Both the position numbers and the translations under genes were made by a program. Source: Anaerolinea sp. (GTDB taxonomy: Bacteria; Chloroflexota; Anaerolineae; Promineifilales; Promineifilaceae). From it: a stretch of 45,738 bases of DNA. Positions 1 through 45,738 of this stretch are shown piece after piece. The notes under the pieces were generated by a model. That model was not told the origin of the DNA. It was given only the letters and a program-made list of their open reading frames with translations, and searched no databases. How positions within the stretch are numbered: position 1 is the first letter of the stretch; the number at the start of each line of letters is the position of its first letter. The stretch spans positions 1 to 45,738 of the forward strand of contig JACSRF010000270.1 of NCBI GenBank assembly GCA_014879875.1. The letters run 5' to 3'.

Positions 1-2166
1 GTCTGGGGCGGCCGGCGGCGGCTGGATGCGCGCCGGGTTTTCCTCGAAGATGTCCCACTCCAGGCTCCCGGCGCCATTGTTGGCGATGGTCAAGGTTTGT
101 ATCGTCTGGCTGTCTGTTACCTGTGTCGCCAGCAGCTCGGCAGGGCTGACGGCGATCACCGGGGCCAGCGGCAGGAAGAAGCCGACGTCATCCGACGGCC
201 AGGCGAAGGCCCCTAACGCCTGATTATTGCCCTCACCGGTGGCGAAGACGCTGACTATCGCCCCCGCCGGCAGCGTCACCGGCATCGGGTCTATCAGCGT
301 CGTGGCTCCGCCGGGGGTGGTGATTTTCAGGTCATACGTCCCTGCCGGCAATTCCAGGTAGGGGGCAACGTCGCTGAAGTTCACATCTGTCACTACCGGT
401 GTGCCATCTTGCAGGCGCACGTCGGCCGTCGCCAGCCCGGCGGCAAAGGGGGCCAGATGCCCCAGGCGCAGTTTGAAGGCGCCAGCGGCGGGCGCGCTGT
501 TGTCGTCTACCAGCGCCAGCAGTTCTAGCGGGTGGTTCGCCCCGTCCCCGGTAGCGATGACGGAGTAGTCCACGCCGCCGGTCAGGGTGAAGGTCCCGCT
601 CATGGCCGGGGTGGCGCTGCCCGCCGGGTACACCGCTACGTCGTAGCTGCCCGCCGGAACGGTGAGGTAAGCGGTGGAGTCGCCATAGACGAAGTTAGTG
701 AGGACGGGGGTGGCGTTGAGGGTGACGGTAACAGCCGTGCCCGGATCGGCGGTAAAGGGCGCCAGGTGCGCCACCGCCAGGCGTGCTTCGGGATCCGTCG
801 CCGCGAGTTCCAGACACCAACCACCGGCGATTTGCCCGGAGTCGCCGCCAGTGTCATCTACGACGTACAGGCTCCAGGTTCCATTGGGGTTTGTATTGTT
901 GAAAACAGCCAACTGTGTCTCGGCGGAGGGCGCCGGCGCTGGCGCGGGGAAAGTGTCCCCGGCCTCGTAGTTGCTGGGCTGGTACGTCCCCGAGGCGATT
1001 TGCGTGGCGTCGGGTAGTGGCCCGGCCGCAGCGTCATCGAAGATGAGATTCACATTGACCAGGTCGCCACTGCCCCCGGCATCGGACATGATGATCAGGT
1101 TTTCTCCCTGTGGGCCAACCAGCAGGATGTCTATGTCGTCCGGCCAGGTGTGGTTCATGTCCAGCAGGTGGACGTTGACGTCGGTCAGCGCCGCGCCATA
1201 GCCGGTCACGTTGATGTCCGATGGGTAGGGTGTGGCCGCGCCTGAGGAAGGGATGGTGATGGGATCGCTATTACAAACAAGTTGACCTGATTCCCAAATC
1301 CAGGCGCCAGCAGAAAACACTTCCGCAGTGGTCCAGGGATTGTTCAAGGGCGGGGCGTAGACGCCGCCAATCAAATCATACACGTAAATGAAGCCCGGTT
1401 CATCTATCACCAGGTAAGCATAGCCATCATGGCTGACAGCCAGGCCATCAATATCTGTCTGCCCGGCCGGGTAGGCGGCGACCGGCGTGACCGACGCATC
1501 GGGATTAATAATCACCAGACCGATGCCATACGGCGTTGCGTCATCATTGGCGCAGTAGAAAACACCGTTGTTGGGGTCAGCGGCAAAACCACCACAGTCC
1601 AAATCGGCGTCCACATAATCAATGTGTACCGTCGCCACAAGCGTATCGGTGTCAATGGCCCAAATGGCTTCATTGGCGATGTTTTTCGTCCCGTACAACG
1701 TGCCGTTGTAGAAAGCCAGGCCAACCATACTCTGGTTGTTCCCACCGCCGTCCACAATGGTTCCGAGCTGGTTAATGGCCCCGCCAACCGGCCACTCATA
1801 GAGGGTAGCGCCGCTGTTGAAATAGACCAGGTTATTCGCTTCGTCGAAAGCCGCGCCCCACACCTGGGCGCCGATGAAGGCTTGAATCATGTTGTTGGTG
1901 ATGGGATCAATCTGGTAGGCAGGTATCGTGGTGTCGTCTACGCCTACCAACAGGGGGTATTCCACAGTTTGCGGCGCAAGGATAACGGACGGCATTGTCG
2001 CCGGAGCAGATGTTTCTTGCTCAGCGGCCAGGGCCATCGCCTGCTCTAATTGAGTTTCGGCCGAATCTGCAGCGGCCGCCACCGGGCTTTGCGCCAGCAC
2101 AACCAGAGGCAACAAAACAAACATGACCAGGAATGACATGAATATCAACAACCGTTTGCGTTTCAT
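1..2166 (-). CDS. Secreted multidomain protein (partial, C-terminus beyond window): signal peptide, propeller-like region, proprotein-convertase P-domain-like region, two DUF4397-like domains, start of an Ig/BACON-like repeat
   Basis: Manual translation from ATG at 2166: MKRKRLLIFMSFLVMFVLLPLVVLAQSP...; open to base 1 without a stop (722 codons). P-domain-like 'DVNVHLLDMNHTWPDDIDILLVGPQG...NGTWSLYVVDD..GDSGQIAGGWCLEL'; DUF4397-like 'RLAVAHLAPF...VLTNFVYGDSTAYLTVPAGSYDVAVYPAGS' and 'FKLRLGHLAPF...APYLELPAGTYDLKITTPGG'. Not in the supplied ORF track because it is open-ended. Confidence 0.85.
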   Translation of the reverse strand, partial: MKRKRLLIFMSFLVMFVLLPLVVLAQSPVAAAADSAETQLEQAMALAAEQETSAPATMPSVILAPQTVEYPLLVGVDDTTIPAYQIDPITNNMIQAFIGAQVWGAAFDEANNLVYFNSGATLYEWPVGGAINQLGTIVDGGGNNQSMVGLAFYNGTLYGTKNIANEAIWAIDTDTLVATVHIDYVDADLDCGGFAADPNNGVFYCANDDATPYGIGLVIINPDASVTPVAAYPAGQTDIDGLAVSHDGYAYLVIDEPGFIYVYDLIGGVYAPPLNNPWTTAEVFSAGAWIWESGQLVCNSDPITIPSSGAATPYPSDINVTGYGAALTDVNVHLLDMNHTWPDDIDILLVGPQGENLIIMSDAGGSGDLVNVNLIFDDAAAGPLPDATQIASGTYQPSNYEAGDTFPAPAPAPSAETQLAVFNNTNPNGTWSLYVVDDTGGDSGQIAGGWCLELAATDPEARLAVAHLAPFTADPGTAVTVTLNATPVLTNFVYGDSTAYLTVPAGSYDVAVYPAGSATPAMSGTFTLTGGVDYSVIATGDGANHPLELLALVDDNSAPAAGAFKLRLGHLAPFAAGLATADVRLQDGTPVVTDVNFSDVAPYLELPAGTYDLKITTPGGATTLIDPMPVTLPAGAIVSVFATGEGNNQALGAFAWPSDDVGFFLPLAPVIAVSPAELLATQVTDSQTIQTLTIANNGAGSLEWDIFEENPARIQPPPAAPD

Positions 2167-2269
2167 AGACCATTTTCTCCTTGATTTGTTAAACATGATC
2201 AGGTTGATGGGGTTACTACGGTACTATGATAAATGAAAAGCAGGGTCGAGTGCAATGAGAGATAGGAAA

Positions 2270-2305
2270 AAAAACGGCCGTCACTGGCAAGTAACGGCCG
2301 TTTTT
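2270..2305 (-). terminator. Intrinsic terminator for the 2331-8708 gene, built from two ACGGCCGT copies
   Basis: aaaaacggccgtcact-ggca-agtaacggccgttttt: 16-bp stem with one wobble/mismatch, 4-nt loop; T-rich run follows on the minus strand. Confidence 0.85.
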
Positions 2306-2330
2306 CCAATTCAGTCAATCAACGCCTGAC

Positions 2331-5300
2331 TTACGGTTTGATGATGAACGGTAAGTAGATGTAAGACATGGGTGGCTCGGCGGCTACGGCCGTCGTCGTC
2401 AACGTCACGCTGTCCGTCACCATCGGGGCCGTTTGCGAGGCAGCCGTGACAACCGCCGCGTCTTCGTCGCCATCTTCGGCATCCGCCGGGACAATGACGG
2501 TGACAACCAGGGTCGTACTACCGCCCGCCGCCAGGGTCACGCTGCTCTCAGATAACGTCGTCGTCCAGGCGCCGGTCGCCGTCAGGTTAAACGTGTCCGT
2601 GTTTGTGCCGGTGTTGGTCAGCGTCAGCGTATACGTCACGGTCGTCCCCGCTGCGCCAGACAGTCCCGTCTGCGCCGCAGTTAACTCCACGCCATACATG
2701 CTGACCACAACGGCCGTCGTCGTCAACGTCACGTCGGCGGTCGCGGCCGGATCCGTCTGCGACGCTGCCGTTACCTCGGCGGCGTCCATCTCGCCATCCG
2801 CCGCATCTGCCGGTATGGCAACAGTGACCGCAACCTGCGTACTGCTACCAGATGCCAGGGTCACGCTGCTCTCAGATAACGTCGTTGTCCAAACGCCGGT
2901 CGCCGCCAGATCGAACGTGTCCGTGTTTGTGCCGGTATTGGTCAGCGTCAGCGTATACGTCACGGTTGTTCCCGTCGCCCCAGACAGTTCCGTCTGCGCA
3001 GCGGTCAATTCCACGCCATATACACTCTCTACCGTCAACGTAACCGGCGCTTCCACCAACGGCTGGAAGGGATCATTACTGTGAACGCACAACGTTGCAC
3101 TGTAGGTACCGCCCATCAACCCGGCGCTGTCAAAGGTCACGGTGACGTCGCTGCTGCTCCCGACGGCCGTGCTGCCGCTATCTGGAGATACACTCAACCA
3201 GGCAATATCTTCGGGGTCGCCACACGCAGAAGCAAGCGATCCCTCAATAACGAACGGCATTCCCTGCTGCGTCAGGCTGCCGCCATCATTGGCCGCGCCC
3301 CAGGTTCCGGTGAACTGCAACGCATTGCCGGTCGTCGTCTGGCCGACAACAGTGATAGGCGGCGCCCAGGGGCCAGAAGTCAGCGTGCCGTCGGTCGTCC
3401 AATCGAACCAGTACGTTCCGGCAGGCAAGAAAAGACCGCCCAGGTCAACCACATTAGCCATGATCGGTCGGGTCGTATTGCCAATCGAAGTCTCTGACGT
3501 GCGGTAGATGTTCGACCAGCCCGTCGAGACCATGCGGTTGGTGGTCAGATCGCCAAAGACGACGCTGGAGCCGGGATCATTTGGCGGACCATCCCAGATT
3601 TGCACATAGACACCGGTAATGGTGGATGCGGTGGTAGAGCCTGTCTGGTAGGCGAAGAAGGTCACGGTGTCCAATATCCAGCCGCTGTCGTCAACGACAA
3701 ACTCATCGGCCATGCGGTTGCCAACCGCGAATTGGTTGCCAAAGCCGAGCGTCGTCATCAGCAGGGTGGAGTTTTGCAGGCGGGAGTCGTCTGCGCCGCC
3801 AGCGCCGCCGCCGGGATGCGTGACCAGCGGGCCATTGTCGTAAAGGACAACGGCCGGGGAATGCGGCGCAAACACAGTACCTGCTTCAACAATTGACCAG
3901 GCCAGGCTGGCGCTGCCATTGTTGCTGATGGTCAACGTCTCAGTATGCACTGTGTTCGGCGCCTGCGTGCTGCTCAGGCTAGATGGCGCCACGCCAATCT
4001 GCGCCACGTTGACATTGACGGTCGCCGAGTCGCTGGCTGTAGCGGTAAAACTGACGCCATCATAAGCCGTCCACACGGCCGTATTCGTCGTCGTCAGGTA
4101 GATGGTCTGGCTGATGGTCAACCCGGCGGCGACCGTATTCACGCTTTCGCCGGGCTGCAAGTTATAGGCGAATCCGGTGAAGATCGTCCCCAACTGATCA
4201 TCTACCAAGTCATGCAGCGGCAGCGGGACATCGCCGGTATTGCTCACTTCGTAGCAATAGTAAACGACATCGCCGCTATCTACGGTGATCTCAGACGTGG
4301 TTGCGCAAACGGCCGCTTCCGTGCCCACCGTCTTAGTCAGCTCAATCGTGGCAAACTGCGTCTGCAACACAGTCAGGCTCAGCGGTACAATGACCAGGTC
4401 TGTCTCATTGCCAGGGCCAGCATCGGGGTCATTGCTGAAGAAGCAGAGGTTGCCGCTGTAGTCACCAGGCGTCAGGCCGGTCGAATCCAACGTCACCGTG
4501 ACATTCGTCGCCGCGCCGGTCGCCGTCGTGCCGCTGTCCGGCGTCACCGAGGCCCAAGGAATGTCGGCCAGGTCGTTACAGCCGGTCTGGATCACGACAT
4601 ACTCAATGAAGCGGCCGCTGATGCCCGTGATTTTACTTTGCACCAGGTTGCCACTGCGGTCAATTTCATGGACGCCGGTACCGGTGGTGGTCAGGATAGT
4701 GCCGCCGGGTAGTTCATATACCCCACGATACCCACCCAATCCGGCCGGGTCGTAACGGCCAACGAAGGCGCCGGCAGCCGTATATTCCAGGACGCCTTCC
4801 TCGGTGGAGGGGCTGAAATTGGCTACCAGGACATTACCATTGCCGGCTTCGGCGATTTGTTCGGGGAACGTGTTGACGGGCGTGAGATTGGCGATGTAAG
4901 CGCCCGTCGGGTCGTAACGGTGAATGGCGTCGCTGTCAATACCGCCCACAAGCCAATCGGAGGAACGGCCGTAGACGTCAAAGGGATTGTCTAATCCACC
5001 TGCGCCATTGGCAATGAAGTTGCCCAGATGGTTGCCAGCGGTATCAAACATGACAACAGCGTCAACATTCGCGCCGCCCCCAACCGTTACCAGCAAGTTG
5101 CCGCTCGCGTCCAGGCTGATGCCGCGAATGTTGTCCATGATGGCCGTATTCGCGCCGCCAGCGGGAGCGAAGACCCCCAGGTAAGCGCCATCCAGATCAA
5201 ACTCGTGTACCACGTCACCAATCTGATCAGAGAGCAAGATGCTGTCCCCGCTGGCGCTGAGAATGGCATGGATTCCCGTGCCGACCACTGCATTTTGCGG

Positions 5301-8300
5301 CACAAAGTCAGGATCGATCACATCGCCGGTGATCGGGTCCAGGGCCATGATGCGATCATTGGTAGAGTCTGGCGCCAACAAAATACCGGTCGTCAGCAGT
5401 GCGCGTTTCGCCAGGGCGCGCGCCTCCAGGCTGGGTTGAATGACCGCCAATGGCGCGCCGATCTCCAGGCCGGCGATCTCCGCCGCTACGGCGGCTTCCG
5501 AGTTGAAACCGACCGGCGTGGCAGGGAACAAGGGACGCGCAGCAGGGCGAGTGGCCGGCTCTTCAAAGATTTGCCAGATCAGGTCACTGCCACCGGTATT
5601 GTTGATCGTCACCACATGCTGCGTTTGCGTATCGGGGTTTTGATCGCTACTGACAGCCAGGGGATCAACAAAGATATTCGGCGGGTCCGGGATGCCAATG
5701 GTCACGGTGGCTGTGTCGGTAGCCGTCACCACATCTATTGGCCCGGCATTATAAGCGGTCCAGGTGGCGAAATTCACCGTTGTCTCGGTCAGGGTGACAG
5801 TCTGGGTGATGAAAACAGATGCGCCGGGGTCCAGGGCAAAGGGGAAGCCGTTGAGGATGCTGCCCAGTTCGCTGTCATCCAGGTCGTGGAGATTCAGCGT
5901 GACGTTACCGATGTTCGCCACGGTATAGCAGTAGGTAACGGCCGTGCCCGCCGGCACAGTGATGGCATCCGTCACCGCACAAGTGGCGCTGGATGTGCCT
6001 ACGGTTTTAGCCAGGCTGATGCCCGGTTGCTCGATGAAGTCTGTTGGGATGACGGCAATCGGCATGTGCGCCGCCGTCACATCGGTCATGGCCCTGGTCA
6101 CCGGTTGAATGGACACATTGGCAAACGTCCAGGCATTCAATGTGCCGCTGGCGATTTCCACCGCGATGGTGATCACCTGCGTACCGCCAGCCGGGATCGT
6201 GAAGTTGGCCGGCGTCACCGTACCAGAAAATCCCGCTGGCCCGGTCACCGCAGCGTTATACTCCTGCGCCGTCCCCAGGGTGCTGCGCAGCGTGCGCGTC
6301 CAACTGCAACTACCCGCACAATTGTTATCAGCCATGCTCGGCAGGTTGAGCAAACGGGGGTCGCCACCAATAGCCGGGTCGGCGGCGACATATTCCGCAT
6401 CGGTGATGTCCAGCACAAAGCCGACATAGCTGGCCGTCGTCAGGTCAATGCGGCCACCGCCAAAGTCAAAGGGGTCGCCCGGTGTAACGCCATCTTCCTT
6501 GTCCACGGCCGTTATCCCGGTCATCATCAGCGCCGATTTCACTTCGGCCGGCGTCCAGGTGGGGTTTAGCGCCCGGATCAAGGCCGCCGCGCCGGCCGCG
6601 TGCGGGCTAGACATCGAGGTGCCGCTGATGATATTGAACGAGGGCGGGGTCGTAAACCCGGCGAAGTAAGGCGCCAGGATATTCAGACCGGGGGCGCTCA
6701 CGTCTGGCTTGATCAGGTTCGCCAACCCCGGCACAGTCGAACCGGCCGGACCACGCGAACTGAAACTCGCCATATTGTCCCCATACATACTGTTGTAATC
6801 TACAGCGCCACCTGTAATGCGCCCCATGTGCCCCGTGCCAGTAGCCAGCCACGCTTTCAAAATGACGCCATCAGCATAGCTGATGTGGGTAGCGGGCAAA
6901 ACGTGGGTGTCATCATTGAGGCTGGCCGCGCTGGGCGCATCGTTCAACAAGATCATGCCCCCGCCACCGGCATCTAATACGTTTTGGCCTTTGGCAACCC
7001 GGCCAATGGCGCCACGATCACAAACGACTATCTGACCGGTGAATGTACCAGCGGGGAATGGGTTACAAAGCGGATTGTTATACGGGGGATCGCCCGCATA
7101 GACCAGCGGCGCCGGGCCATAACCAACCGTCGGGCTTTGCCCCAAAATATCAGGCAATGGGCCACTGCTGCTGGTCAGGTCTACCACAGAGTTCAGGATG
7201 GCGCGGTCATGCGTGCCGGCGCCAACGGTCATAATCCACGGCCCCTGATGCCCAACCGTGCCGGCGCCAGGGCCGGAATTGCCGGCAGAGTTCGCCGGGA
7301 ACACGCCGGCGGCTACGGCATTGCGAAAGGCAACGGCCGTTGTCTCCACGTAAGGATTCGTCCCACCGCTGATGGAGTAGTTGGTCACGTCTACGCCGTC
7401 AACGACTGCCTGATTGACGGCGGCCGTGGTAGAGGAAGTTGGGCAGGAGGGAAAACACACCTGGTAAGCGATGATGTTGGCGTGCGGGGCTACGCCGGAA
7501 ACGGCCGTGAAAGTATAAGTCGCCGTCGGCGCATACAACACAGGGTCTTGCAAGAAGTTGCCGCCGGCTGTACCGGCCGTATGGCTGCCATGCCCGTTTG
7601 TGTCCTCAGGATTGGTTGAGGAGGTGTGCAAAGCCCACGCGCCGATCAACTTGTCATTGCAGAACCCAGGGTTGGTCGCGCAGTAACCAACATAATTGCC
7701 CGCACCGTAGGGGTTGGTGTGAATGTAACCGTCGCCACCCACAGCGGCAAAGGAGGGATGGCTGGAGTTGATGCCCGTGTCAATGACGCCAATGATAATC
7801 CCTTCGCCCATGGAGCCGGTCGGGACGATCTGGCCGCGAATTTCACCGCCGGGGAAAGCAGCTGTGTGGATATTGACATAGAGCAGTTGATTAACCAACA
7901 TACCCTGCTGCGCATCCGTCAACGTGGCCGAGCCAACCATCGGGTTTACCGTATGGTCCAGGGGGACCTGGATGGGGCCATTGACGCCCACCGCACCGGA
8001 ATGGATGTGAGCGGCCGTTGGCGCAGCTACATCGTGCGCGATATTCCAGGTAAGTTGTTTCGTCAGCAGGTTATAGGCAAATGTCCCTGTCCCGCTGGCT
8101 GTAGACGCATTAGGCGGCACTTCCTGGCTGCCATCCAGGGTAGCAGCGTACTGCCTGTCGGTATAGCTGCCACCCCAAAGCTCCGGCGCGCCGATGAAAT
8201 CTGGACCGGCGTCGGTGAGAATCTCTTCCTCACGCTCGCGGTAGAGCAAGAGGACGCCATCCATCTCGGCGACTCTGGCCGCTTCGGCGGGGGAAAGGAA

Positions 8301-8708
8301 GACAGCCAGCCCATTGTAGGCATGACGATAATAGAAGCTGACATCTACGCTGCGTCCCAGCAGGGCGTTCATGTCGGCGGCAAAGCGATCTTGTACACCA
8401 GCCAGGTATTGCTCGTAGGCCAGGCTGGCGGGGCTTCTGCTATCCAACTTGCGCGCGCCGGTAGTCAGAGGGCTGGTCGCCTCCAGGCCGGCGATCCCCC
8501 CGGTATACGTCGCCAGGGGGGCATCGGCCAATTGCACAATGTAGACAGCGGATTCTGTCTCGCCTGCGGCTTCGTTATAGACACGACTGCTGCCCGCGTC
8601 TACGGCCGTTGCATTTTCAGATGTTTGCGAGGGTTGCGCTGCGGCTGTCGCCGCAAACAACGTCGCACCGATCAACAAGAGAAGAAACTTTATAGATTTG
8701 CGTACCAT
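2331..8708 (-). CDS. S8 family serine protease, secreted, 2125 aa, with CHRD-like insertion, PA domain, Ig/BACON-like repeats and C-terminal YLPFIIKP
   Basis: Catalytic motifs IIGVIDTGINSSHPSF (Asp), DTNGHGSHTAGT (His), GTSMSSPHAAGAAAL (Ser); N-terminal signal peptide MVRKSIKFLLLLIGATLFAATAAAQ. Confidence 0.95.
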   Translation of the reverse strand: MVRKSIKFLLLLIGATLFAATAAAQPSQTSENATAVDAGSSRVYNEAAGETESAVYIVQLADAPLATYTGGIAGLEATSPLTTGARKLDSRSPASLAYEQYLAGVQDRFAADMNALLGRSVDVSFYYRHAYNGLAVFLSPAEAARVAEMDGVLLLYREREEEILTDAGPDFIGAPELWGGSYTDRQYAATLDGSQEVPPNASTASGTGTFAYNLLTKQLTWNIAHDVAAPTAAHIHSGAVGVNGPIQVPLDHTVNPMVGSATLTDAQQGMLVNQLLYVNIHTAAFPGGEIRGQIVPTGSMGEGIIIGVIDTGINSSHPSFAAVGGDGYIHTNPYGAGNYVGYCATNPGFCNDKLIGAWALHTSSTNPEDTNGHGSHTAGTAGGNFLQDPVLYAPTATYTFTAVSGVAPHANIIAYQVCFPSCPTSSTTAAVNQAVVDGVDVTNYSISGGTNPYVETTAVAFRNAVAAGVFPANSAGNSGPGAGTVGHQGPWIMTVGAGTHDRAILNSVVDLTSSSGPLPDILGQSPTVGYGPAPLVYAGDPPYNNPLCNPFPAGTFTGQIVVCDRGAIGRVAKGQNVLDAGGGGMILLNDAPSAASLNDDTHVLPATHISYADGVILKAWLATGTGHMGRITGGAVDYNSMYGDNMASFSSRGPAGSTVPGLANLIKPDVSAPGLNILAPYFAGFTTPPSFNIISGTSMSSPHAAGAAALIRALNPTWTPAEVKSALMMTGITAVDKEDGVTPGDPFDFGGGRIDLTTASYVGFVLDITDAEYVAADPAIGGDPRLLNLPSMADNNCAGSCSWTRTLRSTLGTAQEYNAAVTGPAGFSGTVTPANFTIPAGGTQVITIAVEIASGTLNAWTFANVSIQPVTRAMTDVTAAHMPIAVIPTDFIEQPGISLAKTVGTSSATCAVTDAITVPAGTAVTYCYTVANIGNVTLNLHDLDDSELGSILNGFPFALDPGASVFITQTVTLTETTVNFATWTAYNAGPIDVVTATDTATVTIGIPDPPNIFVDPLAVSSDQNPDTQTQHVVTINNTGGSDLIWQIFEEPATRPAARPLFPATPVGFNSEAAVAAEIAGLEIGAPLAVIQPSLEARALAKRALLTTGILLAPDSTNDRIMALDPITGDVIDPDFVPQNAVVGTGIHAILSASGDSILLSDQIGDVVHEFDLDGAYLGVFAPAGGANTAIMDNIRGISLDASGNLLVTVGGGANVDAVVMFDTAGNHLGNFIANGAGGLDNPFDVYGRSSDWLVGGIDSDAIHRYDPTGAYIANLTPVNTFPEQIAEAGNGNVLVANFSPSTEEGVLEYTAAGAFVGRYDPAGLGGYRGVYELPGGTILTTTGTGVHEIDRSGNLVQSKITGISGRFIEYVVIQTGCNDLADIPWASVTPDSGTTATGAATNVTVTLDSTGLTPGDYSGNLCFFSNDPDAGPGNETDLVIVPLSLTVLQTQFATIELTKTVGTEAAVCATTSEITVDSGDVVYYCYEVSNTGDVPLPLHDLVDDQLGTIFTGFAYNLQPGESVNTVAAGLTISQTIYLTTTNTAVWTAYDGVSFTATASDSATVNVNVAQIGVAPSSLSSTQAPNTVHTETLTISNNGSASLAWSIVEAGTVFAPHSPAVVLYDNGPLVTHPGGGAGGADDSRLQNSTLLMTTLGFGNQFAVGNRMADEFVVDDSGWILDTVTFFAYQTGSTTASTITGVYVQIWDGPPNDPGSSVVFGDLTTNRMVSTGWSNIYRTSETSIGNTTRPIMANVVDLGGLFLPAGTYWFDWTTDGTLTSGPWAPPITVVGQTTTGNALQFTGTWGAANDGGSLTQQGMPFVIEGSLASACGDPEDIAWLSVSPDSGSTAVGSSSDVTVTFDSAGLMGGTYSATLCVHSNDPFQPLVEAPVTLTVESVYGVELTAAQTELSGATGTTVTYTLTLTNTGTNTDTFDLAATGVWTTTLSESSVTLASGSSTQVAVTVAIPADAADGEMDAAEVTAASQTDPAATADVTLTTTAVVVSMYGVELTAAQTGLSGAAGTTVTYTLTLTNTGTNTDTFNLTATGAWTTTLSESSVTLAAGGSTTLVVTVIVPADAEDGDEDAAVVTAASQTAPMVTDSVTLTTTAVAAEPPMSYIYLPFIIKP
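2377..3023 (-). repeat. Tandem pair of about 108-aa (about 324-bp) Ig-like/DUF11-like domain repeats at the C-terminus of the S8 protease (approximate bounds)
   Basis: GVELTAAQTELSGATGTTVTYTLTLTNTGTNTDTFDLAATGVWTTTLSESSVTLASG... repeated as GVELTAAQTGLSGAAGTTVTYTLTLTNTGTNTDTFNLTATGAWTTTLSESSVTLAAG...; high nucleotide identity. Confidence 0.85.
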
Positions 8709-8912
8709 CTCTAACCTTCACCTTTGGAGGAGACATAACGGAATCTCCTTCTAACCTGATAAAAAGAACGATAATTTTGCGACATCATGGGCATGGGCAA
8801 GGGGAATATAGTGATCCTCGTTTATACCAACCTCTTAACCTCACCTCCTTGAAAGGCAATCCCATCCGACATCTGCTCAGGAAGGATTGGGTGTTAAATG
8901 GTAACGGCCAGA

Positions 8913-8956
8913 TTTGTTAGTTGGTTAGTCGGCTGGCAAGTCAACCAACTAACAAA
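8913..8956. repeat. Perfect 14-bp inverted repeat (hairpin) between the two giant protease genes
   Basis: tttgttagttggtt-agtcggctggcaagtc-aaccaactaacaaa. Confidence 0.8.
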
Positions 8957-9203
8957 CTTTCCCAGAGAGGCGTAGTCGTTGTGTTGAATGATAAACCCAG
9001 GCATGGGATCAGCGGCGCTGGTAACAATATGCCTGGTGTTCCGTGGCTGGCGTTGCCATATAAGGACTCGTTTGCGGTGAGAACATTTTAATTATTTTAT
9101 ATTATTCGTCAAATTAGAGTTTAACGGTGTGGCGCTTGACTAATCTTACCCTCAACTGGCGTGGACGCGAGACTGCCAAGGAGTTATAGATCAGTTCGCA
9201 CAA

Positions 9204-9239
9204 AAAAACGGCCGTTACTCGCAAGTAACGGCCGTTTTT
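9204..9239 (-). terminator. Intrinsic terminator downstream of the 9391-15378 gene, near-identical to 2270-2305
   Basis: aaaaacggccgttact-cgca-agtaacggccgttttt: perfect 16-bp stem, 4-nt loop. Confidence 0.85.
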
Positions 9240-9293
9240 CCAATTCACTCAATCAGCTAACCGGCACAACCGGCCAGCCAACCAACGTCTACC

Positions 9294-9390
9294 TTACGGT
9301 CTGATGATGAACGGCAGGTAAGGTTACTGACACCCGCAGCCAACGGTATCCAGTTGCTGTCAGGCGTCGTCACCCATCTACCAGTCGCCG
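9294..9390 (-). pseudogene. Out-of-frame remnant of the ancestral 3' end of the adjacent S8 protease gene
   Basis: Just past the annotated stop, a second frame reads ...EVTFDLTATGRWVTTPDSNWIPLAAGVSN and a third reads YLPFIIRP* (stop 9294-9296), matching the paralogue's C-terminal repeat and YLPFIIKP*. Confidence 0.75.
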
Positions 9391-12300
9391 TCAGGTCAAA
9401 GGTGACTTCCGCGGCGCGGGTGATAGCGATAAGATCATCGTCCTCACCGCGCCAGATGCCACCTGATCTTCCGAGACAGCTAAACCATTAACCGTATTAG
9501 TCACCGTCAGCGTCAGCGGCACTTCCACCAGTGGAGCCACCGGGTCGTTACTGCTGATGCACAACGTCGTCGTGTACACGCCTATCGCCAGGCCCGTGCT
9601 GTCGAAGGTCACATCCAGATCAATCGCGTCGCCGCCGGGCAGCGTACCACTGATCGGCGTCACCGTCACCCACGGAATGTCCACCGGCGCACTGCAGGTT
9701 GTCGGCGCCGCGCTTACATACTCCACGCTGTCTATACCGATGTAGTTGGAGTTTGAGCCAGACGGACCCCCATTGGTCACGAAGTAACGGAAAGCAAAGC
9801 GCCCGGTTGTTCCGTTCGGAATACCGCTCAGGGTCACGCTGAACTGCGTCCACACCTCAGGATAACCACCGGACACCAACGACGGGTTCACCGAGACCAG
9901 TAAGGTCGTGAAGTCCCCCACATCTGTAGCCAGCGTGCCCACGTTGGTGCTCGCTCCCGCCGTGCTCAACCGCAGTTCCAGCCGATCCGGCCAGCTGCTG
10001 CCCGTCGTTGTGCGTGTCCAGAAGCTGAAGGTGTCGCCATCATACAGCGTCAGTTCCGGAGTTAACAGCCAGTTGCTGATGGTGCCGACCCCGGCCGTAT
10101 TGTTGAAGTTCGCGCCAATGTATGCCGTGGGGGCGCCCGCGTGCGACGGAAAGACTGTATTATTCCCCTGGAACCAGTTCGTCGTACCCAACGGGCTGCT
10201 GTTGTTCTGCGCAAACCAGCCCGGCAGATTGGTGATGTCATCAAAACCTTCGGTGAAATCACCCATCAGTGCATAGGCCACAGGTCCCGCCTCGGCAGCG
10301 GCACTCGCGCCCCGCTGCCCAGCGCTGCCCGCAGCCGCAGGCGCCAACTGTGGTCCAAAACCGGCCGCAGGCGGATCCCAGGTGTACGCATCCCATACCA
10401 GGTCGCTCTCGCCGGTGTTGCTGATGGTCAGCGTTTGCGTGACTTGCGTATCGGCTACCTGGGTGCTGCTCACCTCCGCCGGGTCAACGACAATGGTGGG
10501 CGGGGTGCCAGTAACAGTCAGTTCCACAGGGACAACCACCAGGTCCGTTCCATTGCCGGGGCCGGGATCGGGATCATTGCTGGTGATACACAGATTGCCA
10601 TTGTAAACGCCATCCGTCAGACCGTTAGAGTCGAGCGTCACCTGAACCGAGGTGGCAGCGCCAGGCGCGGTCGTTCCATTGGTTGGCGTCACGCTGGCCC
10701 ACGGAATGTCGCTGGGCGCATCACAAGGCGGCAGCACAGTGACATCAACCAGGCTCATATCATCGTAATAAATCACCGAAGCGTTATTGGCATACAGGTC
10801 CACTGTGCCAATGCGCACCGCGCCGTTGCCGCTCACCTGTCCACTCCAGGTACCGGAGTACAACAGTTGGTTGTTGTAATAGAAAGCGCCGGTATCAGCG
10901 CCCAGGTCAATTTCGAGCCGCAGTTCGACCCACTGGCCGCGGATCAGCGGCAAGGAACCACCAGAGACGCCGCCATCATTCACCACCTGGTTCGTACCGC
11001 CGTTGATCATCACCTGGACTGACCAGTTGAGGCCGGTACCGGCGTCGTTATAGGTGTTGAGCATGATGAAGTAGGATTGGCCGGTGAAGTCATTGGGCAC
11101 GTACTGCCAGGCTGTGTAGACCCACTGCCCACTGGTCTCGTTATACTCATGCACCAGGTCAGAAGCGCCGAGGATGGCCGCCGAATTGGGGGCGCTGCGC
11201 GCTTGGGCACTGCTAGTCAACGCGCCGGCTGTTGGATCATTGAACCAACCTTTCCAGCCACCCTGACCGTGCAGTTGGCTGCCGGTGGCGTAGCTGTCGA
11301 AGTCGTCGTCCCAATCCACGAGAACGGCCGCTTCTGTGCCATCCTCGAAGATGTCCCAGGTCAGGTCAGCCTCGCCATCATTGCCGATATCCAACGTATG
11401 CTGGGTTGTCGTGTTCACCGCCTGTGTACTCGACAGGCTCAATGGATCCACATCAATGTTCGGCGCTTGCCCGACCGTCAGGGTAACGGGCACTTCTACC
11501 AGAGGCGTATCTGGGTCGTTACTGGTAATGCAGAGCAGCGCCGTGTAGTCGCCAAGCGCCAGGCCAGTAGAGTCGAAACTGACGGTGACATTGCTGCTGC
11601 CGCCGGCGGCCGTCGTCCCACCTGTGGGCGAGGCGCTCAGCCACGGCACATCGGCCGGGCTGTCACAAGCCACATTCGCCATACCAAAGCCACGCACCAG
11701 CCAGTTACCGGCAAACTGTGCGCCAAACGAGTCAATAATGCCGAAAGTCGGCAGCGGCAACACCGGTGGGTCACCAGGCACTACGCCGAAACCGGCCCAC
11801 GAACGCATCTGGCTACCAGACGACTGGTCAATCACTGCCGGGAAGGTCCCGGGAGTGACGCCAGCAGTACGATTGACCACCGCAATAAGAATGTCACCAG
11901 GGCCATTGAATGTCACTGGCGCAGCCAGGGTATAGGTGGACCAGGTAACGCCATCAACCGCCTGTACAGCCTGATTGGTCAGCGAGGCGCGATGAACGGC
12001 GCCGTTGGCCGGATTGCCGTCAGCATCTTCGTAGAGGTAGATATCCACCAGTTCGCCCACGTTAATGCCACCCGTGCTCGCAGGATAGCCAAACATCACG
12101 TCCACCTGATCCAGGACGACAGGGAAGCTACCCGCACTGGGGCTGAAACGGTTGAGCCAGAGGAACTGCGATCCACCAACGCCAATGGCATTTTCACCCG
12201 AACCATCATCAACGGCCAGCACAATGGGCGCATCATCCGGCGCATCCGGTCCTGCGCCTGACAGTTCCAGGCGAATGGATAGAGGCGCTTCAACAATGCT

Positions 12301-15300
12301 CCAGGTCAATGGCGCCGTCCCGACGTTCCCGATGGTCAACGCCTGGGTCGTGGTGGTGTCGGGGGGTTGAGAAGCAGCCATGCTGGTTGGGCTGACATTG
12401 ATGTCCGGTTCCGTATCGGTTGGGATAACCACCACCGGGATGTTGGTATCGGAAGCCGGTACCGCTGCCGGCGGTTCACTGGTCACCAGTACGTCGTCAA
12501 TCCACCAGGTATGGGCGGACTCACCACCATAGCGGAATGCCAGACAAACGCTTTGACTATCATACGCGCTTAGATCAATGACTACTGGATCATCTCGCCA
12601 GGCGTCAGCGGGAATGTCAGACGTCTCCAGCAGTTCGACGAAGTCGCCATCAGCGGGATCACAGCTACCCGTCGAGATCCAGACACCGCTATAGCCATAG
12701 TCTGTAGTCGCCATCGCCGACACCAGAGAATCGCTCTCCCCTGAGTCGCCTTGCGATGTCGTCGCCGGGCGGGTGATGAACGGCAAGTAGACGTAGGACA
12801 TGGGCGTGGGTGGTTCGGGGAAGTGACCACGATCAACATAGCTCAGGGTGGAGCCGATCAGGTTAAGCGGTGGCGTTACCAACCAATCATCCTGATCGCC
12901 ATCAGCAGAGCCACCATACATACGGCGTGCAGAAGCTGGTGCGCTGTTGGATTGGTCTGTATCACGTACCCATGTGGACGTACCACTACCTTGCAACTTG
13001 TATACAGCCCAACCTGCAGGCGGGAAGGTCTCGTCTGTGAAAGCTTCAGTTAGCAGATCAACCATAGGCGCTGGGCCACTATCAGTTGGCCAGGTCGCGT
13101 CCGTCTCCAAGGTAATACTACCAAAGGCAAAGGTGTCCAGTGGCAAACCGGTCACATCAGCGGTGATCGTCAGAACCTGTTCTGCTCCAGGAGCGATGGT
13201 GAAGGTGCTGGGGGTAACCGTGACATTCATCCCCACCGGGCCGGAGAAGGTAGCGGTGTAGGTCGCCGAGGTAGACAGGACACTTTTAACGGTGCGCGTC
13301 CAGGTGCAGGTGTCAGAGCAGTTGTAGTTGACCACACTGGGTTGGTTCAACGTCTTGGGATCGCCGCCCAGGGCCGGGTTGGCCGCGGCATAGTTGGCGC
13401 CGGTCTCGTCGAACACCAAACCCACCGTGCTCGCGCCACCCAGAGCCAGCAAGCCGGAGCCTACGTCAAAGGGATCGGCCGGCGTGACGCCATTGTCTTT
13501 CAGCAGGCCGCCAACGGCCGTTGAAGCCATGGCCGATTTAATTTCTGCCGGGGACCAGGAGGGATGCAAGGCTACCATGAGCGCCGCCGCGCCCGCACCA
13601 TGCGGGGAGGACATGGAAGTGCCCTGGTAGAAGGCGTACTGTGCCGGGTCGCCACCGGAAGAGGCCACAGCCGCCAGAATATTCACGCCTGGCGCAATAT
13701 AGTCTGGCTTGAGGATTTCGTACTGACTGGGGCCGCGCGAGCTAAATCCGGCCACGATGTCTTCCCAATCGTTATTGACCATGTAGGATGTAGCCACGTT
13801 GACGCGCGCTGTCGCGGTGGGGTTGGCAACAACATAGTCGCGCAGGGCAATACCATCCTCTAAGTCTAGCATGAAGGCCGGGGGCGTACCGGTCAGGCCA
13901 CCCATGCTGATGGGCGGGCCACCCACGCTGTTGAAGACCACCACACCAACGGCGCCCGCATTGGACGCATTGGTCACTTTGACAGCAAATGTACAGCCAC
14001 CGCGCTGGATAAGCGCCAACGCGCCGTTGAAGAAACCAGCGGGGAAAGCGGTACAACCGGTGTTATTGGTGGCGTCATAACGGATCGGAGCAGTGATGTC
14101 GGCCAGGATAGATGTGAGTTCACCGGGCACGGCCGCCAGGCTTTGCAGCTCAGGGGGTGTGGTCGGGCCGGTCACATCCACGGTATTGGCAATGACGCGG
14201 TTAATGGTGCTGGCCGCCACGGCCGCATTCCAGGGGCCAGTCTTGGCGACGGTGCTGGGGCCAGGGCCAGCATTACCGGCGGAGGCGGAGACAAAGATAC
14301 CGGCGTTGCTGGCATCCAGGAAGGCAATGTCAACCGGGTCGTTCCAGGGGCTGTCGCTGCCGGAGATGGAGTAGTTGAGCACGTCCACCTGATCGGTGGC
14401 AATGGCCGAGTTCACGGCTGCCACGCTGGCTGTACCGGGGCAAGAAGGATTACAAACCTTGTAGGCCACAATGTTCGCCCGCGGAGCAACGCCCTGCAGG
14501 TCAATGTTGTAGGTAGTGGGGCCAATGTCGAAAGTCGCGGTGTGGACGTTGCCGCCGGAGGTGCTGGCGGTGTGGCTGCCGTGACCGTCGGTGTCCTCAG
14601 GACTGCCGCCCACCGGGTTCAGGCCATAGGCCGCAATGAGCTTGTCATTGCAGAAGCCGGCATTGGCAGCGCACCAGCCGAGGTAAGTGCCCGCGCCATA
14701 GGGATTGGTATGGACATACCCGTCACCATCCGTAGCCGCAAAGGAGGGGTGCTGCGAGTTGATGCCGGAGTCAATGACGCCAATGACGATGCCCTCGCCA
14801 CGAGTAGCTGTACCGGAGCCGGTGTCGCCACCCCAAATGGCGGGTGCGCCAATGTGCAGGGGGCCGACTTCGGTTTCCAGTTCGCGCAGGGTGTCGCCAT
14901 AAACAGCAGCAACGCCGGGCAACCCGGCAACAACGGCCGCTTCCTCATGGCTCATGGCGACGGCCATCCCGTTCAAAGCAGCAATATAGTCAAAGGCCAC
15001 TTCCACCGAACGTCCTAAGGTTTGTTCCATGGTGACCGTGAACTGGCTATGCTTTTGCGTGAGATAGTCCGTATAGGCCAAAGCCGCAGGAGCATTCGCA
15101 TCCAATTTACGCGCGCCGGTTGCCTGTGGGCTGGTCGCCTCTAATCCGGCAACACCACCGGTGTAGCTGGCCAGCGCCGGTTCCGTAAAGCGCACAATGT
15201 ACAAACCTGTTTCGCTAACGCCATACAGATTCGCTGCGTTCTGGCTCTCGGCGACAAGCCCGGCGCTGCTGGGAGCGCTGGTTTCCGCCGTTGCCGATAG

Positions 15301-15378
15301 AGTCGTAAGGGTGACAGCTATAAGCGCTAATAAAGTCACTGCTGTCAAAATCTTAAAAACTCGTGATTTCGTTTTCAT
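9391..15378 (-). CDS. S8 family serine protease, secreted, 1995 aa, PA domain, choice-of-anchor/MAM-like and Ig/BACON-like repeats; C-terminus apparently frameshifted
   Basis: VIGVIDSGINSQHPSF, DTDGHGSHTASTSGG, GTSMSSPHGAGAAALM; signal peptide MKTKSRVFKILTAVTLLALIAVTLTTLSATA. Confidence 0.93.
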   Translation of the reverse strand: MKTKSRVFKILTAVTLLALIAVTLTTLSATAETSAPSSAGLVAESQNAANLYGVSETGLYIVRFTEPALASYTGGVAGLEATSPQATGARKLDANAPAALAYTDYLTQKHSQFTVTMEQTLGRSVEVAFDYIAALNGMAVAMSHEEAAVVAGLPGVAAVYGDTLRELETEVGPLHIGAPAIWGGDTGSGTATRGEGIVIGVIDSGINSQHPSFAATDGDGYVHTNPYGAGTYLGWCAANAGFCNDKLIAAYGLNPVGGSPEDTDGHGSHTASTSGGNVHTATFDIGPTTYNIDLQGVAPRANIVAYKVCNPSCPGTASVAAVNSAIATDQVDVLNYSISGSDSPWNDPVDIAFLDASNAGIFVSASAGNAGPGPSTVAKTGPWNAAVAASTINRVIANTVDVTGPTTPPELQSLAAVPGELTSILADITAPIRYDATNNTGCTAFPAGFFNGALALIQRGGCTFAVKVTNASNAGAVGVVVFNSVGGPPISMGGLTGTPPAFMLDLEDGIALRDYVVANPTATARVNVATSYMVNNDWEDIVAGFSSRGPSQYEILKPDYIAPGVNILAAVASSGGDPAQYAFYQGTSMSSPHGAGAAALMVALHPSWSPAEIKSAMASTAVGGLLKDNGVTPADPFDVGSGLLALGGASTVGLVFDETGANYAAANPALGGDPKTLNQPSVVNYNCSDTCTWTRTVKSVLSTSATYTATFSGPVGMNVTVTPSTFTIAPGAEQVLTITADVTGLPLDTFAFGSITLETDATWPTDSGPAPMVDLLTEAFTDETFPPAGWAVYKLQGSGTSTWVRDTDQSNSAPASARRMYGGSADGDQDDWLVTPPLNLIGSTLSYVDRGHFPEPPTPMSYVYLPFITRPATTSQGDSGESDSLVSAMATTDYGYSGVWISTGSCDPADGDFVELLETSDIPADAWRDDPVVIDLSAYDSQSVCLAFRYGGESAHTWWIDDVLVTSEPPAAVPASDTNIPVVVIPTDTEPDINVSPTSMAASQPPDTTTTQALTIGNVGTAPLTWSIVEAPLSIRLELSGAGPDAPDDAPIVLAVDDGSGENAIGVGGSQFLWLNRFSPSAGSFPVVLDQVDVMFGYPASTGGINVGELVDIYLYEDADGNPANGAVHRASLTNQAVQAVDGVTWSTYTLAAPVTFNGPGDILIAVVNRTAGVTPGTFPAVIDQSSGSQMRSWAGFGVVPGDPPVLPLPTFGIIDSFGAQFAGNWLVRGFGMANVACDSPADVPWLSASPTGGTTAAGGSSNVTVSFDSTGLALGDYTALLCITSNDPDTPLVEVPVTLTVGQAPNIDVDPLSLSSTQAVNTTTQHTLDIGNDGEADLTWDIFEDGTEAAVLVDWDDDFDSYATGSQLHGQGGWKGWFNDPTAGALTSSAQARSAPNSAAILGASDLVHEYNETSGQWVYTAWQYVPNDFTGQSYFIMLNTYNDAGTGLNWSVQVMINGGTNQVVNDGGVSGGSLPLIRGQWVELRLEIDLGADTGAFYYNNQLLYSGTWSGQVSGNGAVRIGTVDLYANNASVIYYDDMSLVDVTVLPPCDAPSDIPWASVTPTNGTTAPGAATSVQVTLDSNGLTDGVYNGNLCITSNDPDPGPGNGTDLVVVPVELTVTGTPPTIVVDPAEVSSTQVADTQVTQTLTISNTGESDLVWDAYTWDPPAAGFGPQLAPAAAGSAGQRGASAAAEAGPVAYALMGDFTEGFDDITNLPGWFAQNNSSPLGTTNWFQGNNTVFPSHAGAPTAYIGANFNNTAGVGTISNWLLTPELTLYDGDTFSFWTRTTTGSSWPDRLELRLSTAGASTNVGTLATDVGDFTTLLVSVNPSLVSGGYPEVWTQFSVTLSGIPNGTTGRFAFRYFVTNGGPSGSNSNYIGIDSVEYVSAAPTTCSAPVDIPWVTVTPISGTLPGGDAIDLDVTFDSTGLAIGVYTTTLCISSNDPVAPLVEVPLTLTVTNTVNGLAVSEDQVASGAVRTMILSLSPAPRKSPLT

Positions 15379-16067
15379 TGATTTTTGCCTTCCTTAACAT
15401 GTTGGCTGACGTGACATTTTCATCAGGATGCTTATTTGAGTGACAGTTTGGGAACATGCCCAAAACTGGAATTGGCACGCAAGCCATTTACAGAAACAAG
15501 TTACCGATCTACTCTAATTTTCCCCTGTAAAAGCAATCATCTCATCTATTTTTCCTCCATAGAATATTTATTATGTTAATTTGAAAACGGAGCAGGTATT
15601 GAGCTACCAATCCCCATCAGTTTTTCACAAACTTAACTTGAGAAAATTCATCATCAACCAGATAAGACATAGACAGCAGATTTTATGCCAGCAGCAACTA
15701 CTAACGCTCTGGCGCGGTCAGGGGACCGGCCAAAACAAGGGTAGCAGACGCCACCGATATTCTTTTTGGCCGCTGTATTTTCGCATTTCTGCTGTATGGA
15801 ATTTCTGTGTCTGGAGAGTTAAATAGGATTGCATTTGCCTGCCTGATTGTCAAGTCGTGCCGGGTCGGAATAGGCGGTGAAACAGATGCAAGAAGTCAAG
15901 GTAAGGGTGTGCAGCAAAAACGATTGGGAATTCATAACGTCATTAAACACACCTCAATTTTATGAGCTTTCCCGGTCAGCGTCAAATCTGATCCCATATT
16001 GTCACCAAAGCGTCTTGCTTTTGTAAGTGATTTTACCCGCCTCAATCTCATGCTATACTCATATGGT

Positions 16068-17621
16068 ATGTCTTTACCATCATTGACCATTCTCAACACT
16101 GTTTTGGCAGCCACGCCCATTTTAGTGGTGTTGTATTTCATGATTGGCCGCGATTGGGGGGGGAGTAAAGCGGGAATAGCGGGTTGGATAACGGCCGTTC
16201 TCGTCTCTTTCTTCATCTTTGGCGCCAACATCCCCCTGCTGCTCATCGCGGCCGGCCGTGCTGTTTTTCTGGCCTTGTTTGTCCTGTACATCATCTGGAT
16301 GGCTTTACTGCTGTACCATACGGTGAACGAAGCAGGCGTCATTCAAGCCATTGGGCGCGAAATGCCGAAGCTGGCGGGAACACAGTCTGCACAAGCGTTG
16401 CTGCTCGCCTGGGTTTTTGGTTCCTTCTTGCAAGGGGCCACCGGGTTTGGCGTGCCGGCGGCCGTTGTGGCGCCGCTGCTCGTTGGGCTGGGGTTTGCCG
16501 CCGACGTCGCTGTGGTGCTGGCGCTGCTCGGCCATGGTTGGGCAGTCACGTTTGGATCGCTGGGATCTTCCTTCATCTCGATGATCGCCACCACCGGACT
16601 GCCCGGCGCAACGTTAGCCAACGAGGCGGGCATCATGCTTGGCCTGTGTGGCGTGGCGACCGGGTTTGCCGTGTTGTGGCTGGCAGAAGGGATGAACGCC
16701 ATTCGCCAGCAGTGGTGGTTCGTGCTGCTGGTGGGTGTGGTGATGGGGGCGGTGCAGTGGGGGTTGGCTGTGGCGGGGTTGTGGACGTTGGCCGCTTTTG
16801 GCGGTGGCCTGGCGGGCTTGATCGTGGCTGTTTTTTATTTTACGGGCACGGCTAACGGCCGTTCCGCACAGCAAGACGGCTTCAATCGCAACCATCTGAT
16901 GTGGGCCTTTTTTCCTTATCTCATCCTCATTATCGTCGTTGTGGTGGGGCAGTTGGCGCTGCATGACGTGTTGGATGCGGTCATCATTGCGCCCAACTTT
17001 GGGGCGACAGCAACCAGCTTTGGTTGGACGATTGCCGCCGGCCCGGCTCGTTCCATAGACCTGTTTGGGCACGCCGGGGCGCTGCTGCTCTACACCAGTT
17101 TGCTCGTCTTTGCCTGGTACAAATGGCGTGGGCCGCTGGAAAAAATGAAGGGGGGAAAGGGTTATAACGGCCGTACCATCTGGCATAAAACCCTGAAAGG
17201 CTCCATCAAGCCCACCATTGGCGTCTATACCTTGGTGGCGATGGCTCTGACCATGCAGCACGCGGGCATGACCCAACTGCTGGCCGAGGCGCTCAGCGCC
17301 AACACCGGCCCCATTTTCCCACTGCTCAGCCCGTTCATCGGCGCGTTGGGCGCGTTCATGACTGGCAGCAACACCAACAGCAACGTCGTTTTCGGCCAAT
17401 TGCAGCAGCAAACGGCGCTTGCTCTGGGTTTGTCTGTGCCCTGGATTTTAGCGGTGCAAACGGCCGGTGGCGCCATTGGCTCGCTGTTTGCCCCGGCTAA
17501 GGTGATTGTGGGGTGCAGTACCGTCTCCGGCGCTGACGAAGGGCGCGTGCTCAAACTCGCCACGCTTTACGGACTAGGCATCGTGCTCCTGGTTGGCATT
17601 ATCGCCTGGATCATTACGTGA
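16068..17621 (+). CDS. lldP: L-lactate permease family transporter (LctP/LldP-like)
   Basis: Multi-TM protein with LctP-family motifs (QGATGFGVPAAVVAPLLVGLGF, GSLGSSFISM, GAFMTGSNTNSNVVFGQLQ, QTAGGAIGSLFAPAKVIVGCSTV). Start chosen at MSLPSLTILN rather than the longer ORF start at 15999. Confidence 0.9.
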   Translation: MSLPSLTILNTVLAATPILVVLYFMIGRDWGGSKAGIAGWITAVLVSFFIFGANIPLLLIAAGRAVFLALFVLYIIWMALLLYHTVNEAGVIQAIGREMPKLAGTQSAQALLLAWVFGSFLQGATGFGVPAAVVAPLLVGLGFAADVAVVLALLGHGWAVTFGSLGSSFISMIATTGLPGATLANEAGIMLGLCGVATGFAVLWLAEGMNAIRQQWWFVLLVGVVMGAVQWGLAVAGLWTLAAFGGGLAGLIVAVFYFTGTANGRSAQQDGFNRNHLMWAFFPYLILIIVVVVGQLALHDVLDAVIIAPNFGATATSFGWTIAAGPARSIDLFGHAGALLLYTSLLVFAWYKWRGPLEKMKGGKGYNGRTIWHKTLKGSIKPTIGVYTLVAMALTMQHAGMTQLLAEALSANTGPIFPLLSPFIGALGAFMTGSNTNSNVVFGQLQQQTALALGLSVPWILAVQTAGGAIGSLFAPAKVIVGCSTVSGADEGRVLKLATLYGLGIVLLVGIIAWIIT

Positions 17622-17651
17622 GTCGAGGCGTCGGACGTCGAAGCGTCGGAC
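17622..17651. repeat. Short 15-bp (8+7) dimer repeat between convergent genes
   Basis: GTCGAGGC GTCGGAC GTCGAAGC GTCGGAC immediately after the permease stop. Confidence 0.7.
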
Positions 17652-17655
17652 GCCA

Positions 17656-18279
17656 TTATAAGACGACGGGAGTTTGGCCCACTTTGCACCGTTCCGCTTC
17701 CATGATGCACAAGATTTGCTCTACCGTCTTTTCTTGTGTGTTGTGCGCATTGACAACACAGTAATCAAATTCCCCAATGCGCTTCAATTCCTGGCGAGCG
17801 GTGGCTATCCGCAGCTGTAAATCCTCTGTCGTTTCTGAACGCCGTTCGCGCAGTCGCTGCACCATGGATTCTTCGGACTCAACCATCAAATAAATAAAAA
17901 TGGCATTGGGAACCAACTTGCGAATGGTGGCGGCCCCTTGTACGTCCACGCGCATCACCACGTCACGGCCACTGGCAAGGGCGTCGCGGATTTGCTGCTT
18001 GGGCACACCTTTGTAATCGTTGTAGACGATGGCGTATTCCAACAGTTCATTGGCTTCGATCATCCGCGCAAATTCATTGAAACTGAGGAAAAAATAGTCG
18101 CGCCCATGCATTTCACCGACGCGCGGCGGTCGTGTCGTTGCCGTAACGACAAAATAAAAAGCGTCTGGCGCGCGCTCAATAAGACCACGCGCGATTGTAT
18201 CTTTGCCAACGCCAGAAGGCCCAGAAATGACGAGCATCAATGGGTGATGGGGAATGTGGTAAGGGTCTTGTTCTGTCAC
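17656..18279 (-). CDS. gmk: Guanylate kinase
   Basis: MLVISGPSGVGKDTIARGLIERAPDAFYFVVTATTRPPRVGEMHGRDYFF; GTG start at 18279 preceded by GGAGG (ggaggcgcaaaGTG), shorter than the ORF-track start. Confidence 0.92.
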   Translation of the reverse strand: MTEQDPYHIPHHPLMLVISGPSGVGKDTIARGLIERAPDAFYFVVTATTRPPRVGEMHGRDYFFLSFNEFARMIEANELLEYAIVYNDYKGVPKQQIRDALASGRDVVMRVDVQGAATIRKLVPNAIFIYLMVESEESMVQRLRERRSETTEDLQLRIATARQELKRIGEFDYCVVNAHNTQEKTVEQILCIMEAERCKVGQTPVVL

Positions 18280-18280
18280 T

Positions 18281-18308
18281 TTGCGCCTCCGATGTCTGTG
18301 CGTATAAT
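18281..18308 (+). promoter_or_regulatory. Possible sigma70-like promoter for the FmdB-like gene
   Basis: ttgcgc - 16 nt - tataat, about 25 nt upstream of ATG 18334. Confidence 0.35.
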
Positions 18309-18333
18309 GTCTGTTATAAATAGGAGTTTTATT

Positions 18334-18708
18334 ATGCCTGATTACGTTTATATTTGTAACGATTGCCAACGGCCGTCTCGCTTTTTCTACACATTTACAG
18401 AGTATGACACGGCCGTTCCCGTTTGCCCACATTGCCACAGCGTCAACCTGCGTCGGCGTATTGGCCGCGTTGCGGTCGCCAAATCGGACGATACGCGCAT
18501 GGATTCCATGCTCGACGACAGCGCCTTGTCCGGTCTCGATGAAGACGATCCCAAATCAATCGGCCGTTTCATGCGTAAAATGGGTCGAGAAATGGGGGAA
18601 GACTTGGGGGACGAATTTAGCGAAGTCGTTGATCGGTTGGAAAGCGGCGAATCACCTGATTCCATTGAGGAATCTATGCCGGAATTGGCAGGTAGTGATT
18701 TATTGTAG
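18334..18708 (+). CDS. FmdB-like zinc-ribbon protein
   Basis: MPDYVYICNDCQRPSRFFYTF...VPVCPHCHSVNLRRRI: CxxC...CxxC zinc ribbon. Confidence 0.75.
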   Translation: MPDYVYICNDCQRPSRFFYTFTEYDTAVPVCPHCHSVNLRRRIGRVAVAKSDDTRMDSMLDDSALSGLDEDDPKSIGRFMRKMGREMGEDLGDEFSEVVDRLESGESPDSIEESMPELAGSDLL

Positions 18709-18714
18709 GAAGGG

Positions 18715-18749
18715 CGTGAAACGTGATGCCTCTCTGGTCACGTTTCACG
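18715..18749. terminator. Perfect 12-bp hairpin between convergent genes (possible bidirectional transcription stop)
   Basis: cgtgaaacgtga-tgcctctctgg-tcacgtttcacg; no strong T-tract. Confidence 0.5.
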
Positions 18750-18803
18750 GCTTGTCAACCCCCTGAGTTCCTAAAGAGCCAAAAGAGTTTATCACCCTTC
18801 CCG

Positions 18804-19430
18804 TCATCTACACCTGTGCGCGAGTTTACGGTGAACTATAGCGCGCAATTCAGCCTGAATGACATCCGCAGCGCGGTCGGCATCCACAAGCGCCCAACGC
18901 GCCGGATCGTTGGCCGCTAATTGATGATACCCACTGCGCACACGCTGATGAAAGCTGGTCGTTTCCAGGTCAAGGCGGTTCATCTCTTCGGCGTTGCTGG
19001 CGCGGCGCGCCAGACCACGTTCCACGTCAATGTCCAGCAAAATGGTGAGGTGCGGTTGCAGGCCACCGGTGGCGACTTGGGTAATGTAGTGCAAATCATC
19101 CAGGGAAAGATCACGGCCGTAACCCTGGTAAGCAATCGTGCTGTCGGCAAAGCGATCACACAAGACAATGCCACCATCTGCCAGGGCTGGTTGTATCAAT
19201 TCACGCACCAATTGCGCCCGCGAGGCCGCATAGAGCAGCATTTCGGTAACGGCCGTCATCTCCCTATTCGCCACATCATGCAAACAGGCGCGGATCTGGT
19301 CGCCAATGCGCGTTCCCCCCGGCTCCCGCGTTGCCAAAACTGTATACCCTTCTTGCTGCAAATAAGCGGTCAACAAACGAATCTGGCTCGTTTTGCCGCT
19401 GCCTTCCGGTCCTTCAAAGGTGATAAACAT
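18804..19430 (-). CDS. tmk: Thymidylate kinase
   Basis: MFITFEGPEGSGKTSQIRLL...LATREPGGTRIGDQIR...LCDRFADSTIAYQGYGR. Alternative start MPDA-MFITF at 19442; the extra codons are repeat-derived. Confidence 0.92.
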   Translation of the reverse strand: MFITFEGPEGSGKTSQIRLLTAYLQQEGYTVLATREPGGTRIGDQIRACLHDVANREMTAVTEMLLYAASRAQLVRELIQPALADGGIVLCDRFADSTIAYQGYGRDLSLDDLHYITQVATGGLQPHLTILLDIDVERGLARRASNAEEMNRLDLETTSFHQRVRSGYHQLAANDPARWALVDADRAADVIQAELRAIVHRKLAHRCR

Positions 19431-19431
19431 G

Positions 19432-19488
19432 GCGTCGGGCATCGGGCGTCGGGCGTCGGTTCCAACTCACGACGCCCAACGCTCGACG
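19432..19488. repeat. Heptamer array at the tmk 5' end: (GCGTCGG)4-like plus inverted half
   Basis: GCGTCGG GCATCGG GCGTCGG GCGTCGG, then ttccaactc, then ACGACGCCCAACGCTCGACG. Confidence 0.75.
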
Positions 19489-19490
19489 AA

Positions 19491-21137
19491 CTATGAATTC
19501 TGGTTGCGGCGCGTACTAAAGATACGGACGTGCCGGTCTGGCTCGTCTCCGTAGCTATGCGAAACCAGGTTGGCTTGACGGGCGATCTGATGCTGATAGC
19601 GCCGCACCGAGGCCCCTACCGGGCTGAGGTCTACGTGCGAATGGCCGGCACCGATCAACTGAATCGCGCGCTCCACCTCCGCAATGGCCGCTTCAAACGG
19701 GTCAGGCGGCACAGCCTCTAAGTCCAGCGCGCGCACAAAGAAACTTTCCATCTGGTTCACGGTATTGGCGCGCAGCACATACACCGGAATGCGGCGCTGT
19801 TCCGCTTCGCTGATCAGACGGCGGCGCTTGCGGTAGTAGCTTTTCAACGTGACCAGCACGTTGGCGTCTTCCAGGTCTTCAACGACGCTTAACTGCACGC
19901 CCATCCGTTTAGCAGCCTGGTGCAGACGGTTGCGCGCCACACCATAAGCCAGCACGCGGATCTGTTTTTCCGGGGCGACAGGATGTTCGGAGAGGTCAAT
20001 GGCGGTACGGCCGTTGCCCCCAACCTCACCATGACCATCCCCATTGCTGCGCACCACACGGCCACGACTGGGGCCACGCGCTTCGATAGAACGCGGATCG
20101 CGCCGTCCCGTCACAGCCGGCGAATCCACAACCAACTGCTGTTTATCAATCTTGACCCCGCCACCCTCGGCGCGCGAGCGATGTTCCACTTGCAGCGCCT
20201 CACCGCGCAGCATGGCGTCCACAGAATTGGTCACATCTTTATGCACCAACACCTGCTGCCGGTCCTGAATCTCGATCAACACATCAAACGTCGGTGGCGC
20301 GCGCCGTTCCAGCACTGTTTTTTGCGTGCTGCGCCGCCGCGCTTCCTCGTCAGAAAGGGTGACGCTTTCAATACCGCCCACCAGGTCAGACAATGTGGGG
20401 TTCAGCAGCAGGTTTTCCAACGTTTTGCCATGCGCCGTGCCAATCAACTGCACCCCACGCTCATTAATGGTACGCGCCGCGGCCGCTTCCCGTTCACGCC
20501 CAATCTCATCAATGACGATCACTTCGGGGTTATGGTTTTCCACTGCCTCGATCATCGTTTCATGTTGATGGGCGGGACGGGGCACTTGCATTCGGCGCGC
20601 TTTGCCCACGGCCGGATGGGGGATGTCGCCATCCCCGCCAATTTCGTTGGAGGTGTCTACGATGATGACGCGCTTGCTTTCAGCCAGCACGCGCGCCATT
20701 TCGCGCAGCATGGTTGTTTTACCGACGCCAGGACGCCCCAATAACAAGATGCTGTGCCCTTCCTCCACAATATCTAAAACGATGTCTATGGTGCCATAGA
20801 CAGCGCGCCCCACGCGGCAGGTCAAGCCGACGATCATGTCGCGCCGGTTGCGAATGGCGGAGATACGATGCAAGGTGCGGGCAATGCCGGCGCGGTTATC
20901 GTCGTCGAAGTCGCCAATGCTGTTGACGACCCTATCAATTTCCGCCTGAGCTACTTCTGTTGGCAGCAGCAGCAGTTCACCCGCCACATAACGGGCGGAG
21001 GGGGCGCGCCCCAAATCCATGATGACTTCCAAAAGTTCGTCTTCACGCCCTATTTCCTCGATTTTTTGGCGGATACGCTGTGGCAAAATTTCAAGTAATG
21101 CCTGTAAATCTTCTTTTGCTTTCAGTGTATGATTCAT
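19491..21137 (-). CDS. AAA ATPase with C-terminal R3H-like domain (SpoIIIAA/Ycf45-like)
   Basis: Walker A LLLGRPGVGKTTMLREMAR, Walker B VIVIDEIGREREAAAARTI; C-terminal basic R3H-like region. Confidence 0.8.
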   Translation of the reverse strand: MNHTLKAKEDLQALLEILPQRIRQKIEEIGREDELLEVIMDLGRAPSARYVAGELLLLPTEVAQAEIDRVVNSIGDFDDDNRAGIARTLHRISAIRNRRDMIVGLTCRVGRAVYGTIDIVLDIVEEGHSILLLGRPGVGKTTMLREMARVLAESKRVIIVDTSNEIGGDGDIPHPAVGKARRMQVPRPAHQHETMIEAVENHNPEVIVIDEIGREREAAAARTINERGVQLIGTAHGKTLENLLLNPTLSDLVGGIESVTLSDEEARRRSTQKTVLERRAPPTFDVLIEIQDRQQVLVHKDVTNSVDAMLRGEALQVEHRSRAEGGGVKIDKQQLVVDSPAVTGRRDPRSIEARGPSRGRVVRSNGDGHGEVGGNGRTAIDLSEHPVAPEKQIRVLAYGVARNRLHQAAKRMGVQLSVVEDLEDANVLVTLKSYYRKRRRLISEAEQRRIPVYVLRANTVNQMESFFVRALDLEAVPPDPFEAAIAEVERAIQLIGAGHSHVDLSPVGASVRRYQHQIARQANLVSHSYGDEPDRHVRIFSTRRNQNS

Positions 21138-21146
21138 ATTCCCTGA

Positions 21147-22211
21147 TTAGTTTACACGATGCCTAAAGCGAAACAGTGGTTTACGGCCGTTCCCATGCCC
21201 ATTTGTCTCTGGGTGATAATACCGCTGTACCATGGGCGCGGAGGCCGTAATTCCTTGTGATTCGAGAACGGCCGTCAACTCCGGTAACGGCCGTCGTAGA
21301 TGATGAACCGTATGCTTCACCATAACTGCCTGGCTGCCCCAAAACACAAAACCGCACCGCCGCAACACCCCTTGCAGCCAGCTCTGGTAGCGTGGCACCG
21401 AACAAAACAAAGGATGATTCTGCTTGCGCGACGCAAGTCGCAAAGCGGCCTGAGTAATATCTTCGGCGCGTGACTCGGCATTAGGGTGAATAAACAGGCG
21501 CAGCCAGGTGGCCGTTTCACCAACATTCAAATGGACAAATGCTGTCAGTTCATTTTTTTCACGCAGCACCCATGATTTCCCCGTTTCTAATGGGGGCAGT
21601 GGTTCCACCAACTGCACCAAACGGGGGACGATATTTGCATACAACAATTGTATATCCCAATCATCTGCAGGACGGCGCAACTGCAAGGCCATTGTTAACC
21701 CGTCGTCGTCACTGACCTCTTCACGCCCATCTAAAACCCAAATATCTTGCCGCGTGTAAACGGCAAAGCCAACCTGACGCAGCAGAGGCAGTTCTGGGCC
21801 AGTTTCGCTGACTTCGGCCACCAAACTATGGATACCATGCTGTCCAACTTCCATCACCGCCTGTTCCAGTAATGGCAGCCAGACGTCCTCATTCACAAAC
21901 GGGTTATGGGTTTCATTGGGTTGAGGGGCGACGGCCGTCTGCGTCACCGCTGCATTTACTGTAGACCCTATATAAAGAATATGACCACGATGATTCTCTT
22001 CCTTGAGATGCAACTGGATAAACCCGGCGCCATCTCCATCTCCAGCTTTCCACACATACGTCGGAAATTCACCCCCAATAAACAAGTTGAACAAAGCTCC
22101 ACGCAGAGGATGCACATCATTGATCAGCGCTGATTCTGAGTGGAGCGATACCCCATGTTCACTTAAGCGCAATACAAGGGGCAAATCACGCAAGTGGAAA
22201 GGACGTAACAT
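21147..22211 (-). CDS. GNAT-like N-acetyltransferase
   Basis: MLRPFHLRDLPLVLRLSEHGVSLHSESALI...; two acetyltransferase-like halves. Start at 22211 chosen. Confidence 0.55.
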   Translation of the reverse strand: MLRPFHLRDLPLVLRLSEHGVSLHSESALINDVHPLRGALFNLFIGGEFPTYVWKAGDGDGAGFIQLHLKEENHRGHILYIGSTVNAAVTQTAVAPQPNETHNPFVNEDVWLPLLEQAVMEVGQHGIHSLVAEVSETGPELPLLRQVGFAVYTRQDIWVLDGREEVSDDDGLTMALQLRRPADDWDIQLLYANIVPRLVQLVEPLPPLETGKSWVLREKNELTAFVHLNVGETATWLRLFIHPNAESRAEDITQAALRLASRKQNHPLFCSVPRYQSWLQGVLRRCGFVFWGSQAVMVKHTVHHLRRPLPELTAVLESQGITASAPMVQRYYHPETNGHGNGRKPLFRFRHRVN

Positions 22212-22331
22212 ATAAGGGTAAGTGTAGCAGTGGGCACACACGGAGGCAAGCAGCAATGGACTTTATGCAGGAAACATAAATTCATGGCAAAATAGAGATA
22301 TTACAAGTTACCCAAGTAAGGAGAAGTGTCT

Positions 22332-22766
22332 ATGTCCACGTTAATACTTACCTTGCGTGAAGGCATTCGCTACCGTGGCCGCAGCGGTCATTGGAGCTGG
22401 ATCGCCCATCGCCTCTCTGGCCTGGCTATCCTGTCATTTCTGGTCATTCACGTGTGGGACACGGCCAACGCGACCTACGCGCCAGAAATTTACGCCTGGT
22501 CCATTGAAATTTTTAAACATCCATTGTTTGGCATTGGTGAAATTGGGGTGATGGCGGCCGTTTTGTATCATGCGTTTAACGGCATCCGCATCACGCTGCT
22601 GGACTTCAAGCCAGAGTGGTGGAAATATCAGCAAAAAAGCGCCCTGTTCGTCTGGGTCATCTTCTTCGTCATTTTCATCCCCATCGGTCTGTACATGTTC
22701 GTGGGCATTGTCACCCACTGCGGCGAAGTGAACTGCTGGGCGCTGCCCCCCTTCCCCACATCATAA
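22332..22766 (+). CDS. sdhC: Succinate dehydrogenase cytochrome b subunit
   Basis: GRSGHWSWIAHRLSGLAILSFLVIHVWDT...LYHAFNGIRITLLD; first gene of sdhCDAB. Confidence 0.88.
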   Translation: MSTLILTLREGIRYRGRSGHWSWIAHRLSGLAILSFLVIHVWDTANATYAPEIYAWSIEIFKHPLFGIGEIGVMAAVLYHAFNGIRITLLDFKPEWWKYQQKSALFVWVIFFVIFIPIGLYMFVGIVTHCGEVNCWALPPFPTS

Positions 22767-22769
22767 AGG

Positions 22770-22796
22770 GTAACCCAGGGCGCTGACCTGGGTTAC
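22770..22796 (+). repeat. 10-bp-stem hairpin in the sdhC-sdhD gap
   Basis: gtaacccagg-gcgctga-cctgggttac. Confidence 0.75.
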
Positions 22797-22814
22797 ATTG
22801 ACAAGGAGCAACTG

Positions 22815-23219
22815 ATGACAACTGTATCTGGTATTACTCATCGTAAAGTCCAGGTTCGTTCCAATTTAGAGCGATATGGCTTTATGTTCATGCGTTTGTC
22901 GGGTATTTCGCTGCTGGTGCTGGCCGTCGGCCATATGGTCATTCAGCACGTCCTCAACAGCGTCCATAACCTGACTTTGGAATTTGTCGCCTTGCAGTGG
23001 CAATCGTGGGGATGGAAGGCGTATGACATGCTGCTGTTGGCCTTTGCCATCTCACATGGCGTCAATGGGCTGCGCAACGTGTTGGGCGATTACATCCACA
23101 ACGACAAAACGATGAAATTCATCACCTATTTTCTAGCCGCCTTTGTCGTCATCACCATCATCTGGGCCGGCGTGGCGATTGCCAGCTTTGACGCCGGCAA
23201 GGTTTTAGGCAGCAATTAA
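22815..23219 (+). CDS. sdhD: Succinate dehydrogenase membrane anchor subunit
   Basis: Three-TM protein with [20 protein letters not shown] and [14 protein letters not shown], between sdhC and sdhA. Confidence 0.85.
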
Positions 23220-23235
23220 AAAAGGATTTCCACAC

Positions 23236-25020
23236 ATGGCAACTGTAAAAACTCACACTTTTGACGCCGTGATTGTTGGCGCGGGGGGCGCGGGTCTGAT
23301 GGCGGCGTTGTACGCCAGCCGCAGCGCCAATGTCGCGGTGTTATCGAAGCTGTATCCCACCCGTTCGCACACCGGCGCGGCGCAGGGCGGCGTCGGCGCG
23401 GCTTTGGGAAATATGGAAGAGGACAAATGGGAATGGCACGCCTATGACACGGTGAAGGGGTCAGACTATCTGGCAGACCAGGACGCCGTTGACGTGCTGT
23501 GCCAAGAGGCAATTGATGTGGTCATTGAACTGGAGCACATGGGGCTGCCGTTTGACCGTTTCCCCAACGGCCGTATCTCTCAACGTCGCTTTGGCGGGCA
23601 TACCAACAACGACACGCAAAAACCGGTGATGCGCGCCTGCCACGCGGCTGACCGCACCGGCCACATGATTTTGCAAACCCTGTACCAGCAGTGCATCAAA
23701 CACAACGTCAACTTCTATGACGAATTTCACGTCGTTGACCTCATTCGCGTGGGCGACAGCGTGCGCGGCGTGGTCGCCGTGGAAATTGCGACCGGCGATT
23801 TCCACATCTTCCACAGCAAGGCGGTCATGTTCGCCACCGGCGGGTGGGGGCGCTGTTGGGAAGTCACCTCCAACGCCCACTCGCTCACCGGTGATGGCGC
23901 GGCCATTTGCCTGCGCCGGGGCATTCCCTTGCAAGATATGGAATTTTTCCAATTTCACCCCACCGGCATTTTCAAGCTGGGCATTTTGATTACCGAAGGG
24001 GTGCGCGGCGAAGGCGGCGTGTTGCTCAATGGCAAAGGGGAGCGTTTCATGACGAAATACGCCCCCACCATCAAGGATTTAGCCAGCCGCGATGTGGTCA
24101 GCCGCGCCATTTACCTGGAAATACAGGCAGGCAACGGCGTCAATGGCAAGAACTACGTCCACCTGGACATCACGCCGGAAACGGTGAACCGCTATTTGGC
24201 CGAAGATGGCGAAACGCGGCGCATTGATCGGGAGTACATTGAAGCCAAGCTGCCCGACATTGCCGATTTCACGCGCACTTACCTGGGGGTAGACCCGGTC
24301 AAGGAGCCGATGCCGATCCAGCCGACGGCGCATTATGCGATGGGCGGCATTCCGACAGATGTAGACGGCCGTGTCCTGCTCAACGCCGATAAAGAAGTGC
24401 TGCAAGGTATGTACGCCGCCGGGGAGTGTGCCTGCGTCTCGGTGCATGGGGCCAACCGACTGGGCACAAACTCGCTCACCGACCTGGTCGTCTTCGGCCG
24501 CCGCGCCGGGCAGCACATGGCTAAATTGGTGCAGACCATTGACCTGGAACCGTTACCGGCCAATGCCGCCGCTGAGGTCATCGCCGCGTTTGAGCGCATT
24601 CGCCACAACACCGGCGCGGTGAAGCCATATGAACTGCGGCAGCAAATGCAGCAAGCGATGACCACCGGCGTCAGCGTTTTCCGCACCGAGCAAACGATCA
24701 GCAAAACGCTGGACACGCTCAACCAACTTCGCGCCGCCTACCAAAACATTCAAATTCAAGACAAGGGGAAGGTATTCAACAGCGATTTGTTGGAAGCGTG
24801 GGAGTTGGGCTGCTTATTGGAGTTGGCGGAGGTCACGGCCGTTTCCGCTCTGGCGCGTCAGGAGAGTCGCGGCGGCCATGCCCGCGATGACTTCCCCAAC
24901 CGGGACGACCAAAACTGGCTGACGCACACCCTCTGCCACAAAGACGCCGACGGCCAATATCGCCTGACCTACAAACCGGTGACATTGGGCCGCTATCAAC
25001 CCAAGGCGCGCGTTTACTAA
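23236..25020 (+). CDS. sdhA: Succinate dehydrogenase flavoprotein subunit
   Basis: [71 protein letters not shown]. Confidence 0.97.
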
Positions 25021-25153
25021 ACCGTGAACCGTAAGCCGTAAGCCGTGAACCGTGAACCGTAAGCCGTGAACCGTGAGCCGTGAACCGTATACGGACAACG
25101 GACAATGGATTACGGATTACCGATTACGGATTACCGATTACGGATTACGGGCA
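25021..25153. repeat. 19-unit perfect-phase heptamer array between sdhA and sdhB
   Basis: ACCGTGA ACCGTAA GCCGTAA GCCGTGA ACCGTGA ACCGTAA GCCGTGA ACCGTGA GCCGTGA ACCGTAT ACGGACA ACGGACA ATGGATT ACGGATT ACCGATT ACGGATT ACCGATT ACGGATT ACGGGCA = 133 bp, no indels. Confidence 0.95.
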
Positions 25154-25169
25154 ACCAGGAGACGAAACC

Positions 25170-25895
25170 ATGCAAGTTGAACTACGCATTCGCCGCTTTA
25201 ATCCAGAAAAAGACAAGAAACCGTGGTGGGGAGAGTACACGCTGCAAAACGTGGAACCCACCGATACCGTCCTCGACCTGCTCAACCGCGTGAAGTGGGA
25301 ACTAGATGGCACGCTCGCCCTGCGCCGCTCCTGCGCGCATGGGGTTTGCGGGTCCGACGCCATGCGCATCAATGGCGCCAACGGGCTGGCGTGTAAAACG
25401 TTGGTGCAGCGGTTGGCCGCGCCGGGCGCAACCACCGTCAAGCTGCAAGTGGAGCCGATTTTAGGGCTGGCGGTACTCAAAGACCTGATTGTGGACATGG
25501 AACCCTTCATGGACCATTACAAATCGGTGCTGCCGTATTTCATCAACGACAGCCCCCCACCGGCCGACGGCCGTGAGCGGCTGCAATCCCCCGAAGACCG
25601 CGCCCGCTTTGACGATACGACCAAGTGCATTCTGTGCGCGGCGTGTACGACCTCCTGTCCGAGCTTTTGGGCAAACGGCCGTTACGTCGGCCCCGCCGCC
25701 ATCGTCCAGGCGCATCGCTTCATCTTCGACAGCCGCGACCAGGCCGCCGGCGACCGGCTGCAAGTGGTGGGCGACACGTTCGGCGTCTGGCGCTGCCGCA
25801 CCATCTTCAACTGCACCAACGCCTGCCCCCGCGACATTGAAGTGACCAAAGCCATCGCTGAGGTCAAGCACGTCATCTCCACCGGGGAGATTTAG
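25170..25895 (+). CDS. sdhB: Succinate dehydrogenase iron-sulfur subunit
   Basis: SCAHGVCGSDAMRINGANGLAC (2Fe-2S) and CILCAACTTSCPSFW...CRTIFNCTNACPRDI. Start MQVELRIRRFNPEKD preceded by aggaga. Confidence 0.95.
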   Translation: MQVELRIRRFNPEKDKKPWWGEYTLQNVEPTDTVLDLLNRVKWELDGTLALRRSCAHGVCGSDAMRINGANGLACKTLVQRLAAPGATTVKLQVEPILGLAVLKDLIVDMEPFMDHYKSVLPYFINDSPPPADGRERLQSPEDRARFDDTTKCILCAACTTSCPSFWANGRYVGPAAIVQAHRFIFDSRDQAAGDRLQVVGDTFGVWRCRTIFNCTNACPRDIEVTKAIAEVKHVISTGEI

Positions 25896-25993
25896 TGACC
25901 GGTGATCGGTGAACGGTAATCGGTAATCGGTAATCGGTTGACCACCGACTACCGATCACCGGTCACTGACCACTGATCACCGATTACCGATTC
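25896..25993. repeat. 14-unit heptamer array with sense and inverted halves between convergent sdhB and GH-like gene
   Basis: TGACCGG TGATCGG TGAACGG TAATCGG TAATCGG TAATCGG TTGACCA CCGACTA CCGATCA CCGGTCA CTGACCA CTGATCA CCGATTA CCGATTC; 15-bp perfect inverted repeat TGACCGGTGATCGGT / ACCGATCACCGGTCA. Confidence 0.95.
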
Positions 25994-27729
25994 GGGTCTG
26001 CCTCCACCAGGATAAACGGCCGTCCCCCAATCGGGTAAAATTCCGTCAACGTGCCATCGGGGAAGGTGTTGCGGTTCGTCGCGCCGGGCAAGTAGATGGT
26101 ATAGACCCCATTTTGCGCGGTGATGGTTTGCGCGCTGCCAGTGGGCGCGACGAGGAGGGCCGTGCCGGTAGGGCTGGTGGCGGGGATGACGGCCGTTTCA
26201 CTTTCCGCACACAACGCCCATAACCCCACAACACGTCTTCCGCTCCCTGGCTGATAAAAGGCGATCCACTCCTGTCCCGGCGTCGCCACATTCCCCGGCC
26301 CCATGCACTTCGGGCTGCCCGGGCGCTGCCGCCAATACGGGTAAACGTCGGTGACGTAAGTCGTCAACACCCGATAGGCCGCCAGGCTGTCGCGCGCCGT
26401 CTCCGGCTGTGGGTGCTGCGCAAAACAAGTGGCGTCGGTCGGGTTGCGGTACAGACCATTGGCGTCACCGGCGCATGGCAGGCCGTTCCATAGACCATTT
26501 TCGTCACACAACTCCCCATTGTGCGGCGGAAAATTGGTCCCGGCCGGTTGGTTGCCACAGCCATCATAAAGCTGAAAGTGAAAAATGGCGTCCGCCCCGG
26601 CGAACAGGGCATAGAGGGCGCTCTGGATGATGTAATCCGCCTGCTCGCTCTGTGTGGCGCGCGCGCCGCTTTGCGCATCCCAGATCGGGCCGGGGTAATC
26701 ATTCCACACCGCCACCCCCGACTCATTCAACCAGATTGGTTTGCTCAGTCCATGATCGCGCATGGTCCGTTCGGCGCGCCAGACGTGGTACCAGGATTGC
26801 CAGGCGTAAAAATAGCTGTGCGTGGCAAAGATGTCGTGGTAATACCCATGCGCGGCGGCCATTGCATCCTGGTCATAAATGGCAAGCACATCCGCATAGT
26901 AGCTGAGATAGGCGAAATTATTGGCCATCCCGGCAAACAAGATTTGCGCGTTGGCGTCCGCCTGTTTGGCGCTGAGGTAGGCCACTTTGAGCAGGCGCGC
27001 ATAGTCGGGCAGCGTGCCATCCCAAAACCAGACCAGGTCTGGCTCGTTCCACACTTCCCAATGGGTAATGCCCACGCCGGCCCCCCAACCCTGCTGCTGC
27101 GCCAACACGCCACCCGGTTTGTAGCGAGAAACGGCCGTGAACACAAACCCCGCCCACTTATTCTCCGGGTTAATTTGCTTGCCGGGGCCAGGCACGTCGC
27201 TGCCATCCGTGAAAATAGGCGCATACACCCCCTGCGGCGTGGCGCTGTTAATGGCGCTGATACGAAAATTGCGCAGCGACTCTGGACGCGCGGCATCGTT
27301 CGCTTGCGCCAGGCGCGTGGTGTAAAAGCCAGGCGTGCCTAGCAAAATGGCATTGATGCGTAAGCCATGATTGATGTCGTCCAGCACGGCCGTATCTTGC
27401 GTGGACCAATCATACACCCCCGGCGACATCTCTACGTGAAACCAATACAACGGCCAGCGATCCCAGGCCGCGCCGGTAGCCAGGCCATTTTGAAACTGCT
27501 GCGCATCCGCTTGCTGTTCGGCCGAGGTGATAAAATTGACCCCATACAGCGGCGCTGTCACCGGCGGCGGTGGCTGCGGCGCGCGCGGCACAAAGGGGAA
27601 AAACAGGGTATAGCTGTCGCTGCGCTCATCAGCGCGCACAATGGCTAACAAGAGTAAGATGAGGCAGGTGGTCAGGAACAGGGAAAACGGCCGTAGCCCA
27701 ATTGCTTGCAAAAACGGTAATTTCCTCAT
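25984..27729 (-). CDS. Secreted glycoside-hydrolase-like (GH39/cellulase-like TIM barrel) protein
   Basis: MRKLPFLQAIGLRPFSLFLTTCLILLLLAIV signal/TM; HWEVWNEPDLVWFWDGTLPDYARLLKVAYLSAKQADANAQILFAG (WNEP motif); KPIWLNESGV. Start moved to 27729 because the track ORF start overlaps the tRNA. Confidence 0.75.
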   Translation of the reverse strand: MRKLPFLQAIGLRPFSLFLTTCLILLLLAIVRADERSDSYTLFFPFVPRAPQPPPPVTAPLYGVNFITSAEQQADAQQFQNGLATGAAWDRWPLYWFHVEMSPGVYDWSTQDTAVLDDINHGLRINAILLGTPGFYTTRLAQANDAARPESLRNFRISAINSATPQGVYAPIFTDGSDVPGPGKQINPENKWAGFVFTAVSRYKPGGVLAQQQGWGAGVGITHWEVWNEPDLVWFWDGTLPDYARLLKVAYLSAKQADANAQILFAGMANNFAYLSYYADVLAIYDQDAMAAAHGYYHDIFATHSYFYAWQSWYHVWRAERTMRDHGLSKPIWLNESGVAVWNDYPGPIWDAQSGARATQSEQADYIIQSALYALFAGADAIFHFQLYDGCGNQPAGTNFPPHNGELCDENGLWNGLPCAGDANGLYRNPTDATCFAQHPQPETARDSLAAYRVLTTYVTDVYPYWRQRPGSPKCMGPGNVATPGQEWIAFYQPGSGRRVVGLWALCAESETAVIPATSPTGTALLVAPTGSAQTITAQNGVYTIYLPGATNRNTFPDGTLTEFYPIGGRPFILVEADPNR

Positions 27730-27784
27730 ACTGGCAATGGTAGCAGCAACAGCAGCAAGTTGCCATGAAGAATGTGTGTACACA

Positions 27785-27814
27785 AAAGAGGCAAGCCTGA
27801 CGGCTTGCCTCTTT
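27785..27814 (-). terminator. Intrinsic terminator after tRNA-Arg
   Basis: aaagaggcaagcc-tgac-ggcttgcctcttt: perfect 13-bp stem, T-run on the minus strand. Confidence 0.8.
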
Positions 27815-27823
27815 ATTCCTGTG

Positions 27824-27895
27824 TGCCCCTGCCGTGACTCGAACACGGGCTTCCGGCTTCGGAGGCCGACGCTCTATCCACTGAGCTACAGGGGC
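27824..27895 (-). tRNA. tRNA-Arg (anticodon CCG)
   Basis: Reverse complement GCCCCTGTAGCTCAGTGGATAGAGCGTCGGCCTCCGAAGCCGGAAGCCCGTGTTCGAGTCACGGCAGGGGCA: 7-bp acceptor, anticodon loop CTCCGAA, T-loop TTCGAGT. Confidence 0.93.
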
Positions 27896-27946
27896 TTGCG
27901 AGGAGTGATTTTGCCATAGGGCCGGGGAAATGTCAAATGGTGGTCC

Positions 27947-29500
27947 CTATGCTTCCTCCATTTCGATGGTTACTTCAACCGGGGCGGGCTGTGCGGACGG
28001 GATACGGCCGTACAAATCCGTTATTTCACGCAGGTAATATTGAATTCTGTCGTCGAGCATGTCCGGGGTGTAGCGCCAGCGCCAGTAGCCGCCCACTTTG
28101 CCGGGGAAGTTCATGCGCGCTTCGCCGCCAAGCCGCATCAGGTCTTGCAGGGTGGCAACGGCCGTATCCGCCACCGACATCCACGCCAGCCGCACCATGT
28201 CCCAGGCAATGTTGCGCCCATCCACCGACAGGTAACGGCGGATGTGGTCCCGTTCCCACTCGTCGGCGCTGCGATACCAGCCAACCGTTGTGTCATTGTC
28301 ATGCGTGCCGGTGTATACGACGCAGTTCGGCGTGCCGAAGTGATGCGGCAAAAAGTCACTGTTACGCTCGCCACCAAAGGCAAATTGCAAAATTTTCATG
28401 CCGGGGAAATCAAACTGATCGCGCAGCGCGCGCACCGATGGCGTAATGACCCCCAGGTCTTCGGCAATAATGGGCAGGTCGCCCAACTGGTCGCGCATTT
28501 TTTGGAAAAAGTGAAGACCCGGCCCTTTCACCCAACGCCCGACCATCGCCGTCGGCTCTTCCGCCGGGATTTCCCAGTAAGCATCGAAGCCGCGGAAATG
28601 ATCAATGCGCACAATATCGGCCTGGGTAAAGGTCATTTGCAGCCGTTTTACCCACCAGGCGAAATCATCCTGCGCCATGCGCGACCAACGGTAAAGCGGA
28701 TTGCCCCAACGCTGCCCGGTGACGCTGAAATAGTCCGGTGGCACACCGGCGATGAATTCTGGCGAACCATCGGCGTGCAAATAGAACAAGTCGCGGTTGG
28801 CCCACACGTCGGCGCTGTCGTAAGCGACAAAAATGGGGATGTCGCCGACAATTTTAATATCCCGGTCGTTGGCATATTGCTTCAGAGCGAGCCACTGCTG
28901 GAAGAAAAGGAACTGTAGGAATTTATGCCGCTCAATTTCGTCGGCCAATTTTTGGGACCACTGCTGCATAGCCACTGGCTCCCGCCGGGCGATGTCCGTC
29001 GGCCAGGTGTTCCAGACGCCCCCTTCGTGATCCGCATGGTAATTTTTCACGGCCATGAAGAGGGCAAAATCATCGAGCCAGAAGGCTTGTTCCTGACAGA
29101 ATTGAGCGAAGGCGGCGCGCTGGACGGCCGTCCCCGCTTGCTGAAAATGCCGGTGCGCCTGGGCAAACAAGCTGTTCTTGTAAGCGATGACCGGCCCGTA
29201 ATCCACTTCATGTACTGGAAAGGAGGGGGCGTATTGGACGGCCGTTGCCGGTAAATAGCCATCAGCGACCAGCCTGTCCGGGCTGAGCAACAACGGATTC
29301 CCGGCAAAAGCGGAGAAGCATTGGTACGGCGAATCAGCGTAGCCGGTCGGCCCCAACGGCAAAATCTGCCACAGCGATTGCCCGCTCGCCACCAAAAAAT
29401 CAACAAATTGATACGCAGCTTCCCCAAAATCGCCAATACCATAGCGACTGGGGAATGATGTGGGGTGTGCTAAGACGCCTGCGGCACGTGGAAATCTCAT
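27947..29500 (-). CDS. malQ: 4-alpha-glucanotransferase (GH77)
   Basis: GVLAHPTSFPSRYGIGDFG, SPYQCFSAFAGNPLLLSP, VRIDHFRGFDAYWEIPA, IIAEDLGVITPSV, YTGTHDNDTTVGWY. Confidence 0.95.
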   Translation of the reverse strand: MRFPRAAGVLAHPTSFPSRYGIGDFGEAAYQFVDFLVASGQSLWQILPLGPTGYADSPYQCFSAFAGNPLLLSPDRLVADGYLPATAVQYAPSFPVHEVDYGPVIAYKNSLFAQAHRHFQQAGTAVQRAAFAQFCQEQAFWLDDFALFMAVKNYHADHEGGVWNTWPTDIARREPVAMQQWSQKLADEIERHKFLQFLFFQQWLALKQYANDRDIKIVGDIPIFVAYDSADVWANRDLFYLHADGSPEFIAGVPPDYFSVTGQRWGNPLYRWSRMAQDDFAWWVKRLQMTFTQADIVRIDHFRGFDAYWEIPAEEPTAMVGRWVKGPGLHFFQKMRDQLGDLPIIAEDLGVITPSVRALRDQFDFPGMKILQFAFGGERNSDFLPHHFGTPNCVVYTGTHDNDTTVGWYRSADEWERDHIRRYLSVDGRNIAWDMVRLAWMSVADTAVATLQDLMRLGGEARMNFPGKVGGYWRWRYTPDMLDDRIQYYLREITDLYGRIPSAQPAPVEVTIEMEEA

Positions 29501-29510
29501 AATTAGTCCT

Positions 29511-29555
29511 TTAGTTATTAGTGCGATAGTGTATTAGCGCGTTAACTGCACTATC
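29511..29555. repeat. Weak heptamer-phased repeat with inverted ends, overlapping the glgA stop
   Basis: TTAGTTA TTAGTGC GATAGTG TATTAGC GCGTTAA CTGCACT ATC; ends GATAGTG/CACTATC. Confidence 0.5.
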
Positions 29556-30993
29556 TCCCTACTTTCGCGATTGCCCAATCATACAACTGTTGGTAGCCCT
29601 GGGCTGATTTTTTCCAGGAATAATCCGCCATCATACCATTGTGTTGAATTTGCTGCCAGAGCGGTTTGTCCACGTTGTAGACGTAAATGGCGCGTTGGAG
29701 AGCATGCCAGAAGGCGTCGGCGCTGTAGTCAAAGAAGCTGAAACCGGTGATGCCATCTTGCACCGTGTCGGCCAGGCCGCCGGTGGCGCGTACCAGGGGC
29801 ACGCTGCCATAACGCATAGAGATGAGCTGCCCCAGGCCGCATGGCTCAAACAGGGAGGGCATCAGGAAAATGTCGCTGCCGGCGTAAATGAGCGGGGCCA
29901 GGGCAGCTTCGTAGGACAGGAAGGCCGTCATCTTGTCGCGGTGATAAGCGGACAGCGAGGCGAACATCGCTTCGTACTGCGCCGCGCCGGTTCCCAAGAC
30001 CACAAATTGCGCCGGGCCAGAATAGCCATTCATCAATTGATGAATGACGTGCCCCATGATGTCCAGTCCTTTTTGCCAGTCGAGGCGGGAAACCATGGCG
30101 ACCAGGGGAATGTTATCTATTTGGGGCAATCTGGCGCGCATTTGTAAGGCGCGGCGGTTTTCTAGCCGCTTTTGTATGTTTTCAGCGTCAAAATTGGCGG
30201 CCAGATGGGTGTCTGTGGCCGGATTCCATTCGTCGTAATCGAGGCCGTTCAAAATGCCGTGCAGATCATACTGGCGGTGGCGCAGCAAGCCATCCATGCC
30301 CGCGCCCCCTTCGTAGGTCATGATTTCGCGGGCGTAGGTGGGGCTGACGGTGTTGACGAGGGTGGCGTGGTAAATGCCACGCGCCATAAAATTCACTTCG
30401 CTGTAAGCCTCCTCCATGAGTGCATGGGTGACGATGCGCAGGTAATCCATGATGTACCAGTTGGTTTTGCCCTGGTGCGCCAGGTTATGAATGGTGAAGA
30501 CACTGGGCACGCCGCGGAAAAAGTCGTCGGACTGACCGGCCGTTGCCAGCCAGGTGACGGCCGGCGCGGTGTGCCAATCGTGCGCGTGCAGCACGTCGGG
30601 ACGCCAATCCAGGGAGCGCATCAATTCCAGGGCCGCTTTGCTGAAGAAGGCGAAACGGTACGCATCGTCCCAGTAGCCGTAGAGCGACGGCCGATTGAAC
30701 AAATTCCATTCGGCGATAAAGTAGACGGGCACATCGCTGTTAGGCAGCATGCCCTGAAAAACGCCGGTGCGAATGTCGCCGGCGCCGGTGGGCACGGTGA
30801 AGATGTGCGCCAACGGCTCTACGCCGGGATAACCAGACTCGATTTTTTGGTAGGCGGGCATGACGACGCGCACGTCGTGCCCCATTGCTTTAAGCGCCTT
30901 GGGCAGCGACCCGCCGATGTCGCCCAGGCCGCCGGTCTTGGCGAAGGGCGCGACTTCGGCGCTGAGGAATAAGATTTTAAGTGGCTTTGCCAT
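29551..30993 (-). CDS. glgA: Glycogen synthase (GT5)
   Basis: KILFLSAEVAPFAKTGGLGDIGGSLPKAL; HAHDWHTA; MPSLFEPCGLGQLISMRYGSVPLVRATGGLADTV. Confidence 0.95.
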   Translation of the reverse strand: MAKPLKILFLSAEVAPFAKTGGLGDIGGSLPKALKAMGHDVRVVMPAYQKIESGYPGVEPLAHIFTVPTGAGDIRTGVFQGMLPNSDVPVYFIAEWNLFNRPSLYGYWDDAYRFAFFSKAALELMRSLDWRPDVLHAHDWHTAPAVTWLATAGQSDDFFRGVPSVFTIHNLAHQGKTNWYIMDYLRIVTHALMEEAYSEVNFMARGIYHATLVNTVSPTYAREIMTYEGGAGMDGLLRHRQYDLHGILNGLDYDEWNPATDTHLAANFDAENIQKRLENRRALQMRARLPQIDNIPLVAMVSRLDWQKGLDIMGHVIHQLMNGYSGPAQFVVLGTGAAQYEAMFASLSAYHRDKMTAFLSYEAALAPLIYAGSDIFLMPSLFEPCGLGQLISMRYGSVPLVRATGGLADTVQDGITGFSFFDYSADAFWHALQRAIYVYNVDKPLWQQIQHNGMMADYSWKKSAQGYQQLYDWAIAKVGR

Positions 30994-31006
30994 GTTTGAT
31001 GTCCCT

Positions 31007-31041
31007 GTAGTCAGTAATCGGTGGTCAGTAGTCAGTAATCG
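31007..31041. repeat. Five-unit heptamer array upstream of glgA
   Basis: GTAGTCA GTAATCG GTGGTCA GTAGTCA GTAATCG; GTCCCTG direct repeats at 31001-31007 and 31050-31056. Confidence 0.85.
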
Positions 31042-31102
31042 GTTCTATTGTCCCTGATTTGAGCGTGCGGTTCAAATGAATATTACGCAACAGGCAATAC
31101 CT

Positions 31103-32320
31103 CTACTTATTTTCCTGTTTTACCCAGGTATTGAAAAGGATAACGGCCGTTCCCGCCAACAGCGCTCCCCACAAAAATGGGGCCGCGGGGCCGAAGCCGT
31201 GCCAACGACCAATCCCTTGCCACAACACGCCGGCGATAAGGCTGGCAGGGAGGATGGCGATGCCAACGGCCGCATTGTACAGCCCAAATGCCGTGCCGCG
31301 CTGTTCCGGAACGACGAGATCGGCGACGAATGCTTTGGCCGTCCCTTCTACGGCCGCGTAGTACACGCCATACAAAGCGTAAAGCAGCCAGATGTGGGCG
31401 GCCGTTTGCGCCAGCGCGAAGCCCAGGTAAAGCAGCGCATAGACCAGCCAACCACCGGTAATCAACCGCGCGCGCCCCACCCGGTCTGACAAAGCGCCCA
31501 GCGGGCCGGAGAGGACTGCGTAGACCAGGTTGAAGGTGGCTAACATACCCAGAATACCGAGGACGCTAAGGCCGCGTTCTTGGGCGCGCAGGATGAGGAA
31601 GGCGTCGGCAGAGTTGCCCAGAGTAAAGAGGATGAGCACGAGTAGGAAGCGGCGAAAGCGGAGATCGAAACCGCGCCAGGATAGCTGGGGAAGGGGGCGT
31701 TGGTGGGCAACGGCCGTTTCCCGCGCCCCCACCGCCAACACGACCACGGCCAACGCAGCAGGGATGATGCTCACCAGCACCACTTGCTGGAAGGCGCTGC
31801 GAGTCAGGGCCACCGCCCCTTGCTGCGCCGCCCAAATCACAGCCAGGGCGATCAGCAAGCCGATCATGGCCCCGGCCGTATCACCGGCGCGGTGCAGGCC
31901 ATACGCCAACCCACGATGCTGCGCGTCAACGCTGTCCGCCAGCAAGGCATCACGTGGGGCGGTGCGTACCCCTTTGCCCACGCGGTCGCCAAAGCGCACG
32001 GCCAGCACGCCGCCCCAACTACCAACGATGTAGAGAAAGGGCTTCATTAGCGTGGAAATGGCATAGCCAGCGACAGCCAGGCTTTTGCGCCGACCCAATT
32101 TGTCGGAAAACCAGCCGGAGAAAATTTTGAGCAGGCTGGCGGCGCTTTCCGCCACTCCTTCAATGAGGCCGATGAGACTGGTGCGCACCCCCAGCACGTT
32201 AGCCAGGAACAGGGGCAGCAGGTTAATGACCATTTCGCTGGAAATGTCTGTGAGAAAGCTGGTGATGGTGACGACCCAGACGTTGCGGGGTAATTGTTGG
32301 TAAGTGGATTTTGTCATCAT
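31103..32320 (-). CDS. MFS transporter
   Basis: 12-TM-like MFS: SSEMVINLLPLFLANVLGVRTSLIGLIEGVAESAASLLKIFSGWFSDKLGRRKSLAVAGY...RFGDRVGKGVRTAPRDALLADS. Start MMTKSTY at 32320. Confidence 0.88.
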   Translation of the reverse strand: MMTKSTYQQLPRNVWVVTITSFLTDISSEMVINLLPLFLANVLGVRTSLIGLIEGVAESAASLLKIFSGWFSDKLGRRKSLAVAGYAISTLMKPFLYIVGSWGGVLAVRFGDRVGKGVRTAPRDALLADSVDAQHRGLAYGLHRAGDTAGAMIGLLIALAVIWAAQQGAVALTRSAFQQVVLVSIIPAALAVVVLAVGARETAVAHQRPLPQLSWRGFDLRFRRFLLVLILFTLGNSADAFLILRAQERGLSVLGILGMLATFNLVYAVLSGPLGALSDRVGRARLITGGWLVYALLYLGFALAQTAAHIWLLYALYGVYYAAVEGTAKAFVADLVVPEQRGTAFGLYNAAVGIAILPASLIAGVLWQGIGRWHGFGPAAPFLWGALLAGTAVILFNTWVKQENK

Positions 32321-32433
32321 GGGCAACCTTTTTCCCTTATTTTCCCGCAAAACCTACTCCTGTCCAATCAAGTCGCCATGCCGGTTCCGGCTGGCTGTTG
32401 TACAATAGGATCAGTTATCCTGGGAGAAAGCTT

Positions 32434-33210
32434 ATGTCTTTGCGGCGCATGTTACCTTTCATCTTAATTAACATTGTTGTGTCGGCGGTCGTGGTGCTGG
32501 CGATTTTGTTCTGGTGGGATAATCGTGGCGCACAGCCGGATGAGGTGGCCGCGCCGGAAACGGCCGTTGCGACCCCCTTCCCTGCCGTGGCGACGGCTGA
32601 AGCCGCCGCGGCCGCCATCCCTGAAGTCACGGAAGCGCCAGCGCCCGACCCCAATGAGCCGCTGGTGCATACGGTGCAAGCTGGCGATACGCTCATGAAT
32701 ATCAGTCAATTTTATGACGTGGCGCTGGATGACATCATCACGGCCAACAATATCGCCAACCCCAACATACTCAGCGTCGGGCAGCAGCTTGTTATTCCGG
32801 TGGGGGGCATTCCGACAGCGACGCCGGCGCCAACCGCAACGGCAACGGCGGCCGTTATTCCTTCACCCAATCCCACCACAGAACTGGAACAAGGAGAGGT
32901 AAAGCTGGTGATTACGGCCGTTATCGGCGCTGGCAATTTGACCAATGAGGCGGTGCAAATCGTCAACACCGGCAGCCGCCAGGTTGGTTTGCTCAACTGG
33001 AAGGTAGCTGATACGGATGGGCACGTGTATACCTTTGATCGCTTTACCCTCTTTGGTGATGGCGCCGGACTGCTGCTGCATACAGAAGCGGGTCAAAACA
33101 GCGCCACCGATTTGTATTGGGGGTTGGAACAACCTATCTGGGAGTCTGGGGAGTTAGTAACGTTAGTAGACGCGGAAAACACCATTCAAGCAACGTTTGT
33201 TGTTCCGTAA
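32434..33210 (+). CDS. Membrane-anchored LysM protein with C-terminal lamin-tail-like (LTD) domain
   Basis: N-terminal TM (PFILINIVVSAVVVLAILFWW); LysM HTVQAGDTLMNISQFYDVALDDIITANNIANPNILSVGQQLVIP; LTD-like LTNEAVQIVNTGSRQVGLLNWKVADTDGHVYTF. Confidence 0.85.
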   Translation: MSLRRMLPFILINIVVSAVVVLAILFWWDNRGAQPDEVAAPETAVATPFPAVATAEAAAAAIPEVTEAPAPDPNEPLVHTVQAGDTLMNISQFYDVALDDIITANNIANPNILSVGQQLVIPVGGIPTATPAPTATATAAVIPSPNPTTELEQGEVKLVITAVIGAGNLTNEAVQIVNTGSRQVGLLNWKVADTDGHVYTFDRFTLFGDGAGLLLHTEAGQNSATDLYWGLEQPIWESGELVTLVDAENTIQATFVVP

Positions 33211-33239
33211 TCGGTAAGCCGTTAGCCGTTTACAGTTTA
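33205..33239. repeat. Five-unit heptamer array containing the LysM gene stop codon
   Basis: CCGTAAT CGGTAAG CCGTTAG CCGTTTA CAGTTTA; stop TAA at 33208-33210 lies in the first unit. Confidence 0.8.
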
Positions 33240-33268
33240 CGGCTCATAATCTTATACGGAGGTGAATC

Positions 33269-33493
33269 ATGCGTGGGTTAATTGACAAAAAAGGTGAGCA
33301 ATTTGCGTATTTAGAGGGTAACACCCTGTATACAATGGATGGCGAAGCGACCGGGTATTTGCAAGAGGAGTTTGTCGTTGACCTGGCCGGAAAAAAGATT
33401 TGGCGGGTGGTGGGGGATGGGGTCTATACCCTGAACGACGCAGAAACCATTGGCTATTTTAGCAGCGATATGCCAGACCATCTGGTTCGGTGA
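33269..33493 (+). CDS. Small 74-aa repeat protein (possibly 4-fold beta-flower-like)
   Basis: MRGLIDKKGEQFAYLEGNTLYTMDGEATGYLQEEFVVDLAGKKIWRVVGDGVYTLNDAETIGYFSSDMPDHLVR; preceded by ggaggtgaatcATG. Confidence 0.7.
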   Translation: MRGLIDKKGEQFAYLEGNTLYTMDGEATGYLQEEFVVDLAGKKIWRVVGDGVYTLNDAETIGYFSSDMPDHLVR

Positions 33494-33521
33494 CAAGAAC
33501 AAAGCAAATTCGGAGAACATC

Positions 33522-34394
33522 ATGAGATTAGGGGCGCACATGAGTACGGCCGGTGGTGTACACACGGCTTTTCGACGAGGTGAGGCTGCGAGCTGCGAGT
33601 CCATGCTCATTTTCACAAAGAGCAACCGGCAGTGGCAGGCCAAACCGCTAACAGCGCAAGACATTACCCAATACCAGGAAGCGGCGCAGACGCATCCGCA
33701 TATTTACCCGGTGGCCGTCCATGCCAGTTACCTGATCAATATCGCCTCGCCAGATGCGGCGCTGTGGGAAAAATCGTACCAGGGGCTTAAGGATGAAGTA
33801 GAACGGGCCGGTGCATTGGGGATTCCCCTGCTAACATTCCACCCTGGTTCTTACATGGACAGCGATGAGCAGGCAGGATTGGCGGCGATTGCGCGAGCGC
33901 TGCGACGATTGGTGACGGAAACGGCCGTCTCCGCCCCCCACACCACCATTTGCCTGGAAAACATGGCCGGGCAGGGAACCAACCTCGGCGGCCGTTTTGA
34001 GCATCTCGCTTATTTGCTGCAAGCAGTCGGGCACGACCCGCGCCTGGGCATTTGCTTCGACACCTGCCACGCCTTCGCCTCCGGTTACGACATCCGCAGC
34101 CCAGAGGCGTATGCAGCAACGATGGCGGAGTTTGACCGAATCGTTGGCTTACAGCACATCAAGTTTTTCCACCTCAACGACAGCAAACATGAACTCGGCT
34201 CCAATAAAGACCGGCACGAACACATTGGGCAGGGCTTTATCGGGCGTGAAGGTTTTGCTAATTTTGTCAATGACTCGCGTTGGGCGGATTTGGGCGGCCA
34301 TTTAGAAACGCCGAAGACGGAGAAGGATGACGACGGCCGTGAAATTGATATGGACGTGGTCAATCTGGCGACGCTGCGGGAGTTGATCAAGTGA
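33522..34394 (+). CDS. nfo: Deoxyribonuclease IV (endonuclease IV)
   Basis: MRLGAHMSTAGGVHTAF, FHPGSY, ENMAGQGTNLGGRFEHLAYLL, GICFDTCHAFASGYD, FHLNDSKHELGSNKDRHEHIGQG. Confidence 0.95.
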   Translation: MRLGAHMSTAGGVHTAFRRGEAASCESMLIFTKSNRQWQAKPLTAQDITQYQEAAQTHPHIYPVAVHASYLINIASPDAALWEKSYQGLKDEVERAGALGIPLLTFHPGSYMDSDEQAGLAAIARALRRLVTETAVSAPHTTICLENMAGQGTNLGGRFEHLAYLLQAVGHDPRLGICFDTCHAFASGYDIRSPEAYAATMAEFDRIVGLQHIKFFHLNDSKHELGSNKDRHEHIGQGFIGREGFANFVNDSRWADLGGHLETPKTEKDDDGREIDMDVVNLATLRELIK

Positions 34395-35452
34395 CATTTA
34401 TTGTAGATGCTCATCTGGACCTGGCGTACAATGCGTTGGGATACGGCCGTGACCAACGCCTCCCCCTCGACCAACTACGCGCGCAAAGTTCGGCCGGCGT
34501 GCGCGGTATTCCTATCGTCACCCTGCCCGAATTGCAAAAGGGGGGCGTGGGACTTGTCTTTGGCACGTTGTTTGTAATGCCCGCCGCCAACCGCTTCACC
34601 AGCCTGGACGGGGGCAAAACGTACCGCACGGCCGTCGAAGCGCACCAACAAGCCATGGCGCAGCTCGACTATTACCATCGCCTGGCCGACGATCATGAGA
34701 CCATCCGCCTGGTGACAGATTTAGCCAGTCTCGATGTCGTCCTTACCAGCCATCAACCCGACGCCGCCGCGCCGCTGTTGGGCATTGTGCCCCTCATGGA
34801 AGGGGCAGACCCCATCCGCGAGCCGGAAGAGGCGGAATATTGGTACGAACACGGCCTACGCATCATCGGCCTGGCGTGGGATGATACGCGCTACGCGGCC
34901 GGCGCCTGGGGCGACGGGGGCGGTCTTACCCGTGAAGGCTGCCGGCTGCTAGAGGTGATGGCAAACTTTGGCTTCATCGCCGACCTGACGCACATGAGCG
35001 AACGCGCCAGCCTGGAAACGATGGAGCGCTATCCGGGGCCGGTGATCGCCACGCACAGCAACGCGCGCGCGCTGGTTCCCGGCGCAAGGCAGTTGAGCGA
35101 TACGCAAATCCGGCTGTTGGGCGAACGGGGTGGGGTGATCGGCATTGTGCTTTTCAACCACTTTTTGCAGGCGGACTACCGCAAAGGCGACCCCAAACAA
35201 AGCGTGACATTAGAGCAGGTGGTGGCGCATATTGATCACATTTGCCAACTACTGGGCAGCGCCGCGCACGTGGGCATTGGCAGCGATTTTGATGGTGGTT
35301 TTGGCGCGGCCGACATCCCGGCGGAGATGGATTCGGCGGCCGATTACGGGCTGATTGCGGTGAAGTTGCGCGAAAAGGGGTATACGGCCGTAGACGTAGC
35401 CGGGATCATGGGTGAGAATTGGCTCAACCTGCTACGGCGTGCGTGGAGATAA
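34391..35452 (+). CDS. Membrane dipeptidase (peptidase M19)
   Basis: DAHLDLAYNALG, GLRIIGLAWDDTRYA, DLTHMSE, PVIATHSNARALVPGARQLSD, VGIGSDFDGGFG; GTG start overlapping the nfo stop. Confidence 0.92.
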   Translation: MTFIVDAHLDLAYNALGYGRDQRLPLDQLRAQSSAGVRGIPIVTLPELQKGGVGLVFGTLFVMPAANRFTSLDGGKTYRTAVEAHQQAMAQLDYYHRLADDHETIRLVTDLASLDVVLTSHQPDAAAPLLGIVPLMEGADPIREPEEAEYWYEHGLRIIGLAWDDTRYAAGAWGDGGGLTREGCRLLEVMANFGFIADLTHMSERASLETMERYPGPVIATHSNARALVPGARQLSDTQIRLLGERGGVIGIVLFNHFLQADYRKGDPKQSVTLEQVVAHIDHICQLLGSAAHVGIGSDFDGGFGAADIPAEMDSAADYGLIAVKLREKGYTAVDVAGIMGENWLNLLRRAWR

Positions 35453-35486
35453 ATACCTGTTTTTTGTGTGTGCTATACTATACTCA

Positions 35487-36371
35487 ATGAAAACAGATTC
35501 GCTCTTCCACGAACTCTTACAACTGGCCCCAAGAATCTTATTCGATTTGTGGCAAATTGAGCCTGACTGCGCCTACACCTTTAGCAGCCCGGTCATTAAA
35601 GCGAGTGAACGGCGTTTAGATGGCGTGTTGGAACCGGTTGAGCCGGGGCGCCGCCGCTATTTTGTGGAAATACAAGGTTATCGGGATAACGCAATCTACT
35701 GGCGCGCTGTGCAGCAAATCGGTCTGTTTCACGAACAACAAGCGCACCCGGAGCCAACTGATTGGCAGGCTCTATTTCTCTTTCTGGACAAAACCTTCGA
35801 TCCGGGACCGGAGAGTTTGGGACGGTTGTATCACCCTGATAGCGATTGGTTTTTGCGTGGTTATGTGGCTGAGTTGTTACAGAAAGTGAAACGGCCGTCG
35901 CCGATGTTGAATGTATTGCGGCCACTTCTTGCGCAGCATGAGCAAGAAATACGCCAGCATGCCCCCACCTGGGCGCAAGAAATCCGTCATTTACCAGATA
36001 TAGACGAAGCAGCGCAGGTGAAAATGCTGCGTCTATTGGGTCAGTTCATTGGGCGAAAGTTTATCCACCTGACCAATGAGGAGATAGAAACGATGATTGA
36101 GTTAGCGCCACTGGAAGAAACGGCAATGGGTAAAGAATTGATTCAGCAGGGAATTCAGCAGGGAATTCAGCAGGGAATTCAGCAGGGCGTACAAGCCGGG
36201 CAGGTTGAGGTGCTGGCCGAGCTAATCGAACAAAAATTTGGCATTCCGGCCACCCTGGTAAGCCTCAAACTGGCGTATGTCCCTGTCACCCGCCTGAAAG
36301 CGCTAAGCCGGTACATTCTCGAAGCAACCACGTATCAACAAATTGAGGCGTGGCTGGCGGCCGAAGGGTAA
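35487..36371 (+). CDS. DUF2887-like PD-(D/E)XK nuclease-type protein with DUF4351-like C-terminus
   Basis: MKTDSLFHELLQLAPRILFDLWQI..Y.F.SPVIKASERRLDGVLEP...RRYFVEIQGYRDNAIYWRAVQQIGLF; C-terminal VTRLKALSRYILEATTYQQIEAWL. Confidence 0.75.
   Translation: MKTDSLFHELLQLAPRILFDLWQIEPDCAYTFSSPVIKASERRLDGVLEPVEPGRRRYFVEIQGYRDNAIYWRAVQQIGLFHEQQAHPEPTDWQALFLFLDKTFDPGPESLGRLYHPDSDWFLRGYVAELLQKVKRPSPMLNVLRPLLAQHEQEIRQHAPTWAQEIRHLPDIDEAAQVKMLRLLGQFIGRKFIHLTNEEIETMIELAPLEETAMGKELIQQGIQQGIQQGIQQGVQAGQVEVLAELIEQKFGIPATLVSLKLAYVPVTRLKALSRYILEATTYQQIEAWLAAEG
36141..36188 (+). repeat. 12-bp in-frame tandem repeat, about 4 copies
   Basis: (ATTCAGCAGGGA)n encoding IQQGIQQGIQQGIQQG. Confidence 0.95.
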
Positions 36372-36397
36372 ACGGCCGTTTACCCCTCGGCCAGTTG

Positions 36398-37375
36398 TTA
36401 CAGCTTCAGGCGCGGATCCAGCGCATCGCGCAGCCCATCACCCAAATAATTAAACGCCAGCGAGGCCATAAAAATCGCCAATCCCGGATACAACGCTTTC
36501 CATGGGGCCGTGAACATGTCCTTTTGCACATCTTGCAGCATGTTGCCCCACGTCGCTACCGGCTGCTGAATGCCGAACCCCAGGAAACTCAAGGCCGACT
36601 CTACCAGAATGACGTTGCTCAACCCCAATGTCGCATTGACGATAATGGGCGGCAGCGCATTGGGCATCATGTGGCGCAGGATAATTTGCAAATCACCCAA
36701 ACCCAACGCCTTTGACGCTTCCGTAAACTCCTGATTACGTAGGCTCAACACCATCCCCCGCGCCAACCGGCACGACCCCGTCCAACCAAACACGCTTAAA
36801 ATGAGGATAATGACCACCGCCTGGCTCCATTCTGGCGGCAGCGACTCAATGCGCAGGTTGCGCAAAATAGATGACAAGGTGAGCAACAACGGCAATGTGG
36901 GCAAGATGATGACAAACTCCACCACACGTTGAATCGAATTGTCTACCCACCGGCCAAAATAGCCAGAGACAGCGCCAAGAAACATGCCAACCGTTTCCTG
37001 GGCGAACACCACTGTAAAGGCGATAGTCAGTGACAGACGGCCGGCCACCAGCAAGCGGTACAGCACGTCACGCCCCAATTCATCCGTGCCCAACGGGTGC
37101 GCCGCCGCTGGCGCCGCATTGCGCGCCGCCAGGTCTTGGGTATCCCGCGCATAGTTAACATACTGGCCTCTGGACACATTGTAATAGGTAAGCCGATCCA
37201 TGACCATCGGGCCAATGATGACTAGGAGGATCATGGCAAGAAGCAAGGCCAAGCTGGCCGTCGCCAGCCGATGACGGCGCAGCCGTCGCCAATACGTTAC
37301 CAGAATATGTTCCGGTTTATCCGTTAACAAAGCTTCTGCTTGCAAAGCATTTACATCAATTTCTGCGACAGACAT
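36398..37375 (-). CDS. dppC: Dipeptide/oligopeptide ABC transporter permease (DppC-like)
   Basis: HPLGTDELGRDVLYRLLVAGRLSLTIAF; RNQEFTEASKALGLGDLQIILRHMMPNALPPIIV. Confidence 0.88.
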   Translation of the reverse strand: MSVAEIDVNALQAEALLTDKPEHILVTYWRRLRRHRLATASLALLLAMILLVIIGPMVMDRLTYYNVSRGQYVNYARDTQDLAARNAAPAAAHPLGTDELGRDVLYRLLVAGRLSLTIAFTVVFAQETVGMFLGAVSGYFGRWVDNSIQRVVEFVIILPTLPLLLTLSSILRNLRIESLPPEWSQAVVIILILSVFGWTGSCRLARGMVLSLRNQEFTEASKALGLGDLQIILRHMMPNALPPIIVNATLGLSNVILVESALSFLGFGIQQPVATWGNMLQDVQKDMFTAPWKALYPGLAIFMASLAFNYLGDGLRDALDPRLKL

Positions 37376-37425
37376 ATCATGCTCCTGGAGTAGTGTAGTG
37401 GTGTGTTAATCGTAAATCCTATATC

Positions 37426-38613
37426 TCATTCAAAACGAATGCGCGGGTCAACGACTGTGTACAACAGATCGCCGATCAACGTGGCGAAGACGACGAGAAT
37501 GGCAGTGATAAACAGCAGCGCCATCACAATCGGCCAGTCGTTGCGATTGAGGGCATCAATGAATAGCCGCCCCATGCCGGGATAGTTGAAAATGGTCTCG
37601 GTGACAATTGCACCGCTAAAAATGCCGGGAATCTGGAAGACGACAATGGTGATGAGGGGGATAAGGGCATTGCGCGCCGCATGTTTGACGATGACAACTC
37701 GTTCGCGCAGCCCTTTGGCGCGCGCGGTGCGCACGTAATCTTGCCGCAGCACTTCTAGCATTTGCCCACGCAGGAAACGGCTCCAGCCTGCCAGATAAAG
37801 CAAGGTTAACGCGCTGACCGGTAACACCAGGTGAACGATCCGATCCGCCAGGGATTTTGGCTGGATATTGAGCACTTGCTGTACGCTGCCCGGCAGCACC
37901 CGCGTCGTAAAGACATCCCCGGTGGGGAAGTAGGGCAGCCCCCACTCTCTAAATTTCAAGCCAAACAGGATGATCATGAGTAAGCCAAACCAGAAGATGG
38001 GCATGGCGATGCCGAAGAAGCTGAAGGTGGTGACAGCATAATCGAGCCGCGAGTATTGTTTGACCGCCGAAATGAGGCCAATCGGCACGGCAATGAGCAG
38101 AGAAATGACCGTGACGCTGGCCATGAGGATGACGGTGTTGACGACGCGGCTGCCGATAACGGCCGTTACCGTCTGCCCACGCGCCAATGACCAGGATTGC
38201 CCCCAATCCCAGCGCAGCACACCCCGACCACATGGCGAAGAGCCACGGCCGTCCCAGTCGCTGTTTGTGCCACCGGCTTGCTGGCACAGCGGCGATTGAT
38301 AATCAACCCATGTGCCGGTTGCCCACATTTTGGCGGCCGGGCCGGGATGCCCGATGGCGCTGCCCACTTCATCCAGCCAATCTTCACCAGCCATCCAGGT
38401 CAGGTAGGCCAGGTAAAAGGGTTTGTTTAAGCCTATCGCCGCTTCAAGGCGGGCAAGTTCTTGCGCGCTAAAGCGGTCCTTGGCATCGGCAGCCATATTT
38501 AAGCCAGACAAAGGGCCGCCAGGCACAGCATTCAACAGTCCATAGATGGCTACCGTCGCCATTAAGACGACTAAAATCATTTGAAAACCACGTCGAATCA
38601 GGTAATTGGTCAT
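37426..38613 (-). CDS. dppB: Dipeptide/oligopeptide ABC transporter permease (DppB-like)
   Basis: MTNYLIRRGFQMILVVLMATVAIYGLLNAVPGGPL; YVRTARAKGLRERVVIVKHAARNALIPLIT; start 38613 with ggaga upstream. Confidence 0.9.
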   Translation of the reverse strand: MTNYLIRRGFQMILVVLMATVAIYGLLNAVPGGPLSGLNMAADAKDRFSAQELARLEAAIGLNKPFYLAYLTWMAGEDWLDEVGSAIGHPGPAAKMWATGTWVDYQSPLCQQAGGTNSDWDGRGSSPCGRGVLRWDWGQSWSLARGQTVTAVIGSRVVNTVILMASVTVISLLIAVPIGLISAVKQYSRLDYAVTTFSFFGIAMPIFWFGLLMIILFGLKFREWGLPYFPTGDVFTTRVLPGSVQQVLNIQPKSLADRIVHLVLPVSALTLLYLAGWSRFLRGQMLEVLRQDYVRTARAKGLRERVVIVKHAARNALIPLITIVVFQIPGIFSGAIVTETIFNYPGMGRLFIDALNRNDWPIVMALLFITAILVVFATLIGDLLYTVVDPRIRFE

Positions 38614-38695
38614 GCGCTCATCTCCTGCATATCTGTAGCGCGATTTAGCCAATCGCGTTACGTTATTAAAACGGCCGTGTTGTTCCAGGCCGCTA

Positions 38696-40519
38696 TTAAT
38701 CGCCAGCCATGATGACCGGCAGGTAGGCGAAATTGGTAAACGTGGTCAGGCTATAAGCGGCATACACCTCATTCTTTTCAGGAAGCACACCATACTCTTG
38801 CCAGATTATGTAGACATTGCCAGTTGAATCTGCCACCGCCAACGCGCCTTTACCTTCAATATCGAAGTCAGTCTCTGGGCTATCTGTCAAATCTTGTGAA
38901 CCACTTTCGTTATCCCAATAATGCAGATTTGTCCCTTCACCGTCTAAACTGTTATCTTCCCAGGCGGCATGAGGGTCGCCGTTGCTATCTAGCCATAGCA
39001 TACGCGACAGCGAAGGAGTGGTATCACTGTAGACGCTCGTAATCGGCACAACGCTATTTGTAGCAGATTGCCACAGGAAATAAGGTGCTGTGGTGTTATT
39101 TTCAGTAGAGGCAAACAGCGCGTAGGCAGTCCCATTTCTGGCTATAAAGATGCTGCCAAATTCGGCCACACCGGGAATGATCGGATTGACGATGGGGCTA
39201 GACGCTAAATTTAACGCCCCGGTCACAACCTGCGTCTGGCCATCTGCCTGGTTGTAATAGAAATGTGAGTCCCCCTCGCGCCATAACACATGGGCCGTAT
39301 CTGTTTCATCCACCATCAATTTGAGTGTAACGACATCGGCCGGCGCCTGGCTATGCTCGGTAACGTTGACAGGTTCGGCCATATCTGAACGCCAATAAAA
39401 CACATCGTTCAGATGTCCCGGCCAGTTTGTATCGTTGTTTGACCAGACCAGGTGGATGTGATCACCCACCTGCCCGTTAGCTTCCAACCATGCGTTCGCA
39501 GATTGAGGGATAACTTGATCAACCTGGTTTACGCTGTCCCAATGGTGGGTAACGCCGGATTCTGCCCAAACCACGTGAGCATTACCATTCCCATCTTGCA
39601 GCAAACGAACAGATTGCAGTTCGGTAGAATTGGAAACCGGGTGATTGGTAGCGCCGACTGAATTCCAATGCCGATAGTCATACGCTGCCCCCCCCGGAGC
39701 TTCATTGCCCCATAAAATATGAAACACCCCGGCCTCGTTTAGAAAGTAACCCCAAACATATGCGTCACCACCTGATAGACCGGGCATAAGATTAACGGCC
39801 GTTTCTGTTTGTGAATTCCAATAAAAGGGCGCCAACTCGCTACCCAAATCCCGCCAGAGTACATGAATAGTGTCATTTTGAGCGGCAACGCCTAAGACTC
39901 GCACCGCATCTGGGCTAAAAAGTCCCGGAATGCCTTCTACAAATTGTGTCAACCCACCATTTTCTGACCAATAAAAAATATTGACGGCCGTTCCCTGGGT
40001 GGTGCTGATAATTTCAGACCAAAAGACATGGGCTTCATTTTCCTCATCCACAACCAGATACAAGTGAGCGGCATCATCATTGATCATCGTTGTATCGCTC
40101 AAACGAGCAGGAATGACCATGCCTGTTTTCCAAAAAAACACATCGTCTCCTGGAGAAGTCACGGCCTCCTCACTCCAGACGATATAAGCATGATTATTTG
40201 ATCCCACCGCCAGTTGGTAAGCGCCAAGGAGTCCGGTGGTGGCCGTTAAACGAGTTGCTGACTGATTTGGTAAGTGCGCATAAAACAAATCCGTATCCCA
40301 AGATGACCCTACAGAAACATATTCGCCCCAGGTCACATGAGCGCCAAAAGGGCCAGCTTGAATGAGTGTGGGGGTAGTATTGTAAACAGTGGACTCTCGG
40401 TCTGATAGTCGGTGTGTCATCAAACCCATAGATGCCGCTCTGCTTTGTTCTGCCTGGATATAAACAATGGCAAATAGACAACAAAAACCTACCGTACAAA
40501 GGACGAATTGCTTTTTCAT
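38696..40519 (-). CDS. Secreted beta-propeller-like repeat protein with C-terminal YLPVIMAGD
   Basis: Signal peptide MKKQFVLCTVGFCCLFAIVYIQAEQSRA; recurrent HVLWRE/HIVWSE-type repeats; aggag upstream of ATG 40519. Confidence 0.75.
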   Translation of the reverse strand: MKKQFVLCTVGFCCLFAIVYIQAEQSRAASMGLMTHRLSDRESTVYNTTPTLIQAGPFGAHVTWGEYVSVGSSWDTDLFYAHLPNQSATRLTATTGLLGAYQLAVGSNNHAYIVWSEEAVTSPGDDVFFWKTGMVIPARLSDTTMINDDAAHLYLVVDEENEAHVFWSEIISTTQGTAVNIFYWSENGGLTQFVEGIPGLFSPDAVRVLGVAAQNDTIHVLWRDLGSELAPFYWNSQTETAVNLMPGLSGGDAYVWGYFLNEAGVFHILWGNEAPGGAAYDYRHWNSVGATNHPVSNSTELQSVRLLQDGNGNAHVVWAESGVTHHWDSVNQVDQVIPQSANAWLEANGQVGDHIHLVWSNNDTNWPGHLNDVFYWRSDMAEPVNVTEHSQAPADVVTLKLMVDETDTAHVLWREGDSHFYYNQADGQTQVVTGALNLASSPIVNPIIPGVAEFGSIFIARNGTAYALFASTENNTTAPYFLWQSATNSVVPITSVYSDTTPSLSRMLWLDSNGDPHAAWEDNSLDGEGTNLHYWDNESGSQDLTDSPETDFDIEGKGALAVADSTGNVYIIWQEYGVLPEKNEVYAAYSLTTFTNFAYLPVIMAGD

Positions 40520-40652
40520 AAAACTCCTGATTCGGACATTTAGAAGCAAGGCGCATGCCGTAACATTAACCATGTTTGTTAGAATAAGGGAAACGGGGGC
40601 ATAATTCTGGCGTTGATTTGTATCAAACCTGTATCAATTACGAGAAAAAGCG

Positions 40653-43127
40653 GTGACAACTCCTTTCCGATTGGCTGATGTGTTAAGTGAATATGTGCAT
40701 CGTTCCGGGTACACAACGGGACAGTTAGCAAAACTAACGGCCGTACCCAAACCCACCATCGTCAACTGGCTAGAAGGACGGGTGAAACGGCCGCGCGAGC
40801 ATCAAGATATACTGCGCCTGGCCGTCGTTTTGCACCTGGATAGCCAGGAAGTAGAGCAGCTCCTGGCGGCCGCCGGGCAACCCCCACTGGCAGAATTGCA
40901 CGCCCAGGCGCAACAAAGCAACGACAGCGCAGCATTGTCCTTGCTACGTCCCTGGACAACACCGGCTGCTCCCCCGGCTAACAGACAAGTCCCTTTCCAG
41001 GCAACGGCCGACATCCCCTATTTCGTCGGGCGCGCCGCCGAGATCGCCGCCTTGCAAACGGCGTTATTGGCCGACACACACACAACCCTGTACAGCATTC
41101 AAGGCATGGGCGGCATGGGCAAAACAGCATTGGCGGCGCATCTGGCGTATTTGTTACGGCCGTATTTCCCCGACGGCGTCTTGTGGGCTAAGGTGAATAC
41201 TTCCGACACCATGTCCATTTTGCGCACCTTTGCGCAAGCGTATGGCGTGGACGTAAGCGGTTATGCCGACGTAGACAGCCGCAGCCGCTTGGTGCGCGAC
41301 TTGCTGGCGCACAAGCGGGCGCTGCTGGTGCTCGATGATGTGCAAACGAGCGAACAGATACAGCCGCTGCTGCCGCCGACCGGCCGCTGCGCCGTGTTGA
41401 TCACAACACAGCGCCACAACCTGGCGGCGCTGCGCCGGGCTAAACGGTTTGAAATACGGCCGTTCCCCCCCACTGGCAGCGAATCACTCGACCTGTTCGG
41501 CAACATTCTCGGCGCGGCGCGCGCTGCTGCCGAAAAGGAACTCCTACACGAACTAGCGGCGCTGCTCGGCCACTTGCCGCTGGCGTTGGACATTGCCGCC
41601 AGCCGCCTGGCCTACGAACCTGGCTGGTCTACGGCCGATTTTTTGCAGCGGATACGCCAGCAGCAGCGCCGCCTGGCGGAACTCAAGTATGAAGACCAGA
41701 GTGTACGCCTTTCCTTCGACGCCAGTTTTGCCGCCCTGACCGCGGCGCAGCAGCAGTTTTTGTCCCTGCTCAGCCTCTTTAGCGGCGAAGATTTCAGTGA
41801 TGACGCCGCCGCGCATGTCGCCGACCTCCCGCTGGCGGATGCGCAAGATGCTTTGCGCCACCTGTATGGGTTGTCACTGCTGCAAGCGGGACGGCCGTTT
41901 GCCGGGCAAGCGGCGCGTTATCAACTGCACCCCCTGCTGCGTGATTATGCGCGCCGCCCCTTGCAGCCAGAGACGACCATCTGGCAAACGGCCGTCGCCC
42001 GTCTCATCGCCTACTTTGTCAATTACGCGCAAACCTATCGCCGCGACAATGCCGCGCTGGAGCGGGAACAGGCCAACATCCTGGCGGCCTTACAGTTGGC
42101 TCAGGAGATGGGCGACGCGGCTTCGTTTGTGCAGGGCGTGAATGCGTTTTACTATTTCTGGGAAACGCATGGCCTGTACCAGATGGCCGGCGCTTACCTG
42201 GCGGCGGCGGAAACGGCCGCTGCCCACCTGGACGATCCCGCCGCCCAACTTGCCATTACTCACCATCACGGCCGTCTGGCGCAGCGGCAGGGTGACTATA
42301 TTGACGCAGAAATACGATTTGAGGCCGGGTTAGAATTAGCGCGCCACTTAGATGATCAGGAAACGATGGGCCATTTATTACGCGCGTTGGGGGTGCTGGC
42401 GGCCCGTCGCAGCGATTACGTACTCGCCGACGCTTATTACAAGGAAGGGCTGACCCAGGCGCGCGCGTTGGGGCATGGCGGCATGGTCAGCGATTTTTTG
42501 CGCGGCCTGGGCGTGCAGGCTTACGCGCGCGGCGATTTTGCCCGCGCCGAGGCGTTTTATGAGGAAGGGTTGGCGCTGATGCCCCAGAAGGACGAAACGG
42601 CCGTGCAGTCTGGCGGCATGTTGTGGGGGTTGGGCGTGTTGGCGCAGGAACAAGGGGACACAACCCAGGCCGAAGCATACTACCAACAGGCAGTGGCCCA
42701 GGCGCGCCAGCAGGGGCATCAGGAACGCCTGATTGTACTCTGGCGCAGTTTGGGAAGCCTGTACACGACAACCGGGCAATATGCGCAGGCGGCGGCAGCT
42801 TATCAAGAGGCATTGGCGCTGGCGCAGCAAATCGGCCATCGTTGGCAGCACGGGCGGACGCTCAGCGAGTGGGGCGAACTGCAATTGATGATGGGGGAGT
42901 GGGAAACGGCCGTTCACACCTTCGCCGAATTATTCCACCAGGCGCGCATTTTACAAAGTCAGGAACTCGTCGCCATCGCCCTTTACGGGCAGGCGCGCAG
43001 CGCCGCACATCACAATCAAAGGGACCAGTCACTTGCCAAAGGGCGTGAAGCGTTAGATACTTTTATAGCTATTGGTCACTATAAAGTACATGAAGTGCAG
43101 GCATGGCTGCATCAACTTGAAGCATAA
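40653..43127 (+). CDS. STAND-type regulator: N-terminal HTH, NB-ARC ATPase, TPR repeats
   Basis: HTH LADVLSEYVHRSGYTTGQLAKLTAVPKPTIVNWLEGRVKRPR; Walker A IQGMGGMGKTALAAHLA; Walker B KRALLVLDDVQ; TPR-like GDYIDAEIRFEAGLELARHL... repeats. GTG start. Confidence 0.88.
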   Translation: MTTPFRLADVLSEYVHRSGYTTGQLAKLTAVPKPTIVNWLEGRVKRPREHQDILRLAVVLHLDSQEVEQLLAAAGQPPLAELHAQAQQSNDSAALSLLRPWTTPAAPPANRQVPFQATADIPYFVGRAAEIAALQTALLADTHTTLYSIQGMGGMGKTALAAHLAYLLRPYFPDGVLWAKVNTSDTMSILRTFAQAYGVDVSGYADVDSRSRLVRDLLAHKRALLVLDDVQTSEQIQPLLPPTGRCAVLITTQRHNLAALRRAKRFEIRPFPPTGSESLDLFGNILGAARAAAEKELLHELAALLGHLPLALDIAASRLAYEPGWSTADFLQRIRQQQRRLAELKYEDQSVRLSFDASFAALTAAQQQFLSLLSLFSGEDFSDDAAAHVADLPLADAQDALRHLYGLSLLQAGRPFAGQAARYQLHPLLRDYARRPLQPETTIWQTAVARLIAYFVNYAQTYRRDNAALEREQANILAALQLAQEMGDAASFVQGVNAFYYFWETHGLYQMAGAYLAAAETAAAHLDDPAAQLAITHHHGRLAQRQGDYIDAEIRFEAGLELARHLDDQETMGHLLRALGVLAARRSDYVLADAYYKEGLTQARALGHGGMVSDFLRGLGVQAYARGDFARAEAFYEEGLALMPQKDETAVQSGGMLWGLGVLAQEQGDTTQAEAYYQQAVAQARQQGHQERLIVLWRSLGSLYTTTGQYAQAAAAYQEALALAQQIGHRWQHGRTLSEWGELQLMMGEWETAVHTFAELFHQARILQSQELVAIALYGQARSAAHHNQRDQSLAKGREALDTFIAIGHYKVHEVQAWLHQLEA

Positions 43128-43174
43128 TTTTTGTCTTGCGCTTCCTGACAATAGCGACACCCATTTGTGTCTTT

Positions 43175-43197
43175 CTTGTTTCCGATGTGGAAACAAG
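43175..43197 (+). repeat. Perfect 9-bp hairpin between the STAND and S8 genes
   Basis: cttgtttcc-gatgt-ggaaacaag. Confidence 0.6.
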
Positions 43198-43206
43198 TCA
43201 ATTTTA

Positions 43207-43224
43207 TACATCATGGAGGATGTA
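43207..43224 (+). promoter_or_regulatory. 6-bp palindromic stem enclosing the Shine-Dalgarno of the S8 gene
   Basis: tacatc-atggag-gatgta followed by ctATG; GGAGG lies in the loop/stem. Confidence 0.4.
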
Positions 43225-43226
43225 CT

Positions 43227-45738
43227 ATGACCTGGCGTAAAGCCCCTTTGTTATTACTGTTCTTACTTGCCGTTTTGTTCTGGGTCTCCAGTATGCCATC
43301 ACAGGCAGCGGAGCCTGTTGGCCCTGGAGGCTATTTTGTGCGTATTCCGGCGGGGTCGGCGCTGACGGCCGCTCGCCTGAATTTGCAACCCTTGATTGCC
43401 CTGGACTACGGTTCGTTCCAATGGTTGGAATTGACAGCGGCCGATTATGCCAAATTGTCGGCCAGCAGCGCCGATTTTACCCTGGAAGCAGACGCCGGTA
43501 AGGTGCAGGTGGTGACGTACACCTTTGACCCGCTGTATGAAGGCGAACCCAAACTAGACGCCGCCATGCAAAACAACACCCAGGGCGAGGCGCTGCGCCT
43601 GGTGCAGTTTTTTGGCCCGACCAATGACGCCTGGTTGGCAGACCTGGATGCGGCCGGATTGACCCCGCTGCAATATTACCCGCACAACGCCTTCCTCACC
43701 TGGGGCACGGCGGCGCAGTTGGCGGCGCTGGAAAGCAGCCCGTTTGTGCGCTGGCAAGGCGTGGTACATCCGGCGTACAAGATTGACCCGGCGCTGACCG
43801 GCCGTTCTGGCCTGATCAGCAACGTGGATGTGATGTTCTATAATGACGGCCGTCTCGATGACACCCTGGACGCCATTGCCAACCTGGGCGGGAACGTGCT
43901 GCAGCATTACCCGTCACAGCCGGACAAGGCGTTTTACAACGCCGTTGTACAGCTCGACGCCGCTAAAGTGGCCGATGTCGCGCAAATTAACACCGTCCTT
44001 TGGATGGGCTACCTCAGCCCTGCCCCCATTTTAGACGATGAAATGTCCTCGCAAATTCAGGCGGGCAACCACCCCGGCGGCATTCCTGTCGTCGGCTACA
44101 ACGCCCATCTGAGCAACCTCGGTTTCAATGGCGCGGGCGTGATTTGGGCCGTCGTAGATACCGGCGTGGATTATGATCACCCGGACCTGGGGCCAAACAT
44201 TGCCGGCGGGTATGATTTCCCCGGTGCGTGCAGCTTCCCCGGCCAACCTGGCAGCGACTGCTCTGGCGGTGGACATGGGACGCACGTGGCCGGGATCATC
44301 GGCGGCACGGCTGCGGCCGGTTTCACCGATGCCAACGGCTTCCTCTATGGCCTGGGGGTTGCCCCTGGATACAGCATCTTTGCCATGAACTCATTGTCCG
44401 CGTCTGCCTGGCCGCCAACCGGTGGCTGGCAGGAACACAGCAAACGCGCGGTGCTGGGCGGCGCGATTGGCGGCAACAATTCCTGGACGACCGGCGAAGG
44501 CACCAATCACGGCTACCAGGCTTCGGAACGTACCCACGACATCATGGTGTTGGATGGCAACTTTGACACGACCAACGTGGCCGAACCCTTCATCGAGGTC
44601 TTTTCGGCCGGGAACTCTGGGCCAGGCAGCAATACGCTGACAGCCCCGAAGGAAGCCAAAAACCTGATCGTCACAGCCAGCAGCGTGAATTATCGCGCTG
44701 GCAACATCAACACCATCTCCAGCTTTAGCAGTCGTGGGCCGGCGGCAGACGGCCGTTGGGTTCCCACCATCGCCGCCCCCGGCGAGCAGATCGCTTCCAG
44801 CCGCAATGACTTGGGTGGTTCTTGCTCGACAGCTATCCCTGGCACGAATAACCTGTACGCTTTTTGCTCTGGCACGAGCATGGCTTCGCCCCACGCGGCG
44901 GGCGCGGTGGTGCTGGCGACCGAGTGGTGGCGCAGCTTTAATGGCGGCGCGAACCCCAGTGCGGCGATGGCCAAGGCGCTGTTGGTGAACACGGCCGTTG
45001 ACATGGGAACCCCCGACATCCCCAACATCAACGAAGGATGGGGGCGCGTCAATATCACCAACATCATCAGCCCCACCGCGATGGTCGTCTACAATGACGA
45101 AACCGTCATCTTCAGCAATACCGGCGAACAATATGTCCTGGCCGTTGGCGTGCCTGACCCCAGCCAGCCGTTGAAGATCACGGTGGCCTGGTCTGACGCC
45201 CCTGGCGCGGCCGGCGCCAATCCGGCGTTGGTCAACAACCTCAATTTGACGGTAGAAAATGGCGGCAACACCTACCTGGGTAACGTTTTCAGCGGTGGCT
45301 GGTCGGCGACTGGCGGCGCGGCTGATAATCGTAACAACATTGAAAATGTATATATTCAGAACCCAGGCGCCAATGCCATCATCACCATTGACGCCATCAA
45401 CATCAGCGGCGACGCCATTTTGTACAATGGCGACCCGACAGACCAGAGCTTTGCCCTGATTTGCTCCAACTGTGCGCTGTTCCCGGACTTCTCCCTGAGC
45501 GTGCAGCCAACGTCGTTAGACATCTGTACGCCCGCCGACGCCACCTATGCCGTTAACGTTGGCTCCATTTTGGGGTACAACGACCCCGTCACCCTGAGCG
45601 CCAGCGGCAACCCGGCAGGGACAACGGCCGTCTTCAGCGTCAACGGCCAACCCGCCCCCTACACCAGCGCCCTGACCATTGGCAATACGGGCGGTGCGAC
45701 AATGGGCAGCTACGCCATCAACGTCGTCGGCGTGGCCC
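43227..45738 (+). CDS. Secreted S8 family serine protease (partial, C-terminus beyond window)
   Basis: Manual translation: MTWRKAPLLLLFLLAVLFWVSSMPSQA (signal), VIWAVVDTGVDYDHPDL, GGGHGTHVAGIIGG, SGTSMASPHAAGAVVL. Open to window end, so absent from the ORF track. Confidence 0.93.
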   Translation, partial: MTWRKAPLLLLFLLAVLFWVSSMPSQAAEPVGPGGYFVRIPAGSALTAARLNLQPLIALDYGSFQWLELTAADYAKLSASSADFTLEADAGKVQVVTYTFDPLYEGEPKLDAAMQNNTQGEALRLVQFFGPTNDAWLADLDAAGLTPLQYYPHNAFLTWGTAAQLAALESSPFVRWQGVVHPAYKIDPALTGRSGLISNVDVMFYNDGRLDDTLDAIANLGGNVLQHYPSQPDKAFYNAVVQLDAAKVADVAQINTVLWMGYLSPAPILDDEMSSQIQAGNHPGGIPVVGYNAHLSNLGFNGAGVIWAVVDTGVDYDHPDLGPNIAGGYDFPGACSFPGQPGSDCSGGGHGTHVAGIIGGTAAAGFTDANGFLYGLGVAPGYSIFAMNSLSASAWPPTGGWQEHSKRAVLGGAIGGNNSWTTGEGTNHGYQASERTHDIMVLDGNFDTTNVAEPFIEVFSAGNSGPGSNTLTAPKEAKNLIVTASSVNYRAGNINTISSFSSRGPAADGRWVPTIAAPGEQIASSRNDLGGSCSTAIPGTNNLYAFCSGTSMASPHAAGAVVLATEWWRSFNGGANPSAAMAKALLVNTAVDMGTPDIPNINEGWGRVNITNIISPTAMVVYNDETVIFSNTGEQYVLAVGVPDPSQPLKITVAWSDAPGAAGANPALVNNLNLTVENGGNTYLGNVFSGGWSATGGAADNRNNIENVYIQNPGANAIITIDAINISGDAILYNGDPTDQSFALICSNCALFPDFSLSVQPTSLDICTPADATYAVNVGSILGYNDPVTLSASGNPAGTTAVFSVNGQPAPYTSALTIGNTGGATMGSYAINVVGVA

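Follow-up and report, generated by a model that had tools for sequence, protein, structure and literature searches.

The spacer between sdhA and sdhB in the window, which is the whole 45,738-nt stretch analysed, carries an array of heptanucleotide units that is not an isolated oddity; it is one of an estimated 800 or so arrays in the same genome. The arrays were classed with the heptanucleotide intergenic repeats. Heptamer repeats near stop codons are already known in Xanthomonas, Nostoc and Beggiatoaceae, and the polarity, the repertoire of several units and the structure-keeping replacement reported here were not found in the literature searched. The source genome (G000) is a 6.9-Mb metagenome-type assembly of 680 contigs, and the window is one whole contig of it. 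Genome-wide numbers were obtained from a 0.9-Mb sample and from pattern counts over the whole genome, with genes called by a simple dicodon caller, not taken from a curated annotation.

Arrays of the sdh genes

The flavoprotein gene of succinate dehydrogenase, sdhA (23236-25020, plus strand; 594 aa; Pfam PF00890, E = 2.5e-106, and PF02910, E = 6.2e-46), ends with a TAA codon (25018-25020) whose position is kept in nearly all relatives. As stated in a preliminary description of this DNA, the array at 25021-25153 consists of 19 units of 7 bp with no phase slip, and its first base lies directly after the sdhA stop codon; period 7 was also found with TRF. The division into two unit classes was upheld as well, with ten units of the [AG]CCGTRA type and nine of the ACSGATT/ACGGACA type. 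The ten units, delimited by sequence and TRF, form the 5' arm (25021-25090, plus strand), the tenth reading ACCGTAT. Two ACGGACA units lie near the hairpin turn (25091-25104, plus strand), followed by seven ATGGATT/ACSGATT/ACGGGCA units which form the 3' arm (25105-25153, plus strand) and pair with the 5' arm in the RNA fold. The long imperfect hairpin proposed earlier was recovered on folding 25018-25172 (-57.4 kcal/mol, z = -6.4; 0 of 200 shuffles equally stable). The units keep the phase of the sdhA stop codon, and those of the 5' arm become TRA-NCC-G if read from that codon. The array was correctly placed just before the sdhB ribosome-binding site: three bases separate its end from AGGAG (25157-25161, plus strand), presumed to be that site from the Shine-Dalgarno consensus and intact between the array and the sdhB ATG at 25170. 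The iron-sulfur subunit gene sdhB (25170-25895, plus strand; 241 aa; Pfam PF13085, E = 2.1e-31) ends with TAG, and sdhC and sdhD were confirmed alongside sdhA and sdhB by Pfam search.

A second heptamer hairpin (25896-25992), found by repeat search and RNA folding, occupies the gap from sdhB to a convergent gene (25984-27711, minus strand; 575 aa; no Pfam family); neither this array nor the register of the sdhA stop codon was in the preliminary description. The 5' arm of the second array reads TGACCGG TGATCGG TGAACGG (TAATCGG)3 and its 3' arm is of the ACCGATC/ACCGATT type, giving a near-perfect fold (-55.0 kcal/mol, z = -6.9). The stop codon TAA of the convergent gene (25984-25986) doubles as a unit of this array. 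No T-tract was found behind either array of the window. In an Rfam scan of 22000-28000, the sole match at gathering score was a tRNA gene (27824-27895, minus strand, 70 bits) adjoining the convergent gene; miRNA models matched the arrays with scores far under the cut-off. Elsewhere in the window, a short run of degenerate GTAGTCA heptamers lies between ORFs (31007-31037) and is possibly a third array, a perfect 12-bp tandem repeat (ATTCAGCAGGGA, 3.9 copies, 36141-36187) lies within an ORF, and two very long ORFs occupy the minus strand (2331-8708, 2125 aa; 9391-15378, 1995 aa).

Abundance, anatomy and polarity

Lag-7 periodicity between genes, which had been proposed as a check against shuffled controls, was hugely enriched genome-wide, with 105 segments in 0.906 Mb of G000 and 0 in order-2 Markov shuffles. 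Other lags from 4 to 13 gave 0-8 segments each in the same 0.906 Mb, and lags 14 and 21 were harmonics of lag 7. A sample of 0.494 Mb chosen without regard to hits contained 57 array loci, 46 of them intergenic; this density of ~115 per Mb, scaled to the genome, yields the figure of about 800. Among all sampled loci, 104 of 120 were intergenic, though G000 is 81% coding. Three consecutive CCGTRAN units were matched 287 times across the whole genome, and the reversed pattern 0 times. Several unit types coexist in G000 (TRANCCG, TRATCGG, TGACGAG, TGAAACG, AATCGTA/CA and others), the most frequent units being TAATCGG, TAATCCG and TGAACCG; alignment of units on the stop triplet gave the common form TRA-[TA]-[CG]-[CG]-G. 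Both in G000 and in relatives, the GTRA core is constant and the 7-nt spacing fixed while NNN is free between neighboring units. The first bases of contigs C19, C21, C25, C55 and C129 of G000 lie inside long perfect CGGTAAT arrays; it is therefore probable that assembly breaks at such arrays and that counts of the longest ones are too low. Separate from the arrays, a dispersed element of ~90 bp (TAGGATTTACGATTAACGATTTGCGATTTACGATT ... ACATCTATA) with a MITE-like look occurs in G000 in 40 copies of 91-100% identity (e.g., L181:4420-4509, L122:4165 and, in reverse, L158 near 11061), with a heptamer run at its beginning and often TA before it.

The general plan of an array is a 5' arm of TRA-NNN-G units, a loop and a roughly complementary 3' arm, although about one third of intergenic arrays do not form one simple hairpin. 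Most units contain one stop triplet and, 7 not being divisible by 3, a stop in each unit blocks every reading frame within 21 nt. The stop-bearing arm came first in 24 of 24 two-arm arrays of a sample; a search of all of G000 matched the stop-first pattern 26 times, with overlaps, at 14 loci, and never its reverse. The simple hairpins of relatives were pooled with those of G000 (138 in all); more stops were read inward than outward in 101, fewer in 23 and equally many in 14 (p = 7e-13), and the same excess was present in the relatives alone (43:10, p = 5.6e-6). Stops made up 63% of inward-read units vs. 17% of outward-read units.

Arrays have their start at the upstream gene's stop codon or within its 3' end, and leave the following ribosome-binding site intact. 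In codirectional spacers, the nearer landmark was the upstream stop in 62 cases and the next start codon in 21, and overlap with the downstream start codon hardly ever occurred. For about 40 genes, the own stop codon falls 1-23 nt inside the array. An in-register stop one period downstream of the gene stop was present in 56 of 118 period-7 cases, and 3-7 cases fell at each of the other offsets; genes ending in TAG had TAG-bearing units in 12 of 21 in-register stops, and other genes in 2 of ~153. This register is partly automatic where a gene reads into an array. At the sdhA site, 6 of 11 distinct arrays across relatives were in register against an expectation of 1 in 7 (p = 0.002; the count includes one array, L242, scored by eye). 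With the position of the sdhA stop codon conserved, this register favors seeding at the stop codon, or insertion by microhomology with it.

Exchange of arms between loci, for 22 two-arm arrays of G000, showed that native arm pairs fold no better than swapped ones, so that pairing is not fine-tuned locus by locus in G000, and locus-specific pairing in that genome was rejected on this result. Permutation of unit order within unselected arrays had a weak effect (means of -0.9 and -1.8 kcal/mol, p about 0.01); a strong effect of unit order, seen only with arrays picked for folding, was likewise discarded.

Replacement among relatives and comparison with known repeats

The sdhA-sdhB spacer of related genomes, whose alignment had been suggested in the preliminary description, was short or occupied by other 7- or 8-nt arrays. 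In 30 such spacers of the family, 13 did not exceed 30 nt, and among the 17 longer ones 12 contained 7/8-nt arrays or array-like hairpins, mostly with other units. Whole arrays were replaced among closely related genomes. G002 and G023 have flanks 95.8% and 96.6% identical and, after sdhB, hairpins of CCGTAAT vs. GATGCGT; G022 and G044 have flanks 92.7% and 92.9% identical and hairpins of GGGGTAAT vs. AGATTGGG; further swaps were found, flank identity ranging overall from 92 to 97%. At a swapped site, the new array differs in its 7- or 8-nt unit but still forms a hairpin and still lies between the stops on either side. Octamer arrays of like anatomy (L203:6122-6284, L200:1523-1563, L248:5554-5615) occur in relatives with units that include TAGTCAGG, GGTAATTG and AGATTGGG; periods 7 and 8 dominate there, and 6, 9 and 10 are nearly absent.

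The load of arrays differed sharply within a genus, as the pattern of four TRANNNG units gave 1222 hits in G000 vs. 14 in its congener G001 (reversed control 18). Together with the 13 short sdhA-sdhB spacers, this difference implies that no single site needs an array. The pattern was present in 84 of 400 Chloroflexota genomes, the same class being over-represented. A second congeneric pair, G130 and G162, had 160 vs. 1 hits.

The preliminary description did not recognize a named repeat family. The heptanucleotide class is nonetheless not wholly without names (STRR or long simple sequence repeats in cyanobacteria and Xanthomonas, and TAACTGA repeats in Beggiatoaceae). The STRR or long simple sequence repeats of Calothrix, Nostoc and Xanthomonas, with units GGGAATC and GGGGA(C/T)T, lie near ORFs in Xanthomonas and Nostoc, most of the downstream ones <50 bp from the stop and on the coding strand, and differ between species (PMC4692102). 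The arrays of G000 resemble them as degenerate 7-nt tandem units in many dispersed intergenic copies. Unlike those repeats, which have a single G-rich unit interpreted as forming G-quadruplexes, G000 has many unit types, a stop triplet per unit, a fixed order of the two arms, stop register and replacement of the unit type; GGGAATC and GGGGA(C/T)T share no sequence with the commonest G000 units. Anabaena plasmids are reported to have no such heptamers (PMC4692102), and 250 kb of a Trichormus plasmid held too few arrays for a cyanobacterial comparison.

The TAACTGA repeats of marine Beggiatoaceae, cyanobacteria and Bacteroidetes resemble the G000 arrays in being heptamers whose every unit contains a stop codon; their overlap with a gene end is thereby limited to about 18-21 nt (at most 18 nt in PMC4679880). 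In the founding genome they form 2-6 copies, mostly just before starts, with no predicted hairpin, related heptamers are rare as repeats, and ribosomal protein S1 and the Csp or Csr families have been proposed as binders (PMC4679880). They are one fixed sequence located mostly before starts, whereas the G000 arrays are nearer to the upstream stop, and TAACTGA was absent among the 25 most common G000 units.

REP and BIME sequences are palindromes scattered through a genome, behind stop codons and within operon spacers; their role in mRNA protection serves as a model for the likewise located hairpins of G000. REPs have a conserved sequence and a dedicated transposase, whereas G000 arrays differ in sequence site by site and the genome has few Y1 transposases; no conserved palindromic consensus was found, unrelated unit types occurring in one genome and at one site. 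Intrinsic terminators are similar in being hairpins behind the last gene, and arrays are found after sdhB where relatives have terminators, but the arrays lack a T-tract, have a long stem of tandem units and occur inside operons too. As each comparison fails on a tested feature, the arrays were not filed as REP, TAACTGA repeats or intrinsic terminators. A search covering mainly non-subscription journals yielded no paper that connects Chloroflexi with heptameric intergenic repeats or Ardenticatenia with tandem repeats.

Origin and function of the arrays

Canonical terminators were less frequent in spacers with an array than in those without, both codirectional (6 of 124 vs. 50 of 357) and convergent (3 of 40 vs. 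33 of 144), a scarcity which is partly trivial because arrays take up space. A hairpin with a T-tract was present at 9 of 164 gene ends with an array. After sdhB, as judged by eye, array-free relatives mostly have a T-tract hairpin and array-bearing ones usually have the array only. This pattern and the lower frequency of canonical terminators in array spacers favor a function in transcript punctuation. There is about an even chance that the arrays are stop-anchored heptamer hairpins, born of slippage and copying, which punctuate transcript 3' ends and operons without a T-tract. Slippage of repeats, in many cases starting from a stop codon, would create the arrays and drive their turnover, with one arm probably copied into the other alongside slippage. 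The transcript hairpin may then act as a 3'-end structure that punctuates the message. In the sdhA-sdhB spacer, the upstream message would be protected by it against 3'-5' decay, and sdhB may be partly uncoupled; behind sdhB and at other operon ends, the array could replace a T-tract terminator. With stops in all three frames, ribosomes approaching from either side would not enter the stem.

The interchangeable arms and the weak matching of unit order make a mutational origin filtered by selection a close rival. It is a serious possibility, short of probable, that the arrays are largely neutral or selfish repeats, made by slippage in 7-nt steps and by hairpin-mediated template switching, with selection purging only those that damage genes; survival behind stop codons would follow from each unit giving stops in every frame, and the halt of arrays before ribosome-binding sites from the need for those sites to stay. 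Rapid turnover of whole arrays amid flanks 92-97% identical, the unequal load in two genomes of one genus, swapped arms that match as well as native ones in G000 and relatives that do with short array-free spacers all agree with neutrality, as does the heptamer excess in many bacteria, tentatively ascribed to the polymerase footprint (PMC4692102, PMC4679880). A filter alone, however, predicts neither hairpins with the stop arm first after replacement in codirectional spacers nor the tendency of arrays to replace terminators, and GTRA is kept while NNN varies among neighboring units, unlike in plain slippage.

The constant GTRA core, variable NNN and fixed 7-nt spacing would also suit a repeated recognition motif, and readers of this kind were proposed for the TAACTGA repeats of Beggiatoaceae (PMC4679880). 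That the units are RNA or DNA binding sites for a protein reading 7-nt-spaced GTRA motifs is nevertheless improbable, since the several units in one genome, the 8-nt spacing in relatives and the arrays without GTRA (AGATTGGG) are incompatible with a protein that reads a single fixed sequence. Movement of the arrays by a transposase with hairpin substrates, as in the REP/RAYT system, is more improbable still: their hairpin shape, 3'-end location and dispersal fit it, as does the heptamer start of the 40-copy ~90-bp element, but Y1 transposases (PF01797) number 0-8 per genome (4 in G000, 0 in G023, 0 in G010) with no visible relation to load, and the arrays have no common flanks or fixed consensus and differ in unit type at one site. 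A role of TAGGATTTACGATT-type arrays as transposon terminal repeats was rejected, the DNA between two of them being ordinary host genes. An assembly or binning artefact is scarcely credible; the assembler does break inside CGGTAAT arrays, where several contigs end, but the sdhA-sdhB array is mid-contig with unique flanks, and comparable arrays occupy the same site in independently assembled relatives.

A broader version of the punctuation reading is offered tentatively, as possible but rather unlikely: an active process would write stop-anchored tandem hairpins of 7- or 8-nt units behind genes, the arm with the stops leading, and would rewrite them wholesale with another unit type, and these would act as a two-sided terminator and translation barrier without a T-tract in much of this Chloroflexota family and class. 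Gene ends can undergo rewriting without harm, as every unit has its own stop codon and a 7-nt step leaves no frame open.

Although heptanucleotide repeats in bacteria have been on record for decades, there is no agreement on their origin or function. Here, one genome combines around 800 arrays with several unit types and a strict polarity, and the hairpin swaps at one site in close relatives are clean natural experiments, so that both what writes 7-nt arrays and whether arrays punctuate transcripts become testable. The gap in load between G000 and G001, and between G130 and G162, is a natural contrast for finding an array-driving gene. If active rewriting is true, punctuation in these bacteria would be free in sequence and kept in anatomy, close relatives having the same hairpin in different words.
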